Shown here: positions 1 to 64,000 of the stretch, piece after piece
Layout: each line of letters starts with the position of its first letter
Position numbering within the stretch: position 1 is the first letter of the stretch
Source: Phreatobacter aquaticus
GTDB lineage: Bacteria > Pseudomonadota > Alphaproteobacteria > Rhizobiales > Phreatobacteraceae
Length of the DNA stretch: 64,000 nt
Direction of reading: 5' to 3'
Assembly (NCBI RefSeq): GCF_005160265.1
Contig: NZ_CP039865.1
Location: 634,501 to 698,500 of the forward strand
Program-made: the position numbers and the translations under genes
Notes under the pieces: generated by a model
What the model saw: the letters and a program-made list of their open reading frames with translations, nothing else
Told to the model about the DNA's origin: nothing
Database searches by the model: none

Positions 1-238
1 GAACGCTGAGCTCGACGTGCTGCTGCGCCGGGTCAAGCGCCGGGCCGACCGGCCGCTGCTGAAATCCGGCGATCCAGAAGGCGTCCTGAGGCGCCTGATC
101 GACGAGCGCTATCCGGTGTATGCGGATGCAGATCTCACCGTCATGTCGCGTGATGCAACCCATGACGAGATCGTCGACGAGGTGCTGGCGGCCCTTGCGC
201 ACCACCTGCTGCCGCATGGCGAAGGACAATCCACGTGA
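1..238 (+). CDS. aroK: Shikimate kinase, C-terminal fragment (5' end outside window)
   Basis: This is the last 78 codons of a gene that begins before the window. The visible part ends in a helical region containing ERYPVYADADLTV, which matches the C-terminus of alphaproteobacterial shikimate kinases, where the stretch R-x-P-x-Y-x-x-x-A-D follows the lid. The P-loop and shikimate-binding residues are not visible. The enzyme phosphorylates shikimate with ATP in the cytoplasmic chorismate pathway. The stop codon overlaps the GTG start of aroB by four bases (GTGA), so the two genes are almost certainly translationally coupled. This aroK-aroB order is common in alphaproteobacteria and supports the identification despite the truncation. 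Confidence 0.85.
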   Translation, partial: NAELDVLLRRVKRRADRPLLKSGDPEGVLRRLIDERYPVYADADLTVMSRDATHDEIVDEVLAALAHHLLPHGEGQST

Positions 239-1371
239 CTGCCGCAACCGCCGATGATGCGCCGACCCAGGTCCCGGTTATCCTTGGCGACCGCTCCTAT
301 GACATTCTGATCGGCACGGGGCTGATCGAGTCGGCGGGCGAGACGATTGCTGCACGCTATCCCGGACGCGCCGTCGCCGTTGTCACCGACGCCCATGTCG
401 GGGCCATCCACGCCGAAGCGCTGGAGGCAGGGCTTGCAGGAGCTGGCATCCGCCATCAGCGCATCACCGTGCCGCCGGGCGAGGCGACCAAGCGCTTTGC
501 CATGCTGGAGCAGGTGGTCGACGAGATCCTGGCCGCCCGCATGGAGCGCGGTGACATCGTTCTCGCGCTGGGTGGCGGCGTGGTTGGCGACCTCGCGGGC
601 TTTGCCGCCGCCATCGTGCGGCGCGGCATGGGCTTCATCCAGATGCCGACGAGCCTTCTGGCACAAGTCGATTCCTCCGTCGGCGGCAAGACCGGCATCA
701 ACACGCGCCACGGCAAGAACCTGGTCGGCGCCTTCTACCAGCCGGGCCTGGTGCTGGCCGACACCGACGCGCTCGATACCCTCTCCACCCGCGAATTCCG
801 CGCCGGTTATGCCGAAGTCGCCAAATACGGACTTATCGACGATCCCGCCTTCTTCGGCTGGCTCGAACAGAACTGGCGCGGTGTCTTCCAGGGCGGACGC
901 GATCGCGTGCACGCCATCGCGGTCTCCTGCCGGGCCAAGGCCGCGGTGGTGGCGCGCGACGAGACAGAGACCGGCGACCGGGCCCTGCTGAACCTAGGGC
1001 ACACATTCGGCCATGCTCTGGAATCCGCCACCGGCTATGACGGCTCGCGTCTGGTCCATGGCGAGGGCGTCGCCATCGGCATGGCCCAGGCCTTCCGCTT
1101 CTCGGCGAAGCTCGGGCTCTGCGCGGCCGATGATGCCGCCCGCATGGCCGCTCATCTCACGACGGTTGGATTGCCGACCGAACTCGCCCATATTCCCGGC
1201 GGCGTCGGCGATGTCGACCGGCTGATGACGGCGATCGGCCAGGACAAGAAGGTGTCGCGCGGCGCGCTGACCTTCATCCTGGCCCGCGGCATCGGCCAGA
1301 GCTTCATCGCCAGGGACGTCGATCCGGTTGCGGTGCGCGCCTTCCTCACCGAGGAATTGGCGCGCATCTGA
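235..1371 (+). CDS. aroB: 3-dehydroquinate synthase
   Basis: The 378-residue protein converts DAHP to 3-dehydroquinate, the second step of the shikimate pathway, using NAD and a divalent metal. Characteristic segments are visible: PGEATKRF near residue 81, GGGVVGDLAGF near 113, PTSLLAQVDSSVGGKTGIN at 138-156, and NLGHTFGHALE near 253. By alignment from memory with E. coli AroB the metal ligands would be Glu194, His256 and His275 (in HGEG). The GTG start overlaps the aroK stop (GTGA), which fixes the start and implies coupling. The length is normal for the family. A CorC-like transporter follows after 68 bases, probably in the same operon. Confidence 0.97.
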   Translation: MTAATADDAPTQVPVILGDRSYDILIGTGLIESAGETIAARYPGRAVAVVTDAHVGAIHAEALEAGLAGAGIRHQRITVPPGEATKRFAMLEQVVDEILAARMERGDIVLALGGGVVGDLAGFAAAIVRRGMGFIQMPTSLLAQVDSSVGGKTGINTRHGKNLVGAFYQPGLVLADTDALDTLSTREFRAGYAEVAKYGLIDDPAFFGWLEQNWRGVFQGGRDRVHAIAVSCRAKAAVVARDETETGDRALLNLGHTFGHALESATGYDGSRLVHGEGVAIGMAQAFRFSAKLGLCAADDAARMAAHLTTVGLPTELAHIPGGVGDVDRLMTAIGQDKKVSRGALTFILARGIGQSFIARDVDPVAVRAFLTEELARI

Positions 1372-1439
1372 AGACTGCCCCGATCGGGCATCGTGCCCCG
1401 GTCGGCGGGATAGCCGCCGCTGCGGCGGCCGAGGAGACG

Positions 1440-2723
1440 ATGGAAGACATCATCATCAATCCCTGGCTGGCGCTGGCCATCATCGTGCTGAGCCTGATGC
1501 TGTCGGCCTTCTTCTCCATGGGCGAGACCGCCATGTCGGCGGTCTCCAAGGCGCGCATCCTGGCGATGGAAACCGCAGGCGACCAGCGGGCCGGCATCAT
1601 CAACCGGCTGCTCAACACCCGCGAGCGGCTGATCGGCGCCATGCTGGTCGGCAACAATGTCGTCAACATTGGCGTCTCCGCCTTCACCACCAGCCTGCTG
1701 GTCGGCCTGTTTGGCACCGAGGGCGTGATCTATGCCACCGTGATCATGTCGATCCTCATCATCGTCTTTGCCGAGGTGATGCCGAAGACAGTCGCCATCG
1801 TCCGACCGGAACAGGTCGCGCTGAGGATCGCCCGCCCGGTCTACTGGGTGGTTGCCATCCTCGGGCCTGTCCTGTTGGCGATCGAGGCGGTCGTGCGCGC
1901 CTTCCTCCGGCTGTTCGGCCTCAGGATCAACGAGGGCCAGTCGGTGCTATCCGGGGCCGAAGAGCTGCGCGGCACGGTCGACCTGATGCACAAGGAGGGC
2001 TCGTTCGAGAAGCTCGACCGCGACATGGTCGGCGGCATCCTCGACCTCAAGGACTTGAGCGTCTCCGACGTCATGGTCCACCGCACCAAGATGGTCACCA
2101 TCGATGTCGGCGACACGCCCGACAAGGTGGTGCGCGACGTGCTGGCGGCGCCCTATACCCGCATCCCGCTCTGGCGCGACACGCCTGAGAACATCGTCGG
2201 CGTGCTGCACGGCAAGGACTTGCTTCGGGCCATGGCCGCCGCCAATGGCGACGTCTCCAAGATCGACCTGACCAGCCTCGCCCTGCCCGCCTGGTTCGTG
2301 CCGGAATCGACCAGCCTGCAGGATCAGCTGAAGGCCTTCCTCCGGCGCAAGACCCACTTCGCCCTGGTTGTCGACGAATATGGCGTGGTGATGGGCCTCG
2401 TCACGCTCGAGGACATCATTGAAGAGATCGTCGGCGACATCAAGGACGAGCACGACGTGCAGGTCACCGGCGTCCGTCCGCAGGCCGACGGATCGGTCAA
2501 TGTCGACGGCTCGGTCCCGATCCGCGATCTCAACCGCGCAATGGACTGGCGCCTGCCCGACGAGGAGGCGACCACCATTGCCGGCCTCGTCATCCACGAG
2601 GCGCAATCGATCCCCGAGACCGGCCAGGCCTTCACCTTCCACGGCTTCCGCTTCCATGTGCTGCGCAAGCAGAGGAATCGTATCACAGCACTTAAGATCA
2701 CGCCGCTGGAGCCGAAGGCATGA
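1440..2723 (+). CDS. HlyC/CorC (CNNM) family transporter with DUF21 and CBS domains
   Basis: The 427-residue membrane protein has an N-terminal DUF21/CNNM transmembrane region (about residues 1-150, with the conserved [15 protein letters not shown] and FAEVMPKT segments). A pair of CBS domains follows (about 205-330, including [19 protein letters not shown] and [23 protein letters not shown]), then a C-terminal CorC/HlyC domain (about 345-420). Family members are linked to Mg2+/Co2+ efflux or homeostasis; the substrate here is not shown by the sequence. A purine-rich stretch (gaggagacg) precedes the ATG. The last four bases overlap the start of mgsA (ATGA). Position downstream of aroKB is a recurrent arrangement in alphaproteobacteria. 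Confidence 0.92.
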
Positions 2724-3106
2724 GCGAGCCGTCGCCCTCCATCGCGCTGATCGCCCATGACCAGAAGAAGCCGGACATGGTGGTGTGGGCAACGCGTCAC
2801 CGCGACGTGCTCAGCCGCCATGCGCTGGTTGCGACCGGCACGACGGGCACCATGCTCTTGCGCGAGCTTCCCGAGCTTTCGATCAGCCTGATGAAGAGCG
2901 GACCGCTCGGTGGCGACCAGCAGATCGGCGCGCTTATCGTCGAGGGACGGATCAGCCTGCTGGTCTTCCTGGTCGATCCCCTATCGCCTCACCCGCACGA
3001 TGTCGACGTGAAGGCCCTGACCCGTCTCGCCGTGGTCTACAACGTGCCCATGGCCTGCAACCTGGCCACTGCCGACATCCTCATCGCGGATCTCGCGCGG
3101 AACTGA
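2720..3106 (+). CDS. mgsA: Methylglyoxal synthase
   Basis: The 128-residue cytoplasmic enzyme converts dihydroxyacetone phosphate to methylglyoxal and phosphate, a bypass that releases phosphate when sugar phosphates accumulate. Diagnostic segments are present: [14 protein letters not shown] at the N-terminus, ATGTTG near residue 38 (phosphate binding), [12 protein letters not shown] near 60 with the catalytic Asp of the GGDQQ motif, and [32 protein letters not shown] at about 82-113. The length is slightly under the usual 130-150. The start ATG overlaps the stop of the CorC-like gene (ATGA), so translation is probably coupled. The gene ends 12 bases from the convergent bolA-type gene. Confidence 0.95.
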
Positions 3107-3118
3107 CGTTCGGGCCAA

Positions 3119-3385
3119 TCATTCGCCCGGCGCGCGTGCCTCGATGGCGAGTGCATGCACCCGGCCCTTGAGCTCCGCATCAAGCGTCTGGTTGACCGCG
3201 CGATGGCGATCCACCCGCGACTTGCCGGCAAAGGCCGCCGAGACGATCTTCACCCGGAAATGGGTCTCGCCGCCCTCGCGCCAGCCGCCATGTCCGTGAT
3301 GGTTCTCGCTCTCGTCGATGACATCGAGCGATACCGGCGCAAAGGCCTCCGTCAGCTTGGTCGTGATGGTCGCGGCAACGGTCAT
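3119..3385 (-). CDS. bolA: BolA family protein
   Basis: This 88-residue protein belongs to the BolA/IbaG family. It contains the class II KH-like fold signature: SENHHGHGG near residue 26, then ETHFRVKIVSAAFAGKSRV and HRAVNQTLDAEL. BolA proteins bind monothiol glutaredoxins and Fe-S clusters and some act as transcriptional regulators. The start at 3385 is chosen because homology begins there; an upstream in-frame extension to 3637 runs into the leuD coding region and is unlikely. It is a single minus-strand gene within a plus-strand block, convergent with mgsA and divergent from leuD, so the 133 bases up to 3518 should hold promoters for both directions. Confidence 0.9.
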   Translation of the reverse strand: MTVAATITTKLTEAFAPVSLDVIDESENHHGHGGWREGGETHFRVKIVSAAFAGKSRVDRHRAVNQTLDAELKGRVHALAIEARAPGE

Positions 3386-3518
3386 GATGAACTCCAGTCC
3401 TGCCCGATATCGGTGAGATGTCCCGCCGCCGCAACCCCGTGCCGCGCCTGTCGCACGGCCGCCTTGCCCCGGATGGTGTGCCTCTGATACATCCGCCCGA
3501 CGTTCAAGGGGGAACCCC

Positions 3519-4124
3519 ATGCAGAAGTTCACAGTGCTGACCGGCGTCGCCGCGCCCATGCGCACGATCAATGTCGATACCGACATGATCATTCCCAAGC
3601 AGTACCTGAAGACCATCAAGCGCACTGGCCTCGGCAAGGGCCTGTTCTCGGAAGCGCGCTACAAGGATGACGGCACCGAGAATCCGGATTTCGTGCTCAA
3701 CAAGCCGGCCTATCGCAATGCCCAGGTGCTGGTTGCCGGCGACAATTTCGGCTGCGGTTCGTCGCGCGAGCACGCGCCGTGGGCGCTGCTGGATTTCGGC
3801 ATCCGCTGCGTGATCTCGACCAGCTTCGCCGACATCTTCTACAACAACTGCTTCAAGAACGGCATTCTGCCGATCAAGGTCACACCTGAGCAGCTGGAGA
3901 AGCTGTTCGAGGATGCCGATCGCGGCTCGAACGCCACGCTCACCATCGATCTCGAGGCCCAGGAAATCCGCGGCCCCGACGGCGGCACGATCAAGTTCGA
4001 CGTCGACGCCTTCCGCAAGCACTGCCTGATCAACGGCCTCGACGATATCGGCCTGACCATGGTCAAGGCGAAGTCGATCGACACATTCGAACAGACGGTC
4101 TCGGCCGCCCGTCCCTGGCTTTGA
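3519..4124 (+). CDS. leuD: 3-isopropylmalate dehydratase small subunit
   Basis: The 201-residue protein is the swivelling domain subunit of isopropylmalate isomerase (with LeuC), which converts 2- to 3-isopropylmalate in leucine biosynthesis. Clear family segments are [14 protein letters not shown] near residue 18, [18 protein letters not shown] near 72, and [16 protein letters not shown] near 106. Its length matches LeuD (about 200). The ATG is preceded by a strong ribosome-binding site (aaggggg, 3507-3513). LeuC is not in this window, so the subunits are encoded apart, as in many Rhizobiales. RidA follows after 16 bases. Confidence 0.97.
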
Positions 4125-4140
4125 TCACGGGACGCAAACG

Positions 4141-4536
4141 ATGAACCGCCGTCTGATCTCGACCGGGTCACCTTTTGAGAAGACGGCGGGCTATTCGCGC
4201 GCTGTCGTGCAGGGCGGCTTCGTCTTCGTCGCCGGCACCACCGGCTACGACTACGCGACCATGACCCTTCCCGAAGGGGTCGAGGCGCAGACGCGCAATT
4301 GCCTTGCGACCATCGCGGATACCCTGGCCAAAGCCGGCACCTCGCTCGAGAATGTCGTGCGCGTGACCTATTACATCACCGACGCCGCCGACGCGGACAA
4401 GGTGTTCCCGATCTTCGGCGAGGTGTTCGGCGACATTCGTCCGGCCTCTACCCTGCTCGTCGTCGCTGGCCTGCTGAAGCCGGAGATGAAGATCGAGATC
4501 GAAGCCACCGCCATGCTGCCGGCCGCGCATCCCTGA
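4141..4536 (+). CDS. RidA family enamine/imine deaminase-like protein
   Basis: The 131-residue protein has the YjgF/YER057c/UK114 fold: FEKTAGYSRAVVQGGFVFVAGTTG at residues 11-34, the middle segment with EAQTRNCLATIADTLAKAG, and RPASTLLVV followed by KIEIEATAM near the end. Active RidA proteins hydrolyse reactive 2-aminoacrylate released by PLP enzymes, and need an Arg equivalent to E. coli Arg105. Here the Arg of RPAST (about residue 101) occupies that region. The subgroup looks like the Rid4-7/YjgH-type rather than archetypal RidA, so the substrate is uncertain. It lies between leuD and the chorismate mutase gene, in an amino-acid biosynthesis context where PLP by-products arise. Confidence 0.85.
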   Translation: MNRRLISTGSPFEKTAGYSRAVVQGGFVFVAGTTGYDYATMTLPEGVEAQTRNCLATIADTLAKAGTSLENVVRVTYYITDAADADKVFPIFGEVFGDIRPASTLLVVAGLLKPEMKIEIEATAMLPAAHP

Positions 4537-4565
4537 CGCAGCCTCCCTCAGACGTCCGGATCATC

Positions 4566-5363
4566 ATGACCACGCCGAAGCCCCCAAGCCTTGCTGATCT
4601 GCGGGGCGAGATCGATCGCATCGATGCCGCCATGCACGATCTCCTGATGGAGCGCGGGCGCATCATCGAGACCCTGATCGAGGTCAAGAAGACCGCCGAG
4701 ACCGGCTCGGCCTTTCGCCCGGCCCGTGAGGCCGATGTGGTCCGCCGCCTGGTCAAGAACCATCAGGGCCTGCTGCCGGTGGAACTGATCGTCCAGATCT
4801 GGCGGCAGATCATCTCCACCTTCACCTATGTCCAGTCGCCCCATTCGGTCCATGTGGTGATGGGCCCGGAGCAGGAGGACGCCCGCGGCCTCGCCCGCTT
4901 CCATTTCGGCTTCGGCGTGCCGCTGGTGAAACATTCCAGCGCCGGTTCTGTCGTCTCGGCCATCGGCCGCGAGCGCGGCGATCTCGGCCTGATCGGGCTT
5001 GGTGCAGCTGCCGAGCCCTGGTGGGAGAAGCTCGGTCACGAGGGCCAGCCGATCGGCATGGCGACCGCCCCGGCGATCGCGCGGGCGGCAAGCCCCCGCC
5101 CGCCGCAGGCGCTTGTCATCGGCCATCCCTCGATCGACACCGCCGGGCTCGACACCCGCCTCGTTGCGATCCGCCTGCCGGCCCCGCCGAAGGTCTCCGT
5201 CGACGCGGTGATCGCCCATGCCGAGAAGGACGGGAAGCACTATGTGCTGGCCTGGGGGCCGCGCGAGGCTGACGAAGCCGAGATCGCCCGCGATGTCGCA
5301 TCCGGCCAGACAGTTGAAGAGGCGCGCACGGTCGGCTACACCGCGAAGCCTATCGCGGCCTGA
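4566..5363 (+). CDS. Chorismate mutase (AroQ type) with long C-terminal domain
   Basis: The first 90 residues are an AroQ-class chorismate mutase domain: [20 protein letters not shown] with the conserved Arg, then [14 protein letters not shown] and [12 protein letters not shown], and a third helix with [10 protein letters not shown]. It rearranges chorismate to prephenate for Phe and Tyr synthesis. Residues about 95-265 form an additional domain. The segment [20 protein letters not shown] recalls the N-terminal lobe of prephenate dehydratase, but no TRF catalytic motif is visible. The start at 4566 is used because homology begins there; an upstream in-frame extension lies within the RidA gene. 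The neighbours hisC and tyrC, in the same direction, fit a Tyr/Phe/His aminotransferase cluster. Confidence 0.87.
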
Positions 5364-5395
5364 CGTCCCGAAGCCGCGGCTTTCCCGGTGTTCTC

Positions 5396-6514
5396 ATGAG
5401 CAGTTCCGCAGCCTCGCGTCCCGTTCCCCGTCCCGGTGTCATGGCGATCGAGGCCTATGTGCCCGGCAAGTCGGGCGCGCCCGGCGCCGCCAAGGTGTTC
5501 AAGCTGTCGTCGAACGAGACGCCGCTCGGCGCGAGCCCGGCCGCGATCAAGGCCTATGCCGACATTGCGAGCAAGCTGGAGCTCTATCCCGAGGGCACAT
5601 CCGCGGCGCTGCGCGAGGCGATCGGCAAGCTCTACGGGCTCGATCCTGCACGCCTGATCTGCGGCTCGGGCTCGGACGAACTCCTCTCGCTCCTGACCAA
5701 TGCCTATATCGGCCCAGGCGATGAAGGCATCTTCACCGAGCACGGCTTCCTTGTGTACCGGATCGCGATCCTGGCGGCCGGCGGCACGCCGGTCGTGGTC
5801 AAGGAGCAGAACCTCCAGACCGATGTCGACGCCATCCTCAAGGCGGTGACGCCGAAGACGAAGATCGTCTATCTGGCCAACCCCAACAATCCGACCGGCA
5901 CCTACATCCCGTTCGACGAGGTCAAGAGGCTGCATGCCGGGCTGCCGAAGAACGTGCTGCTGATCCTTGACGCCGCCTATGCCGAATATGTCCGCCGCAA
6001 CGACTATGAGAGCGGGCTGGAACTGGTCGCCTCCAACGAGAACGTCGTGATGACCCGCACGTTCTCGAAGATCTATGGCCTGGCGGCCCTGCGCATTGGC
6101 TGGCTCTACGGGCCAGAGCATCTGGTCGATGCGTTGAACCGTATCCGCGGCCCGTTCAATGTCAGCGCGGCGGCGATTGCCGCCGGCGCGGCGGCGATCG
6201 AGGACCAGGCCCATGTCCAGATGGCTCTGGAGCACAACGACCGCTGGCTGCCCTGGCTGACCGCCGAGATCGAGAAGCTCGGTCTCACAGTCACGCCGTC
6301 GGTCGGCAACTTCATGCTGATCCACTTCCCCACGACCAGGGGCCGGACGGCCGATGAGGCCGACGCCTTCCTCGTCTCGAAGGGCCTCGTGCTCCGCAAG
6401 GTCGGCGCCTACGGCTTGCCGAACGCGCTGCGGCTGACCATCGGCACCGAGGAGGCCAACCGCCTGCTGGTATCCACCCTTGCGGCCTTCATGGGCGGCA
6501 AGGCGGGGTCGTGA
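5396..6514 (+). CDS. hisC: Histidinol-phosphate aminotransferase
   Basis: The 372-residue fold-type I PLP aminotransferase interconverts imidazole acetol phosphate and histidinol phosphate; in many alphaproteobacteria the same enzyme also transaminates aromatic amino acids. Visible motifs: [13 protein letters not shown] near residue 37, CGSGSDELL near 91, [11 protein letters not shown] near 162, and the PLP-lysine region [15 protein letters not shown] near 221 with Arg further on. The C-terminus carries [21 protein letters not shown]. It is 32 bases downstream of chorismate mutase and overlaps tyrC by four bases (GTGA), so a dual role in tyrosine or phenylalanine synthesis is a reasonable inference. 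Confidence 0.94.
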
Positions 6515-7431
6515 GCACCGAGGCTCTGTTCGGCCAGGTCACGCTGATCGGCATCGGGCTGATCGGCTCGTCGATCGCGCGCGCGCTCAAGGGCGTGAAG
6601 CTCGCCGATCGTGTGGTGGCCGCCGACCTGTCGCCCGGCGTGATCGCGCGGGTGACCGAACTCGGCATTGCCGACGAGGCGACAACCGATCTTGCCGCTG
6701 CTGTCCGCCAGGCCGATCTCGTCATCTGCTGCGTGCCGGTCGGCGCGATGGGGCTGGTTGCCGAGGTCATCGGCCCGCATCTGAAGCCGGGCTGCATCGT
6801 CTCAGACGTCGGGTCCACCAAGGGCTCGATCGTCGCCCAGATGGCGCCGCACATGCCGGCGGGCGTCCATCTGATCCCGGCCCATCCCGTGGCGGGCACC
6901 GAGCATTCCGGCCCGGATTCAGGGTTCGCGGCACTGTTCCAGGACCGCTGGTGCATCATCACGCCGGTTCCGGGCAGCGATCAGGCGGCCGTCGACAAGC
7001 TCGCGGCCTTCTGGCAGGCGCTGGGCTCCAAGACGGAGGTCATGGCGCCCGATCACCATGATCTGGTGCTCGCCATCACCAGCCATGTGCCGCATCTGAT
7101 CGCCTACAACATCGTCGGCACGGCTTCCGATCTCGAGCAGGTCACCGAGAGCGAGGTGATCAAGTTCTCGGCCGGCGGCTTCCGCGACTTCACCCGCATC
7201 GCCGCCTCCGATCCGACCATGTGGCGAGACGTGTTCCTCCACAACAAGGAGGCGGTGCTGGAGGTTCTGGGCCGCTTCACCGAGGACCTGATCGCGCTCC
7301 AGCGCAACATCCGCTGGGGCCAGGGCGACCAGCTGTTCGACCTGTTCACCCGGACCCGCGCCATCCGCCGCTCGATCATCGACCAGCGGCAGGATACTGC
7401 CGATCCGGACTTCGGTCGCGGACGCAAATGA
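6511..7431 (+). CDS. tyrC: Prephenate/arogenate (cyclohexadienyl) dehydrogenase
   Basis: The 306-residue enzyme oxidatively decarboxylates prephenate or arogenate toward tyrosine. The N-terminus has a Rossmann NAD(P) site, [18 protein letters not shown] (residues 11-28). [10 protein letters not shown] near 109 and [19 protein letters not shown] near 131 are the conserved TyrA substrate-site segments; the His of HPVAG is the likely catalytic residue. The C-terminal helical dimerisation domain has [11 protein letters not shown]-like sequence (here [19 protein letters not shown]). No ACT or chorismate mutase domain is fused, as usual for this subgroup. It starts with GTG overlapping the hisC stop and its own stop overlaps the cupin gene start, so three genes are coupled. 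Confidence 0.93.
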
Positions 7432-7859
7432 CCCTGACCGCCGACGCCATCATCCGCCTGCTCGACCTCCAGCCGCATCCCGAAGGCGGCTACTTTCGCG
7501 AGACATTCCGGGACGTTGCGCCCGATGGCGGGCGCGCGGCCTCGACGCTGATCTACTTCCTCCTGAAGCGCGGCGAACGCTCGCACTGGCACCGCGTCGA
7601 TGCGGTCGAGACCTGGCATGTCTATGCCGGGGCGCCGCTGCGCCTCTCGATGGCCGCGACCGATGCCGGCCCGGTGACCGAGCTGATCCTCGGCTCCGAC
7701 CTCGCCCGCGGCGAGCGGCCGCAAGGGGTCGTGCCGACCGATCACTGGCAGGCCGCCGAGAGCCTTGGCGACTGGACCCTGGTCGGCTGCACCGTCGCTC
7801 CGGGCTTCGACTTCGCCGGCTTCACGCTGGCCCCGCCGGGCTGGGCACCGGGGGCCTGA
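7428..7859 (+). CDS. DUF985 cupin-family protein
   Basis: This 143-residue protein matches the DUF985 (cupin_5) family: LQPHPEGGYFRETFRD near residue 14, STLIYFLLKRGERSHWHRVDAVETWHVYAG at about 39-68 and, toward the end, LVGCTVAPGFDFAGFTL. His residues in SHWHR and WH are those expected to line the cupin barrel. Structures of this family exist but function is poorly defined; epimerase-like or sugar-binding roles have been suggested. It starts at an ATG overlapping the tyrC stop (ATGA), hence it is probably co-translated with the aromatic amino acid genes, though no functional link is known. Confidence 0.85.
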   Translation: MTLTADAIIRLLDLQPHPEGGYFRETFRDVAPDGGRAASTLIYFLLKRGERSHWHRVDAVETWHVYAGAPLRLSMAATDAGPVTELILGSDLARGERPQGVVPTDHWQAAESLGDWTLVGCTVAPGFDFAGFTLAPPGWAPGA

Positions 7860-7932
7860 TGGCGGAGCTGTCGTGGAACAGGACGGAGACCTCTCTCCGG
7901 CTGATGATCCATCTTTCAAGGAGTTGGCGGCC

Positions 7933-8727
7933 ATGACGGCGGACACGTCCCGGACCTTGCCGGACATCGCTCTCGTCCGTGACCTCGAAGAGCGGCTGTT
8001 CAACGCCTGGCCGGCGCTGCAGACCATCTATATCGACGGCTGGCTGCTCCGCATGGCCGATGGCCACACAAAAAGATCCAATGCCGCCAGCCCGCTTTTT
8101 CCGTCGAACCTGACGGGTGAGGAACTGATCCGTCACGTCCGCACTTTATACCGCAAGGCCGGTATCGAGCCAATGGTGCGCATCACGCCGCTGGCGAGCC
8201 CGGGCATCGACGAGGCCTTCGCCGGCGCCGGCTGGACCATCTACGACGAGACCCATGTGATGACCGCGCCGCTCGCCGAGCGGATCAAGCTGACCGGATC
8301 CACCGAAGCCTCAGTCGTGCTCTCCGAGGAGCCGTCGCAGGCCTGGGTCGAGGGCGCGGCCGAGGCCTATGAGTTCGCCGATTGGCAGCGCGAGGTGCTC
8401 GGCCGGATCGTCGCCAGCATTCGGGTCGAGACGGCCTTCGCGACCGTCTATGTCGATCGTCAGCCGGTCGGCTACGGCCTCGGCGTGACCGATCGCGGCT
8501 ATGTCGGCCTCTACGACCTGGCGGTGACGCCCGCCGCCCGCGGCACGGGCGCAGGCTCGCGCATGATCACGTCGCTGATGCACTGGGGCCGCTCGCATGG
8601 CGCTCATACCGCCTATCTGCAGGTGCGCGACACCAACCTGAAGGCCCGCGCGCTCTATGGCCGACTCGGCTTTTCGCCGGTCTATGGCTATCATTGCCGC
8701 CGCCAGCAGGCTGCATCCCCGGTGTGA
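7933..8727 (+). CDS. GNAT family N-acetyltransferase
   Basis: The 264-residue protein has a C-terminal GNAT domain. The acetyl-CoA pyrophosphate loop is visible as LAVTPAARGTGAGSRMITSLMHWG near residues 197-220, followed by HTAYLQVRDTNLKARALYGRLGFSPVYGYHCR, the typical beta-bulge and C-terminal helix of the fold. The N-terminal half (EERLFNAWPALQTIYIDGWLLRMADGHTKRSNAASPL) is characteristic of a GNAT subgroup with a duplicated, degenerate N-lobe. The start at 7933 has a good ribosome-binding site (aaggag, ten bases upstream). A GTG at 7873 would add 20 residues and is less likely. The substrate cannot be predicted. Confidence 0.85.
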   Translation: MTADTSRTLPDIALVRDLEERLFNAWPALQTIYIDGWLLRMADGHTKRSNAASPLFPSNLTGEELIRHVRTLYRKAGIEPMVRITPLASPGIDEAFAGAGWTIYDETHVMTAPLAERIKLTGSTEASVVLSEEPSQAWVEGAAEAYEFADWQREVLGRIVASIRVETAFATVYVDRQPVGYGLGVTDRGYVGLYDLAVTPAARGTGAGSRMITSLMHWGRSHGAHTAYLQVRDTNLKARALYGRLGFSPVYGYHCRRQQAASPV

Positions 8728-8731
8728 CCGG

Positions 8732-9616
8732 TCAGGCCTTGCGCCGCAGCATGTCCTTCGACGCGATCAGCGATCCGGCGACGATCAGCGCCACCGCAAG
8801 CGCCAGCACCGGGCTCGGGCTGGCATAGCCGAAGGCCACCAGCGCAAGCGTCGAGAGCACAGGCGCTGCATAGCTAGCGGCACCCAGCACCTGGATGTCG
8901 CCGCGCTTCATGCCGAGATCCCAGAGGTAGAAGGCGGCGCCCACCGGCCCAAGGCCCATGGCGACGATCGCCAGCCATTCGAGCGTCGATGCCGGCCAGA
9001 CAGTCGTCTCGAAGGCGAGATGGCAGAGTGCTGCCAGCAGGGCTGTTGCCAGACAGAAGCCGGACACGGCCTCGGTCGGCACGTCGGCGATCAGCCGCGC
9101 CGTCACGGAATAGATCGACCAGGCCAGCGCGCAGCCAAAGGCCGCCGCATAGCCGAGGACATGGGCGCTCTCGAAGCCGGCACCGAGCCCGCCGCGCGCA
9201 GCTATCAGCACCACCGTGCCGGCAAGGCCGAGCAATGCGCCAAGCACGTGGTGGGCGCTGAGGCGATGCCCCGGCAGCAGCGCCGAGAACACGACGATCA
9301 GCAGGGGCCAGAGATAGTTCAGGAGATTGGCTTCGGCGGCGGGGGCAAAGCGCAGCGCCGTGAAGTAAAGCGCGTGATAGCCGAAGAGCCCGGCCACACC
9401 GTGAAGCCAGACGATGGGCGGCTGCCGGGTGAGGACACCGAGGCCGCCCGGGCGCCGTGCCACCAGCACAAGCCCGACCACGGCTCCGACGGCGAAGGTC
9501 ATGGCTGTCAGCTGGAAAGGCGGCACCGTGCCGGACGCAGCCGTCAGAAGCGCGAGCAGGCCCCAGAGGCCGATGGCGCCGAAGCCGAGGAAGGTCGCGG
9601 CACGGGAGGAGGTCAT
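8732..9616 (-). CDS. DMT/EamA family transporter, probable amino-acid exporter
   Basis: The 294-residue integral membrane protein has about ten hydrophobic helices arranged as two EamA repeats (roughly residues 5-140 and 150-285). Segments such as YFTALRFAPAAEANLLNYLWPLLIVVFSALL and GAASYAAPVLSTLALVAFGYA are typical of the drug/metabolite transporter superfamily, most like the YddG aromatic-amino-acid exporter branch. Inner-membrane location is certain from hydrophobicity; the substrate is inferred only weakly. Convergent with the GNAT gene, with 4 bases between stops; 87 bases separate its start from the end of infA. Confidence 0.85.
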   Translation of the reverse strand: MTSSRAATFLGFGAIGLWGLLALLTAASGTVPPFQLTAMTFAVGAVVGLVLVARRPGGLGVLTRQPPIVWLHGVAGLFGYHALYFTALRFAPAAEANLLNYLWPLLIVVFSALLPGHRLSAHHVLGALLGLAGTVVLIAARGGLGAGFESAHVLGYAAAFGCALAWSIYSVTARLIADVPTEAVSGFCLATALLAALCHLAFETTVWPASTLEWLAIVAMGLGPVGAAFYLWDLGMKRGDIQVLGAASYAAPVLSTLALVAFGYASPSPVLALAVALIVAGSLIASKDMLRRKA

Positions 9617-9703
9617 GCGCGAAGGTCCACCGGCGTTCAGGCCCGCGCTGCGTCCCGCCAGAATGTCGGGGCGGGACCAGGAATCAGGACGACAAGCGTC
9701 GGA

Positions 9704-9991
9704 TCAGCGGCGGCGCTGCGGGCCACCCGGACGGGCGGGACCACCGGGGCGCGGGCCGGGAGCGGGGCTGTCGCCCTTGTGGCGGAACACGAGACGGCCC
9801 TTATCGAGATCGTAGGGCGTCATTTCCACGGTCACGCGGTCACCGACCAGCGTCTTGATACGGTTCTTCTTCATTTTCCCGGCCGTGTAGACGACGACCA
9901 TGTGGCCATTGTCCAGCTCGACGCGGAAACGCGCGTCCGGCATGACTTCCGTCACCTTGCCTTCGAAATTGAGGACGTCTTCCTTCGCCAT
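9704..9991 (-). CDS. infA: Translation initiation factor IF-1 with extended basic C-terminus
   Basis: The first 72 residues are a standard IF-1 OB fold: [20 protein letters not shown], then [41 protein letters not shown] over the rest of the core. IF-1 binds the ribosomal A site of the 30S subunit during initiation. After the usual end (RLVFRHK) there is an extra tail of about 23 residues rich in Pro, Gly and Arg. The ATG at 9991 is preferred; an in-frame TTG two codons earlier is possible. A strong hairpin-plus-T-tract ends only 39 bases upstream of the start codon, leaving little room for a separate promoter. Confidence 0.96.
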
Positions 9992-10011
9992 CGGCAATTC
10001 ATCCCTTGAGC

Positions 10012-10030
10012 GCGCCGAGTGCTACGGCGC
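10012..10030 (-). other. Short hairpin in the infA leader
   Basis: A six-base perfect inverted repeat (GCGCCG / CGGCGC) with a seven-base loop lies between the upstream cspA terminator and the infA start, ending 20 bases before the ATG. It could fold in the leader RNA and affect ribosome access. Whether it does is not known. Confidence 0.4.
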
Positions 10031-10075
10031 AAAAGAACCCCGGCCACAGCGAACGAGTCGCCGCGACCAGGGTTC
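10031..10075 (-). terminator. Rho-independent terminator downstream of cspA
   Basis: Read on the minus strand, GAACCCTGGTC pairs with GGCCGGGGTTC over eleven positions (two G-T wobbles), with a small inner hairpin GCGA/TCGC in the loop, followed by TTTT. It sits about 85 bases after the cspA stop codon and 39 bases before infA. Confidence 0.65.
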
Positions 10076-10159
10076 GGGTCTTATAGAATTTGTTGACGCG
10101 AAACTACCCTCAGGCCGCCGGTACATCCATGGTCGGCAGGAAGACGTCTCGCGTCGGGA

Positions 10160-10372
10160 TCAGGCCTCGACCTTCAGCTGGTCAGCAGCCGACTTGCCGG
10201 TACGGCGATCGGCGACCACTTCGAAGGAGATCTTCTGGCCTTCACCAAGGTCATAGAGACCAGCGCGCTCGACGGCGCTGATGTGGACGAACACGTCGGG
10301 TCCGCCGCCGTCGGGCTGAATGAAGCCGAAGCCCTTTTGGGCGTTGAACCACTTCACGGTGCCGGTAGCCAT
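10160..10372 (-). CDS. cspA: Cold-shock domain protein (CspA family)
   Basis: The 70-residue protein is a single cold-shock domain that binds single-stranded RNA or DNA. Both RNP motifs are intact: KGFGFIQ (RNP1, residues 13-19) and DVFVHIS (RNP2, near 26-32), with the N-terminal GTVKWFN. The length equals that of typical CspA proteins. A long leader of about 200 bases without a convincing gene lies upstream, consistent with the long structured 5' UTRs of cold-shock genes, though this window does not prove cold induction. Several paralogues are usual in such genomes, so the exact letter of the symbol is uncertain. Confidence 0.95.
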
Positions 10373-10586
10373 AGGTGTAACCTTTCAGGGTAGATATAGG
10401 TAGTGAGCAGCCATCCCCGAAGGAAGTGCGCCCGGTATATCGACGTTAGGGATGGTGAGGTCGTCAGCGGTAGCACCGACCGCGGACGGGGTGCGGGCCA
10501 AGTCGTTCGGCCGAAACTCGATGGACCCTAGGTAGACGTCATATGCGTCAAAAATAAGGCAGAGGCCGTGCCCCATCAGCCAAATG

Positions 10587-12230
10587 TCAGGTCAGCCGGC
10601 TCTGCCTGAGCATCTCGCTTTGCTCCAGCAGCGGATAGGCCGTGGCGATGATATGGGCCGAAATCCGCTTCAAATCACGCAAAATATCGAGGTGGACACC
10701 GCTGACCTCGTAGCTTTCGCGCTTCCCGTCACGAACGCGGGCGAAGTGCCGCTCGGTCGCTTCGCGCTCGCCATTGCGAAAAAATTCCTTGTCCTCGACC
10801 AGTTTGCGTGCGGCGCCGACATCGCCGCCGGTGAACACGGCGGTCGCCAGTTGCAGGTCCTCCAGCAGGCGCTGGTGCATGGTGTCGATCTCGGCAAGCG
10901 CATCCGGCGGCAGGGTCAGCCGGTTCTTGATCTGCTTGGCGGCGAGCTTCATCAGGCTCTTCTCCACGACATCGCCGACATGTTCGAGATTGATCGCATA
11001 GGCGAGGATATCGGAGAGGCGGCGCGTCTCGGCTTCCGTCAGCGTCTCGCCGTCCACCGCGGAGAGATAGCTCTCGATCGCGGCATGCAGCCGGTCGAGG
11101 ATATTGTCCATCTGGCCCACCTCGCCGACGCGCTTGCGGTCGCCGGACTGGAACACGTCCTGCGATCCCCTGAGCATGGCCTCCACCACGTCGCTCATCC
11201 GGAGTGTCTCGCGCACCGCATTGGCGAGCGCGACCGCCGGCGTATCGAGCGCCGAGGAGGACAGGTATTTGGGTGTCGAGGGATCGTCCGCCTTGAGCGT
11301 CTTGGGGAACAGCGCCACCAGGGCGCGGGCGACCAGCGGCAGGAGACCGATGAAGGCCGCCGCCAGAACCAGGTTGAAGCCAAGGTGGAAGCTTGCCGCG
11401 ACCGCGCCGGCGCCGAGACCGAGGCTGGCAAGCCAGGCCGACAGCACGCCGAGGAACGGCAGGGCTGCGCCACAGCCGATCACGCGGTTGGCGAGATTGC
11501 CGGCGGCGAGGCGAAGCTTGGCGGGATCGCCGCCAATGCTCTCGATCAGCGGATTGAGCGCGCTGCCGAGATTGGCGCCCAGCACCATGGCAAGCGCCGC
11601 CGGACCCGAGACGATGCCGGCCATGGCGAGCGACATGATGAACAGCACCACCGCGACGCTCGAATGCGCCGCCCAGGTGAGCAGCGCCGCCATGGCGAGA
11701 TTGAGCAGGGGATCGCGGGTCAGCGCCGCGAACAATTCGCGCACCGCCGGCGCACCCTCCACCGGTCGCATGGTCTCGGCCAACAGATGCAACGCCAGCA
11801 GCATGAGGCCGAGGCCGATGGCGGCCCGGCCGAGATCGCGCACCCGCGTGCGCTGGCCCCGGCGGAACGCCACAAGACCAAGGAAGATGAAGACCGGGAA
11901 GACCAGCGAGACATCGAAGGAGAAGACCTGGACGATGATCGCCGTGCCGACATTGGCGCCCAGCATGAGGGCCAGCGCCGGCACCAGGCGCACCGACCCA
12001 TGCGAGGCGAACGAGGTCGCCAGAAGCGCGGTCGCCGTGCTGCTTTGCAGCGCTGTCGTCACCGCGACGCCCGAGATGAAGGCCGAGAAGCGGTTGCGCA
12101 GGCCGACCGCCAGGACCTGCCGCAGCTCCGTGCCAAGCGCCCGCATGACGCCCGAATGCACCATGTGAATGCCCCAGAGCAGCAGCGCGACATCGCCGAG
12201 AAGGCGGATGATGACCTGGGTCGCCGTCAT
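10587..12230 (-). CDS. Na+/phosphate cotransporter family protein with PhoU-like C-terminus
   Basis: The 547-residue protein has two inverted Na/Pi-cotransporter repeats in about eight to ten membrane helices: VAVTTALQSSTATALLATSF near residues 55-75 carries the QSSTA motif, and AAHSSVAVVLFIMSLAMAG near 200 is the second copy with HSS. The C-terminal 190 residues are hydrophilic and helical (SDVVEAMLRGSQDVF and NLEHVGDVVEKSL segments), as in PhoU-like domains fused to this family. Homologues include E. coli YjbB, linked to phosphate export, and Na+-dependent importers; direction is not resolved. The start at 12230 is chosen because membrane homology begins there and an upstream start would overlap the Pho box at 12299-12316. 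Confidence 0.9.
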   Translation of the reverse strand: MTATQVIIRLLGDVALLLWGIHMVHSGVMRALGTELRQVLAVGLRNRFSAFISGVAVTTALQSSTATALLATSFASHGSVRLVPALALMLGANVGTAIIVQVFSFDVSLVFPVFIFLGLVAFRRGQRTRVRDLGRAAIGLGLMLLALHLLAETMRPVEGAPAVRELFAALTRDPLLNLAMAALLTWAAHSSVAVVLFIMSLAMAGIVSGPAALAMVLGANLGSALNPLIESIGGDPAKLRLAAGNLANRVIGCGAALPFLGVLSAWLASLGLGAGAVAASFHLGFNLVLAAAFIGLLPLVARALVALFPKTLKADDPSTPKYLSSSALDTPAVALANAVRETLRMSDVVEAMLRGSQDVFQSGDRKRVGEVGQMDNILDRLHAAIESYLSAVDGETLTEAETRRLSDILAYAINLEHVGDVVEKSLMKLAAKQIKNRLTLPPDALAEIDTMHQRLLEDLQLATAVFTGGDVGAARKLVEDKEFFRNGEREATERHFARVRDGKRESYEVSGVHLDILRDLKRISAHIIATAYPLLEQSEMLRQSRLT

Positions 12231-12298
12231 GTCTGTTCCCGGGGGCGGAGAGGCGTGAACCGACACATTGGCCGCCAATGGCGGCAAAGTCACGACCA

Positions 12299-12316
12299 CT
12301 GTCATAAAACTGTCAT
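12299..12316 (+). promoter_or_regulatory. Pho box (PhoB operator), perfect two-repeat match
   Basis: The sequence CTGTCAT-AAAA-CTGTCAT is two identical seven-base direct repeats separated by four A residues, matching the classical PhoB recognition sequence at every conserved position. It lies 68 bases upstream of the Na/Pi cotransporter start codon. As written it reads on the plus strand, opposite to the direction of that gene, whereas activating boxes usually face the promoter. The gene's own function makes phosphate control plausible. Confidence 0.8.
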
Positions 12317-12370
12317 ATGCGGGAGACTGTGACGCGCACCGGACATCTCCCGCGGCATCTCTCCTGCCCC

Positions 12371-12480
12371 CATCCTGAGGTGCCCGTGAGGCGACAGCCG
12401 AACGGGCCTCGAAGGACCCGCCTCCACCCGGCGCAGAAGAGGTCCTTCGAGGCTCGCTTCGCTCGCGCCTCAGGATGAGG
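12371..12480. repeat. Palindromic intergenic repeat, family A, copy 1
   Basis: Outer arms catcctgagg / cctcaggatg and inner arms gcctcgaagga / tccttcgaggc make a long imperfect inverted repeat of about 110 bases. Two similar copies lie at 15974-16086 and 37706-37812. It has no coding capacity. Confidence 0.85.
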
Positions 12481-12534
12481 AAGGGAGGGATGCCACCTGA
12501 TGCCGCGCCGCGTGTTTCTCGCCGTATCTCCATT

Positions 12535-12623
12535 CGTCATGCCCGCCCATGTGGCGGGCATCCACGCCTTCTATGCACGGACAAAGGAAGGCGTGGATGG
12601 CCGGGACAAGCCCGGCCATGACG
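12535..12623. repeat. Palindromic intergenic repeat, family D (single copy here)
   Basis: Arms around cgtcatgcccgcc and ggcgggcatccacgccttc face gaaggcgtggatggccggg and cccggccatgacg, giving an imperfect inverted repeat with internal hairpins. It resembles dispersed elements known from Rhizobiales genomes; only one copy is in this window. Confidence 0.7.
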
Positions 12624-12671
12624 CGGAGAGAGACGGAACAGCCTGAGTGAGTAACGCGCCCCGCCCTCACC

Positions 12672-13427
12672 TCACATCATCAGCCCGCGCGCCATCACCG
12701 CGATCCCGCCGATGACGATCACAGTCTCCAGCATCAGCGTGTGCAGGCGCACCGGCAGCCGGTCGAGGATCCATTTGGCGACGAAGGCGCCGGGCACCGT
12801 GGCGCAGCCCACCAGCAGCGCGAACATCAGTACCGGCGTGGGGAGCGCGTCGTTGTAGCCAAAGGTCAGCGCCTTCGCGATCCCGATGACGATGGAGATG
12901 GCGGCGTCGGTGGCTATGACGGCGGCGCCTGTCAGGCCCGCCGACATCAGGAACGACACGAGGATGACCCCCGCGCCTGTCGAGGCACCAGTGACGAAAC
13001 CATAGGTGCCGCCGGCCGGAATGAGCTGCCAGCCCTGCAGGCGGAAGCCGACGCTCTGCAGCCAGCGGCGCAGCGGCACCAGCACGATCAGCATGGCGCC
13101 GATCAGGATCGACGCGCCCCGCGTGTCCAGCCGCGTGAAGCCATAGGCCGAGATCATCACCAGAGGCACCGCCGCCGGCAGCATCAGCGCAACCTTCTGC
13201 CAGTCGACGGAGGCCCGCATGGCCGCGAACCGGCTGACATTGGTGAACAGGGCCGAGACCGCGATGACCGGCACGACATTCTCCGCCCCGATGACCGGCA
13301 CCAGCACCAGAGGCAGGAGCAGGCCCGTGCCATAGCCGGCCATGCCGCCGATGATCGCCGCGCCAAAGGCGGTACCGGCGACCAGCACCGCCTGGATCAG
13401 GCTGACATCGGAAAGCGCGAAGGCCAT
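12672..13427 (-). CDS. TauE/SafE family sulfite/organosulfonate exporter, paralogue 1
   Basis: The 251-residue protein has about eight membrane helices in two repeats: GTAFGAAIIGGMAGYGTGLLLPLVLVPVIG at residues 17-46 and GGTYGFVTGASTGAGVILVSFLMS near 134-157, both matching the TauE (DUF81) signature of glycine-rich segments. The family exports sulfite, sulfoacetate or related anions across the inner membrane; substrate is not predictable from sequence. It stands alone on the minus strand, divergent from the RecD-like helicase gene. A paralogue is encoded at 16333-17073 but similarity between the two is only at family level. Confidence 0.87.
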   Translation of the reverse strand: MAFALSDVSLIQAVLVAGTAFGAAIIGGMAGYGTGLLLPLVLVPVIGAENVVPVIAVSALFTNVSRFAAMRASVDWQKVALMLPAAVPLVMISAYGFTRLDTRGASILIGAMLIVLVPLRRWLQSVGFRLQGWQLIPAGGTYGFVTGASTGAGVILVSFLMSAGLTGAAVIATDAAISIVIGIAKALTFGYNDALPTPVLMFALLVGCATVPGAFVAKWILDRLPVRLHTLMLETVIVIGGIAVMARGLMM

Positions 13428-13529
13428 GGGGGATAGGCTCGGTTCGAGCGGGCGCGGCGTGGACGGGTGAAGCGCGCCGGTCTAGGTTCGGTCCAGTTTC
13501 CCGTTCATCGTCAACCACGATTCGCCGCC

Positions 13530-15716
13530 ATGCGCGAGAGCGCGTCTTCGCTTACCGATCAGCCGCTCGAGACCATTACCGGTACGATCGAGCGCGTGAC
13601 CTTCCATTCCCCCGCGACGGGATTCGCGGTGCTGAAGGTCCGTGTCCGCGGCAAGCCACAGCCTGTGGCGGTGGTCGGCTCGGCCTCGGCGGTGGCGGCC
13701 GGCGAGATGATGACGGCGCAGGGCGTCTGGGTGAACGACCGCACCCACGGCCTGCAGTTCAAGGCCTCCGCCCTTGTCACCGCCCCGCCCGCCTCCAAGG
13801 ACGGCATCGAGCGCTATCTCTCCTCCGGCGCGATCAAGGGCATCGGCATCGCCACCGCCCACAAGATCGTCCAGGCCTTCGGCAAGCGCACCTTCGAGGT
13901 GCTGGATAGCGAGCCGCACCGGCTCTCCGAGATCGCCGGGCTGACGACTGCCCGCATCAAGCGCATTGCCGACAGCTGGGCCGAGGACCGCATGGTCCGC
14001 GATCTCGGCGTGTTCCTGCAGGAGCATGGGTTGGGCCTGGGCCAGGCCGCCCGCGTCCATCGCGCGCTCGGCAATGACGCGATCGCCCTGATACGCCAGG
14101 ATCCCTATCGCCTCGCCCGCGATGTCCGCGGCATCGGCTTTCTCACCGCCGACCAGGTGGCGATGTCGCTGGGGCTCGCCCGCGACGCGCCGGAGCGGCT
14201 GCGCGCCGGCCTCACCTATGCGCTGCAGGAAGCCCGCGACGACGGCCATACCGGCCTGCCCCGCCACGAGGCGATCCAGCTCGCCGCCCGCCTGCTCGAA
14301 GCCGACGAGGATCTCGTCGAACACGCGGCGCAGGCGGAAGTCGCCAGCCGCAGCCTGATCGCCGACGATCTCGGCGGCGAGCCACATCTCTTCCTGAAGG
14401 ACCTCTACCGCGCCGAGAAGACCATCGGCGAGACCTTGAAGGAACTGACCAAGGGCACACCGCCCTGGGGCGCGATCGATCTCGACACCGAAGTGCCGCG
14501 GGTCGAGGCGCGTACCGGCAAGGCGCTGGCGCCCTCGCAGCGCGAGGCGCTGGCGACCATCCTGTCCGCGAAGGTCTCCGTCATCACCGGCGGCCCCGGC
14601 GTCGGCAAGACGACGCTGCTCGACACGATCCTGAAGATCCTCGCCCGCCACGACGTCTCCGTCATTCTGGCGGCTCCCACCGGCCGTGCCGCCAAGCGCA
14701 TGACCGAGCAGACCGGCATCGAGGCGAAGACCATCCACCGCCTGCTGGAGATCGATCCCGATTTCGGCGCCTTCTCGCGCGGCCGCGAGAACGCGCTGGA
14801 ATGCGACCTGCTGGTGGTCGACGAGACCTCGATGGTCGACGTGCCGCTGATGCTGGCACTGGTCGAATCCGTGCCGGCCAACGCAGCGCTGCTGCTGGTC
14901 GGCGACGTCGACCAGCTGCCGCCCGTCGGCCCCGGCCAGGCGCTGGCCGACATCATCGCATCCGGTCTCGTGCCCGTGGCGCGGCTGACGGAAGTGTTCC
15001 GTCAGGCGGAAGCCAGCCGCATCATCTCGACGGCGCATCGCATCAACCGGGGCGAGATGCCCGAGCCCGTGCCGCCCGGTGCCGAGAGCGACTTCTACTG
15101 GGTCGAGGCCACCACGCCCGAAAGCGGGCTCGCCAAGATCATCGAGATGGTGAAGGAGCGCATTCCCCGCCGCTTCGGGCTCGACCCCATGCGCGACGTG
15201 CAGGTGCTGGCGCCGATGAACAAGGGCGTGCTCGGCGCACGCAACCTGAACATTGAGCTGCAGAAGGTGCTTAACCCGCCGCAGGGGCGCTCGGTGGAGC
15301 GCTTCGGCTGGACCTATGCCGCCGGCGACCGCGTCATGCAGACCGCCAACGACTATGACCGCGACGTGTTCAACGGCGATCTCGGCCAGGTGCTGCGCAT
15401 CGATCAGGAGGAGAGCGAGCTGGTGGCGCTCTTCGATGGCCGACAGGTGAGCTACTCGTTCAACGAGCTGGAAAACCTGATGCCGGCCTATGCCACCACC
15501 ATCCACAAGAGCCAGGGCTCGGAATATCCGGCCGTGGTCATCCCGGTGACGACGCAGCACTACGCCATGCTGGCGCGCAATCTCATCTACACCGCGGTGA
15601 CGCGTGGTCGCTCGCTCGTGGTGCTGGTCGGCGAGACGCGGGCGCTGAAGATCGCGGTCGATGGCGGGCGCATGAAGCCGCGCATCACCAAGCTCAGGGA
15701 ATGGCTGACCATGTGA
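13530..15716 (+). CDS. RecD2-like ATP-dependent DNA helicase (superfamily 1B)
   Basis: The 728-residue protein matches RecD2/TraA-type 5'-3' helicases that are not part of RecBCD. An N-terminal OB-like domain (GTIERVTFHSPATGFAVLKV, residues 11-30) and helix-hairpin-helix elements (SSGAIKGIGIATAHKIV near 93; DVRGIGFLTADQVAMSLGL near 196) precede the motor. Walker A is GGPGVGKTT near 353, Walker B region VVDETSMVD near 430, the motif with GDVDQLPPVGPGQ near 457, and the C-terminal AYATTIHKSQGSEYPAV near 653. The ATG at 13530 is chosen because homology begins just after it; a start at 13467 would add 21 unrelated residues. Role in DNA repair or replication-fork processing is inferred from the family. 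Confidence 0.92.
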   Translation: MRESASSLTDQPLETITGTIERVTFHSPATGFAVLKVRVRGKPQPVAVVGSASAVAAGEMMTAQGVWVNDRTHGLQFKASALVTAPPASKDGIERYLSSGAIKGIGIATAHKIVQAFGKRTFEVLDSEPHRLSEIAGLTTARIKRIADSWAEDRMVRDLGVFLQEHGLGLGQAARVHRALGNDAIALIRQDPYRLARDVRGIGFLTADQVAMSLGLARDAPERLRAGLTYALQEARDDGHTGLPRHEAIQLAARLLEADEDLVEHAAQAEVASRSLIADDLGGEPHLFLKDLYRAEKTIGETLKELTKGTPPWGAIDLDTEVPRVEARTGKALAPSQREALATILSAKVSVITGGPGVGKTTLLDTILKILARHDVSVILAAPTGRAAKRMTEQTGIEAKTIHRLLEIDPDFGAFSRGRENALECDLLVVDETSMVDVPLMLALVESVPANAALLLVGDVDQLPPVGPGQALADIIASGLVPVARLTEVFRQAEASRIISTAHRINRGEMPEPVPPGAESDFYWVEATTPESGLAKIIEMVKERIPRRFGLDPMRDVQVLAPMNKGVLGARNLNIELQKVLNPPQGRSVERFGWTYAAGDRVMQTANDYDRDVFNGDLGQVLRIDQEESELVALFDGRQVSYSFNELENLMPAYATTIHKSQGSEYPAVVIPVTTQHYAMLARNLIYTAVTRGRSLVVLVGETRALKIAVDGGRMKPRITKLREWLTM

Positions 15717-15783
15717 GGGGGAGTTCTGCCTACCTCGACGTGATGCTTGCCGAAGTCTGTCGCCTGCTCTCCCCAAGGCGCAC

Positions 15784-15910
15784 ACGTCACCCCCGGCGAG
15801 ACGCCAACAGGCGTCGAGAGAAGGGGGTCCAGAAAGAGCCCGGGCAGGCTGAGAAGCGGGAAGTCTGGATCCCCTTCCCTCGCCGTTTCACGGCTCGCCG
15901 GGGATGACGT
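15784..15910. repeat. Palindromic intergenic repeat, family B, copy 1
   Basis: Outer arms acgtcacccccggcgag and ctcgccggggatgacgt are inverted repeats; inner arms include agaagggggtccag and ctggatccccttccct. Four other copies are at 16134, 33828, 44859 and 46253. Confidence 0.88.
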
Positions 15911-15973
15911 CCGTGGTGTGACGCTGGTCGGTCCAGCCCCGACCTCTCCCTTATCCGACGCGCTCTCTCCCTT

Positions 15974-16086
15974 CCTCATCCTGAGGTGCGAGGCAAAGCC
16001 GAGCCTCGAAGGACCTCTTCTCGGCCCAGTCCAAAGGCGTCCTTCGAGGCTCAGTCACTAACGCTCCCTCGCACCTCAGGATGAGG
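15974..16086. repeat. Palindromic intergenic repeat, family A, copy 2
   Basis: Outer arms cctcatcctgaggtgcgagg and cctcgcacctcaggatgagg are nearly perfect inverted repeats; inner arms gagcctcgaaggac and gtccttcgaggctc also pair. Confidence 0.9.
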
Positions 16087-16133
16087 TGAGGAGAGGCTTG
16101 TGCGTCACGCAGACAAAACGGCCCCCCCTCACG

Positions 16134-16275
16134 ACGTCATCCCCGGCGAGACGCGCAGCGTCGAGGGAAGGGGATCCAGGAGCCACGCGATCGGTTCCGG
16201 CCGCAGGCAAAGCTGCCACGCCCTGGCGAACTGCCCCTGGGCCCCCTTCCCTCGCTTCGCTCGCCGGGGGTGACG
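16134..16275. repeat. Palindromic intergenic repeat, family B, copy 2
   Basis: Arms acgtcatccccggcgag and ctcgccgggggtgacg, with inner gagggaaggggatccagg and ctgggcccccttccctcg, mark this as the same element as copy 1, with a longer and diverged centre. Confidence 0.88.
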
Positions 16276-16332
16276 ACTGCGCATGCGACGATGGCCGGGC
16301 GCGGCTGGGTGCCAGGGCGGCAACGAGCCCCC

Positions 16333-17073
16333 TCACAACAACGGCTTCAGCGCCAGGTGCAGCCCCAATCCCACCAGCCCGATCAGGAACCAGAAGCGGA
16401 ACCGTTCCGCGCTGATCCGACCCCGGACGATCTGGCCGAGCCACATGCCGAGAAGCGCCGGCACAAGCATCGCGAGCGAGGCCCCCGCGACATCCAGCCG
16501 GAACACGCCCGACTGCGCGAGGCCTGCGGCCAGCGCCAGGGTCGCGGCGAGAAACGTGATGCCCAGAGCCTGGACGAGATCATCCTTCTCGAAGCCCAGC
16601 GCCTGCAGATAGGGCACCGAGGGCATGACGAAGATGCCGGTGGCCGCCGAGACAACGCCCGTGACGATCCCGACCAGCGGTCCAAGCCATGGTTCGGCGG
16701 CGGCGGGCACCGCGAACTTCACCTTCGCCAGTCCGACCAATGCATAGACGACCAGCACGATGCCGAGCGCCACCGCCGCCTGGGCCGCACGCGCTCCGGT
16801 CAGCACGCCGGAGCCGAGCCAGGTGCCGACCGCGATCCCGATCAGCAGCAGGGCGATACGGCGCGTCAGGCTCCAGAGATTGGGGCCGGCCGCGATCTGC
16901 CAGATATTGGTGATCAGCGAGGGCACCAGCATCAGCGAGGCCGCGCCCGCCGGCGGCAGGATGAGGCTGAGAAAGCCGACCGCCACAGTTGGCAGGCCGA
17001 GGCCGATCACGCCCTTGACGAAGCCTGCGGCGACGAAGACGAGGGCGGCGATCACAAGCGTCTGGGTGTCCAA
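16333..17073 (-). CDS. TauE/SafE family exporter, paralogue 2
   Basis: The 246-residue inner-membrane protein has two TauE-type repeats: VFVAAGFVKGVIGLGLPTVAVGF at residues 12-34 and VGIVTGVVSAATGIFVMPSVPYLQ near 134-157. About eight hydrophobic helices are visible. The start is TTG at 17073, supported by a GGAG seven bases upstream and by the absence of any ATG before the first helix. It is divergent from an ArsR-type regulator gene with 112 bases between the two starts, so that regulator probably controls it. Sulfite, thiosulfate or an organosulfonate are possible substrates; none is proven. Confidence 0.86.
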   Translation of the reverse strand: MDTQTLVIAALVFVAAGFVKGVIGLGLPTVAVGFLSLILPPAGAASLMLVPSLITNIWQIAAGPNLWSLTRRIALLLIGIAVGTWLGSGVLTGARAAQAAVALGIVLVVYALVGLAKVKFAVPAAAEPWLGPLVGIVTGVVSAATGIFVMPSVPYLQALGFEKDDLVQALGITFLAATLALAAGLAQSGVFRLDVAGASLAMLVPALLGMWLGQIVRGRISAERFRFWFLIGLVGLGLHLALKPLL

Positions 17074-17185
17074 GATGCGTCTCCGTTGCGGCCATCCGAT
17101 ATGCCGGCACTCTCGCCGATCCGCCAGACCGAATGGTTCGGCGCAGGCCGAAACATCCCGCCGGAAATCTGGCTAGGATGACATC

Positions 17186-17896
17186 ATGAAGGAAGGTCCC
17201 TCCATTGCCGCCATCGCCGCCCTGATCGGCGATCCCGCCCGCGCCAACATGCTGGACGCGCTGATGAGCGGCCGCGCCCTCACCGCCGGCGAGCTGGCGG
17301 CGGAAGCCGGCATCTCACCGCAGACCGCCAGCGGCCATCTGGCCAAGCTGCGCGAGGCAGGCCTTGTCCTCGTCACATCCCAGGGTCGCCACCGCTATTT
17401 CCGCCTGTCCGGCCCGGACATTGCCCAGGTGCTGGAAGGGTTGATGGGGATTGCCGCGCGCACCGGCCGGACACGCACCCGCACCGGTCCGCGCGATCCC
17501 GCCATGCGCACCGCCCGCCTCTGCTACGACCATCTTGCCGGCGAATGGGGCGTGCGCCTGTTCGACGCTTTCGTCGCCCATGGCCAGCTGGCAAGCGACG
17601 GCGAGGCTGCCTCGCTCACCGACCAGGGGCGACGCTTCTTCGCAGCCGAGGGGATCGACATGGCCGAGCTCGATCGGAGCAGGCGGCCCCTGTGTCGCGC
17701 CTGCCTCGACTGGAGCGAAAGGCGCCCGCATCTTGCCGGCGCACTCGGCAAGGCTGTGCTCGATCTGGCGCTCAGGCGGGGCTATCTGCGGCGGGTGGGC
17801 GAGAACCGCACGCTGGCGGTGACACCGCCGGGCCAGCGGGCATTGATGACCTGGTGCGAGGAGCCGGGCGGACGGCGCCTGCGCGCGGTGCCGTAA
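17186..17896 (+). CDS. ArsR-type winged-helix transcriptional regulator
   Basis: The 236-residue protein begins with a winged helix-turn-helix domain: DPARANMLDALMSGRALTAGELAAEAGI near residues 14-41, recognition helix SPQTASGHLAKLREAGLV and wing HRYFRLSGPD. The C-terminal 130 residues form a second domain ending in RPLCRACLDWSERRPHLAGALG and RRGYLRR, typical of a long ArsR-like subgroup. The two Cys of CRAC could bind a metal or sense oxidation, but no alpha3-type metal site (ELCVCD) is present. AGGA eight bases upstream supports the ATG. The divergent TauE gene is its likely target; a small inverted repeat CCGAA-TGG-TTCGG at 17129-17141 could be the operator. Confidence 0.85.
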   Translation: MKEGPSIAAIAALIGDPARANMLDALMSGRALTAGELAAEAGISPQTASGHLAKLREAGLVLVTSQGRHRYFRLSGPDIAQVLEGLMGIAARTGRTRTRTGPRDPAMRTARLCYDHLAGEWGVRLFDAFVAHGQLASDGEAASLTDQGRRFFAAEGIDMAELDRSRRPLCRACLDWSERRPHLAGALGKAVLDLALRRGYLRRVGENRTLAVTPPGQRALMTWCEEPGGRRLRAVP

Positions 17897-17917
17897 GCCT
17901 GGGGTCGCGGACTGACG

Positions 17918-18072
17918 CCCCACCCCAACCCTCCCCTCATGGAGGAGTGGGGGTTCCATTCCAACGGCTCTCAGACTCCGCCCAATGGCCAGGGCCGGTT
18001 GATGCCAGTCACACGGACGACCGAGGGCGGCGCGCCATGCCCCCTCCCCGCTTGCGGGAGGGTTGGGTGGGG
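17918..18072. repeat. Palindromic intergenic repeat, family C, copy 1
   Basis: Outer arms ccccaccccaaccctccc and gggagggttgggtgggg form a near-perfect inverted repeat around about 120 bases of non-coding sequence. It fills the gap between the convergent ArsR-type and MscS-type genes. Confidence 0.85.
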
Positions 18073-18118
18073 TGTCGCGGAACACCTGCCGATACTTAGC
18101 CGGCGTGCAGCCAGCACC

Positions 18119-20467
18119 TCACCCAGCGGGCGTCGCGTTCTGCGGCGGCTGGATCGGCGGGGCAATGATGATGCCCTTGGCGCGGAACCGGGAAAGGATC
18201 GCCAGTTGCAATTCGCTGCGCACGGTCAGCGAATAATCGACATTCTTGACGATGCAGCGCAGTTCGAAATCGAGGCCGAGATCGGCGAAGCGCATCAGGA
18301 ACACGCGCGGCGGCGGCTCCTGGATGACCAGCCGGTTCTCGCAGGCCGCCTTCATCAGTTCCTCGCGGACCAGCTCCGGATCGGAATCGTAGGCAACGCG
18401 CACCGGGATCGCCACCCGACCCATCGTGTTGGAATGGGTCCAGTTCTTGACCACGCCGGAGATCAGGTCGGCATTGGGCAGGATGACGGTCGCCCGCTCG
18501 AAGGTCTCGATCTCGGTGGAACGCACCGAGATCTTGCGCACATAGCCTTCCTCGCCCTTCACGACGATGGAGTCGCCGACCCGGATCGGCCGCTCGGCCA
18601 GAAGGATCAGGCCCGAGACGAAGTTCGACACGATCGACTGGAGGCCGAAACCGATGCCGACCGACAAGGCACCGGCGACGATCGCAATATTGGACAGATC
18701 GAGCCCCAGCTGCCGAAGCGCAATGGCGATGACCAGCGCGACGCCGGCATAGTTGAAGATCGTCGACACCGAGTTCTGCAGGCCGGCATCCATGCCGGTG
18801 CGCGGCAGAACCTTGTCGCGGATCCAGCGCTGGACGGCGCGCAGCAGCAGGAAGCCGATCGCCAGCACGCAGCCCGCGATCGCCACCGTCAGCGCAAGGG
18901 CCTGCGCGTCGCCGAGCCGGAAGCCCAGCACGGCATCGTCGATGGTGGCGCCAAACGCGGCGAGCACCGAACCGACGATGACGGCGACATGCAGGATGCC
19001 GCCAAGCAGCGTGCCGAGAAGGTCGAGCCGGTCGGGCTTGATGCCGATGGAGGCGGCAACGGAACGGCCGCGCACGGTGGTGGCGCCGAACCATTCGGCG
19101 ATCAGGGCATCGAGCAGCACCAGGACCATGACCGTGCCGGCGAAGATGACGACCGCGCCGGCGACATGGGTGGCGATGAAGGCGGCGAGCGCTGTATAGC
19201 CGGCGAACAACGCACCGATGATCACGGCAATGGCGAGCCAGAGCGCGGGCCGGGTCCAGGCCCAGGGTTGCGACGCCGCGGGCTTCGGTGCCGACTTGTC
19301 CTCCCCCTCGACCTCGGGCTCGTCCCGCTCGGTCGTGCCGCGCAGGAAATTGACCCCGACGGTTGCAATGGCCAGCGCGGTGAGGCTCGCGATCAGCACG
19401 GTAGCGGCGACCGGCGCGATGATCACCTGCGCGAAACTCATCAGCAGGATGTAGATCGCGATGATCCAGGCGATCTGGCGCATCGCGTGATAGACCGCCT
19501 CGGCGAAGGCATCCGGCAGGGCGATCAGCCGATAGGCCGGCACGCCGGGCGCGAGGGCCCCCTGCAGCACGCCGCGGGTGAAGGCGATGACGACGGCGGC
19601 CGTGATGATCGCCTGCGGGATCAGGGTCTGGCCGCGTGGCAGGATCAGTTCGAAATTGGCGGCAATCCCAAGGCCGACGCCGACCAGCGCTGGCAGGACC
19701 AGCGAGCGCTCGGCCGCCACCCTGATATCGGACAGAACCATGGAGAGCCTGGACGGCGGGGTGTCTGCGGGTGGCGCATAGAGGCCGTGACGGCGCAGGA
19801 TCCGATAGAGCACGATCAGGCCGGCCATGGCCGCGAGACTGACGATGCCCGCGACAGCCAGCCGGGCGGCCCCGACATTGCGGGCCAGATGATCCCACCA
19901 GTCCGAGGCAAGGAACCGGGTTCCGCGCAGCACGCGCGGTATGGCGGCGCTGAGTTCGGACCAGAATCGCGGATCGACGACCGATGTGGAGCGCTGGAAC
20001 AATTGGGCGGTGAACAATTGCCGGCGCCGCTCGACGATCCGGGCGGCGACCTGATCGGCGCGCACCTGCTGAACCTTGAGCCCCCTTACACGCACGTCGA
20101 TCTCGGCGACGGCCTTGGTCTGCTCCTCGCGCTGCTGCTTGGCCTCGGGCGCCTCGGGCGGCGCATTGGCGGCCGGCGCCGCGCCAAGCTGGCTCAAGCG
20201 GTCCCGGGCCTCCGCGAGACGCGGCTCGACTTCAGCCAGCGCCGCCGCCAGCTGATCACGGACAGGGTCGAGCCTGCGCCGCACAGCGGTCAGTTCGTCG
20301 CTGGTCAGCCGCCGCTCGAGCATGGCCTCGATCTGGTCGAGTTCCGGCTTGGCTGTCTCCGCCGCGTCGCGCGCCGGAGCCTGCGCCATGGCCGTGCCGG
20401 CAAGGCACATCGCGACCAGAACACAGGCGAGCGCACGGGCGAATCGGTCGAGCAATCGGCTGCGCAT
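18119..20467 (-). CDS. MscS-type mechanosensitive channel with DUF3772 domain
   Basis: The 782-residue protein starts with a signal peptide (RFARALACVLVAMCLAGTAMAQ), followed by a periplasmic coiled-coil/DUF3772-like region (about residues 30-200). A set of around ten membrane helices comes next, and then the MscS pore, beta and C-terminal domains (about 560-770): VGIGFGLQSIVSNFVSGLILL is the pore helix and RPIRVGDSIVVKGEEGYVRKI the beta domain entry. These channels release solutes on hypo-osmotic shock. The start at 20467 places a standard signal peptide at the N-terminus; an extension to 20770 would overlap the AsmA gene. AsmA-family and MscS genes are adjacent here with 86 bases between them, both on the minus strand. 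Confidence 0.9.
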   Translation of the reverse strand: MRSRLLDRFARALACVLVAMCLAGTAMAQAPARDAAETAKPELDQIEAMLERRLTSDELTAVRRRLDPVRDQLAAALAEVEPRLAEARDRLSQLGAAPAANAPPEAPEAKQQREEQTKAVAEIDVRVRGLKVQQVRADQVAARIVERRRQLFTAQLFQRSTSVVDPRFWSELSAAIPRVLRGTRFLASDWWDHLARNVGAARLAVAGIVSLAAMAGLIVLYRILRRHGLYAPPADTPPSRLSMVLSDIRVAAERSLVLPALVGVGLGIAANFELILPRGQTLIPQAIITAAVVIAFTRGVLQGALAPGVPAYRLIALPDAFAEAVYHAMRQIAWIIAIYILLMSFAQVIIAPVAATVLIASLTALAIATVGVNFLRGTTERDEPEVEGEDKSAPKPAASQPWAWTRPALWLAIAVIIGALFAGYTALAAFIATHVAGAVVIFAGTVMVLVLLDALIAEWFGATTVRGRSVAASIGIKPDRLDLLGTLLGGILHVAVIVGSVLAAFGATIDDAVLGFRLGDAQALALTVAIAGCVLAIGFLLLRAVQRWIRDKVLPRTGMDAGLQNSVSTIFNYAGVALVIAIALRQLGLDLSNIAIVAGALSVGIGFGLQSIVSNFVSGLILLAERPIRVGDSIVVKGEEGYVRKISVRSTEIETFERATVILPNADLISGVVKNWTHSNTMGRVAIPVRVAYDSDPELVREELMKAACENRLVIQEPPPRVFLMRFADLGLDFELRCIVKNVDYSLTVRSELQLAILSRFRAKGIIIAPPIQPPQNATPAG

Positions 20468-20553
20468 GGGGTCTCCGGCGGATGTGATTCGGGCGCGGCG
20501 AGAGTGCCACAGGAGGGCGCGTGGACCGAGAGCCGCACCGCGCCGATTGCGGT

Positions 20554-22500
20554 TCAGTTGCCGCCCGGCTTGCTGATGGCGGGGAATGGCGCGAAGGAGC
20601 TGACCGGCGGCGAGGCCTCGCTGGCGGCCTCCTGGTTGCCCTGCCGATTGATCGCGTCGAGCACGGCACGCAAGGCGTCGCGGTCGCGCGTCACGTCGCG
20701 CAGCGGCGCGGCGGCGCCCGAGCGCCGGATCAGGCTCTGCGGATCGGGGAGCGCGAACGGATCTTCCCAATTGCCCTGCACGACGAAAGGCAGCTCGAAA
20801 TTGCCCTCGCGGGTCGAGCGCTTGAGCATGGCGATACCGTGCATGTCGAGCTCGCGCGCGGGCAGCTGGATGGCGCCCCCCATGCTGACCCGGATGATCG
20901 GGCCATCGAGGACCAGGTCCTCGGTGCTGGCGACCCCGTTCACGATGCGCAAGGTAGCTGCGACCCGGTCATAGGGCGTGCGGCCCGAGCGCGCATCGGC
21001 GCCGGTCGATGCCAGTGGCCGGCGCTCCAGCCGGCGCAGGATCGCCTCCGCATTGAAGCCGTGGACGGCCCCCTCGACCGCGGAAACCGTCGCCTGGCCC
21101 GAGGCCGTGCGGGCGAAATCGGCCATGTGGGCGCCACGGGCCTCCAGCGCGACCTGGATATTGGCGGTGCCCTCGAGCCGGCGGAAGCCGAACCACGCTC
21201 CGAGGCCCTGGCCGAGCTGGGCGCGCTGCACGGTCAGCGACGCGCGCGCCTCGAAGCCGCTCGCATGGGGCTGGATGACGAGGGCGCCGCGCAGGTCGCC
21301 GCCATAGGCCTGCGCCTCGCCGACGGTGAGCGTCAGGCGGCCATTGCGGGCAACAACGGCCGCGGCGGAGCGGCCGAAGGTTGCGCTGCCGATCACCACC
21401 TCGCGCGCCGACAGGCGGAGATCCAGATCCGACGCGATGATCGGCGACAGGTCGATCGGCCGGCGGCTCCAGCCGCGGCTATGATCCGGCGCCACATCGA
21501 GATCGGCGAAATAGGGCGTGGCATTGACCCGGCCGGCATCCAGCGTGCCCTGGACCTGAGGCCGCTCGCCGCCAAGCGTCACGGTCAGCGCGCCATCGGC
21601 GACATTGCCGTCGAGCTCGGCATTGACCTTGGAGAAGGCGAGCGCATTCGGCGAGATCCGCACCTCGCCCTTGAGCGCGAAGGAGCCGAGCGCCGGGCCG
21701 ATGCCGGGGTTCTGGCCGATCCAGCGCAGGAATGTCCGGAGCGAGGGGCCGTCGAGCGTCATCAGCCCCGAGGCGGTGGTGCCGTCGCCGGAACTGACCT
21801 CGCCGTCGAACCCACCGCGCAGCGGCGCGGAGGCGAAGCGCATCTTCAAGCCACTGGACTCGCCGCCGAGCAGGGCCAGCGGCCGCGCGACGATGGCGCT
21901 GATCTCGGTTGCTTCCCCACGCAGCACGAACCGGCCGGAAATATTGGCCTGGCGCTCGAACCCCGGCCAGGCCACCGCAAGCTCGATAGCGCTGAGGTCG
22001 ATCCGCTGCTGCGTCTTCTCGTCGACGATCGCGGCCTCGCCATCGACAATGCGGAAGTCCGGCACGCCGCTGCGGTTCTGCAGCGACACCTGGCGCACCG
22101 CGTCGAGTGCCGCGTCCCAGTTGGACCGGCCGTCTCCGGCGACCTGGATGGCGATGCGCGGGCGGACCAGCACATAGTCGGAGATCGACACCTGGCCGGT
22201 GAGGAGCGGCAGCAGCCTCAGCGCGCCGACCACGCTGTCGCCGGTGGCAAGTGCCGGGCGGTCAGGTGCGCCGATGCGGATCGTCTCCAGATGGACGGCC
22301 AGCTGCGGCAGGATCGAGATCGATACCGATCCACTGACCGTGACGGGAACCCCGAGCCGCTGGCCGAGTTCCTGGACCACGATCCGCCGCACGCTCTCCG
22401 AGGGAACGATCAGCGGCACCAATGCCAGAACGCAGGCGAGCAACACCGCGGCTGCGCCGACGATGGTCATGACCCGTTTGATGGCGGAAGCTAGGCTCAA
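20554..22500 (-). CDS. AsmA family protein
   Basis: The 648-residue protein has an N-terminal membrane anchor (KRVMTIVGAAAVLLACVLALV) and then a long beta-rich periplasmic region typical of AsmA/DUF3971 proteins, e.g. VVQELGQRLGVPVTVSGSVSISILPQLAV near residues 41-69 and an AsmA_2-like C-terminal part (VSAVEGAVHGFNAEAILRRLE). AsmA-like proteins are thought to form lipid-transfer grooves bridging the envelope. No ATG gives a basic residue before the anchor: TTG at 22500 retains KR, while ATG at 22470 begins directly at the helix. TTG is used here, with modest certainty. Neither site has a clear ribosome-binding site. Confidence 0.88.
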   Translation of the reverse strand: MSLASAIKRVMTIVGAAAVLLACVLALVPLIVPSESVRRIVVQELGQRLGVPVTVSGSVSISILPQLAVHLETIRIGAPDRPALATGDSVVGALRLLPLLTGQVSISDYVLVRPRIAIQVAGDGRSNWDAALDAVRQVSLQNRSGVPDFRIVDGEAAIVDEKTQQRIDLSAIELAVAWPGFERQANISGRFVLRGEATEISAIVARPLALLGGESSGLKMRFASAPLRGGFDGEVSSGDGTTASGLMTLDGPSLRTFLRWIGQNPGIGPALGSFALKGEVRISPNALAFSKVNAELDGNVADGALTVTLGGERPQVQGTLDAGRVNATPYFADLDVAPDHSRGWSRRPIDLSPIIASDLDLRLSAREVVIGSATFGRSAAAVVARNGRLTLTVGEAQAYGGDLRGALVIQPHASGFEARASLTVQRAQLGQGLGAWFGFRRLEGTANIQVALEARGAHMADFARTASGQATVSAVEGAVHGFNAEAILRRLERRPLASTGADARSGRTPYDRVAATLRIVNGVASTEDLVLDGPIIRVSMGGAIQLPARELDMHGIAMLKRSTREGNFELPFVVQGNWEDPFALPDPQSLIRRSGAAAPLRDVTRDRDALRAVLDAINRQGNQEAASEASPPVSSFAPFPAISKPGGN

Positions 22501-22706
22501 GCGACACTGCCCTGCTGCGGTCCGGCACGGCCGGACGTTTCGATGACGAGACTGCGATCAACGATGGGGCGGAGACAGTTGGGGGTCGGCCATGGCTTTT
22601 CGATGGCCGCAAAACCACGCGAGGACGCGACTGGCGGCGAACCTTCAGGCAGCAGCGCCGCTCGCGGTTGAGGCAAGCGGCGCGCCGGTGGTTGAGGGCC
22701 AGGCCG

Positions 22707-23366
22707 TCAGGCGGCCTTGGCGAGCGACGGGCTGACCTTGAACGAGGCTTCCGTCTGCGCCTTCACCTCATCGAGCGTGACGCCGTCGGCGAGTTCGAGC
22801 AGCGTCATGCCGGTGCCGCCCTTCTTGTCGATCGAGAACACGCCGAGATCGGTGATCACGATATCGACGACGCCGGCGCCGGTGAGCGGCAGGTTGCAGC
22901 GCTTGAGCAGCTTCGGGCCATCCTTGGCCGAATGCTCCATCACCACCACCACGCGCTGGACGCCCGCGACGAGATCCATCGCGCCGCCCATGCCCTTCAC
23001 CATCTTGCCCGGGATCATCCAGTTGGCGAGATCGCCGTTCTCGGCCACCTGCATGGCGCCGAGGATCGACAGGTTGATGTGGCCGCCGCGGATCATCGCA
23101 AAGGAATCCGACGAGGAGAAATAGCTCGTCGTCGGCAGCTCGGTGATCGTCTGCTTGCCGGCATTGATCAGGTCCGGGTCTTCCTCGCCCTCAAAGGGGA
23201 AGGGGCCCATGCCAAGCATGCCGTTCTCCGACTGGAGCTGCACGTTCATGCCGGCAGGAATGTGGTTCGACACCAGCGTCGGGATGCCGATGCCGAGATT
23301 GACGTAAAAGCCGTCGCGCAATTCCTTGGCGGCGCGGGCGGCCATCTGGTCACGAGTCCATGCCAT
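22707..23366 (-). CDS. scoB: 3-oxoacid CoA-transferase subunit B
   Basis: The 219-residue subunit carries the active-site Glu in [12 protein letters not shown] (about residues 46-57), after [21 protein letters not shown]. The family transfers CoA from succinyl-CoA to a 3-oxoacid such as acetoacetate or 3-oxoadipate. [14 protein letters not shown] and [10 protein letters not shown] segments are typical of the SCOT/PcaJ group. It is 13 bases downstream of subunit A, with gagaggagaga as ribosome-binding site. The sequence favours ScoB over PcaJ but context (no beta-ketoadipate genes) is the main argument. Confidence 0.93.
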
Positions 23367-23379
23367 CGGGTCTCTCCTC

Positions 23380-24090
23380 TCAGGCAGCTTGGCGCGGGCG
23401 GGTGGTGCGCTGCTCGATCCGCTTCACCGGATTGGCGAGGTGGACGATGCGCTTCACATAGATGCCGGCGGTGTGGATATGGTCGGGATCGATCTCGCCC
23501 GGCTCGACCAGATGCTCGACCTGGGCGATCGTCATCCGCGAGGCCGTCGCCATCATCGGGTTGAAATTGCGGGCGGTCTTGCGGAAGACAAGGTTGCCCT
23601 CCTTGTCGGCCTTCCAGGCGTGGACGAGCGAGATGTCGGCGAACAGGCCGGTTTCCATCACGAATTGCTCGCCGTTGAACTCGCGCACTTCCTTGCCGTC
23701 GGCGATGATCGTGCCGACGCCAGTCTTGGTGAAGAAGGCCGGGATGCCGGCGCCGCCGGCGCGGATGCGCTCGGCCAAGGTGCCCTGGGGATTGAACTCG
23801 AGCTCCAGCTCGCCCGACAGGAACTGCTGCGCGAACAGCTTGTTCTCGCCGACATAGGACGAGATCATCTTCTTGATCTGCTTGGTCTCGAGCAGGATGC
23901 CGAGGCCAGCGCCATCGACGCCGGCATTGTTGGAGATGACCGTCAGGTTCTTGGCGCCCGAATCGCGAACGGCCTCGATCAGCACGTCGGGAATGCCGCA
24001 GAGGCCGAAGCCGCCGGACATGATGGTCATGCCGTCCTTGATCTGGCCCGCCAGTGCATCCTTGGCGGTTGAATAGGTCTTCGAACTCAT
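23380..24090 (-). CDS. scoA: 3-oxoacid CoA-transferase subunit A
   Basis: The 236-residue subunit has the CoA-binding glycine loop [16 protein letters not shown] at residues 22-37, followed by [33 protein letters not shown], diagnostic of the SCOT alpha subunit. Together with the next gene it forms the heteromeric CoA-transferase used in acetoacetate or short-chain ketoacid catabolism. The operon reads A then B on the minus strand. 233 bases separate it from the divergent SDR gene, a space likely to hold two promoters. Confidence 0.93.
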
Positions 24091-24323
24091 CGCAAATCGC
24101 CTCGCAGACGGGCCTTGTCAAAGGCCTCGATCGAATGCATGCCGCACTCTTGCAGATTGAACCGGCGGACAATGGGGGATTTCGGCCCGCCCATCAAGAA
24201 CCAACAGCCGAACAGATGATGCCCAGGGCCCATTCCAGATAACGGCCATGCAGGCGGGCGCGTGACATCACCCCTGCGAGGTGCTTTCGTCCCGGCCAAA
24301 TCAGAGACAACGAGGAGACGACC

Positions 24324-25076
24324 ATGGACAGGACCATCATCGCCATTACCGGTGGTGCATCCGGCATCGGACTGGCTGCCGCGCGCGCCGCCGTCGCCAA
24401 GGGCTGGCATGTGGCGGTCGGCGACCGCGACGAACGCGCACTGGCCGCCGCCGAGACGGCGCTGGGCAACAAGGCGACCTATACCGGTCTCGACGTCACC
24501 GACGAGGCCGCCGTCGATGCCTGGATCGACGCGGCCACCGCCCGCGGACGGCTGGCGGGTCTCGTCACCTCCGCCGGCATCGGCGCCGACGTGCCGGCCC
24601 TCGACACATCGGTCGATCTGTTCCGCCGGGTCCATGCGGTCAATGTGCTGGGCACGTTCCTGTGCGCCCGCGCCGCCGGCCGGGTGATGCGCGATTCCGG
24701 TGGCGGCTCCATCGTCACCATCGCCTCGGTCTCCGGCGTCCGCGGCTCCAAGGGCCGGGTCGCCTATGGCTCGTCGAAGGCCGCCGTCATCAACATGACC
24801 CAGGGGCTCTCGACCGACCTCGCCCGCTTCGGCATTCGCGCCAATGCTGTCTGCCCCGGCCCGATCGAGACGCCGATGACCGCCGAGATCCACGACCGCG
24901 CCACCCGCGAGAGCTGGCTCAGCCATGTGCCGATGCGCCGCTATGGCACGCCGGACGAGATGGCGACGCTGATCGCCTTCCTGCTCGACGAGACCCAGTC
25001 GAGCTACATCACCGGTCAGGCGATCTCCGCCGACGGTGGCTTCGCCGGAGCCGGACTTCCTAATTTGGACGGCTGA
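24324..25076 (+). CDS. SDR family NAD(P)-dependent oxidoreductase
   Basis: The 250-residue classical short-chain dehydrogenase has the cofactor motif TGGASGIGLAAARAA (residues 8-22), a VTSAGIG segment in place of NNAG, the catalytic Ser in IVTIASVSG, and YGSSK (Tyr and Lys) near 151-155. The C-terminal CPGPIETPMT and ITGQAISADGGF are typical. The Asp in VGDRDER at the end of beta strand 2 suggests NAD(H) preference. gaggaga precedes the ATG. Substrate is unknown; it lies just upstream of the branched-chain-type ABC importer genes and may share regulation, though about 215 bases lie between them. Confidence 0.9.
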   Translation: MDRTIIAITGGASGIGLAAARAAVAKGWHVAVGDRDERALAAAETALGNKATYTGLDVTDEAAVDAWIDAATARGRLAGLVTSAGIGADVPALDTSVDLFRRVHAVNVLGTFLCARAAGRVMRDSGGGSIVTIASVSGVRGSKGRVAYGSSKAAVINMTQGLSTDLARFGIRANAVCPGPIETPMTAEIHDRATRESWLSHVPMRRYGTPDEMATLIAFLLDETQSSYITGQAISADGGFAGAGLPNLDG

Positions 25077-25154
25077 ACCACCATTTTTCGAGGCAATGCG
25101 TCGATTGGTCATCGTCCAAACGGCCTACCGGGCCTGTTTTTGCGCGAAATTGCA

Positions 25155-25182
25155 TTGACCTTCCCGTCCGGCCCGATAGTCT
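25155..25182 (+). promoter_or_regulatory. Possible sigma-70 promoter for the liv-type operon
   Basis: TTGACC (25155-25160) and TAGTCT (25177-25182) are separated by 16 bases in an AT-richer stretch upstream of the first transporter gene. The -35 match is good, the -10 match weak, so this is only a candidate. Confidence 0.3.
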
Positions 25183-25291
25183 TTTTGGCGAAGCTCGAAA
25201 TCATATTTCGGGCAATGAAACGCAAGTTTCAGTCAGGGAAATGTTTGGGCACGAAGACGGCGACAAGCCGCGCGGGCCTTCCAGGGAGGAC

Positions 25292-26134
25292 ATGGCGTTG
25301 GCGCCATCTGATCCGGCCGCGCCTCAGCGGCCGTCTGCTGCACGTCTGGATGTTGATGGCCTGTCGCTGCAATTTGGCGGCGTGAAGGCGCTCGACGGCG
25401 TATCGCTGTCGGTCGAGCCGGGCTCGATAACCGCTCTCATCGGCCCGAATGGCGCCGGCAAGACCTCCGCCTTCAATGCCATTTCCGGCTTCTACAAGCC
25501 GAAGAGCGGCACGGTGACGCTAGACGGCGCCGACATCACCCAGGTGCCGGCGCGCGACCGCGCCAAGCTCGGCCTTGCCCGCACCTTCCAGAACATCGCG
25601 CTGTTTCGCGGCATGACCGTGCTCGACAATATCAAGCTCGGCCGCCACGCCCATCTCACCACCAATGTCTTCGATGCCTTCTTCTACTGGGGCAAGGCGA
25701 AGCGCGAGGAGATGGAACTCCGCGCCGAGATCGAGCGCGACGTCATCGATTTCCTTGAGCTCGACCACATCCGCAACACCCCCGTGGCGATCCTGCCCTA
25801 CGGCCTGCAGAAGAAGGTGGAGCTCGCCCGCGCGCTCGCCATGCGGCCGCGCATCCTGATGCTGGACGAACCGGTCGCCGGCATGAACCGCGAGGAGACC
25901 GAGGACATGGCCCGCGCCATCCTCGATGTGCGCGACGAATGGGGCGTCACCGTCCTCCTGGTCGAGCACGACATGGGCATGGTGATGGACATTTCCGACC
26001 ATGTCTGCGTGCTCAATTTCGGCCGCCGCATTGCCGCGGGATCGCCGGCCGAGGTGCGCGCCAATCCGGATGTCATCAAGGCCTATCTCGGCTCGTCCGG
26101 CGACCCCCGCAAAGCCGATCTGGAGGTCGCGTGA
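25292..26134 (+). CDS. livG: Branched-chain-type ABC transporter ATP-binding protein (LivG-like)
   Basis: This ATPase of the importer has Walker A GPNGAGKTSAFNAISG, the LivG-type insertion after it, an ABC signature varied to LPYGLQKKVELARAL (usual LSYGQQRRLEIARAL) and Walker B ILMLDEPVAGMN. It couples ATP hydrolysis to import through LivH and LivM. The start at 25292 follows agggagga; an ATG at 25241 with gggaa is an alternative that would add 17 residues. The stop codon overlaps the livH start by one base (TGATG). Gene symbols here indicate family role; the substrate need not be Leu/Ile/Val. Confidence 0.93.
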   Translation: MALAPSDPAAPQRPSAARLDVDGLSLQFGGVKALDGVSLSVEPGSITALIGPNGAGKTSAFNAISGFYKPKSGTVTLDGADITQVPARDRAKLGLARTFQNIALFRGMTVLDNIKLGRHAHLTTNVFDAFFYWGKAKREEMELRAEIERDVIDFLELDHIRNTPVAILPYGLQKKVELARALAMRPRILMLDEPVAGMNREETEDMARAILDVRDEWGVTVLLVEHDMGMVMDISDHVCVLNFGRRIAAGSPAEVRANPDVIKAYLGSSGDPRKADLEVA

Positions 26135-27024
26135 TGTTTGGTGCGATCGATCCCATCGACATCATCGAGACGAGCATTGCGGGCCTTGGCACCGGCGCGC
26201 TGCTGGCGCTGACCGGCGTCGCCTTCGTCATCATCTACAAGGCCACCAAGGTCATCAATCTCGCCATCGGCGAGATGCTGATGATCGGCGCCTTCGTATT
26301 CTATGGCTTCTCGGCGGGCCTTGCCCTGCCGATCTGGATCTCGATCCCGGCAACGCTCGTCGTGGCTGCCCTGATCGGTGGCGGCATCGAGCGGCTGATG
26401 ATCCGCCCGCTGATGAAGGACAATCCGGTCTCGGTCTTCATGGTGACGATCGGGCTCACCTCCATCCTCATCGGCATTGTCGAACTGATCTGGACCGCCG
26501 AGCCGCGCCGCCTGCCGGAATTCCTGCCGGGACAACCGATCGTGCTCGGAGAGGCCTTCATCGGCTCGAAGACCGCCTATTCCTTCCTGATCGCAGCCGC
26601 CGTCATCGCCGTGCTGCTGGTAGTCTTCGCCTTCTGGCGTGGCGGCATCGCCCTGCGCGCAACCGCCACCGACCGCGCCGCCGCCTCCTCCGTCGGCATC
26701 AACATCGCCGGCGTCTTCTCCTTCTCCTGGATGCTCGCCGCCATGGTGGCCGCGCTCGCCGGCATCCTCGTCGGATCGGTCGGCGGCATCTCCTCGGCCA
26801 TGGGCCTGTTCGGCCTGTCGGTTTTCGTGGTGGTGATCGTCGGCGGGCTGGATTCGATTGCCGGCGCGCTGATCGCCGGCCTGTTCATTGGCTGGCTGGA
26901 GGCCATGGTCGGCCGCTTCTTCGGCGGCGAGTTCAAGCTGCTCGCCACCTTCTCGATCCTGCTCGTCGTGCTGGTCGTCCGGCCCTACGGCCTGTTCGGC
27001 ACCCATGAGATCGAGAGGCTCTGA
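26134..27024 (+). CDS. livH: Branched-chain-type ABC transporter permease (LivH-like)
   Basis: The 296-residue permease has the LivH pattern: GTGALLALTGVAFVIIYKATKVINLAIGEMLMIGAF near residues 19-54, ERLMIRPLMKDNPVSVFMVTIGL near 89-111 and RATATDRAAASSVGINI near 178-194, with a C-terminal GGLDSIAGALIAGLFIGWLE. About eight membrane helices are evident. The ribosome-binding site ggagg lies within the end of livG, and the start overlaps the livG stop (TGATG). The same TGATG overlap links it to livM. Confidence 0.94.
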   Translation: MFGAIDPIDIIETSIAGLGTGALLALTGVAFVIIYKATKVINLAIGEMLMIGAFVFYGFSAGLALPIWISIPATLVVAALIGGGIERLMIRPLMKDNPVSVFMVTIGLTSILIGIVELIWTAEPRRLPEFLPGQPIVLGEAFIGSKTAYSFLIAAAVIAVLLVVFAFWRGGIALRATATDRAAASSVGINIAGVFSFSWMLAAMVAALAGILVGSVGGISSAMGLFGLSVFVVVIVGGLDSIAGALIAGLFIGWLEAMVGRFFGGEFKLLATFSILLVVLVVRPYGLFGTHEIERL

Positions 27025-28067
27025 TGCGCGTCGCAACGGCAAAAGAGAGCTACGCGGCCGACGAGGCGCTGTTCAAGACCGACACCCAGAAGGTCTGGTT
27101 CGGCGTGCTGATGGCAGGACTCCTGCTCTATCCCTTCGTCGGCTCGGGCTACTGGATGTTCCTCGCCGTGCTGGTGATGATCAACGTCATTTCCACGACG
27201 GGCCTCAACATCCTCACCGGCTATACCGGCCAGGTCAGCCTCGGCCATGCCGCCTTCATGGCGGTGGGCGCCTATGCGGTCGCCTTCTTCGACACCCGCT
27301 TCAACACGCCGGTGCTCCTGAACCTCGTCATTGCCGGCGCGCTCTCCGCCGCCATCGGCATTCTGGTCGGCCTGCCGTCGCTGCGCATCAAGGGGCTCTA
27401 TCTCGCCATCGCGACGCTGGCCGCCTCCGTCATCCTGCACTTCGTCTTCCTCAACTGGACGCCGGTGACCGGCGGCCTGCGCGGCCTGAACGTGCCGACC
27501 GCCACCATCGCCGGCATCGAGTTGGCTACCCCGGAGCGGCTCTACTGGCTGGTCATGCCGATCACCGTCGTCATGGTGCTGGCGGCCAAGAACCTGTTCC
27601 GCACCCGCGTCGGCCGCGCCTTCATCGCCATCCGCGACCGCGACATCTCCGCCGAGATCATCGGCATCTCGCTGTTCCAGTACAAGCTGACCAGCTTCGC
27701 CATCTCGTCCTTCTATGCGGGGGTCGCTGGCGGCCTCTGGGCCTACATGTTCCGCGTCGTGACGCCGGAAAGCTTTCCGGGCCTCGCCTCGATCTTCTTC
27801 CTCGCGGCCGTCATCGTCGGCGGCGCGGGCACCATCATCGGTGGCCTGTTCGGCGCGATCTTCATGACGCTGGTGCCGGAACTCCTGAAGCTGGTCGCGG
27901 CCCTCGTCACCCCGTTCTATCCGGACGCGCCGATCTATCTGGCCCCCGTCCGGAACATCGTCTTCGGCCTGCTCATCGTCGGCTTCCTGATCTTCGAACC
28001 GATGGGCCTCGCCGAGGTCTGGCGACGCATGCGGCGCTTCTTCGCGCTCTGGCCGTTCAGAACCTGA
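27024..28067 (+). CDS. livM: Branched-chain-type ABC transporter permease (LivM-like)
   Basis: The 347-residue second permease has the LivM signature: NVISTTGLNILTGYTGQVSLGHAAFMAVGAY near residues 53-83, LPSLRIKGLYLAIATLA near 117-133, and RVGRAFIAIRDRDISAEIIGI near 194-214. The C-terminal half includes VIVGGAGTIIGGLFGAIFM. It starts at an ATG overlapping the livH stop (TGATG), so stoichiometric synthesis is expected. The substrate-binding protein gene follows after 56 bases. Confidence 0.94.
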   Translation: MRVATAKESYAADEALFKTDTQKVWFGVLMAGLLLYPFVGSGYWMFLAVLVMINVISTTGLNILTGYTGQVSLGHAAFMAVGAYAVAFFDTRFNTPVLLNLVIAGALSAAIGILVGLPSLRIKGLYLAIATLAASVILHFVFLNWTPVTGGLRGLNVPTATIAGIELATPERLYWLVMPITVVMVLAAKNLFRTRVGRAFIAIRDRDISAEIIGISLFQYKLTSFAISSFYAGVAGGLWAYMFRVVTPESFPGLASIFFLAAVIVGGAGTIIGGLFGAIFMTLVPELLKLVAALVTPFYPDAPIYLAPVRNIVFGLLIVGFLIFEPMGLAEVWRRMRRFFALWPFRT

Positions 28068-28123
28068 AAATCCACAGCACAACCGCCAGCCAAGGCGGGA
28101 CCCCTGACCCGAGGAGACACACC

Positions 28124-29305
28124 ATGACAAAGCTCGATCGACGCACATTCGGCAAGCTCGGCCTCGGCGCCGCGCTCGTCTCAACCAGCACCGGCCGCGC
28201 CTTCGCCCAGGCCCCCGACATCGTCATCGGCGCGGCCAGCCCGCTCACCGGCGTCTTCGCCTTTGCCGGCGTGGAAGGCTTCGAGGGCGCCCGCGACCAT
28301 TTCGACTGGGTCAACCGCCAGGGCGGCGTCGCCGGCCGCAAGATCCGCTACATCGCCGAGGATTCCGGCTACCGGGTCGACAATGCGGTGGCGATCTTCA
28401 CCAAGCTGACCAGCCAGCACCAGATCCCGATCTTCTTCGGTGATTCCACCGGCTTCCAGAAGGCGATCAATCCGGAGCTGAACCGCCGCAGCACCACCGT
28501 GATGGCAGGCGCTTCCTTTGCCACCGAGATCGACGACGCAACCACCTTCCCCAACCAGTGGATCCCGGGCCCGAACTATTCCGACCAGGCCAAGGTGCTG
28601 CTGCGCTACATCGCCCAGCAGAAGCGCGGCGCCTCCGTCGTGCTGGTCAATTCCGACACCGAGTTCGGCCGTGATCCGATCGCCGCCTCGGAAGCGGAGG
28701 CCAAGCGCCTCGGCCTCAACATCGTGGAAAAGATCCTGACCGCGCCGGGCTCGGTGGACGTCTCCGGCGACGTGCTGAAGATCCGCCGTCGCAACCCCGA
28801 CTACGTGATCTTCCACGGCTATGTCCTGCAGCCGATCCCGGAATTCATGGCCCAGGCACGCCAGGCCGGCATGACCTCCAAGTTCATGGGCACGTTCTAT
28901 TCCACCGACACCGTGCTGATGAACCGCGCGGGCGCGGCCGCAGACGGCTATCTCGGCGTCTCCTGCTACAATTTCGAGGCCAATGCGCAGGGCGCGCACA
29001 TGGCGCAGATCCGCGAGATCAACAAGGAGAAGGTGCGCACCAACGCCTATTTCCAGGGCTGGACCAATGCCGGCATCGCGCTCGAAACCCTGAAGCGGAC
29101 GCTCGCCGCCAACCAGGAGCTGAACGCCGCGAACCTGATGAAGGCCGCCCGTTCGATCCAGAACTTCGACACCGGCGGCGTCATCGGCGTGCCGACCTCG
29201 ATCGTCAAGAACGCCATTCCCGTCGGCCGCATCTGGGAGTTCAAGGCCGCCGAGAAGCGCCTTGTCGCGGCCTCCGACTGGATGACCATCTCGGCCGCCG
29301 GCTGA
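28124..29305 (+). CDS. ABC transporter substrate-binding protein (LivJ/LivK-type, Tat signal)
   Basis: The 393-residue protein belongs to the type I periplasmic binding family (Peripla_BP_6). Its N-terminus, DRRTFGKLGLGAAL followed by AFAQ, is a twin-arginine-type signal peptide with a probable cleavage after AFAQ. GAASPLTGVFAFAGVEGFEGARD and VAGRKIRYIAEDSGY are family segments. A good ribosome-binding site (gaggagac) precedes the ATG. Such proteins paired with acyl-CoA ligases often bind aromatic or fatty carboxylates rather than amino acids; that is inference from the downstream ligase. Confidence 0.92.
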   Translation: MTKLDRRTFGKLGLGAALVSTSTGRAFAQAPDIVIGAASPLTGVFAFAGVEGFEGARDHFDWVNRQGGVAGRKIRYIAEDSGYRVDNAVAIFTKLTSQHQIPIFFGDSTGFQKAINPELNRRSTTVMAGASFATEIDDATTFPNQWIPGPNYSDQAKVLLRYIAQQKRGASVVLVNSDTEFGRDPIAASEAEAKRLGLNIVEKILTAPGSVDVSGDVLKIRRRNPDYVIFHGYVLQPIPEFMAQARQAGMTSKFMGTFYSTDTVLMNRAGAAADGYLGVSCYNFEANAQGAHMAQIREINKEKVRTNAYFQGWTNAGIALETLKRTLAANQELNAANLMKAARSIQNFDTGGVIGVPTSIVKNAIPVGRIWEFKAAEKRLVAASDWMTISAAG

Positions 29306-29365
29306 TCCAGACCAGGGGCGGCTGCGTGGCAGCCGTCCCACCTTCTCGCGCATGAGGCCTGCGGC

Positions 29366-30169
29366 ATGACGGCTGAGACCGGTTCGATCCTCGAGGTGAA
29401 CAATATCGAGGTCGTCTACAACAAGGCCATCCAGGCCTTGCGTGGACTGTCGCTGGCTGTCCCAAAGGGCAAGATCGTCGCCCTGCTGGGCTCCAATGGC
29501 GCGGGCAAGTCGACCGTGCTGAAGGCCGTCTCGGCGCTCCTGCCGATGGAGAACGGCCTGGTCACCGATGGCCGCATCCTGTTCGACGGACAGCCCGTCG
29601 AGCAGGGTTCGCCGCACCGTCTCGTGCGCTCCGGCCTGTTCCACGTCATGGAGGGACGGCGCATCTTCGCCGACCTGACAGTGGAGGAAAACCTCGTCGC
29701 GGCGACCTATGCGCTGACCGGGCGTGCCGACCAGAAGCCCGACTTCGACCGCGTCTATCGCTATTTCCCAAGGCTTGCCGAGCGCCGCAAGGGCCTGGCC
29801 GGCTATCTCTCCGGCGGCGAGCAGCAGATGCTCGCCATCGGCCGTGCCCTAGTGGCCAAGCCCCGCGTGATCCTGCTGGACGAGCCGTCCCTTGGCCTCG
29901 CGCCCCTGCTGGTGGAGGAGATCTTCGCCATCATCGCGCGCATCAATGCCGAGGAAGGCGTCTCCATGCTGCTGGTCGAGCAGAACGCCTCCGTCGCGCT
30001 CTCCATCGCGCACTATGGCTACATCATGGAAACCGGCCGCATCGTCATCGACGGCCCGACCGAGAAGCTTCTCGGCGACCGCGACGTGCAGGAATTCTAT
30101 CTCGGCCTCGCCCACAAGAGCTATCGCGACATCAAGCACTACAAGCGCCGCAAGAGGTGGCTGTCATGA
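29366..30169 (+). CDS. livF: Branched-chain-type ABC transporter ATP-binding protein (LivF-like)
   Basis: The 267-residue second ATPase has Walker A GSNGAGKSTVLKAVS, signature LSGGEQQMLAIGRAL and Walker B VILLDEPSLGLAPLLVEEIF, the latter highly typical of LivF. The C-terminus is extended by about 20 basic residues (YRDIKHYKRRKRW) relative to E. coli LivF, as often seen in importers linked to ligases. The stop overlaps the start of the acyl-CoA ligase gene (ATGA). Confidence 0.94.
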   Translation: MTAETGSILEVNNIEVVYNKAIQALRGLSLAVPKGKIVALLGSNGAGKSTVLKAVSALLPMENGLVTDGRILFDGQPVEQGSPHRLVRSGLFHVMEGRRIFADLTVEENLVAATYALTGRADQKPDFDRVYRYFPRLAERRKGLAGYLSGGEQQMLAIGRALVAKPRVILLDEPSLGLAPLLVEEIFAIIARINAEEGVSMLLVEQNASVALSIAHYGYIMETGRIVIDGPTEKLLGDRDVQEFYLGLAHKSYRDIKHYKRRKRWLS

Positions 30170-32034
30170 CCGCGACCGTCATTCCCCTCGCCCAGGCCCG
30201 CGAGGCCGCAGGCGCCGCTTCGGCCGCCGCCGATCCCTCGGCCCTGCCGATGAAGAGTGTGGTCGAGATGCTGCGCGAGCACGCGCGCACGCGGCCCGAC
30301 GACGTTGCCATTCGCCAGAAGCGCTTCGGCATCTGGCAGCCCACGACCTATGCCGAATACTGGCGCCGTGCCCGCCATGTGGGCCTTGGCTTCCGGGCGC
30401 TGGGCCTTGGCCGGAAGGGCCATCTCGGCATCCTCTCCGAGAACCGCATCGAATGGGTTCTCTCCCAGATCGGCGCGGGCATTGTCGGCGGCGTGACGGT
30501 TGGCGTCTATCCGACCAGCCCGGCGAACGAGGTCGCCTATGTGCTCGACCATGCCGATGTCGCCATCGTCGTCTGCGAGGACCAGGAGCAGATCGACAAG
30601 GTGGTGGAGGCACGCGCCGAGCTGCCGAAGATCCTGAAGATCATCGCGCTGGAAGACCGTGGCCTCGCCGGCTACGAGCCCGGCCTGGTCATGACCTTCG
30701 ACGAACTGGAGGCCCTTGGCCGCGCCGAGGACGAGAAGAACCCCGGCATCGCCGACGAGCTGATGCGCGACCATCAGCTCTCCGACATCGCGCTGCTCAT
30801 CTACACATCGGGTTCCACCGGCAAGCCCAAGGGCGCGATGCTGTCCTATCGCAACATCCGCGCGGGTGCGACGGGCCTGCTCGACCGCTATGGCATCGGC
30901 GAGGGCTGGTCGACCCTGTCCTACCTGCCGCTCTGCCACGTCGCCGAACAGGCGACCACGATCTTCGGACCGCTCTATTCGGGAGCCCAGGTCAATTTCG
31001 GCGAGAGCCTGCGCACCGTGCAGGAGGACCTGCGCGAGGTCGCGCCGAAGAGCTTCCTCGGCGTTCCCCGCATCTGGGAGAAGATGCATTCCGGCATCCG
31101 CGTGAAGATGATGGAGGCCCGACCGCTGCAGCAATGGCTCTACAAGACCGCCTTCGCGGCCTGCGAGCCCTTCGCCGCCAAGGCACCCTCGCAATGGACA
31201 TTGACCGAGCGCCTGACCTACTGGGCCAGCTACCTCGCGGTGTTCCGCGCGCTCAAGAACGCCATCGGGCTCACCCATTGCCGCGTCGCCTTCACCGGCG
31301 CCGCCCCGATCTCACCGGAAGTGATCCGCTTCTTCCGCACGCTTGGCGTGCCGCTGGTCGAGATCTACGGCATGACCGAGACGTCCGGCGGCATTCTCGG
31401 CCAGACGCCTGACGACGTGATCGTCGGCACGGTCGGCAAACCGATGAAGGGCACCGAGGTGAAGCTCGCCGAGGACGGCGAGATCATCGCCCGCGGCCAG
31501 ACCATCTTCGAGGGCTATTACAAGAACGAGGACGCCACGCGCGCGACCGTCGTCGATGGCTGGCTGCATACCGGCGATGTCGGCCAGATGCAGGATGGCC
31601 ATATCAAGATCATCGACCGCAAGAAGGACATCATGATCACCGCCGGCGGCAAGAACCTGTCGCCGACCGAGATCGAGCATGCGGTGAAGACCAGCCCCTA
31701 TATCAAGGAATGCATCGTTTTCGGCGACCGCCGGAAATATGTCGCGGCCCTGATCCAGATCGAGATCGACACAGTCGGCAAATGGGCCGAAATGAAGGGC
31801 ATCGCCTTCACCAATTACAAGAACCTGTCGCAGCATCCGGGCGTGCGGGAACTGATCGCCGCCGATGTCGACCGCGCCAACGAGACCCTGGCGCAGGTCG
31901 CCAATATCCGGCGCTTCGAGATCATGGACAAGGAACTCGACCACGACGATGGCGAGGTGACCGCGACGATGAAGGTCCGCCGCCAGGCCATCGAGGCGAA
32001 ATATGCCGAGGCGATCGGGCGGCTGTATCGGTGA
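30166..32034 (+). CDS. AMP-binding acyl-CoA ligase (long-chain fatty-acid-CoA ligase-like)
   Basis: The 622-residue ANL-superfamily enzyme activates a carboxylic acid with ATP and loads CoA. Motifs: IYTSGSTGKPKGAM near residue 210 (P-loop), LPLCHVAEQ near 253, YGMTETSGG near 401 and GWLHTGDVGQMQDGHIKIIDRKKDI near 465-489, with the catalytic Lys near the C-terminal GGKNLSPTEIE. The long form with inserted helices resembles FAA1/FadD15-type long-chain ligases. Its ATG overlaps the livF stop (ATGA) with gagg nine bases upstream, so import and CoA activation are translationally coupled. A GTG at 30157 is a less likely start. Confidence 0.92.
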   Translation: MTATVIPLAQAREAAGAASAAADPSALPMKSVVEMLREHARTRPDDVAIRQKRFGIWQPTTYAEYWRRARHVGLGFRALGLGRKGHLGILSENRIEWVLSQIGAGIVGGVTVGVYPTSPANEVAYVLDHADVAIVVCEDQEQIDKVVEARAELPKILKIIALEDRGLAGYEPGLVMTFDELEALGRAEDEKNPGIADELMRDHQLSDIALLIYTSGSTGKPKGAMLSYRNIRAGATGLLDRYGIGEGWSTLSYLPLCHVAEQATTIFGPLYSGAQVNFGESLRTVQEDLREVAPKSFLGVPRIWEKMHSGIRVKMMEARPLQQWLYKTAFAACEPFAAKAPSQWTLTERLTYWASYLAVFRALKNAIGLTHCRVAFTGAAPISPEVIRFFRTLGVPLVEIYGMTETSGGILGQTPDDVIVGTVGKPMKGTEVKLAEDGEIIARGQTIFEGYYKNEDATRATVVDGWLHTGDVGQMQDGHIKIIDRKKDIMITAGGKNLSPTEIEHAVKTSPYIKECIVFGDRRKYVAALIQIEIDTVGKWAEMKGIAFTNYKNLSQHPGVRELIAADVDRANETLAQVANIRRFEIMDKELDHDDGEVTATMKVRRQAIEAKYAEAIGRLYR

Positions 32035-32060
32035 GGACAGCGAACACGCGAGGCCGATCC

Positions 32061-32666
32061 ATGTCGTCACTCGACGCGTTCGAGCGCGAACTGGTCAACC
32101 AGATCGGGCGTCCGACCCAATTAAGGCCGTTCGTGTGTGATGGCTCGCCGTTAGATGCTCGTGTTTTCCTGGTAGGGTTCAATCCAGCCAGTGAGATGAG
32201 TGCTGATTTCTGGGACTTCTGGGTGCCAGGATACGGGTTCGACAAGTCTCGCTGGTTTGCCGAATACAAAAGAGACCGAGCTACGCGACCGCTCAAGCCG
32301 GGAAAGAAATCCCGACCGGCCGTTAGCCCGTCACGGCGGATTATCGAACAAATCGTTACAGGACTGGGTCGCCATAGCTGTCTAGAAACCAACGTCTTCA
32401 CATTTCCATCGCCAAACGAAGCCTCGTTGGAGCAGGTTCATAGAGACGTGGCGCTTTTCCGCTGGCTAGTTGAAACAATTCGGCCCGAACTGCTCATTGT
32501 TCATGGTGCTAGCGCGGCTGCAGAAATCGAACGCATGAGCATCTCCGCCGAAACTCGGCTGGTGCCGCATTTTTCTAGAGGGTGGTCATATGCAAAGGCT
32601 TCGGCGTTAGGCCTCGAAACGGGTCAATGGTTGGCGTCCAAGGCGACCCAATCCGATAGTGGCTAG
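32061..32666 (+). CDS. Uncharacterised protein with uracil-DNA-glycosylase-like features
   Basis: This 201-residue protein is not confidently recognised. VFLVGFNPASEMSADFW (residues 35-51) resembles motif A of the uracil-DNA glycosylase superfamily, where a G-x-N/x-P-A loop precedes the water-activating residue, and PELLIVHGASAAAEI near 155 resembles the strand carrying the superfamily motif B histidine. Between them lie SPSRRIIEQIVTGLG and ETNVFTFPSP, also reminiscent of that fold. Base composition is visibly lower in GC and codon use less biased than in all neighbours, suggesting recent transfer. It ends 14 bases from the convergent MDR gene. A DNA-repair function is only a hypothesis. Confidence 0.7.
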   Translation: MSSLDAFERELVNQIGRPTQLRPFVCDGSPLDARVFLVGFNPASEMSADFWDFWVPGYGFDKSRWFAEYKRDRATRPLKPGKKSRPAVSPSRRIIEQIVTGLGRHSCLETNVFTFPSPNEASLEQVHRDVALFRWLVETIRPELLIVHGASAAAEIERMSISAETRLVPHFSRGWSYAKASALGLETGQWLASKATQSDSG

Positions 32667-32680
32667 ACGCCAAACCTCAT

Positions 32681-33688
32681 CTACCCCCCATAGGCCTTGG
32701 TCACCATCAGCACCTTGCCGGCCCGGCCACCCTCGCCGGCGGCCGCCATGGCGCGCTTGGCCTCCTCCATCGGGATGACCTCGGCGACCGGCGTCGTCAG
32801 CGTGCCATCAACCATGCCCGCCGCCATCCGGGCATAGGTCGCAGCCAGCTTCTCGCGTCCGGCCTCCTGGAACCAGTGGATCAGCCAGAAGCCCTTCAGC
32901 GTCACCTTCCGGAAAATGAGGTGCTGCGCATCGATCCGGCACTGCTCACCGGACAGCAGCCCGTAGTTGACGATCGCGCCACCATCGGCCAGCGCATTGG
33001 CCATCACGCCCGTGGCGCCGCCGCCAATCGCGTCGATGGCAAGCTTCACCGGCGCCCCGCCGGTCAGATCCTTGACGGCCTTGCGGAAGGCGCGCGGGTC
33101 ATCCAGCGCATCCGCCACCACCGCCGTGCCACCGGACGCCTTGACGCTGGCCACAGCGCTCTCGCGTCGGACCACGTTCAGCGTGTTGATGCCGCGCTGT
33201 CTCGCCAGCTTCACCAGGAAGGTGCCAACGGCGGAATTGGCGGCGTTCTGCATCAGCCAGTCGCCCGGCTGCAGCGTCACCTGGTCGGAGAGCAGCGCTT
33301 CGGCGGTGGCCGGATTGCCCTTCAGCATGGAGGCCTGGAGAAGGTCGATGCCAGCGGGCAGCTTCATGGCGAGCGAGGCCTTGATGGTCACCCGCTCCAG
33401 CCAGCAATTGAGGATCATCGGCGAGACGATGTCGCCGATGGCCAGACCCTTGACGCCTTCGCCGAGCGCGCTGATCCGGCCGACCGCCTCGCCGCCCGGA
33501 ATGAACGGCAGTGGCGGCTTCGACACGCCATAGAGCCCCTGGATCTGCAGGAGGTCCGACGGATTGATGTTGAGCACCAGCATCTCGACCGTCACCTCGC
33601 CGGGGCCGGGGGCTGCCGGTTCGGGCAGGTCCTGGAGCTCGATCGTGCTGGCGGGATCGCCGAACCCGTTGATGACGATGGCCTTCAT
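32681..33688 (-). CDS. Zinc-independent MDR family reductase (quinone/enoyl reductase-like)
   Basis: The 335-residue protein is a medium-chain dehydrogenase/reductase without the structural zinc Cys cluster. NINPSDLLQIQGLYGVSKPPLPFIPGGEAVGRI (residues about 45-77) and LMQNAANSAVGTFLVKLARQRGINTLNVVRRE (about 136-167), with a NADPH-type loop ending in RRE, match the mitochondrial-type trans-2-enoyl-CoA reductase (MECR/ETR) and quinone oxidoreductase group. Tyr in LYGVSKPP occupies the position of the MECR catalytic Tyr. Physiological substrate is unknown. The ATG at 33688 is the first with homology. Confidence 0.88.
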   Translation of the reverse strand: MKAIVINGFGDPASTIELQDLPEPAAPGPGEVTVEMLVLNINPSDLLQIQGLYGVSKPPLPFIPGGEAVGRISALGEGVKGLAIGDIVSPMILNCWLERVTIKASLAMKLPAGIDLLQASMLKGNPATAEALLSDQVTLQPGDWLMQNAANSAVGTFLVKLARQRGINTLNVVRRESAVASVKASGGTAVVADALDDPRAFRKAVKDLTGGAPVKLAIDAIGGGATGVMANALADGGAIVNYGLLSGEQCRIDAQHLIFRKVTLKGFWLIHWFQEAGREKLAATYARMAAGMVDGTLTTPVAEVIPMEEAKRAMAAAGEGGRAGKVLMVTKAYGG

Positions 33689-34025
33689 GACGCGCTCCCT
33701 GTGTCCGGCGGCTCTGGAATCCCGGCCGCCCTGTCGTGCTGTTGCACGAAGAACGAAGCATCCTGGCGGAGCCAAGGCAAGCGGGGCCGAGGAACGCCGT
33801 TTGGGCGAGACGTCATCGCCCGTCACAACGTCACCCCCGGCGAGGCCGGTAGCGAGAGGCGAACGCATCTCGCGTTCGCTCGATGCTATAGGCCGAGGGA
33901 AGGGGGTCCAGGATCCCTGGGTGCGACCTTTGGGGCCCCTGGATCCCCTTCCCTCGCCGTTGCACGGCTCGCCGGGGATGACGTCAGAGCGTCAGTAGGA
34001 CGGGGCGCAGACGCCCCCTGCCCCC
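33689..34025. other. 337-base intergenic region holding repeat family B copy 3
   Basis: No gene is supported. About half of the region is the palindromic repeat at 33828-33984; the remainder should hold the promoter of the MDR reductase gene and any terminator of the secreted-protein gene, but no clear motif was seen. Confidence 0.75.
33828..33984. repeat. Palindromic intergenic repeat, family B, copy 3
   Basis: Outer arms acgtcacccccggcgag and ctcgccggggatgacgt pair; inner gagggaagggggtccagg pairs with cctggatccccttccctc. An extra hairpin (gcgaacgcatctcgcgttcgc) is inserted in the left arm. Confidence 0.9.
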
Positions 34026-34943
34026 TCAGTCCTGAAACCGCGAGAACAGGTGATCCGGCGAGGAGGTGTTGTGCCGGCTCGGCACGTTGCGGCCGATCCG
34101 CGCCTCGATGCCCTCGGCGCCGCGAAAACTCATGATCGGGCTCTGCATCCAGCGGTTTTCGCCGGCCTTGCGCCATTCGATCTGCGCGCTGTCGGCATTG
34201 GCTTCCGTGACATACATCGAGCGCATGGCGGCGAACGGGCCACCGGTCACCGGCCGCTCCAGCGTCACATCCACCGCCACCCGCTCCTGATCGACCGCTT
34301 CCACCTTCACCTTCGCGCTGCCGCCCGCCTTGAAGGTGAGGTCGAAGGTCATGGTGGCAGGATCGAACACGATGGCCGAGAGATTGACCACCGGGCGCTG
34401 CATCATCTCCACCGGGCCGACGAGGAACGACGAGCCATAGACGATGTCGCGGAGATGGGCCGGCGGGCGCGGTTTGATGCGCCAATAGCCATCGACCGGA
34501 TACATGACGAGGAACTCGTAAGGGGGCTTGCCCCGCTCCTTCCAGAACAGCTGGAACAGGTGGAAACCTTCCTCCCGGCGCGTGCCGACGGTGACCGGCA
34601 CGCGCTCCGGCCGCCAGAACTTGTCGAAGGTGATGCCGACCACCCTGAGACGGGCGTCGTCGTGCAGCACCACCCGGCGCGGCGTGAAGCGGAAATCCGC
34701 CTTGTCGGTGATCGTGCAATTGGTGAAGTCGGGCGCCGTGCGGTCCCGCACGATGGTGCCGATCACGTTGGGATGGAACGCCTCGACGCGGAACTGCCGC
34801 ACCGTATCCGACAGGAAGCGCACGTCCACATTGTCCTCTTCCGCGCAGAGCGTCGGATGGCTCTCGTTGATCATGCGGACGGTTGAGGGCTCGGCAAGCG
34901 CCGGCAGGCTGAACAGGCAGGCGAGGATGGCAAGGCGCTTCAT
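34026..34943 (-). CDS. Secreted protein of unknown function
   Basis: The 305-residue protein has a clear Sec signal peptide (MKRLAILACLFSLPALAEPS, cleavage probably after ALA). The mature part has two Cys (LCAEEDNVD near residue 33, FTNCTITDK near 75) that could form a disulfide, and alternating beta-strand-like sequence (VDVRFLSDTVRQFRVEAFHP; RVVLHDDARLRVVGITF). No domain was recognised with confidence. It is a stand-alone minus-strand gene between two palindromic repeats. Periplasmic or extracellular location is the only prediction supported. Confidence 0.75.
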   Translation of the reverse strand: MKRLAILACLFSLPALAEPSTVRMINESHPTLCAEEDNVDVRFLSDTVRQFRVEAFHPNVIGTIVRDRTAPDFTNCTITDKADFRFTPRRVVLHDDARLRVVGITFDKFWRPERVPVTVGTRREEGFHLFQLFWKERGKPPYEFLVMYPVDGYWRIKPRPPAHLRDIVYGSSFLVGPVEMMQRPVVNLSAIVFDPATMTFDLTFKAGGSAKVKVEAVDQERVAVDVTLERPVTGGPFAAMRSMYVTEANADSAQIEWRKAGENRWMQSPIMSFRGAEGIEARIGRNVPSRHNTSSPDHLFSRFQD

Positions 34944-35041
34944 CGGGCGGGCTCCGGCAGGTGTCCTCGCCTAGCAGCGGCAGGCCGCCGAGGGAAGCCC
35001 GGAGGTGTGTCGCGGGCAGTGAGTGCGCTGATCGATAGGAC

Positions 35042-35190
35042 CCCTCACCCTACCCTCTCCCCGTGAACGGGGAGAGGGAACGCAACCACCTGTTTCGCCG
35101 ACGATCATGCTGCGGATTGAAGCAGGCAAGGCCGGATGAAGCGCGCTGGAATTCCCTCTCCCCGCCTGCGGGGAGAGGGCGAGGGTGAGG
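35042..35190. repeat. Palindromic intergenic repeat, family C, copy 2
   Basis: cctcaccctaccctctccccg and cggggagagggcgagggtgagg are outer inverted arms; each arm itself folds (ctctccccgtgaacggggagag and ctctccccgcctgcggggagag). Confidence 0.88.
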
Positions 35191-35225
35191 AACCAAGCAC
35201 AGCTGAAGGTCAGGACGCCCGACGA

Positions 35226-35693
35226 TCAGTTCCGCTCGTCCGGCAGGACCGGGATCGGGTGGAACTCGACGCCTTCCTCGATCAGCTCGCGGGCTTCCTC
35301 GGGCGTCGCCTGACCATGGATGGTCCGGTGCTCGGTCTCGCCATAATGGATCTTGCGGGCTTCCTCGGCGAAGCGATCGCCGACCGATTCCGACTTCGCC
35401 AGCAGCTGGTCGCGGAATTCGCGAATCTTGGCACGCAGTTCCTGCTCGGCTTCCGAGACGATGGCGACCGGCTGGGGCGCCTGCGGCGCCGGAACCGGCG
35501 CATTGGAGATCGGCTCAGGCCGGCGGTCGCGGCGCGCCACCTGCGGCGCCATGATCACCTTAGCCACCTTGGTCGATCCGCAGACCGGGCAGGCGACGAG
35601 CCCGCGTGTCTGCTGCGCATCGAAACTGTCGGAGGAGGGAAACCAGCTCTCGAACTCGTGGGCCTTGTCGCAGGCGAGCGCATATTTGATCAT
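35226..35693 (-). CDS. DUF1178 family protein
   Basis: The 155-residue protein matches DUF1178: MIKYALACDKAHEFESWFPSS at the N-terminus, a CPVCGS zinc-ribbon-like pair at about residues 35-40 with the earlier Cys8, and the C-terminal segment KIHYGETEHRTIHGQATPEEARELIEEG. The function of the family is unknown. Its ATG overlaps the stop of the upstream nitrilase-like gene (ATGA), completing a ComF-Grx-Nit-DUF1178 operon widespread in alphaproteobacteria. Confidence 0.9.
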   Translation of the reverse strand: MIKYALACDKAHEFESWFPSSDSFDAQQTRGLVACPVCGSTKVAKVIMAPQVARRDRRPEPISNAPVPAPQAPQPVAIVSEAEQELRAKIREFRDQLLAKSESVGDRFAEEARKIHYGETEHRTIHGQATPEEARELIEEGVEFHPIPVLPDERN

Positions 35694-36526
35694 GGCGGCC
35701 CTCCCAGCGTGAAGGCCCTCCCATTGGCGAGCGAGGGGATGCGCCCGCGGATCTCGGCGACTTTGGCCATGTCGATCTCGGCCAGCACCACGGCCGGCTC
35801 GTCATGGTCGGCCTCCGCGATCACCGTGCCCCAGGGATCGACGATCAGGCTGTGGCCATAGGTATCGCGCCCGCAGACATGGTGGCCGCCCTGGGCCGCC
35901 GCGATCACGAAGCAGCCGTTCTCCACCGCGCGCGCCCGCATCAGCAGGTGCCAGTGCGCCTTGCCGGTCGGAACCGTGAAGGACGAGGGAATGGCCAGCA
36001 CGCCCGCGCCGGCCTCGGCCAGCGCCCGATAGAGATGGGGAAAGCGCAGGTCGTAGCAGATAGTGACGCCGAGCTTGGCCCACGGCAGATCCGCCAGCAC
36101 GGCACGGTCGCCGGGCTTGTAGGCGGCGGATTCTCGGTAGGTCTGCCCGTTCGCGAGATTGACGTCGAACATGTGGATCTTGTCATAGGTCGCGGTGACC
36201 GCGCCCTCCGGCGAGATCAGGAAGGCGCGGTTGGCGGCCTGCGTTTCGCCGGTCTTGATCGCCAGCGAGCCGATATGCAGCCAGATGCCCAGGCGCTTGG
36301 CCTCGGCCTGGAACACTGGCAGCGACAGGTCGTCCTCCTGCGCGCGGATCGCCTCGTAGAATTTCGGGCGATCCGGCTGCAGGATATTGGTCATTTCCGG
36401 CGTCTGGACATAGGTCGCGCCGTCACCGGCCGCGCCCGCGATCAGCGTCACCGCCTGTTCCAGGCTGCGAGCCGGATCGATGTCCGCCCGCATCTGCACG
36501 CAGGCCGCCGTGAATGTCCCGCCCAT
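35690..36526 (-). CDS. Carbon-nitrogen hydrolase (Nit1/Nit2-like)
   Basis: The 278-residue nitrilase-superfamily enzyme has the catalytic triad: Glu in QTPEMTN near residue 44, Lys in ATYDKIHMFDV near 115, and Cys in GVTICYDLRFPHLYRALAEAG near 153-173. This branch includes deaminated glutathione amidase (Nit1) and omega-amidase (Nit2). Adjacency to glutaredoxin supports a role in repair of deaminated glutathione, by inference. The ATG at 36526 is the start of homology and lies four bases after the grxC stop codon; upstream in-frame codons fall within grxC. The stop overlaps DUF1178. Confidence 0.9.
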   Translation of the reverse strand: MGGTFTAACVQMRADIDPARSLEQAVTLIAGAAGDGATYVQTPEMTNILQPDRPKFYEAIRAQEDDLSLPVFQAEAKRLGIWLHIGSLAIKTGETQAANRAFLISPEGAVTATYDKIHMFDVNLANGQTYRESAAYKPGDRAVLADLPWAKLGVTICYDLRFPHLYRALAEAGAGVLAIPSSFTVPTGKAHWHLLMRARAVENGCFVIAAAQGGHHVCGRDTYGHSLIVDPWGTVIAEADHDEPAVVLAEIDMAKVAEIRGRIPSLANGRAFTLGGPP

Positions 36527-36530
36527 GGCT

Positions 36531-36788
36531 TCAGGCCGCCAGCAGCTTGTCGAGGCCGCCGGCATCGTCCAGCGCATGGATGTCGTCGGAACCGCCGACA
36601 TGGGTGGTGCCGATGAAGATCTGCGGCACGGAGGTGCGACCGCCGGCCTTCTCGATCATTTCGGCCCGGCGCTCGGGATGCTTCTGGATATCCACTTCGG
36701 TGAAGGCCGCGCCCTTCTTGGTCAGCAGCGCCTTGGCGGCGTGGCAATAGGGGCAATAGTCCTTGGTGTAGATCACGATCTCGGGCAT
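36531..36788 (-). CDS. grxC: Glutaredoxin 3
   Basis: The 85-residue dithiol glutaredoxin has the active site CPYC (residues 12-15) in YTKDYCPYCHAAKALL, the cis-Pro segment TSVPQIFIG near 52, and GGSDDIHALD near 65 that binds glutathione. It reduces disulfides and mixed disulfides with glutathione in the cytoplasm. It is the second gene of the ComF-Grx-Nit-DUF1178 operon, 31 bases after ComF and four bases before the amidase-like gene. Confidence 0.96.
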   Translation of the reverse strand: MPEIVIYTKDYCPYCHAAKALLTKKGAAFTEVDIQKHPERRAEMIEKAGGRTSVPQIFIGTTHVGGSDDIHALDDAGGLDKLLAA

Positions 36789-36819
36789 GGCGGGGTCTCT
36801 TTGGCGCCGTTTCAGGTCA

Positions 36820-37635
36820 TCAGATATGGACCGCGAAGGGGCCGTCCACAACCCTCGCGGCGGTGAGCACATCGATCCGTGCGGCCCCTGCCCTGCGGAG
36901 CACGCGGGCGCAGGCCTCGATGGTCGCGCCGGTGGTGAGCACGTCGTCGACAAGAACCAGATGGAGCCCACGCACCAAGGCCTTGCGCTCCTCTGCGATC
37001 CGGAAGGCGCCCGACACATTGTCCAGCCGCTGTGCCCGGGTGAGACCCACCTGGTGGGCGGTGCGGCGGGCCCGCTTCAGCACCATCGGCTCGTTGGCAA
37101 TGCCGGTGATGGCAGAGAGATGCCGCGTCAGCTCGGCGGCCTGGTTGAAGCGGCGGCGGAACAGCCGCGTCCAGTGCAGCGGCACCGGGATCAGCGCATC
37201 TGCCCCTTCCAGCACCTCGCGGCCGGCGCGCGCCATCCAGGCGGCCAGAGCCGGGGCTATCTCCAGGCGGTCGCCATATTTCAACCCGTGGATCAGGGCG
37301 CGGCCGGCTTCGTCGAAGCGGAAGGCAGCGCGGGCTCGGTCGAAGCCCGGCGGACTGGCAATGGCGGCAGGCGAAAGGGCTCCGGGACCAAGATCAAAGG
37401 GCAGCGGCGTGCCGAGTCGGTCGCAGACGGGGGCCTCGATGAAATCGATCGTCGCCCAGCAGGAGGGGCAGAGCGCGCCGTGGGAGCCGACCTGCACGCG
37501 GCAGGCAAGGCAGAGGGGCGGCAGCAGCCAGTCAAGCGTGCGGGTGCGCGCGCTGCCCATCCGCTGGCGCCATGTCGGCCTCGGAGCGGCCCAGTCCTCG
37601 CCCTCGATCTCCATGAGGGCAAGGCTAGCGGACAT
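36820..37635 (-). CDS. ComF family phosphoribosyltransferase-like protein
   Basis: The 271-residue protein has an N-terminal double zinc-ribbon (PPLCLACRVQ and ALCPSCWATIDF, residues 39-65) followed by a type I phosphoribosyltransferase fold: LIPVPLHWTRLFRRRFNQAAEL near 148 and the PRPP loop HLVLVDDVLTTGATIEA near 224. ComF was named for DNA uptake in Bacillus; in Gram-negatives GntX-like proteins have uncertain roles. It begins the minus-strand operon with grxC. Nothing in the sequence shows competence function here. Confidence 0.88.
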   Translation of the reverse strand: MSASLALMEIEGEDWAAPRPTWRQRMGSARTRTLDWLLPPLCLACRVQVGSHGALCPSCWATIDFIEAPVCDRLGTPLPFDLGPGALSPAAIASPPGFDRARAAFRFDEAGRALIHGLKYGDRLEIAPALAAWMARAGREVLEGADALIPVPLHWTRLFRRRFNQAAELTRHLSAITGIANEPMVLKRARRTAHQVGLTRAQRLDNVSGAFRIAEERKALVRGLHLVLVDDVLTTGATIEACARVLRRAGAARIDVLTAARVVDGPFAVHI

Positions 37636-37705
37636 CGGAGGGTGATTGAATTCGGTAGGTTGCGGGTGCGGCGGCCACTTGAGGAGACGGCGCGCTCCAT
37701 CCGGT

Positions 37706-37812
37706 CCTCATCCTGAGGTGCTCGCCAGAGGCGAGCCTCGAAGGATCTCTTGCCTTGCGCCGGGTGGACGCGTCCTTCGAGGCTCGGCTGCGCCTCGCAC
37801 CTCAGGATGAGG
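37706..37812. repeat. Palindromic intergenic repeat, family A, copy 3
   Basis: cctcatcctgaggtg and cacctcaggatgagg are perfect outer arms, with inner gcgagcctcgaagga and tccttcgaggctcg. It fills most of the gap between trxA and comF. Confidence 0.9.
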
Positions 37813-37876
37813 AATGGTGAGAGGCTGACGGCGGACTGGTGGCCTGCCTCCGCGTCGCAATCTCCGTCACCCAACG

Positions 37877-37901
37877 AAAAAGCCGCCGGAAACCGGCGGC
37901 T
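37877..37901 (-). terminator. Rho-independent terminator of trxA
   Basis: On the minus strand AGCCGCCGG-TTT-CCGGCGGCT is a perfect nine-base stem with three-base loop, followed directly by T residues. It begins 26 bases after the trxA stop codon. Confidence 0.92.
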
Positions 37902-37927
37902 CTGACGTCGATGCGGCTGATGCCGGA

Positions 37928-38251
37928 TCAGGCGTAGGCGGAGATCCACTGCTTCAGGGCGGCCTGCGGAGCAGCGCCCGTCTTGCGGTCGACCATCTCG
38001 CCGCCCTTGAAGATCATCAGCGTCGGGATCGACATGATGCCGTAGTTCGACGCGATCTTCGGGTTCTCGTCGACATTGACCTTGACGATCTTCACCTTGT
38101 CGCCGAGTTCGGCCGAGATGGCGTCAAGGGCGGGTGCGATCATGCGGCAGGGGCCGCACCAGGGCGCCCAGAAGTCCACCACGACCGGCTCGGTCGACTT
38201 GATGACATCGGCATCGAATGTTGCATCGGTGGTGGCTGCGACGGCGCTCAT
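37928..38251 (-). CDS. trxA: Thioredoxin 1
   Basis: The 107-residue thioredoxin has the WCGPC active site (residues about 31-35) in [17 protein letters not shown], with Asp26-equivalent in DFW, the cis-Pro in [13 protein letters not shown] near 74 and the [16 protein letters not shown] segment. It is the general protein disulfide reductase of the cytoplasm, fed by thioredoxin reductase (not in this window). A perfect terminator follows. Single-gene transcription unit by context. Confidence 0.97.
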
Positions 38252-38349
38252 GGGGCCCTCCTAGAATCGGCTCGTTGGAGGCTGAACGTAGGTACCCCCT
38301 CCCCCCTCCGTCAAGGAGCGGGCCCCGTGAACTCACTGTCTCGTGACGC

Positions 38350-39519
38350 TCATAGCGCCTTGGTGATCGCGTGAAGGCGCTCGATTCCAAGCGCAACGAG
38401 CCCGATGGCGAGCCCCCAGAAGGCCGCCCCGACACCGAAGGCGGAAACGCCGGAAGCGGCGGTTGCGAAGGTCAGAATGGCGGGAAACCGCGCCCGCTCC
38501 TCGGCCATGGCGATGGTCAGCGCGCCCATCAGCGCACCGGTGAGCGCCAGTCCCGCGATGGTCGCGATCAGCGCCTTGGGCATAGCGGCGAAGAGGGCGA
38601 CGAAAGGTCCGGCAAAGGCCGCCAGCAGAATGAAGGCCAGGCCATAGACGATACCCGATGGCCAGCGCCTAGCGGGATCGGGATGGGCGTCAGGCCCTGC
38701 GCAGATCGCCGCCGTGATCGCCGCGAGATTGCTGGTATGGGCGCCGAACGGCGCGGAGATGAGCGACACGATGCCGGTGGTCGTCAGGATCGGCCCGACC
38801 TCCGGCTTGTAGCCATTGGCCCTGAGCACGGCGAGCCCCGGCAGGTTCTGCGCCGCCATGGTGACGAGATAAAGCGGCAGGCCGAGCCCGATGAGGGTCG
38901 CGGCATCGAAGGTCGGCGTGGTCCATTCGAGCCTGGCCAGGCCGAGATCGGTCGGAAGCGGCCCGGCAAGACCGAGGCCGTAGGTCAGTGCGACACCGGC
39001 CGCCACCACAACCAGCATGGCGCTGGCGCCATGGATGAGCCGCGCCACCAGGAAGATCGCCACCAGCGGCAGGACCAGCAGCGGCGTGGTCGGCGCCATG
39101 ACAGCGACATCGGCGACGAAACGGAACAGCACGCCCGCCAGCATGGCGGAGGCGATGCCGGCCGGAATGCGCGCGACAAGATCGCCGATCGGCCGGACGA
39201 GGCCGGTCAGGATGATGAGGATCGCCGCAAGAACGAAGGCGCCTTCGGCCGCGGGAAAGGCGATCGTGCCGCCGGTCGCCGCGATCAGGGCTGCGCCGGG
39301 CGTCGACCAGGCCATGATGATCGGGATCTTGTACCGCCAGGTCAGCGCCATGCCGCCGATCGCCTTGGCGAGCGAGATGGCGGCAAGCCAGGAGATCGTC
39401 TGTCCAGGCGTCGCGCCGACTGCCTGGGCAGCCGCGATCACCAGCGCGACGGTGCCGGCAAAGCCGACCAGCGGGGCGATGATCCCGGCGGTGACGGTGG
39501 AAAGCGAGAAAGGCGGCAT
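38350..39519 (-). CDS. benE: Benzoate/H+ symporter family protein (BenE-like)
   Basis: The 389-residue inner-membrane protein has about twelve hydrophobic helices and the BenE pattern: STVTAGIIAPLVGFAGTVALVIAAAQAVGAT at residues 7-37, WRYKIPIIMAWSTPGAALIAATGG near 60-83, and GAHTSNLAAITAAICAGPDAHPDP near 260-283. BenE of Acinetobacter imports benzoate, but many homologues lie outside benzoate operons and no benzoate genes are present here. The start codon is only 11 bases downstream of the ahcY terminator T-tract and has no recognisable ribosome-binding site, so expression may be unusual. Confidence 0.87.
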   Translation of the reverse strand: MPPFSLSTVTAGIIAPLVGFAGTVALVIAAAQAVGATPGQTISWLAAISLAKAIGGMALTWRYKIPIIMAWSTPGAALIAATGGTIAFPAAEGAFVLAAILIILTGLVRPIGDLVARIPAGIASAMLAGVLFRFVADVAVMAPTTPLLVLPLVAIFLVARLIHGASAMLVVVAAGVALTYGLGLAGPLPTDLGLARLEWTTPTFDAATLIGLGLPLYLVTMAAQNLPGLAVLRANGYKPEVGPILTTTGIVSLISAPFGAHTSNLAAITAAICAGPDAHPDPARRWPSGIVYGLAFILLAAFAGPFVALFAAMPKALIATIAGLALTGALMGALTIAMAEERARFPAILTFATAASGVSAFGVGAAFWGLAIGLVALGIERLHAITKAL

Positions 39520-39530
39520 GGGCGACCGGA

Positions 39531-39561
39531 AACGAAAAGGGCCCGGCTTTGCGCCGGGCCC
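39531..39561 (-). terminator. Rho-independent terminator of ahcY
   Basis: On the minus strand GGGCCCGGC-GCAAA-GCCGGGCCC is a perfect nine-base stem, followed by TTTTCGTTT. It lies between ahcY and the start codon of the BenE-like gene. Confidence 0.9.
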
Positions 39562-39588
39562 ATCGTGTCGCAGAGGTTCAGGCTGCGA

Positions 39589-40989
39589 TCAATAGCGGTA
39601 GTGGTCCGACTTGAACGGGCCCTTCTCTGGTACGCCGATATAGGCGGCCTGGTCGGGGCGCAGCTTGGTCAGCTTCACGCCGATCTTCTCGAGATGCAGC
39701 ATGGCCACCTTCTCGTCGAGGTGCTTGGGCAGCGTGTAGACCTTGTTCTCGTACTTGCCGGGGTTCGTCCACAGCTCGATCTGGGCGATCGTCTGGTTGG
39801 TGAACGAGGCCGACATGACGAAGGACGGGTGGCCCATGGCGTTGCCGAGGTTCACCAGGCGGCCTTCCGACAGGAGGATGATGCGCTTGCCCGACGACAG
39901 CTCGATCTCGTCGACCTGCGGCTTGATGTTGTTCCACTTGAAGTTCTTGAGACCCGCGACCTGAATCTCGTTGTCGAAGTGGCCGATGTTGCAGACGATC
40001 GCCCGGTCCTTCATGCCACGCATGTGGTCGACCGTGACAATGTCCTTGTTGCCGGTGGCGGTGACATAGATGTCGGCGCGCGGCAGGGCGTCCTCGATGG
40101 TGACGACCTCGTAGCCTTCCATCGCCGCCTGCAGGGCGCAGATCGGGTCGACTTCGGAGACGAGCACGCGGCAGCCGGCCTGGCGGAGCGAGGCGGCCGA
40201 ACCCTTGCCGACATCGCCGAAGCCGGCGACGAAGGCGACCTTGCCCGACATCATGACGTCGGTACCGCGACGGATCGCGTCGACCAGCGATTCACGGCAG
40301 CCATAGAGGTTGTCGAACTTCGACTTGGTGACCGAGTCGTTGACGTTGATCGCCGGGAACAGCAGCTTGCCGGCCGCAGCCAGCTGGTACAGGCGGTTGA
40401 CGCCCGTCGTGGTCTCTTCCGAGACGCCCTTGATGTTCTTGGCGAGCTCGGCGAACCAGCCCTTCGGCTTCTCGGCGAGCTTCTTCTTCAGAAGGGCGAA
40501 GAAGATCTCTTCCTCTTCCGATTCCGGCTTGTCGAGGAAGGCGGTGTCGCCGTTCTCGGCGCGCAGGCCGAGATGGACGAACATGGTGGCATCGCCGCCG
40601 TCATCCAGGATCATGTTCGGCGTGCCGCCGCCATGCCAGTCGAACAGCTTGGCGGTGTAGTCCCAGTACTCGGTCAGCGTCTCGCCCTTGTAGGCGAAGA
40701 CCGGGATGCCGGCGGCGGCGATCGCGGCGGCGGCATGGTCCTGGGTCGAGTAGATGTTGCAGGACACCCAGCGGATGTCGGCGCCAAGAGCCTTGAGGGT
40801 CTCGATCAGCACCGCGGTCTGGATGGTCATGTGCAGCGAGCCGGCGATGCGGGCGCCCTTCAGCGGCTGCGAGGCGCCGAATTCGGCGCGCGTCGCCATC
40901 AGGCCCGGCATTTCGGTTTCGGCGAGGTCGATTTCCTTGCGGCCGAAAGCAGCGAGCGAGATGTCTTTGACGATATAATCGTTGGCCAT
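39589..40989 (-). CDS. ahcY: Adenosylhomocysteinase
   Basis: The 466-residue enzyme hydrolyses S-adenosylhomocysteine to homocysteine and adenosine, removing the inhibitory product of methyltransferases. Family segments include [18 protein letters not shown] near residue 46, the NAD-binding [27 protein letters not shown] near 255, [18 protein letters not shown] near 221, and the C-terminal [15 protein letters not shown], whose last Lys and Tyr contact NAD. The 40-residue insertion typical of proteobacterial enzymes is present. A palindrome at 41086-41105 upstream resembles the SahR operator, and a perfect terminator follows the gene, so it is a stand-alone unit. Confidence 0.98.
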
Positions 40990-41085
40990 GGGATCCTCTG
41001 GCGGACGCGGGAAGCGGGATCACCGACATAGGGACCCAAGCTCTGGGCGCGGCTCTACCATGCCCTCGCCGCCGAGGCAATAAAG

Positions 41086-41105
41086 ACATAAAGATTTCTT
41101 TATGT
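41086..41105 (-). promoter_or_regulatory. ahcY: Palindrome upstream of ahcY, SahR-type operator candidate
   Basis: ACATAAAGA-TT-TCTTTATGT is a perfect nine-base inverted repeat with a two-base centre, in an AT-rich patch that stands out in this GC-rich region, 97 bases upstream of the ahcY ATG. From memory, it resembles the operator predicted for the S-adenosylhomocysteine-responsive ArsR-family regulator SahR in alphaproteobacteria. No sahR gene was seen in the window. Confidence 0.6.
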
Positions 41106-41130
41106 GCTTAACCGAGCGGCCGTCGGTGGC

Positions 41131-42297
41131 TCAGGCAGCGCACTCCTTGATCAGGCCCGCCAGGAACGCGTCGCACTTGTCGAGCTCGGAAAGCTCGATC
41201 CACTCGTCGGGCTGATGCGCCTGCGCGATATCACCAGGCCCACAGATGATCGTGGAGATGCCGGCTTCCTGGAAGAGGCCCGCCTCCGCGCCATAGGCGA
41301 CGACATGGATGGCATTGTCGCCGGTCAGCCGGCGGGCGACCCGTTCGGCCTCGCCATCCGGCTCCTGGCCGAGCGCGGGACCACCGACGCGATATTGGAT
41401 GGTCACTCCCGCATCGGGATGCACCGCCTTCATGGCCGGCTCGATCTCGGTGCGGATGTAATGCTCGTATTCGCGCACATATTTGCCGCCATCGTCGCCG
41501 GGAACGGTGCGGATGCCGGTGACGAAATGGGCGTCGAGCGCGGTGATGTTGTGCGCCGTGCCGCCATGCATCTGGCCGACATGCAGCATGGTCCAGCCGG
41601 GATCGAAATGGGGCACGCCGCCATAGGCCTCGGCATCGGCCTTGTTCTTCAGGTCGCGCTGCTCGATCCAGGAGATCAGCTTGGCCGCCACGAACACGGC
41701 GGAGACGCCGACATAGCGGTTGGAGGAATGGACCTCGTGGCCGCGCACATGGGTGTCGATCCGCCAATAGCCCTTGTGACCGGTGACCACCTTCATCCGG
41801 CTCGGCTCGCCGACGATGCACATGGAGGGCTTGGTCCAGCCCTTGTCGAATTTCTCGATGATGGCGCGGGCACCGTCCATGCGGATCTCCTCATCCGCCG
41901 ACAGGCAGATGTGGACCGGCCGCTTGAGGCCGGCCTTGAGCATGGCGGGGATGGCTGCCAGCACGCAGGCGTCGAAGCCCTTCATGTCGCAGGAGCCACG
42001 GCCATAGACGCGGCCGTCGCCCTTGTTGATCAGCTTGAATGGATCGGTGGTCCAGGGCTGGCCCGCCACCGGCACCACGTCGACATGGCCCGACAGCATC
42101 ACGCCACCCGGCACATTCGGCCCGACGGTGGCGAAGATGTTGAAATTCCGCCCGTCCGCCTGCGGCACCACCTCGAAGGGCACGCCGTGGCTCTTCAGAT
42201 AGTCGGAGACGAAGGCGACGAGATCGACATTGGTCGCGTCCGACACGGTCGGGAAGGCGACGAGGCGTTCGAGAAGTTCAAGGCTGGTCATCTGCAT
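41131..42297 (-). CDS. argE: Acetylornithine deacetylase
   Basis: The 388-residue M20A metallopeptidase-fold enzyme removes the acetyl group from N-acetylornithine. SGHVDVVPVAGQPWTTDPF (near residue 76) holds the first metal His and catalytic Asp, GRGSCDMKGFDACVLAA near 105 the bridging Asp, and LSADEEIRMDGARAI near 137 the catalytic Glu pair. The C-terminal metal His is in FQEAGISTIICGPGDIAQAHQPDEW. The ATG at 42297 is used; a TTG three codons earlier is possible. It is divergent from the amidohydrolase array (118 bases apart) and shares the same fold with it. Confidence 0.92.
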   Translation of the reverse strand: MQMTSLELLERLVAFPTVSDATNVDLVAFVSDYLKSHGVPFEVVPQADGRNFNIFATVGPNVPGGVMLSGHVDVVPVAGQPWTTDPFKLINKGDGRVYGRGSCDMKGFDACVLAAIPAMLKAGLKRPVHICLSADEEIRMDGARAIIEKFDKGWTKPSMCIVGEPSRMKVVTGHKGYWRIDTHVRGHEVHSSNRYVGVSAVFVAAKLISWIEQRDLKNKADAEAYGGVPHFDPGWTMLHVGQMHGGTAHNITALDAHFVTGIRTVPGDDGGKYVREYEHYIRTEIEPAMKAVHPDAGVTIQYRVGGPALGQEPDGEAERVARRLTGDNAIHVVAYGAEAGLFQEAGISTIICGPGDIAQAHQPDEWIELSELDKCDAFLAGLIKECAA

Positions 42298-42415
42298 GGC
42301 GCCCAAGGAGCCGCACCGGAGCCATGCACGTCAAGAGCACCTATTCGCATGGCTGGTCGATTGACCCCGGCGGGTTCGTCCGGTTCTCTTGGCGGCGCGT
42401 CCTTGGAAACCGTCA

Positions 42416-43579
42416 ATGCCGATCGTCAACCGGATCGCCGCACTGCATGATGAAGCCACCCTATGGCGGCGGGACTTTCATCAGCATCCCGAGCTGAACT
42501 TCGACCTGCCGCGGACCTGCGGCATTGTCGCCGACAAGCTGCGCGCATTCGGCTGCGACGAGGTCGTGACCGGCCTTGGCAGGACTGGCGTCGTCGGCAT
42601 CATCCGCGGGCGCGGCCAGGGCTCGGGCAAGGTGATCGGACTGCGCGCCGACATGGACGCCCTGCCGATCCATGAGATCAGCGGCAAGGACCATGCGTCC
42701 ACCACCCCCGGCAAGATGCACGCCTGCGGCCATGACGGCCACACCACCATGTTGCTCGGCGCCGCCAAATATCTCGCCGAGACGCGCAATTTCGACGGCA
42801 CGGTCGCCCTCATCTTCCAGCCCGACGAGGAAGGCGGCCACGGCGCCCGCGCCATGATCGCAGACCGCCTGATGGAGCGCTTCGGCATCCAGGAGGTCTA
42901 CGGGATGCACAACAGTGCGGCTCCCGTCGGCACGTTCTCGGTGCGCCAGGGTGCATCGAGCGCGGCGGTCGACTGGATCCATATTGTCGTCGAGGGCAAG
43001 GGCGGTCATGCCGCCAAGCCCCATCTGGCCGTCGACACCATCCTCGTCGCGGCGCAGATTGTCGTCGCCGTGCAGTCGATCGTCGCCCGCAATGTCGATC
43101 CGCTCGAGAGCGCCGTGATCTCGCTCTGCAGTCTGAACGCCGGTTTCACCAACAATGTCATCCCGCAGACGGCCGAATTGCGCGGCACCGTCCGTACCCT
43201 GTCCAAGGACGTGCAGGATCAGATCGAAGACCGTCTCCGCTCTGTCGTGGAGATGACCGCGAAAACCTTCGGCGCCACGGCCACCCTCACCTATCAGCGG
43301 GCCTGCCCGATGGTGGTCAACCACGCCGCCGAAGCCGATCACGCCGCCCTGGCCGCCGCCTCCGTCGTTGGCGACATCCAGGTCGACCGGATCAGTCCGC
43401 CCGGCATGGGTGGCGAGGATTTTGCTTTCATGCTCGAGACGCGCCCCGGCTGCATGGTCGGCATCGGCCAGGGCGGCGACTATGGCCTGCATCACCCGGC
43501 CTATGACTTCAACGACGAGATTCTGCCCATCGGCATGAGCTACTGGGCAAGGCTCGTCGAAACCAGGATGCCCGCCTGA
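42416..43579 (+). CDS. M20D family amidohydrolase, array copy 1
   Basis: The 387-residue enzyme resembles hippurate hydrolase and IAA-amino-acid hydrolases, which cleave the amide bond of N-acyl amino acids. Expected metal ligands are present: Cys and His in HACGHDGH, Glu in FQPDEEGG, His in YGMHNSAAP and His in LHHPAYDFND. The lid domain has GGHAAKPH but carries LNAGFTNNVIP where typical M20D enzymes have IHAG. Compared with the other four copies this is the most diverged near the N-terminus (RDFHQHPELNFDLPRTCG) and in PDEEGGHG. The ATG at 42416 gives the shared N-terminus MPIVNRI; the upstream codons are not conserved. No signal peptide, so cytoplasmic. Confidence 0.9.
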   Translation: MPIVNRIAALHDEATLWRRDFHQHPELNFDLPRTCGIVADKLRAFGCDEVVTGLGRTGVVGIIRGRGQGSGKVIGLRADMDALPIHEISGKDHASTTPGKMHACGHDGHTTMLLGAAKYLAETRNFDGTVALIFQPDEEGGHGARAMIADRLMERFGIQEVYGMHNSAAPVGTFSVRQGASSAAVDWIHIVVEGKGGHAAKPHLAVDTILVAAQIVVAVQSIVARNVDPLESAVISLCSLNAGFTNNVIPQTAELRGTVRTLSKDVQDQIEDRLRSVVEMTAKTFGATATLTYQRACPMVVNHAAEADHAALAAASVVGDIQVDRISPPGMGGEDFAFMLETRPGCMVGIGQGGDYGLHHPAYDFNDEILPIGMSYWARLVETRMPA

Positions 43580-43624
43580 CACGCCGACGGCCAGGCCAGA
43601 ACCAACCCATTGCCGGAGCTTCCC

Positions 43625-44791
43625 ATGCCCATCGTCAACCGGATCGCCGCGCTGCAGGACGAAGTCACTGCCTGGCGCCGCGACATCCATGAAAATCCCG
43701 AACTGATGTTCGACGTGCATCGCACTGCGGCGCTTGTCGCGACCAAGCTGAAGGAGTTCGGTTGCGACGAAATCGTCACCGGCATCGGCCGCACAGGCGT
43801 GGTCGGCATCATCAAGGGCCGCAATACCGGCTCGGGCAAGGTGATCGGCCTGCGCGCCGACATGGATGCCCTGCCGCTGCATGAGGCAACCGGCAAGCCC
43901 TATGCCTCCAAGGTTCCCGGCAAGATGCACGCCTGCGGCCATGACGGCCACACCGCCATGCTGCTCGGCGCGGCGAAATATCTCGCCGAGACCCGGAATT
44001 TCGACGGCTCGGTGGCCGTCATCTTCCAGCCGGCCGAAGAGGGCGGCGGCGGCGGCCGCGAGATGGTCAATGACGGCATGATGGAGCGCTTCGGCATCCA
44101 GGAGGTCTATGGCATGCACACCGCCGCCGGCATGCCGGTGGGGTCCTTTGCCCTGCGCCCGGGCCCGATGATGGCCTCGTCCGACCGCATGCGCGTCGTG
44201 GTCGAGGGCAAGGGCGGCCACGCCGCCAAGCCCCATCTCGCCGTCGACACGATCCTGGTTGCCTCCCACATTGTCGTGGCGCTGCAGTCGATCGTCGCCC
44301 GCAATGTGGACCCGCTGGAAAACGCGGTCATCACCATCGGCGCCTTCAATGCCGGCTTCACCAACAACGTGATCCCGCAGACCGCCGAGATCCTGGCCAC
44401 GATCCGCACGCTGAAGCCCGAGATCCGCGATCTCGTCGAGACGCGCATCAAGGCGGTGGTCGCGGGCACGGCGGCCCTGTTCGGCGCCCGCGCCGACATC
44501 GAATATGTCCGCGGCTATCCGGTGACCCGCAACCACGATGCCAACACGACCTTTGCGGCCGATGCCGCGGCCGCGATCGTCGGCGATGCCGGCATCAACC
44601 GCGACATCACGCCGATCATGGGCAGCGAGGACTTTTCCTACATGCTGGACTCGCGCCCCGGCGCCTTCATCTTCATCGGCCAGGGCGAAGGGCCCTTCGT
44701 CCATCACCCCGCCTTCGACTTCAACGACGAGATCCTGCCCATCGGCATGAGCTATTGGGCGAAGCTCGTCGAGACACGCCTCGCGGCGTAA
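43625..44791 (+). CDS. M20D family amidohydrolase, array copy 2
   Basis: The 388-residue protein follows copy 1 after 45 bases and shares MPIVNRI at the start. Metal ligands lie in HACGHDGH (about residues 102-109), FQPAEEGGGGG, YGMHTAAGMPVG and VHHPAFDFND. GSEDFSYM replaces the usual GGEDF. The lid domain has GGHAAKPH and FNAGFTNNVIP (His of the family replaced by Asn). The central catalytic block from SGKVIGLRADMDALP to YGMH is nearly identical to copy 3, including EEGGGGGREMVNDGMM. An N-acyl-amino-acid or related amide substrate is expected; the specific one is unknown. Confidence 0.9.
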   Translation: MPIVNRIAALQDEVTAWRRDIHENPELMFDVHRTAALVATKLKEFGCDEIVTGIGRTGVVGIIKGRNTGSGKVIGLRADMDALPLHEATGKPYASKVPGKMHACGHDGHTAMLLGAAKYLAETRNFDGSVAVIFQPAEEGGGGGREMVNDGMMERFGIQEVYGMHTAAGMPVGSFALRPGPMMASSDRMRVVVEGKGGHAAKPHLAVDTILVASHIVVALQSIVARNVDPLENAVITIGAFNAGFTNNVIPQTAEILATIRTLKPEIRDLVETRIKAVVAGTAALFGARADIEYVRGYPVTRNHDANTTFAADAAAAIVGDAGINRDITPIMGSEDFSYMLDSRPGAFIFIGQGEGPFVHHPAFDFNDEILPIGMSYWAKLVETRLAA

Positions 44792-44858
44792 TGTCAGCCG
44801 ACCGATCGCGGGGTGGTCTCGTTTCAACCGACCGCGCGGCAGGTCAAGCAACTCGTTC

Positions 44859-44965
44859 GTCATCCCCGGCGAGCCCGTGAGGGGGAGGGAAGGGGATCCA
44901 GGGGCCTCAAGGTCCGAGCCAACAACTCCTGGACCCCCTCCCTCGCTTCGCTCGCCGGGGGTGAC
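44859..44965. repeat. Palindromic intergenic repeat, family B, copy 4, in the amidohydrolase array
   Basis: gtcatccccggcgagc and gctcgccgggggtgac are the arms, with gagggaaggggatccagg and cctggaccccctccctc-type inner arms. The right flank (tcatccgcgaaaggtgatgatccgcc) is shared with copy 5 upstream of the next gene. Confidence 0.9.
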
Positions 44966-45027
44966 AATCATCCGCGAAAGGTGATGATCCGCCTTTTGCC
45001 AGACCATGACCCTCCGGGAGCATCCCC

Positions 45028-46194
45028 ATGCCGATCGTCAACCGCATCTCCGCCCTCCACGAGGAAGTCACAGGCTGGCGCCGTGACATCCACGAACATC
45101 CCGAACTGATGTTCGATGTGCACCGCACCGCCGCCTTCGTCGCCGAGAAGCTGAAGGAATTCGGCTGCGACGAGATCGTCACCGGCATCGGCAAGACCGG
45201 TGTCGTCGGCATCATCAAGGGATCGAAGTCAGGTTCGGGCAAGGTGATCGGGCTGCGCGCCGACATGGATGCCCTGCCGCTGACCGAGATCACCGGTAAG
45301 CCCTATGCCTCGAAGGTGCCCGGCAAGATGCACGCCTGCGGCCATGACGGTCACACCGCCATGCTGCTTGGCGCCGCCAAGTACCTCGCCGAGACCCGCA
45401 ATTTCGACGGTTCGGTGGCGGTCATCTTCCAGCCGGCCGAAGAGGGCGGCGGCGGCGGCCGCGAGATGGTCAATGACGGCATGATGGACCGCTTCGGCAT
45501 CCAGGAAGTCTATGGCATGCACAACGCGCCGGGCCTGCCGGTCGGCGCCTTCGCGCTGCGTCCCGGCCCTCTCATGGCGGCCGCCGATCGCATCCTGATC
45601 GAGGTCGAGGGCAAGGGCGGCCATGCGGCCAAGCCCCATCTCGCCGTCGACACGATCCTGGTCGCCTCGCAGATCATCGTGAACTGCCAGTCGATCGTCT
45701 CGCGCAATGTCGATCCGCTCGGCAATGCGGTGGTCTCGATCTGCGCCTTCAATGCCGGCTTCACCGACAATGTCATCCCGCAGACCGCGACCCTGCAGGG
45801 CACGGTCCGCACGCTGACCCCGGAGATGCGTGACCTGGTGGAAGCCCGCCTGCATGCCATCGTCGAGGGCACGGCGGCGCTGTTCGGCGCCAAGGCCAAG
45901 CTCACCTATCATCGCGACTATCCGGTGACCCGGAACAATCCGGAGAACACGGTCTATGCGGCGGATGTCGCGGAGGCCGTGGTGGGTGCGGCTGGCGTCA
46001 ACCGCGAGACCGTGCCGGTCATGGGCGGCGAGGATTTCTCCTTCATGCTGCAAGCGCGCCCCGGCGCCTTCATCTTCATCGGCCAGGGCGATGGCCCGAA
46101 CGTCCATCACCCGGCCTATGACTTCAACGACGAGATCATCCCGATCGGCATGAGCTATTGGGCGAAGCTGGTCGAGACCCGCCTCGCGGCGTAA
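45028..46194 (+). CDS. M20D family amidohydrolase, array copy 3
   Basis: The 388-residue enzyme has metal ligands Cys104 and His106 (HACGHDGH), Glu138/139 (PAEEGG), His165 (GMHN) and His360 (VHHP), with GGED at 333-336. The dimerisation (lid) domain spans about residues 185-300 and includes GGHAAKPH (198-204) and FNAGFTDNVIP (241-251), where the family histidine of IHAG is replaced by Asn242. Its 5' leader and the family B palindrome before it are duplicated in front of copy 4. ggagcatcccc precedes the ATG. Probably cytoplasmic; substrate unknown. Confidence 0.9.
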   Translation: MPIVNRISALHEEVTGWRRDIHEHPELMFDVHRTAAFVAEKLKEFGCDEIVTGIGKTGVVGIIKGSKSGSGKVIGLRADMDALPLTEITGKPYASKVPGKMHACGHDGHTAMLLGAAKYLAETRNFDGSVAVIFQPAEEGGGGGREMVNDGMMDRFGIQEVYGMHNAPGLPVGAFALRPGPLMAAADRILIEVEGKGGHAAKPHLAVDTILVASQIIVNCQSIVSRNVDPLGNAVVSICAFNAGFTDNVIPQTATLQGTVRTLTPEMRDLVEARLHAIVEGTAALFGAKAKLTYHRDYPVTRNNPENTVYAADVAEAVVGAAGVNRETVPVMGGEDFSFMLQARPGAFIFIGQGDGPNVHHPAYDFNDEIIPIGMSYWAKLVETRLAA

Positions 46195-46252
46195 TCACGG
46201 GCCCTGTCGCGTCGGTATCGTTCTTCGCAGCACAACAGGGCCGCACGCACAC

Positions 46253-46360
46253 ACGTCATCCCCGGCGAGCCCGTGGGGGCGAGGGAAGATGATCCAGGGG
46301 CCGCAAGGCTGAGCAACAAAGTCTGGACCCCCTTCCCTCGCTTCGGTCGCCGGGGGTGAC
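46253..46360. repeat. Palindromic intergenic repeat, family B, copy 5, in the amidohydrolase array
   Basis: acgtcatccccggcgag and gtcgccgggggtgac arms with inner gagggaagatgatccagg and ctggacccccttccctc. It lies between array copies 3 and 4 at the same distance from the next start codon as repeat copy 4. Confidence 0.9.
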
Positions 46361-46420
46361 TTTCATCCGCGAAAGGCGATGATCCGCCTTCCGCCAGAAC
46401 ATTCCGTCCCGGAGCATCCC

Positions 46421-47587
46421 ATGCCGATCGTCAACCGCATCTCCGCCCTGCACGATGAAGTCACCGCCTGGCGCCGCGACTTCCACGAATATCCCGAGCT
46501 GCAGTTCGACGTGCACCGCACCGCCGGCATCGTCGCCGAGAAGCTGAAGGAGTTCGGCTGCGACGAGGTCGTCACCGGCATCGGCCGCACCGGTGTGGTC
46601 GGCATCATCCGCGGCAAGTCGAACAATTCGGGCAAGGTGATCGGGCTTCGCGCCGACATGGACGCTCTGCCGCTGACCGAGATCACCGGCCTGCCCCATG
46701 CCTCCAAGGTGCCCGGCAAGATGCACGCCTGCGGCCATGACGGCCACACCGCCATGCTGCTGGGTGCGGCCAAATATCTCGCCGAGACCCGCAATTTCGA
46801 TGGCACGGCGATCATCATCTTCCAGCCGGCCGAAGAGGGCGAGAACGGCGCCCAGGCCATGGTCGAGGACGGACTGATGGAGCGCTTCGGCGTCCAGGAG
46901 GTCTATGGCATGCACAATGCGCCGGGACTGCCGGTTGGCCAGTTCGCGCTGCGCCCCGGCCCGCTTCTGGCGGCGGTCGACAATTTCCGCATCGAAGTGG
47001 AAGGCAAGGGCGGCCACGCCGCCAAGCCCCATCTCTCCGTCGATACGATCCTGGTCACCGCCCATATCGTCACGGCGCTCCAATCGATCGTCTCGCGCAA
47101 TATCGACCCTTTGAAGAACGCGGTCGTCACGGTCGGCGCCTTCAATGCCGGCTTCACCAACAACGTCATCCCGCAGACCGCGGAGCTGCGCGGCACGGTG
47201 CGCACCCTCGATGCCGAGGTCCGCGACTATGTCGAGCAGCGGCTGAAGGCGGTGGCCGAGGGGACTGCGGCGCTGTTCGGCGCCAAGGCGACTGTGCACT
47301 ACGAGCGCGTGGTGGCTGTCACCGTCAACGATCCCGCCCACACGCCCTATGCCGCCGATGCGGCCGCGTCGGTGGTCGGCGACACCGCCGTCAACCGCGA
47401 GTCGGTGCCGGTCATGGGCGGCGAGGACTTCTCCTATATGCTGCAGGCCCGCCCCGGCGCCTTCATCTTCATCGGCCAGGGCAACACGGCGAGCGTCCAC
47501 CACCCGGCTTACGACTTCAACGACGAGATCATCCCGCTCGGCATGAGCTATTGGGCGAAGCTCGTCGAAAGCCGCCTGGCGGCGTAG
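46421..47587 (+). CDS. M20D family amidohydrolase, array copy 4
   Basis: The 388-residue protein shares MPIVNRISALH with copy 3 and metal-binding segments HACGHDGH, FQPAEEGENG, YGMHNAPGLPVG and VHHPAYDFND. The stretch NFDGTAIIIFQPAEEG is shared with copy 5 rather than with copies 2 and 3 (NFDGSVAVIF), while the lid (GGHAAKPH, FNAGFTNNVIP) is of the copy 1-4 type. It thus looks like a mosaic. The ATG at 46421 is fixed by the conserved N-terminus. The leader and an upstream family B palindrome match those before copy 3. Confidence 0.9.
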   Translation: MPIVNRISALHDEVTAWRRDFHEYPELQFDVHRTAGIVAEKLKEFGCDEVVTGIGRTGVVGIIRGKSNNSGKVIGLRADMDALPLTEITGLPHASKVPGKMHACGHDGHTAMLLGAAKYLAETRNFDGTAIIIFQPAEEGENGAQAMVEDGLMERFGVQEVYGMHNAPGLPVGQFALRPGPLLAAVDNFRIEVEGKGGHAAKPHLSVDTILVTAHIVTALQSIVSRNIDPLKNAVVTVGAFNAGFTNNVIPQTAELRGTVRTLDAEVRDYVEQRLKAVAEGTAALFGAKATVHYERVVAVTVNDPAHTPYAADAAASVVGDTAVNRESVPVMGGEDFSYMLQARPGAFIFIGQGNTASVHHPAYDFNDEIIPLGMSYWAKLVESRLAA

Positions 47588-47698
47588 GACTTGCTGCACG
47601 CCAACCTTCAACATGCCCTCCGGCGCGCGACCGTGCGTCGCGGCGCCAAACGACTGATCGACGCCGGCTTGGCCGGCTAAAACCATACCGGAGTTCCC

Positions 47699-48865
47699 AT
47701 GCCTATCATCAACCGCGTTGCCGACCTCGCCGACGAGATCACTGCCTGGCGCCGTGACTTCCACGAGAATCCGGAACTGCTGTTCGACGTCCACCGCACC
47801 GCCGGCATCGTCGCCGAGAAGCTGAAGGAATTCGGCTGCGACGAAGTCACCACCGGCATCGGCCAGACCGGCGTCGTCGCGGTGATCAAGGGCCGCAAGT
47901 CAGGCTCGGGCAAGGTGATCGGGCTGCGCGCCGACATGGACGCGCTGCCGATCGAGGAGGCGACCGGCCTCGCCTATGCCTCCAAGGTGCCCGGCAAGAT
48001 GCACGCCTGCGGCCATGACGGTCATACCGCCATGCTGCTCGGCGCCGCCAAATATCTCGCCGAGACCCGTAATTTCGACGGCACCGCGATCATCATCTTC
48101 CAGCCGGCCGAAGAGGGCGGCGGCGGTGGCGATGCCATGGTCAAGGACGGTCTGATGGAGCGCTGGGGCATCCAGGAGGTCTATGGCATGCACAATATGC
48201 CGGGCATTCCGGTCGGCCAGTTCGCGGTCCGCACCGGCCCCGCCATGGCGGCCGCCGACCGCTTCGTCATCGACCTCGAGGGCAAGGGCGGCCACGGCGC
48301 CATGCCGCACCTGGCGATCGATCCCGTGCCGGTCGCCTTCTCCATCGGCCAGGCGCTGCAGACCATCGTCTCGCGCAATGTCGATCCGGTGGAATGCGCG
48401 GTCATCTCGATCACCGCGATCCATGCGGGCGAAGCCTTCAACGTCATCCCGCAGACGCTGCGCATGATCGGCACGGTGCGCACCTTCAAGCCTGAAGTGC
48501 AGGATCTCGTCGAGGCCCGCATGAAGCAGACGGTGGAGGGCATCGCCGCCGCCATGAACTGCACCGGCACCTGCGACTATCTGCGCGGTTATCCCGTGAC
48601 CTTCAACCACGAGAAGCAGACCGAGTTCGCCGCCGGCGTCGCCAAGGCGATCGTCGGCGCCGACAAGGTGGACACCGACACGCCGCCGCTGATGGGCGCG
48701 GAGGACTTCTCCTACATGCTGAATGCCCGGCCCGGCTGCTACATCTTCGTCGGCAATGGCGACACCGCGAGCTGCCACCACCCGGCCTATAATTTCGACG
48801 ACAAGGCGATCCCCGCCGGCACCAGCTACTGGGCCAAGCTCGTCGAAACCGCGATGCCGGCGTGA
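47699..48865 (+). CDS. M20D family amidohydrolase, array copy 5 (canonical lid)
   Basis: The 388-residue enzyme keeps HACGHDGH, FQPAEEGGGGG, YGMHNMPGIPVG and CHHPAYNFDD, but its lid domain differs from the other copies: GGHGAMPHLAIDPVPVAF and ITAIHAGEAFNVIPQT are the forms typical of hippurate and IAA-conjugate hydrolases, including the IHAG histidine. The N-terminus is MPIINRV rather than MPIVNRI. The stop codon overlaps a GTG start of the Gfo/Idh/MocA gene (GTGA), so these two are coupled. It is likely the ancestral-type or functionally distinct member. Confidence 0.91.
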   Translation: MPIINRVADLADEITAWRRDFHENPELLFDVHRTAGIVAEKLKEFGCDEVTTGIGQTGVVAVIKGRKSGSGKVIGLRADMDALPIEEATGLAYASKVPGKMHACGHDGHTAMLLGAAKYLAETRNFDGTAIIIFQPAEEGGGGGDAMVKDGLMERWGIQEVYGMHNMPGIPVGQFAVRTGPAMAAADRFVIDLEGKGGHGAMPHLAIDPVPVAFSIGQALQTIVSRNVDPVECAVISITAIHAGEAFNVIPQTLRMIGTVRTFKPEVQDLVEARMKQTVEGIAAAMNCTGTCDYLRGYPVTFNHEKQTEFAAGVAKAIVGADKVDTDTPPLMGAEDFSYMLNARPGCYIFVGNGDTASCHHPAYNFDDKAIPAGTSYWAKLVETAMPA

Positions 48866-49860
48866 CCATGGCAGCAGCAAAGGACGCACGCCCGGCCATC
48901 GGCATCATCGGTGCGGGGATCATGGGTGAGCGCATGCTCGGCGCGATCCTCGAGCCGGCGAGCGGCATTGTCCGCGCAGCGGGCATCTGGGATCCGGCGC
49001 CGGCGGCGCTGGCCCGCATCGGCTCGACCGCTCCCGGCGTGCCGCTGCTTGCCAGTGCGGCAGAGGTGATCGCAGCGAGCGACTGCGTTTACATCGCCTC
49101 GCCGCCGGCCTCCCATCTCGGCCATGCCCGGGCGGCTCTGGCGGCGGGCAAGACCGTGTTCTGCGAGAAGCCGCTGGCCGTCGACTATGACGATGCCCGC
49201 GCCTTCGTCGCGGAAGCCGGCAAGCGCGGGGCGGTCAACTTCCCCTTCGCGTCCTCACTCGGCGTCGCGACGCTTGCAAAGTGGATCGAGGATGGCCTGG
49301 TCGGGCCGTTGAAGAGCATCAGCATCGAGGTTGCCTTCGCCACCTGGCCGCGCTCCTGGCAGGTGGACGCTGCGGCCTGGCTTGATGCGCCGGCGCAGGG
49401 CGGGTTCACCCGCGAGGTCGTCTCGCATTTCCTGTTCCTGTCACGCCGGCTTGTGGGACCCCTGCACGACCTGGAATCGAGCGCCTCCTTCCCCGAACCG
49501 GGTAAGTCCGAACGGCGGATCGAGGCCCGGCTGATGGCAGCGGGCGTGCCCATCGCCCTCACCGGCAGTATCGGCACAACGGCCAAGGACGACCACAATG
49601 TCTGGACGCTCGAAGGCGCCAATGGCGCGGTCCGGCTCTGCGACTGGTCGATCGCCGAACGCCGGATGCCCGACGGCACCTGGCAACCGGACCCGAACGC
49701 CATGCCCAACCCGCAGGCACGGCCGCTCGTGCTGAAGCGCCAGCTCGAAGGCGTGGCGAAGCTGGTCCGCGGCGAGCCGCATCATCTGGCGACGCTTCCC
49801 GAGGCCCTCGACGTGCAGGCGATGGTCGAGGCGATCCTCGTCTCGGGAACGCGGGCCTAG
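48862..49860 (+). CDS. Gfo/Idh/MocA family oxidoreductase
   Basis: The 332-residue NAD(P)-dependent dehydrogenase has the Rossmann motif GIIGAGIMGERMLGAIL near residue 13, the substrate-loop segment CVYIASPPASHLGHARAALAAGKTVFCEKPLAVDYDDA near 75-112 with the conserved EKP lysine, and a C-terminal alpha/beta domain. Members act on sugars, inositol, biliverdin or amino-acid-like compounds; the substrate is not evident. The GTG at 48862 overlaps the stop of amidohydrolase copy 5; an ATG at 48868 is an alternative start. Its stop overlaps that of the convergent GMC gene in CTAG. Confidence 0.87.
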   Translation: MTMAAAKDARPAIGIIGAGIMGERMLGAILEPASGIVRAAGIWDPAPAALARIGSTAPGVPLLASAAEVIAASDCVYIASPPASHLGHARAALAAGKTVFCEKPLAVDYDDARAFVAEAGKRGAVNFPFASSLGVATLAKWIEDGLVGPLKSISIEVAFATWPRSWQVDAAAWLDAPAQGGFTREVVSHFLFLSRRLVGPLHDLESSASFPEPGKSERRIEARLMAAGVPIALTGSIGTTAKDDHNVWTLEGANGAVRLCDWSIAERRMPDGTWQPDPNAMPNPQARPLVLKRQLEGVAKLVRGEPHHLATLPEALDVQAMVEAILVSGTRA

Positions 49861-51494
49861 GCTTTCGCCGCGGCGCGCGCGTCCTCCAGGATCATCCGCG
49901 CGCCGTTCTCGGCGATCATCAGCGTCGGCGTGTTGGTATTGCCCGACGTGATGGTCGGCATGACCGAGGCATCGACCACCCTCAAGCCATCGATGCCGAT
50001 GACCCGCAGCCGCTCATCGACTACGGCGTTCGGATCGGAGCGCAGCCCCATCCTGGCGGTGCCGACCGGATGGAAGATCGTCGTGCCGATATCGCCGGCG
50101 GCGCGGGCAAGGCTTGCCTCGTCGTCGCCAATCGCGGGACCAGGCAGCACCTCCTCCGGACGATAGGCGGCAAGCGCCTGCTGGCGCATCAGGGTGCGGG
50201 CGACCCGGAGCGAATCCGCCGCCACCTGGCGATCCTCGTCGGTGGAGAGATAGTTCGGCGCGATGATCGGCTTGTCGTCCGGCTCGGCCGAGCGGATATG
50301 GATCGACCCGCGTGAGGTGGGCCTGAGATTGCAGGGCGCCACCGTCACCGCGGGATAGCGGTGCAGCGGCTCGCCGAACCGGTCGAGCGACAGCGGCTGG
50401 ATATGGAACTGGATATTGGCCCGCACCTGGTGCGGGTCGGACTTGGTGAAGATGCCGAGCTGGCTCGGCGCCATGGTCAGCGGGCCAGTGCGCCTCAGCG
50501 CATATTCGAGGCCCATCAGGCCCCGCTTGAACAGATTGTGGTAAGTCTCGTTCAGCGTCTTGACGCCATGGACCTTGTAGATCGAGCGAATCTGCAGATG
50601 GTCCTGCAGGTTCTCGCCGACGCCCGGCTTGTCGAGCACCACCGGAATGCCGTGCTGGCCAAGCACCTCGCCGCGGCCGATGCCGGAGCGCTCCATGATG
50701 GCGACCGAGCCGAGCGAGCCAGCCGCCAGAACGACCTCGCCGGCAGCCCGCGCGATCACCTGTTCGCCGTGATTGGCGAACTGGACGCCGGTGACACGGC
50801 CGGCCTCGACGACCAGCTTGTTGACCGTGACACCGGAGAGCACCTCGAGATTGTCGCGCTCGTCGATGATCGACTTGAGGAAGCCGCGCGCAGATGACCA
50901 GCGCAGGCCCTTCTTCTGATTGACGTGGAAATAGGCGGCGCCCTCGTTGTCACCGGTGTTGAAATCGTCGATCGCCGGAATGCCCATCTCGCCGGCGGCC
51001 TGGCGCACCTTGTCGAGCAGGTCCCAGCGCACGCGTGGTGCTTCCACCCGCCATTCGCCGCCCTTGCCGTGATGCTCGCTGTCGCCGAGGAAATGGTCCT
51101 CCAGCTTGCGAAACAGCGGACGCACATCGTCCCAGCCCCAGCCGGCAAGTCCCAGCTGGCGCCAATGGTCATAATCGGCGGCCTGGCCGCGCATCACGAT
51201 CATCGCATTGATCGCCGAGGAGCCGCCCATCACCTTGCCGCGCGGATAGGCGAGCGCACGGCCGTTGAGGCCCGCCTCCGGCTCGGTCTTGAACATCCAG
51301 TCGGAGCGCGGATTGCCGATGGCGAAGAGATAGCCGACCGGAATGTGGAACCAGATCCAGTCGTCCTTGGTGCCCGCCTCCAGCAGCAGCACGCGGTTCC
51401 TTGGGTTGGCCGAGAGACGGTTGGCCAGCAGGCAGCCGGCGGTGCCCGCGCCGCACACGATATAGTCCCACTCGCCGCCGAGCTGTCGCGCCAT
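49857..51494 (-). CDS. GMC family FAD oxidoreductase (choline dehydrogenase-like)
   Basis: The 545-residue flavoprotein has the FAD motif YIVCGAGTAGCLLANRLS at residues 11-28, GMC signature 1 region YPRGKVMGGSSAINAMIVMRG near 83, signature 2 region EVVLAAGSLGSVAIMERSGIG near 253, and the C-terminal IFHPVGTARMG (catalytic His) and DASVMPTITSGNTNTPTLMIAE. It oxidises an alcohol, transferring electrons to FAD; choline, PEG or aliphatic alcohols are options. Divergent from denD with 229 bases between. The absence of betaine aldehyde dehydrogenase nearby argues against a true BetA. Confidence 0.9.
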   Translation of the reverse strand: MARQLGGEWDYIVCGAGTAGCLLANRLSANPRNRVLLLEAGTKDDWIWFHIPVGYLFAIGNPRSDWMFKTEPEAGLNGRALAYPRGKVMGGSSAINAMIVMRGQAADYDHWRQLGLAGWGWDDVRPLFRKLEDHFLGDSEHHGKGGEWRVEAPRVRWDLLDKVRQAAGEMGIPAIDDFNTGDNEGAAYFHVNQKKGLRWSSARGFLKSIIDERDNLEVLSGVTVNKLVVEAGRVTGVQFANHGEQVIARAAGEVVLAAGSLGSVAIMERSGIGRGEVLGQHGIPVVLDKPGVGENLQDHLQIRSIYKVHGVKTLNETYHNLFKRGLMGLEYALRRTGPLTMAPSQLGIFTKSDPHQVRANIQFHIQPLSLDRFGEPLHRYPAVTVAPCNLRPTSRGSIHIRSAEPDDKPIIAPNYLSTDEDRQVAADSLRVARTLMRQQALAAYRPEEVLPGPAIGDDEASLARAAGDIGTTIFHPVGTARMGLRSDPNAVVDERLRVIGIDGLRVVDASVMPTITSGNTNTPTLMIAENGARMILEDARAAAKA

Positions 51495-51691
51495 GATCCC
51501 TCAACCTGTCGTCGCACGGGCTCTCGGATGCGGCCCTTGGCCCGATCCATCGCGCGCCGGGGCCGGAAGGTCAATTGCGACGGAAGGCGTGGGGCAGGGA
51601 CACGGGCCGTTCCTGCATGTCCATCCGTCCTTGCAACCCGCTCCCTCTTCGCCCCCCATTCCCTGCCGTCGCGGACCGCGCTAGCCTGCCA

Positions 51692-51706
51692 TTCAAATCG
51701 TTTGAA
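51692..51706. promoter_or_regulatory. Inverted repeat upstream of denD, possible operator
   Basis: TTCAAA-TCG-TTTGAA is a perfect six-base inverted repeat with a three-base spacer, 17 bases before the denD start. Position and symmetry suit a repressor site; no regulator is encoded nearby. Confidence 0.35.
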
Positions 51707-51723
51707 AAGCAGAGGATACGCCC

Positions 51724-52710
51724 ATGCACATTCTGATCATCGGGGCCGCCGGAATGGTTGGCCGCAAGCTCACCGAGAAGCTGGTCAAGGACGGCCATCT
51801 CGGCGGCAAGCCGGTCGATGCCCTGTCGCTCTGCGACGTGGTCAAACCCGATGCGCCCAAGGGCTTCACCGGCAAGCTGACCACGTGGGCGGTGGATATT
51901 TCGGCGCCCTGCACCGCCGGCCCGATGGTCGCCGGCCGTCCCGACGTGATCTTCCACCTCGCCGCCATCGTCTCGGGCGAGGCCGAGGTCGATTTCGACA
52001 AGGGCTACCGGATCAACCTCGACGGCACCCGCCAGATCTACGAGGCGATCCGCCAGGAGGGCGCCAAGGCCCCCTACCATCCGCGCCTCGTCTTCACCTC
52101 GTCGATCGCCGTCTATGGCGCACCGTTCCATGAATTCATCGAGGACGAGTTCTTCCACACGCCGCTGACCAGCTATGGCACCCAGAAATCCATCGGCGAG
52201 CTGCTGCTGACCGACTATTCGCGGAAAGGCTTCTTCGACGGCGTCGGCATCCGTCTGCCGACCATCTGCGTGCGTCCGGGCAAGCCCAACAAGGCGGCCT
52301 CCGGCTTCTTCTCCAACATCATCCGCGAACCGCTGGTGGGCCTGGAAGCCGTGCTGCCGGTCGGCGACGACGTGGTACACACCCATGCAAGCCCGCGCTC
52401 GGCGGTCGGCTTCCTCATCCATGCCGCGACCATGGACACCGCCCAGCTCGGCTGGCGCCGCAACCTCTCGATGCCCGGCGTGGTGGCGACTGTCGGCGAA
52501 CAGCTGGAAGCACTGCGCAAGATCGGTGGCGACAAGGCGCTGAAGCTGGTCCGCCGCGAGCCGGACGAGCTGATCATCCGCATCGTCTCGGGCTGGTCGC
52601 AGCGGTTCAACGCCAAGCGTGCGGCCGAGCTCGGCTTCACGGCCGAGACGAGCTTCGAGGAGATCGTCCGCGCCCATGTCGACGATGAGCTCGGCGGCAA
52701 GGTGGCGTAA
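51724..52710 (+). CDS. denD: D-erythronate dehydrogenase-like NAD-dependent epimerase/dehydratase
   Basis: The 328-residue extended SDR has the NAD motif [19 protein letters not shown] at residues 3-21, [27 protein letters not shown] near 78-104, catalytic FTSSIAVYG and [11 protein letters not shown] (Tyr and Lys), and the [28 protein letters not shown] region that is diagnostic of DenD. DenD oxidises D-erythronate to 2-oxo-tetronate in acid-sugar catabolism. The partner genes (four-carbon acid sugar kinase OtnK/DenK, aldolase) are absent from this window. The nearby inverted repeat may mediate induction. sfsA follows after 19 bases. Confidence 0.87.
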
Positions 52711-52729
52711 CACGAAGCGGCCAGGGGCG

Positions 52730-53443
52730 ATGCGCTTCCCCACCCCCCTCATCCCCGGCCGCCTGATCCGCCGTTACAAGCGCTTCCTCGCCGATGTCCG
52801 GCTCGACACCGGCGAGGAGCTGACCGCCCATTGCGCCAATCCCGGCGCGATGACGGGTCTGAACGTGCCTGGCGCGCGGGTCTGGTTGTCGAAATCCGAC
52901 AAGCCCGGCCGCAAGCTCAGCCACAGCTGGGAGCTCGCCGAGATCGATTTCGGGCAGGGCCTCGAGACGGTCGGCATCAACACGGCCCACCCCAATGCGC
53001 TGGTGGCCGAGGCGATCGGCGCCGGAACCATCGTAGAACTGGACGGATATCTCTCTCTGGCCCGCGAGGTGGCCTATGGCCGGGCGAGCCGCGTCGACAT
53101 GGTGCTGTCCGCTGCAGACCGGCCGCCCTGCTATGTCGAGGTGAAGAACGTCCACCTGATGCGCCAGCCGCAGCTCGCCGAATTCCCGGATTCGGTCACC
53201 ACGCGCGGCGCGAAGCATCTGGAAGAGCTTGGAGACCAGGTGGAGGCAGGCGCCCGCGCCGTCATGGTGTTCCTCATCCAGTATGGCGGTGCCGAGCGCT
53301 TCTGCCTCGCCCGCGACATCGACCCTGCCTATGGCCGCGCTTTTGACCGGGCCCGCACCCGAGGCGTCGAGATGCTCGCCTATCGCTGCCGCCTGACGCC
53401 GGAAGAGATCGTGGTCGAGCGGGCCGTGCCGATTATGGAATGA
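52730..53443 (+). CDS. sfsA: Sugar fermentation stimulation protein homologue
   Basis: The 237-residue protein matches Sfs[18 protein letters not shown] with [17 protein letters not shown] near residues 7-44, [14 protein letters not shown] near 84, and [32 protein letters not shown] near 140-171, where D-x-E-V-K resembles a PD-(D/E)XK nuclease core. SfsA was found as a regulator of maltose genes in E. coli; structural similarity suggests nucleic-acid binding or cleavage. The ATG at 52730 follows aggggcg. The stop directly abuts the convergent aminomutase-like gene. Confidence 0.93.
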
Positions 53444-54484
53444 TCAGTCCGGCGGATAGCGGTGGGTGCCGCCGCGATAGTCGCTGACCTCGCCCTCGCC
53501 CGCATAGGCGGGCCCAACCGGCACCTTGCCCTCGCCGCCAGGGATGTCGAGCACATAGGTCGGCTGCGCCAGCCCCGACAGCCGGCCCCGGAGCGCCCGC
53601 ATCAGCGCCTGGCCCTCGGCAATCGTCGTGCGGAAATGGCTGGTGCCGGGCGCGAGATCCGCATGGTGGAGATAGTAGGGCTTCACCCGGTTGGCGAGAA
53701 AGGCCCGCATCAGATCGGCGAGCGTTCCGGCATCGTCGTTGATCCCCTTCAGCAGCACCGACTGGCTGACCAGCGCGATCCCGGCATCGGCGAGCCTCGC
53801 CAGCGCGACAGTGGCGTCGGCGGAGAACTCGCGCGCATGGTTGGCATGCACGGCGACATAGACGGCCTTGCCGGCGGGAGCCCGCAGCGCGCGAGCAAAC
53901 TCGGGCGTGACCCGTCCCGGATCCACCACCGGCACCCGCGTGTGCCAGCGGATCACCTTCACATGGCCGATCGCCGCGATCGCCTGCGTCAGGTCGCGTA
54001 CGCGCCTCGCCGACAGCATGAAGGGATCGCCACCGGTCAGGATCACCTCGAAGATCTCCGGCCGCGCCGCCACATAGGCCAGAGCTTCGGCGATCTCCGG
54101 CCCGCTCAGGCTGCCGTCGCCATCGGGCCCCACCATCTCGCGGCGGAAGCAGAAGCGGCAATAGACCGGGCAGACATGCACCACCTTCAGCAGCACCCGG
54201 TCGGGATAGCGGTGCACCAGCCCCTTCACCGGCATGAAGGCCTTGTCGCCGATCGGATCGGCGCGCTCCTCCGGCCGGGATTCCAGTTCCCTTGCGTCAG
54301 GCACGAATTGTGCTTGGATCGGATCGGCCGGATCGGTGCGTTCGATCAACGCGGCGATCACCGGCGTCACCGCGACCGCGTAGCGGCGGGCAACCTCTTG
54401 CGCCTCGACCAGCCGGTCGGGCGCGAGCAGTCCCGCCGCAATGAGGTCATCCGGCGAACGCAGGGTGCGGTCGGAGGTTGTCAT
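53444..54484 (-). CDS. Lysine-2,3-aminomutase-like radical SAM protein
   Basis: The 346-residue protein has the radical SAM cluster motif [15 protein letters not shown] (CxxxCxxC, residues about 104-118), [12 protein letters not shown] near 151 and the KamA-type PLP-Lys region near [19 protein letters not shown]. It is shorter than clostridial KamA (about 416) and closer to EpmB-type enzymes of alphaproteobacteria. EpmB converts alpha- to beta-lysine for EF-P modification; no efp or epmA is seen here, so either function is possible. The ATG at 54484 is preferred. It abuts sfsA and is divergent from pckA. Confidence 0.87.
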
Positions 54485-54714
54485 GGGCAGGTCTGTGCCC
54501 CGGTCGGCGTCCGAGAGCAAGGCTGGAACCACGGGGATTCACCCTGGTTCATAAGATTGTCTTGGAAAGGGTCCCTCGGCCAAGGGTCGCACTTGCCGCT
54601 TGGGGGGCTTTCCATTACGGGGTTCGCCGTCGCACGGGCGCTGTCCACGCGCTGATGCGGCGAAGCGCGGGCCACACGCGATTGCCGGCCACGGAAGACG
54701 AGGGGATATTCTCC

Positions 54715-56328
<1,614 letters not shown>

Positions 56329-56357
56329 GCGCCAGGCTTAGTCCCGTTCTTTCTTCA

Positions 56358-56384
56358 CAATGCCCGGCCTCGCGCCGGGCATTG
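56358..56384 (+). terminator. Hairpin terminator of pckA
   Basis: CAATGCCCGGC-CTCGC-GCCGGGCATTG is a perfect eleven-base stem with five-base loop, 30 bases after the stop codon. The T-tract that follows is short (TCGTATCT), so termination efficiency is uncertain. Confidence 0.7.
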
Positions 56385-56411
56385 TCGTATCTGGCGCCGT
56401 GGGGCACCGCC

Positions 56412-56558
56412 AAACCCTCTCCCCGTTCACGGGGAGGGGGCAAGGGTGAGGGGCTGGTCCCGCCGGGCAGAATGGACAGCGCATTGGCGGAAGGGATGAA
56501 GCTCCTCATCCGCCCGAGGCTCCGCCTCGGTCGACCTCTCCCCGCAGGCGGGGCGAGG
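56412..56558. repeat. Palindromic intergenic repeat, family C, copy 3
   Basis: ccctctccccgttcacggggaggggg on the left and cctctccccgcaggcggggcgagg on the right are hairpin arms like those of the copy at 35042-35190, though the outer inverted arms are more diverged. Confidence 0.75.
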
Positions 56559-56573
56559 TAAAGGCGGCCGCCT

Positions 56574-57404
56574 TCAACCCCGAGGCGCGGCGGGAGGTGT
56601 CTGCTGGGTCTGCTGCGCGGCAGGACGGCGCTGCCCCTGGCCCATCTGGCGCCAGGTGTTCGGCTGGCTGATCATGGCGCGCATCGCGGCGACGTTCTGC
56701 TCGGCCTCGGCGGGCGGCAGATCGCGGCGGGCGATCTCTTCCGCCTCCTGGAAGCGCCCCTGCAAACCTACCACAAGCGCCAGATTCTGACGCATGCGGG
56801 CATCGGCTTGCGGATGGGCGGCTGCCTGACGCAGCACCTGCTCGGCTTGCGGCAGCTTGCGTGACAGCGCATAGGAAAGACCGAGATTGGCCAGTACGGT
56901 CGGCTGTCCCGGCGACATTCTCAGCGCGTCCTCATAGGCCTTCTGCGCCTCGTCGTGACGGCCCATCTGGTCGTAGATCGAACCCTGGACATTGACGATG
57001 CGCCAATCCGGCTGGTCGGGACGGTGGGCGCCGGACAGGACCTGCAGCGCCTGATCATAGCGACCGACATCAGCCAGCGCCCGGCCATATTCGCCGAGCA
57101 CGACGGGCGAACGCTGTGTGCCGATGGCGACCCGCTCGAGCACTGCGACAGCCTGGGCCGACTGGCCGGTCGCGCGCAGCGCGCGGCCATAGCGCACCGC
57201 ATTGGCCATGTCGGTCGGCGAGGAGCGGTAGCGCGCGGCCAGTTGGTCGATCTCGCTGCGGGCCTGCGCCTGTGTGATGGGCTGGCTGATCGAACCGGTG
57301 ACATCGCCGCCGGAGCGGCCGGTGAGCGTGCACCCGGCTGCGCCGAGGCCTGTGGCAAGCGCCACGGCAAGGCAGGTCAGACGGGAAAGGGAACGCGACA
57401 TCAT
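56574..57404 (-). CDS. TPR-repeat lipoprotein, TadD-like
   Basis: The 276-residue protein starts with a lipoprotein signal (ALATGLGAAGC; lipobox AAGC with Cys25), then tetratricopeptide repeats between about residues 60 and 215 (RYGRALRATGQSAQAVAVLERVA, EYGRALADVGRYDQALQVLSGA, DQMGRHDEAQKAYEDALRMSP, NLGLSYALSRKLPQAEQVLRQA). The C-terminal tail is rich in Gln and Pro. This architecture is that of TadD, an outer-membrane-lipoprotein component of Flp/Tad pilus assembly, but no other tad gene is present. Likely envelope scaffold; pilus role is inference only. Confidence 0.85.
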   Translation of the reverse strand: MMSRSLSRLTCLAVALATGLGAAGCTLTGRSGGDVTGSISQPITQAQARSEIDQLAARYRSSPTDMANAVRYGRALRATGQSAQAVAVLERVAIGTQRSPVVLGEYGRALADVGRYDQALQVLSGAHRPDQPDWRIVNVQGSIYDQMGRHDEAQKAYEDALRMSPGQPTVLANLGLSYALSRKLPQAEQVLRQAAAHPQADARMRQNLALVVGLQGRFQEAEEIARRDLPPAEAEQNVAAMRAMISQPNTWRQMGQGQRRPAAQQTQQTPPAAPRG

Positions 57405-57475
57405 GAACCTCGGATCAGGCTAGCCCCGATCCAATGGTCATAGTCCGTTAACCTTAACGATCCGTTGAGACCCCT

Positions 57476-58837
57476 TCAGCGCCGGTTCGGCGGATTGGTC
57501 TGGCGGTTGCCGGCAGGCTGAGGCGCGACGATCCGCACGGCGGCATCCGCTGCCCGCTCGCCGGACGCCCAGGCGCCGCCCACCGTGCCCCACAGGCCAT
57601 CGTCTGTCGCCTCACCGGCGAACAGCAGCCGTTGTCCCACCGGCTCGGCGAGCCTGAGGCGCTGCCCCGTCGCACCCGGCCCCGCCACCGACCAGGAACC
57701 GCGAATGAACGGATCGGTGGTCCATGACGTGACATGGATCTCGCCGAGAGCGCGGCGGGCGCGTGGCCCCAGTTCATTGCCGACGAATTCGGCAGCAAAG
57801 GCCTTCATCGCGGTCGGTCCCGCATTGGCGAGATCACGGGCGAACTTGCCGCCAATGTCGAGATACCACCAGTCCGAGCCGCCGATGCGGGCGAGCGGCT
57901 TGGCGGTCGCCGATGTGTCGGCCTTGACCACGAAGGGCTCATCGGGCTTCGCATCCATCGGATTGTCGGCAAGATGCACGATCAGGTGCTCATAGGCGCC
58001 GCAACCCAGGGCCTGGATCGCATCGAGCTGGCGCTTCGGGATCGCGGGCGCGAAGCGGATCACGTTGGAGGCCAGCACAGCCGTCGACACGGTGACGATG
58101 GCCACCCGCGCCTGGATCTTCCCCGACGGCGTTTCCACTGTCACGCCCCGACCGGACCAGTCGACGCGGGTCACCGCTGTCGACAGGCGCACAGGAAGGC
58201 CCTCGCCGAGTTTCTCGATCACTGCGCCATAACCCTGGCGGCAGAACTGGTCGCGCGTCTCCAGCGCATTGTAGAAATCGACGCAGGAGATTTCCGAGGT
58301 CTCCTTGCCGGAATCCCAGGCTCCCCGCAGGAACTCGATGGTCGGTCGCCAGTCGGCGAGGTCGGACGGCATCACCTCTGACAGCGGCACCTCGCGCCCA
58401 GCCTCGCCGGCATCAAGAATGGCCCGCTGGCTGCGCCGGAGCGCACCTGCAAAGCTCTCGCGCTCGCCCTCCCGCGGACCTCGGCCCTTGATCAGCAGGC
58501 GCGGCCGTTCGGGATCGTCATAGAGGTCGAAGCCCGCCGCCTTGGCCAGCGGCACGACGGGGTTGTCGGCGGGGGCATGGATCCAGTGGGCGCCGAGATC
58601 CATCGGCACGCCGAAAGTGACCACATCGGTATGGGCGCGGCCGCCGATGCGGTCCTTGGCCTCCACCACCACGACCGTGCGCCCGGCGGCCTTCAGCCGC
58701 CGCGCCGCGGCAATCCCGGCGGCTCCAGCGCCGATCACCACCACGTCCACATCAACGACCGGCGGTCGCGTCCCCTGGCCGAGCGCGGGCGCCGACAGGA
58801 TCGTGGCTGTTCCGGCGATGAGGCCGCGGCGGGTCAT
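57476..58837 (-). CDS. Flavin monoamine oxidase family protein (Tat-exported)
   Basis: The 453-residue flavoprotein has a twin-arginine leader (MTRRGLIAGTATILSAPALG), then the FAD motif VVVIGAGAAGIAAARRLKAAG near residue 31 and VVEAKDRIGGRAHT. The C-terminus has the second FAD segment QRLLFAGEATDDGLWGTVGGAWASGERAADA. Such enzymes oxidise amines, including polyamines or L-amino acids; substrate is unknown. The ATG at 58837 has ggaag five bases upstream; an alternative ATG at 58852 adds five residues. The gene starts 163 bases from the divergent YiiX-like gene. Confidence 0.88.
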   Translation of the reverse strand: MTRRGLIAGTATILSAPALGQGTRPPVVDVDVVVIGAGAAGIAAARRLKAAGRTVVVVEAKDRIGGRAHTDVVTFGVPMDLGAHWIHAPADNPVVPLAKAAGFDLYDDPERPRLLIKGRGPREGERESFAGALRRSQRAILDAGEAGREVPLSEVMPSDLADWRPTIEFLRGAWDSGKETSEISCVDFYNALETRDQFCRQGYGAVIEKLGEGLPVRLSTAVTRVDWSGRGVTVETPSGKIQARVAIVTVSTAVLASNVIRFAPAIPKRQLDAIQALGCGAYEHLIVHLADNPMDAKPDEPFVVKADTSATAKPLARIGGSDWWYLDIGGKFARDLANAGPTAMKAFAAEFVGNELGPRARRALGEIHVTSWTTDPFIRGSWSVAGPGATGQRLRLAEPVGQRLLFAGEATDDGLWGTVGGAWASGERAADAAVRIVAPQPAGNRQTNPPNRR

Positions 58838-59000
58838 CAAGCTTCCGTTCATCGTGCTTCGCGAATCCTGCTCATAACGGGTCCATATCACGGGCTCATT
58901 TCACCGGCGTTGCGCCACGGGCATCTTTCGTGAACCGCTTGGCAACGGATAGCGACCCACACTCAGCGTCCAAGAACGACAGTCCCTGGGGAGGGACATC

Positions 59001-59831
59001 ATGGGAGAGAGATTGCTCGAGGCACTGGGACAGCGCCTCGCCGGATTCCTCGACAAGCGCACGCCGGGCTACCAGCCGACGACGCCGAGTGACCCCTGTG
59101 CGCTGCGCCAGGCGCTGCGCCCGGCCGACATCCTGCTGGTCGAAGGCGACACCCGCATTTCCGCGGTGATCAAATATCTCACCCAGTCCACCTGGTCGCA
59201 TGCGGCCATGTATGTCGGGCCGATCGAGGGACGCTGCGAACCCGACGGCGAACCGCATGTGCTGATCGAGGCCTATCTCGGCGAGGGCGTGATTTCCGCG
59301 CCGCTGTCCAAATATCGCGACTTTCATACCCGCATCTGCCGTCCTGTGGGACTGACGAACGAGGACCAGAGCCAGGTTGTCAGCTTCGTCACCGCGCGCA
59401 TCGGGCTCGACTACGATGTGAAGAACATCCTCGACATGCTCCGCTTCCTGGTGCCCCTGCCCGTACCGGTGCGCTGGCGCAGGCGGATGATCGCCTTCGG
59501 CTCCGGCGATCCGACCCGCGCCATCTGCTCGACGCTGATCGCCCAGGCCTTCGAATCGGTGCGTTACCCGATCCTGCCGAAGATCGAGCATGTTGCGAAG
59601 GAGGGCGAACAGCGCGTGCGCGGCAGGGCCGCTCGCCGCGAAGTGCTGCACATCCGCCACCATTCGCTCTACGCCCCGCGCGATTTCGACATCTCGCCCT
59701 ATTTTGCCGTGGTGAAGCCGACCATCCAGCGCGGTTTCAAGTACAAGAAGCTGAACTGGGGCGACCTGCCGAGCGAGATGGAAACCTCGACCGGTTATGC
59801 GGAAGCGCCGCCGCTCAGCGACGTCGCCTGA
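59001..59831 (+). CDS. YiiX/YebB-like permuted NlpC/P60 cysteine hydrolase
   Basis: The 276-residue protein resembles the YiiX family of circularly permuted papain-like (NlpC/P60) enzymes. The conserved His is in QSTWSHAAMYVG near residues 63-74, an acidic residue in VLIEAYLGEGV near 90, and the nucleophile Cys in DPTRAICSTLIAQAF near 172-186. RPADILLVEG near 37 is also characteristic. Possible activity is on lipids or isopeptide/peptidoglycan bonds; none is shown. No signal peptide is seen, unlike some relatives. A strong ribosome-binding site (ggggaggga) fixes the start. Confidence 0.85.
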   Translation: MGERLLEALGQRLAGFLDKRTPGYQPTTPSDPCALRQALRPADILLVEGDTRISAVIKYLTQSTWSHAAMYVGPIEGRCEPDGEPHVLIEAYLGEGVISAPLSKYRDFHTRICRPVGLTNEDQSQVVSFVTARIGLDYDVKNILDMLRFLVPLPVPVRWRRRMIAFGSGDPTRAICSTLIAQAFESVRYPILPKIEHVAKEGEQRVRGRAARREVLHIRHHSLYAPRDFDISPYFAVVKPTIQRGFKYKKLNWGDLPSEMETSTGYAEAPPLSDVA

Positions 59832-59837
59832 GCGCTC

Positions 59838-60500
59838 TCACAGCAATCCGTGCTTCCTGAAGGCATCGGCCAGCGTCATGCCGCCCTCGATATCGGCGCG
59901 CATGTGCCGTTCGCCGGTGATCTTGCCAAGCGCGGTCGCCAGCACCGCGGCAGCGGCGCTGCGTGGCACCACCACCACACCATCGACATCGCCGACGATG
60001 ATGTCGCCCGGCGCGATATCGGTCTCGCCGATGCGGATCGTCACGTCCTTCCTGGTCATCATGCCGCGGTGCTGCGTGTCGGCCGGCGAGAGCGCACCCG
60101 TGAACATGGGAAAGCCCATGGCGCGCACGGCCACCACGTCGCGGGCGGCGCCATCCGACAGGAAACCGGCAGCGCCAAGATAGCGCGCGCGGGTCGACAG
60201 GAGCTCGCCCCAGGGGCCGATTGCCAGATTGCCGCTGGTGCCCAGCACGCAGACCTCGCCGGCCTTGAGATCGTCGACCAGCGCAATCTCCAGATCGTAG
60301 ATATTGGCTACGAAGCTGTTGATCGGCTCGTAGGAGCCGGTACGGGCTGGGCCGAACAGGACCGTGGAATCATCGGCCGGACGGATGTTCGGCGGCAGGA
60401 TCTGATGGTGGAAGCCGTGCTGGTCCAGGGCGTCGGATACGGGCGCGGCAGCGATCAGCGGGCGGGCCTGTTCGAGAAGGGCGGTCAGCGTATCGGTCAT
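59838..60500 (-). CDS. RraA/HMG aldolase family protein
   Basis: The 220-residue protein contains the family block GTSGNLAIGPWGELLSTRARYLGAAGFLSDGAARD (residues about 88-122), in which Arg and Asp are the substrate- and metal-contacting residues. Family members include 4-hydroxy-4-methyl-2-oxoglutarate/4-carboxy-4-hydroxy-2-oxoadipate aldolases, oxaloacetate decarboxylases and the RNase E regulator RraA. Here the block has an insertion-free alignment with aldolase-type members, but metal ligands need the downstream Asp of GDIIVGDVDGVVVVP. It is nine bases from the enoyl-CoA hydratase gene and likely in the same minus-strand operon. Confidence 0.85.
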   Translation of the reverse strand: MTDTLTALLEQARPLIAAAPVSDALDQHGFHHQILPPNIRPADDSTVLFGPARTGSYEPINSFVANIYDLEIALVDDLKAGEVCVLGTSGNLAIGPWGELLSTRARYLGAAGFLSDGAARDVVAVRAMGFPMFTGALSPADTQHRGMMTRKDVTIRIGETDIAPGDIIVGDVDGVVVVPRSAAAAVLATALGKITGERHMRADIEGGMTLADAFRKHGLL

Positions 60501-60509
60501 GGGGAACTC

Positions 60510-61274
60510 TCAGCTCGTCCGTTTGCCCAGGAAATTGGCGACACCGGCGGCAAAGGCCGGCCGGGTGATGAGACCGATCTGGGTCTCGCGCTCGTCGTCG
60601 AGCTGGGCGTCAAGCTCGCGGGTCTCTGCGGCATCAAGAAGGCGGCGGATCTCGAAGAAGGTCTCGGCCGACCCTTTCGCCAACCGGCCGGCGATCATGC
60701 GGGCTGTCGCCAGGCACTCGGCATCGTCCACCACCTGCCAGATGAGGCCCCATTCGCAGGCCTTATCCGCTGGCAGCTTGTCGCCGAGCAGGGCCAGCGC
60801 CCTTGAGCGCGCCCGTCCGATGGCGCGTGGCAGGAACCAGGTGACGCCGAGATCGGGAACGAGGCCGAGCTGCGGCCCGAAGGTCAGCACGAAGGAGGCC
60901 GAACGCGCGGCCACCTGGATGTCGGTCGCCAGTGCAAGGCCGACGCCCGCGCCGGCGGCAACCCCGTTGATCGCCGAGACGGTCGGCTTGGGGAACCGGT
61001 CGATGGCCAGGATCAGCGGATTGTAGAGATCGCGCATGGCGGCATTGATCCCCTCCGCGCTCGGCACGATCCCCGCCAGATCCGCACCGGCGCAGAAGCC
61101 GCGGCCCTCGCCGGTGATGATCAGCGCCTTGACCGCCGGGTCCGCCGCGGCGCGCTCCAGCGCCGCAAGCGCCGCGCTGACCAGATCGTTGTTGAAGGCA
61201 TTCAGCCGCTCGGGCCGGTTGAGCGTCAGGGTGGCGATGCCGTCCTCGATCGCATAGGTCGCAGCCTCGTTCAT
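60510..61274 (-). CDS. Enoyl-CoA hydratase/isomerase family protein
   Basis: The 254-residue crotonase-fold protein has LNRPERLNAFNNDLVSAALA near residues 16-35, the oxyanion-hole segments GRGFCAGADLAG near 62 and INGVAAGAGVGLALATDIQVAA near 97, and TFGPQLGLVPDLGVTWFLPR near 127. In position 2 of the usual catalytic Glu pair, one Glu is replaced by Gly/Pro in FGPQLGLVPDLG, as in PaaG-type isomerases. An isomerase or hydratase of aromatic or fatty acid degradation is plausible. Its ATG overlaps the stop of the racemase gene (ATGA), so the two are coupled. Confidence 0.88.
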   Translation of the reverse strand: MNEAATYAIEDGIATLTLNRPERLNAFNNDLVSAALAALERAAADPAVKALIITGEGRGFCAGADLAGIVPSAEGINAAMRDLYNPLILAIDRFPKPTVSAINGVAAGAGVGLALATDIQVAARSASFVLTFGPQLGLVPDLGVTWFLPRAIGRARSRALALLGDKLPADKACEWGLIWQVVDDAECLATARMIAGRLAKGSAETFFEIRRLLDAAETRELDAQLDDERETQIGLITRPAFAAGVANFLGKRTS

Positions 61275-62437
61275 CGCTCGGTCCTTCCTGCCACGATGCC
61301 GGCTTCCAGGGCTGCGGCGATCTCGGTGTCGGTGAACCCTGCCGCGCGCAGGATCGCGCCCGTCTCGCTGCCGGGCACGCCTGCCATGGGTGGGATCGCC
61401 GTTGGTGTGCCGGAGAAGCGCGGCGCCGGCTTCGGCACCACGCCCTGGTCGCTCGGCTGGAACGTGCCGCGCGCCACATTGTGCCGATGCTGCGTCGCCT
61501 CGATCGGATCGAGCACCGGCGCGAAGCAGACATCGCCGCCCTCGAGCAGGGCCGACCATTCATCGCGTGTCTTGGAGCGGAACGTCGCGGTCAGCGCGGC
61601 CCTGAGATCCGGCCACATCGCCTTGTCCCATTGCTTGGTGAAGCGCGGATCGGTGAGGTTCAGCGACGACAGCAGCGCCGCATAGAACTGCGGCTCCAGC
61701 GACCCGATAGAGACATATTTGCCGTCGGACGTCTCGTAGACCCCATAGAACGGCGTCGCCCCGTCCAGCATGTTGGCCTCACGCTCGACCTTCCAGCGCC
61801 CAGCCCCGATCATGCCGAAGATCATAGTGCCGAGCACGGCCGCGCCATCGACCATGGCGGCATCGACAACCTGGCCCTTGCCGGTTGTCCGGGCGCTGAG
61901 GATCGCCGCGACGATGCCCAGCGCCAGCATCATGCCGCCGCCGCCGAAATCACCGACCAGATTGAGCGGCGCCGGTGGCGGACGGTCGGCCGGGCCGATC
62001 GGCCAGAGCATGCCGGACAGCGCGAGATAATTGATGTCGTGGCCGGGCGCCGAGGCGAGCGGCCCCTCCTGGCCCCAGCCGGTCATGCGGCCATAGACGA
62101 GCTTCGGATTGACGGCGAGGCAGGCGTCCGGCCCAAGGCCCAGCCGCTCGGCGACGCCTGGACGATAGCCCTCGATCAGCGCATCCGCGCCGGCGACCAG
62201 CCTGAGGACGAGATCGGCGGCGCCCGGTTTCTTGAGATCGACCGCGATCGACTTGCGGCCACGTCCGAGCGAATCCCCCGCGCCCCAGGGTGTGTTGCCC
62301 GCCCGGTCGACGCGGATCAGCTCGGCGCCGAGATCGGCCAGCATCATGCCGCAGAATGGTCCTGGCCCGATGCCGGCCAGTTCCACGATCCTCACGCCGG
62401 CGAGCGGCCCCTTGCCTGTCACGATCTTCCCCCCCAT
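61271..62437 (-). CDS. CaiB/BaiF-family CoA enzyme, alpha-methylacyl-CoA racemase-like
   Basis: The 388-residue protein has the AMACR N-terminal segment VELAGIGPGPFCGMMLADLGAELIRVDR (residues about 18-45). Catalytic residues expected from M. tuberculosis MCR can be placed: His in APGHDINYLALSG near 128, Asp in LVGDFGGGG near 158, and Glu in YGVYETSDGKYVS near 230. AMACR interconverts 2R- and 2S-methylacyl-CoA for beta-oxidation of branched acids. The alternative, a formyl-CoA-type transferase with catalytic Asp, is less likely given these residues. Coupled to the enoyl-CoA hydratase gene, which supports a branched-acid catabolic role. Confidence 0.88.
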   Translation of the reverse strand: MGGKIVTGKGPLAGVRIVELAGIGPGPFCGMMLADLGAELIRVDRAGNTPWGAGDSLGRGRKSIAVDLKKPGAADLVLRLVAGADALIEGYRPGVAERLGLGPDACLAVNPKLVYGRMTGWGQEGPLASAPGHDINYLALSGMLWPIGPADRPPPAPLNLVGDFGGGGMMLALGIVAAILSARTTGKGQVVDAAMVDGAAVLGTMIFGMIGAGRWKVEREANMLDGATPFYGVYETSDGKYVSIGSLEPQFYAALLSSLNLTDPRFTKQWDKAMWPDLRAALTATFRSKTRDEWSALLEGGDVCFAPVLDPIEATQHRHNVARGTFQPSDQGVVPKPAPRFSGTPTAIPPMAGVPGSETGAILRAAGFTDTEIAAALEAGIVAGRTER

Positions 62438-62639
62438 GCCGTCTTGTGCGGCTCCTGTCCCATGGTTGGAACGCTAGCATTCCTGTCAAGGCAATCGCCT
62501 TCCGTCATCCGGCCGATGCGCCGCGCCGTGGACCCCGCCGGACCGATTTCACGTTGCAATTTTGGCCTGAGCGTCCATCTATGCCTCGAACAACGCGCAA
62601 GCGCGGGCCCGTCGAGCGGCACGCCTGGGAGAATGATCG

Positions 62640-63668
62640 ATGAGCGGCAATGGCGGAGCGAAAATCGGGGCTTCATTCGCGGGCGGCTATGGCGGCGGCA
62701 TGGGCTCTGGCCTCGGCAGCGGCATGAGCGGCTTCGGCGCACCTGCCCAGCCCATGGCGGCGCCCGCCCCCGAGCCTGCGGCAGCCGGCGCTGAGGTCGA
62801 GGGCCTGATCAAGGACACCACGACCCGCGACTTCGTGAAGGACGTCATCGAGGAATCGAAGAACCAGCCCGTGCTGGTCGATTTCTGGGCGACCTGGTGC
62901 GGCCCCTGCAAGCAGCTCACCCCCGTGCTCGAGAAGGTCGTGAAGGCCTTCAAGGGCAAGGTGAAGCTGGTGAAGATGGATATCGACAAATATCCGGAAG
63001 TCGCCGGTCAGCTGGGCATCCAGTCGATCCCCGCCATCGTCGCCTTCGACAAGGGCCAGGGCATTGACGGCTTCATGGGCGCGCTGCCCGAGAGCCAGGT
63101 CACCGCCTTCATCGAGAAGCTCGCGGGCGGCAAGGCAGGCCCTGACATGACCGAAGCGCTGGCCGCCGCTGACGCGGCGCTGGTCGAGGGAGATGCGCCG
63201 GGTGCCGCTGGCATCTATGCGCAGGTTCTCGGCGTCGAGCCGGACAATCTCCATGCGCTGGCCGGCCTTGCCCGCTGCGCCATCGAGACCGGCGAACTGG
63301 AACAGGCCAAGGCGATCCTCGAGCAGGTTCCGGCCGGCAAGGAGAATGACAAGGCCGTGGTCGCGGCGAAAGCCGCCCTTGAGCTGGCCGAACAGGCCGC
63401 CGATCTGGGCCCCATCCATGAGCTGGAGCACAAGCTGGTGGCGAACCCCGCCGACCATCAGGCGCGCTTCGACCTCGCGGTGGCGCTGAACGGCGCCGGA
63501 CGTCGCGACGAGGCCGCCGACCACCTGCTCGACATCTTCAAGCGCGACCGCACCTGGAACGACGACGGCGCGCGCAAGCAGCTGGTCCAGTTCTTCGAGG
63601 CCTGGGGACCGATGGACGAGGCGACCCTCGCCGGCCGCCGCAAGCTGTCGTCGCTTCTGTTCCGGTAA
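62640..63668 (+). CDS. cnoX: Thioredoxin-TPR co-chaperone CnoX (YbbN-like)
   Basis: The 342-residue protein has a Gly/Ala-rich N-terminal extension (residues 1-48), a thioredoxin domain (about 60-165) with active site ATWCGPCKQLTP near 82-93, and then a TPR-containing region (about 170-342: AADAALVEGDAPGAAGIYAQVLGVEPDNLHALAGLAR). CnoX proteins protect proteins against oxidative aggregation and hand them to GroEL and DnaK. Here a full CxxC is kept, unlike E. coli YbbN (SxxC), so reductase activity is expected, as in Caulobacter CnoX. gggaga lies nine bases before the ATG. It is divergent from the racemase gene. Confidence 0.93.
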   Translation: MSGNGGAKIGASFAGGYGGGMGSGLGSGMSGFGAPAQPMAAPAPEPAAAGAEVEGLIKDTTTRDFVKDVIEESKNQPVLVDFWATWCGPCKQLTPVLEKVVKAFKGKVKLVKMDIDKYPEVAGQLGIQSIPAIVAFDKGQGIDGFMGALPESQVTAFIEKLAGGKAGPDMTEALAAADAALVEGDAPGAAGIYAQVLGVEPDNLHALAGLARCAIETGELEQAKAILEQVPAGKENDKAVVAAKAALELAEQAADLGPIHELEHKLVANPADHQARFDLAVALNGAGRRDEAADHLLDIFKRDRTWNDDGARKQLVQFFEAWGPMDEATLAGRRKLSSLLFR

Positions 63669-63726
63669 GAGGCGGGGCGAGCGGCCTGTGCTCGTCACCC
63701 CACCCCGATCTCGCTGACGCTCGATC

Positions 63727-63848
63727 GACCCTCCCCCTCCAGGGGGGGTGCACCCTGCGGCCGCCTGCCGATAGAAAAATGAAAGCAGTGGGCTCGCATT
63801 CAACCGGCGAGGTCGGGCCCCTTCACCCTCCCCTGGAGGGGGAGGGTC
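63727..63848. repeat. Palindromic intergenic repeat, family C-like, copy 4
   Basis: gaccctccccctccaggggggg on the left pairs with the right arm ctcccctggagggggagggtc. The inverted arms enclose about 75 bases. It separates cnoX from the convergent gene at the right edge. Confidence 0.82.
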
Positions 63849-63883
63849 GGCGACTGAAGGTCGCCCCGGGTAGGGTGCCCAGC

Positions 63884-64000
63884 TCAGGGCTTCTGCGTCA
63901 GCCCCAGCCGCTTCGCCGCGATCCGGTCCAGCCAGCGATGCGGCAGGATCAGCGGCAAGAGCCAGTTGGTCAGCGGTGACGCCGTCACCGCATAGCGCAC
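63884..64000 (-). CDS. C-terminal fragment, probable short-chain dehydrogenase (truncated by window edge)
   Basis: Only the last 38 codons are present. They encode the end of a protein with SPLTNWLLPLILPHRWLDRI and GLTQKP at the terminus, resembling the C-terminal tail of membrane-associated SDR family oxidoreductases, whose last helix has the L-L-P-x-R-x-x-D-R pattern. The cofactor and catalytic motifs lie outside the window. The reading frame is open to the edge and convergent with cnoX. Confidence 0.55.
   Translation of the reverse strand: MRYAVTASPLTNWLLPLILPHRWLDRIAAKRLGLTQKP

Follow-up and report, generated by a model that had tools for sequence, protein, structure and literature searches.

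A five-gene array of diverged M20D amidohydrolases beside an ArgE-type gene in Phreatobacter aquaticus

The window analysed is a 64,000-nucleotide stretch from the genome of the freshwater bacterium Phreatobacter aquaticus (contig NZ_CP039865.1). An array of five intact M20D amidohydrolase genes lies head-to-tail on the plus strand at positions 42416-48865. The features of the locus are as follows.

38353-39519: BenE-family transporter, a profile match over cut-off
41131..42306, minus strand: divergent ArgE-type M20A deacylase (TIGR01892, NF005710)
42416..43579, plus strand: gene 1, M20D amidohydrolase of orthogroup AB, 387 aa (TIGR01891)
43625..44791, plus strand: gene 2, M20D amidohydrolase, 388 aa, closest to gene 3 (81% identity), seen only in this genome
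44858..45026, no strand: spacer upstream of gene 3, a dispersed palindromic repeat with flank, 86% identical to the gene 4 spacer
45028..46194, plus strand: gene 3, M20D amidohydrolase of orthogroup C, 388 aa (TIGR01891)
46254..46420, no strand: spacer preceding gene 4, a homologue of the gene 3 spacer
46421..47587, plus strand: gene 4, M20D amidohydrolase of orthogroup D, 388 aa (TIGR01891)
47699..48865, plus strand: gene 5, M20D amidohydrolase of orthogroup E, probably a separate lineage, 388 aa
48862..49860, plus strand: Gfo/Idh/MocA oxidoreductase, whose open frame shares 4 bases with gene 5
49857..51494, minus strand: GMC oxidoreductase

All five array genes start with ATG and are in frame with zero internal stops. 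Four of the proteins begin with MPIVNRI and one with MPIINRV, and the HACGHDGH, EE, GMH and HHP segments are present in every one. The family was verified with the NCBIfam model TIGR01891, which all five proteins pass (338.5-369.4 bits against a cut-off of 153.75). The Peptidase_M20 domain was found in all five; genes 4 and 5, the two examined for both domains, carry Peptidase_M20 together with M20_dimer. All five stay below the equivalog cut-offs of carboxypeptidase CpsA (NF040868; 321.7-386.9 against 500 bits) and of DoeB2 ectoine deacetylase (NF038260; 293-335.4 against 550 bits). Among solved structures, YxeP (1ysj) and an IAA-amino acid hydrolase (1xmb) came out as the best relatives of genes 4 and 5, which were the two searched. 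The spacers within the array (45-236 bases) are too short for a regulator or transporter gene, and none is present; the nearest transporter gene found is the BenE-family gene about 3 kb away. These results agree with the original prediction of five consecutive M20D genes with near-identical N-termini and intact motifs, with no regulator or transporter gene among them and with a divergent ArgE-type M20 gene adjoining.

Array-type genes were found in all 12 genus genomes searched, at 4 or 5 per genome. The total is 55 genes, of which two are cut by contig ends; badly broken copies could have escaped the search. Orthogroups C, D and E (genes 3, 4 and 5) occur in all 12 genomes, and orthogroup AB (gene 1) occurs in 10 and is missing in two. 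Gene 2 sits on a long branch. In one congener with a one-contig assembly, the array genes are spread over widely separated sites and still number five. The P. aquaticus genome is a single contig of 4,974,952 bases, and the available part of the source for the Phreatobacter sp. NMCR1094 assembly, of the same length, gives PacBio reads, 183x and a single contig. Because all 12 genomes carry array-type genes, chance and an assembly artefact can both be rejected, and the one-contig PacBio assembly likewise makes an artefact unlikely. The set is old and has been kept across the genus. In the tree, genes 1-4 fall in a genus-only clade, and gene 5 probably belongs to a lineage of its own (p-AU 0.013). 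The idea of five paralogs therefore stands for diverged, intact copies, but not for one equal set.

Twelve active-site positions (D79, D81, C104, H106, E138, E139, H165, H199, N248, R261, H360 and H361) are invariant in all 55 genes of the 12 genomes. From the alignment and the known features of the family, we take C104, H106, E138, E139, H165 and H360 to be the Cys-containing metal site and the catalytic Glu. The median pairwise dN/dS within groups is 0.253 for AB, 0.178 for D, 0.160 for E and 0.192 for group C with two C-like duplicates. The array copies are under purifying selection. These medians of 0.16-0.25 support selection to keep the diverged copies, as had been proposed. The five proteins are 60-81% identical pairwise, and near-identical copies are absent. 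Between copies, identity is lower over residues 176-388 than over 1-175, and stretches specific to single groups occur next to N248 and within 341-362. The variation falls in the lid (dimerisation) domain, in the C-terminal part and in loops near conserved pocket residues. Few differences are fixed by group: at 90% conservation C and D differ at 8 positions, and of 167 conserved columns only 2 hold at least three residues across groups. The divergence may therefore be partly drift under weaker constraint.

Exchange between copies was assessed with separate DNA trees of the two gene halves. AB, D and E were recovered in both halves and C in the second half only; wholesale gene conversion is thereby rejected as the source of the alike N-terminal halves. 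Gene 2 groups with gene 3 in the N-half tree (SH-aLRT 90) and not in the second half. The C-D four-fold divergence within a genome (0.19 for residues 1-90 and 0.22 for 91-175) is slightly under that between genomes (0.25 and 0.27), so partial exchange between C and D is possible. Genes 3 and 4 are more alike in their N-terminal halves and have homologous upstream spacers; both features hint at inter-copy recombination, which would blur the divergence estimates. Promoter and terminator scans found 2 promoter-like sites (shuffle mean 0.8, sd 1.2) and 1 terminator-like site (shuffle mean 3.2, sd 1.8). These counts give no support for separate promoters.

The ArgE-type neighbour passes both acetylornithine deacetylase profiles, TIGR01892 (373.9 against 297.7 bits) and NF005710 (443 against 412 bits). 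In 11 of the 12 genomes it shows linkage to array genes; in the twelfth, the contig stops 47 bases beyond the outermost array gene. The gene is not unique, because a second NF005710 gene elsewhere in the genome scores higher (525.4 bits). The genome also has argJ at another site (377.3 against 298 bits), which makes a role of the neighbour in arginine synthesis doubtful. Given this argJ gene and the ArgE-type genes that accompany M20D genes in 20 Rhodobacterales-clade loci, the neighbour is probably catabolic. The name argE given in the original prediction thus holds for the M20 fold and the profiles, but probably not for the function. On the other side of the array, 10 of 12 genomes have the Gfo/Idh/MocA gene adjoining orthogroup E; it was not found in G005 and G011. 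The GMC oxidoreductase is on the orthogroup E stretch in 11 of 12, the stretch fetched from G001 having ended too soon. A GMC oxidoreductase was also found in five Bradyrhizobium-type loci, next to the M20D gene in four of them and at a distance of 4.3 kb in L035.

The array is a real and fairly ordinary enzyme-family expansion by gene duplication. The most probable function, held with moderate confidence, is that the genes encode aminoacylases or carboxydipeptidases which divide N-acyl amino acids or dipeptides among them, and that the ArgE-type deacylase works in the same salvage route. The five proteins would be cytoplasmic two-metal hydrolases. The bond that each one hydrolyses is probably the amide that joins an amino acid, its carboxylate free, to an acyl group or to an N-terminal residue. 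Such a range of substrates is most likely shared out among the copies, because the metal-binding and catalytic residues do not vary and the lid, C-terminal part and pocket loops do. A wider proposal is tentative and rather doubtful: a cassette for salvaging N-acyl amino acids or short peptides around the ArgE-type deacylase, with M20D arrays grown separately in Hyphomicrobiales (Phreatobacter) and Rhodobacterales. In this proposal, tandem duplication would widen the substrate range, with the catalytic core held and the lid domain diverging, and lid divergence may set which paralogs pair, since the lid also forms the dimer contact.

It is unlikely that selection on some of the duplicates has weakened so that they drift towards loss, with only some copies (C, D, E) needed. 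AB has the highest dN/dS and is missing in two genomes, and gene 2, on its long branch, was seen in a single genome, as such drift would have it. However, the active sites are invariant in AB and gene 2 too, and no broken copy is among the 55 genes found, within the limits of that search given above, which speaks against decay. Retention of the copies for more enzyme, all catalysing one same reaction, is quite improbable. The family and active site are the same in all copies, the layout is head-to-tail, and the 86% identity of two adjoining spacers shows that sequence has been exchanged or copied inside the array. Nevertheless, dosage is disfavoured because the proteins are only 60-81% identical and mostly belong to orthogroups conserved genus-wide, which separate in the trees of the gene halves (C in the second half only). 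Of the two pressures in the original prediction, a range of substrates or dosage, the retention of diverged copies is upheld and dosage is not; the best reading of the sequences is a substrate range that was widened. Least probable of all is degradation of hippurate or other aromatic conjugates with benzoate moved by the BenE-family transporter: HipO is listed under M20D (PMC11511702, available part) and BenE passes its cut-off near the array, but the genome search, which covered BenA and BoxB among benzoate routes, gave a single weak BenA match (28.9 against 780.95 bits) and no BoxB match (no control genome passed that cut-off either), and BenE was found in the fetched stretches, which differ in reach, of only 2 of 11 other genomes (G005 and G011), so hippurate as main substrate lacks pathway support.

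Should the five enzymes have different substrates, they would form a compact natural series for relating aminoacylase specificity to changes in the lid and the pocket, and would hint at the way in which a water-dwelling bacterium exploits a mixed pool of acylated amino acids or peptides. If the substrates are the same, the array is a tidy, ordinary case of tandem duplication with retention. The literature covered M20D amidohydrolase paralogs, hippurate hydrolase clusters, M20 aminoacylases and Phreatobacter amidohydrolases; among the matches listed, titles and abstract starts describe no Phreatobacter M20D array. The available part of PMC11411728, on a Phreatobacter relative, holds nothing on the array genes, and that of PMC2447312 gave no match to the terms sought.

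Plant ILR1-like IAA-amino acid hydrolases (1xmb) include tandem gene pairs. Unlike the array, they are ER-located plant enzymes acting on hormone conjugates. They resemble it as an M20D paralog family acting on amino acid amide conjugates (PMC11511702, available part), and have overlapping specificities (PMC4793799, available part). The array proteins share family, length, motif pattern and lid domain with the M20D aminoacylases and carboxydipeptidases YxeP (1ysj), CsAga (6slf), BcepM20D and HmrA, for which the available parts of the sources mention no tandem array. In the available part of PMC11511702, M20D enzymes are classed as aminoacylases, and reference titles name three as carboxydipeptidases and the relative HmrA as an endopeptidase. 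The same text places HipO in the M20D subfamily; no BenA or BoxB match over cut-off was found in the array genome.

Rhodobacterales have their own M20D arrays, in a separate clade of the trees. As in Phreatobacter, these M20D genes stand in tandem, and an ArgE-type gene adjoins them in 9 of 10 Rhodobacterales array loci. The Rhodobacterales arrays differ in having 2-3 copies, the ArgE-type gene on the same strand and often transporter genes. Of the 80 loci fetched from the Rhodobacterales clade, 20 include an ArgE-type gene. Among these 20, a peptide-type solute-binding protein is encoded in 16, a DAO-type FAD oxidase in 11 and an oligopeptide-transporter ATPase (at least 76% identity) in 9. 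Arrays of this kind, mostly with an ArgE-type gene alongside, suggest that N-acyl amino acids or short peptides are salvaged.

The array is composed of five intact genes of 387-388 codons arranged head to tail on the plus strand; the gaps between consecutive genes measure 45, 236, 226, and 111 bases. TIGR01891 was passed by all five, and the divergent ArgE-type gene on the other side of the array passed both TIGR01892 and NF005710. The original observation of six M20-fold genes in a row is thus borne out. The genome, a single contig of 4,974,952 bases, contains 28 Peptidase_M20 matches. The main features in and around the array are as follows.

35693-36601, minus strand: carbon-nitrogen hydrolase, less than 10 kb from the array
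38353-39519, minus strand: BenE-family transporter, above its cut-off
41131-42306, minus strand: ArgE-type gene, an M20A deacylase adjoining gene 1
42416-48865, plus strand: the five M20D genes (genes 1-5)
42461-45007, minus strand: 848-aa open frame antisense to genes 1 and 2
57479-58891, minus strand: flavin amine oxidoreductase, less than 10 kb from the array

At its 3' end, gene 5 shares 4 bases with the open frame of a Gfo/Idh/MocA-family gene. Long antisense frames likewise lie opposite array genes in some congeners; the 848-aa frame is probably a by-product of high GC.

The array was compared across the genus, for which the genus sample and the family sample are the same 12 genomes. Array-type genes total 55, with 4 or 5 in each of the 12 genomes, and two of the 55 are cut by contig ends. 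Groups were assigned from a tree of 154 proteins and are given here with their array member in the window: AB (gene 1; 16 genes in 10 of 12 genomes), C (gene 3; 12 genes, one per genome), D (gene 4; 12 genes), and E (gene 5; 12 genes). Two C-like duplicates were found, in genomes G005 and G011, and gene 2 stands alone. All of these genes except those of group E fall into a single genus-only clade, with an SH-aLRT of 99 in this tree and a support of 100/99 in a 66-row tree (23 of the 55 genus rows, from 5 of the 12 genomes, and 43 of the 99 other rows). Group E forms another clade apart from it. Forcing the genus genes together in the 66-row tree cost 25.8 log units with a p-AU of 0.013, a value that is only indicative because the rows were hand-chosen, partly to exclude long branches, and the grouping was chosen for testing after the first tree had been seen. 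From this constraint test, gene 5 probably represents a separate lineage, older or acquired, and genes 1-4 a later expansion.

In 10 of the 12 genomes, a single contig carries at least four members as one run; within the run, G004 and G007 have a 1.2-kb gap ahead of E. The G003 assembly is fragmented. The array is split in the one-contig genome G001 (loci L093 and L094), where no member has an internal stop: three members map to 1.40 Mb, and the other two, on opposite strands and 8.6 kb from each other, map to 4.37-4.38 Mb.

Gene 2 shares 81% identity with gene 3, and the N-half tree joins the two (support 90); in the 66-row protein tree, gene 2 groups as the sister of the C rows, weakly supported (81/75). 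Over the 170 bases leading up to the start codons, the spacers 5' of genes 3 and 4 share 86% identity. Both contain a genome-dispersed palindromic element and a flank matched only between these two.

44858-45007: palindromic repeat, about 108 bases
46254-46402: palindromic repeat, about 108 bases
15778-16276: further pieces of the repeat within this interval
33894-33992: further pieces of the repeat within this interval

The repeat has at least 86 genome matches at E <= 0.001, from 40 of 73 candidates scored, many being the two strands of one place. A tandem duplication that took in gene 3 and the spacer 3' of it would yield this order; gene conversion would do so as well.

All 55 genus genes agree at twelve positions of the active site and pocket. 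The 99 non-genus rows are invariant at nine of eleven positions checked; position 248 is N in 98/99 and position 361 is H in 78/99. Within the HHP segment, H360 is taken to be the residue that binds metal, because 1xmb has H-S-P aligned at that place. Median pairwise dN/dS within groups was 0.16-0.25. Among the window genes it was 0.26-0.54 by pair, and the highest regional value was 0.74 (genes 2 vs 5) in the lid, the dimerisation domain; these values are rough because synonymous divergence is high (whole-gene dS about 0.4-0.8). Copies are 73-90% identical to one another over residues 1-175, and the figure drops to 49-75% in the two regions of 176-388. The stretch ahead of N248 reads GFTDNVIP in 12/12 C, GF(T/A)NNVIP in 12/12 D, and GEAFNVIP in 12/12 E proteins. 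At residue 209, group E has Pro and all the other genus genes have Thr, but both are common outside the genus (37/99 each). The group-specific stretches and the lower C-terminal identity fit different pockets on a fixed core, but the columns fixed differently between groups are few, which counts against this reading.

Within the genus, array genes have the ArgE-type gene as a neighbour in 11/12 genomes (the contig of the twelfth, G006, ends at this point), E is followed by the Gfo/Idh/MocA gene in 10/12, and a GMC oxidoreductase lies on the E-bearing stretch in 11/12 (the fetched G001 stretch stopped short). Five Bradyrhizobium-type loci, whose M20D genes sit in the clade nearest genes 1-4, share the GMC gene, which adjoins the M20D gene in four of them and is 4.3 kb away in the fifth. 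An ArgE-type gene with 43-49% identity to that of the window occurs in 20 of 80 fetched loci, all of the Rhodobacterales clade (one, L039, is named only Proteobacteria). These 20 loci also carry a family-5 solute-binding protein (16), a DAO-type FAD oxidase (11), and an oligopeptide-transporter ATPase of at least 76% identity (9), counted at E <= 1e-30 over half the query and with L085, the source of these three queries, included. The ArgE-type gene of the window is probably dispensable for arginine synthesis because ArgJ is encoded elsewhere in the genome; another NF005710 gene in the genome outscores it.

In PMC11511702, M20D enzymes are listed as aminoacylases, CsAga is described with two zinc ions, cysteine-bridged, and the Met-X carboxydipeptidase work appears only as a reference title. 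Among the matches listed, 6 of 15 plasmid relatives are annotated as 'M20 aminoacylase family protein'. From these listings and annotations and from the ArgE-type and transporter neighbours, we infer that the array may serve the salvage of N-acyl amino acids or short peptides. The pathway evidence does not favour hippurate as a substrate: of the benzoate routes, the search covered those marked by BenA and BoxB, and neither had a genome match over its cut-off; for BoxB, no control genome passed that cut-off either.

Relatives at E <= 1e-140 were found in 247 of 396 genomes sampled from the order. At most four matches were scored per genome, and the count is of copies, adjacent or not; only the 10 sampled genomes of this genus reached four, and one genome outside it had three. 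Among 80 named loci, the best 80 of a longer list, 10 carry tandem M20D genes, six with three and four with two. L042, whose M20D gene pairs with a 36% relative, was left out of this count. All 10 carry names of genera of the order Rhodobacterales. The ArgE-type gene is present in 9 of them, and the fetched locus L055 is without it. In both the 154-protein and 66-row trees, the Rhodobacterales tandem genes form a clade separate from the genus genes, and because of this separation the Rhodobacterales arrays appear to have arisen independently. The Phreatobacter array is real, old, and conserved, and it is a known kind of system; its interest lies in the intact paralog series and in the parallel arrays in Rhodobacterales.
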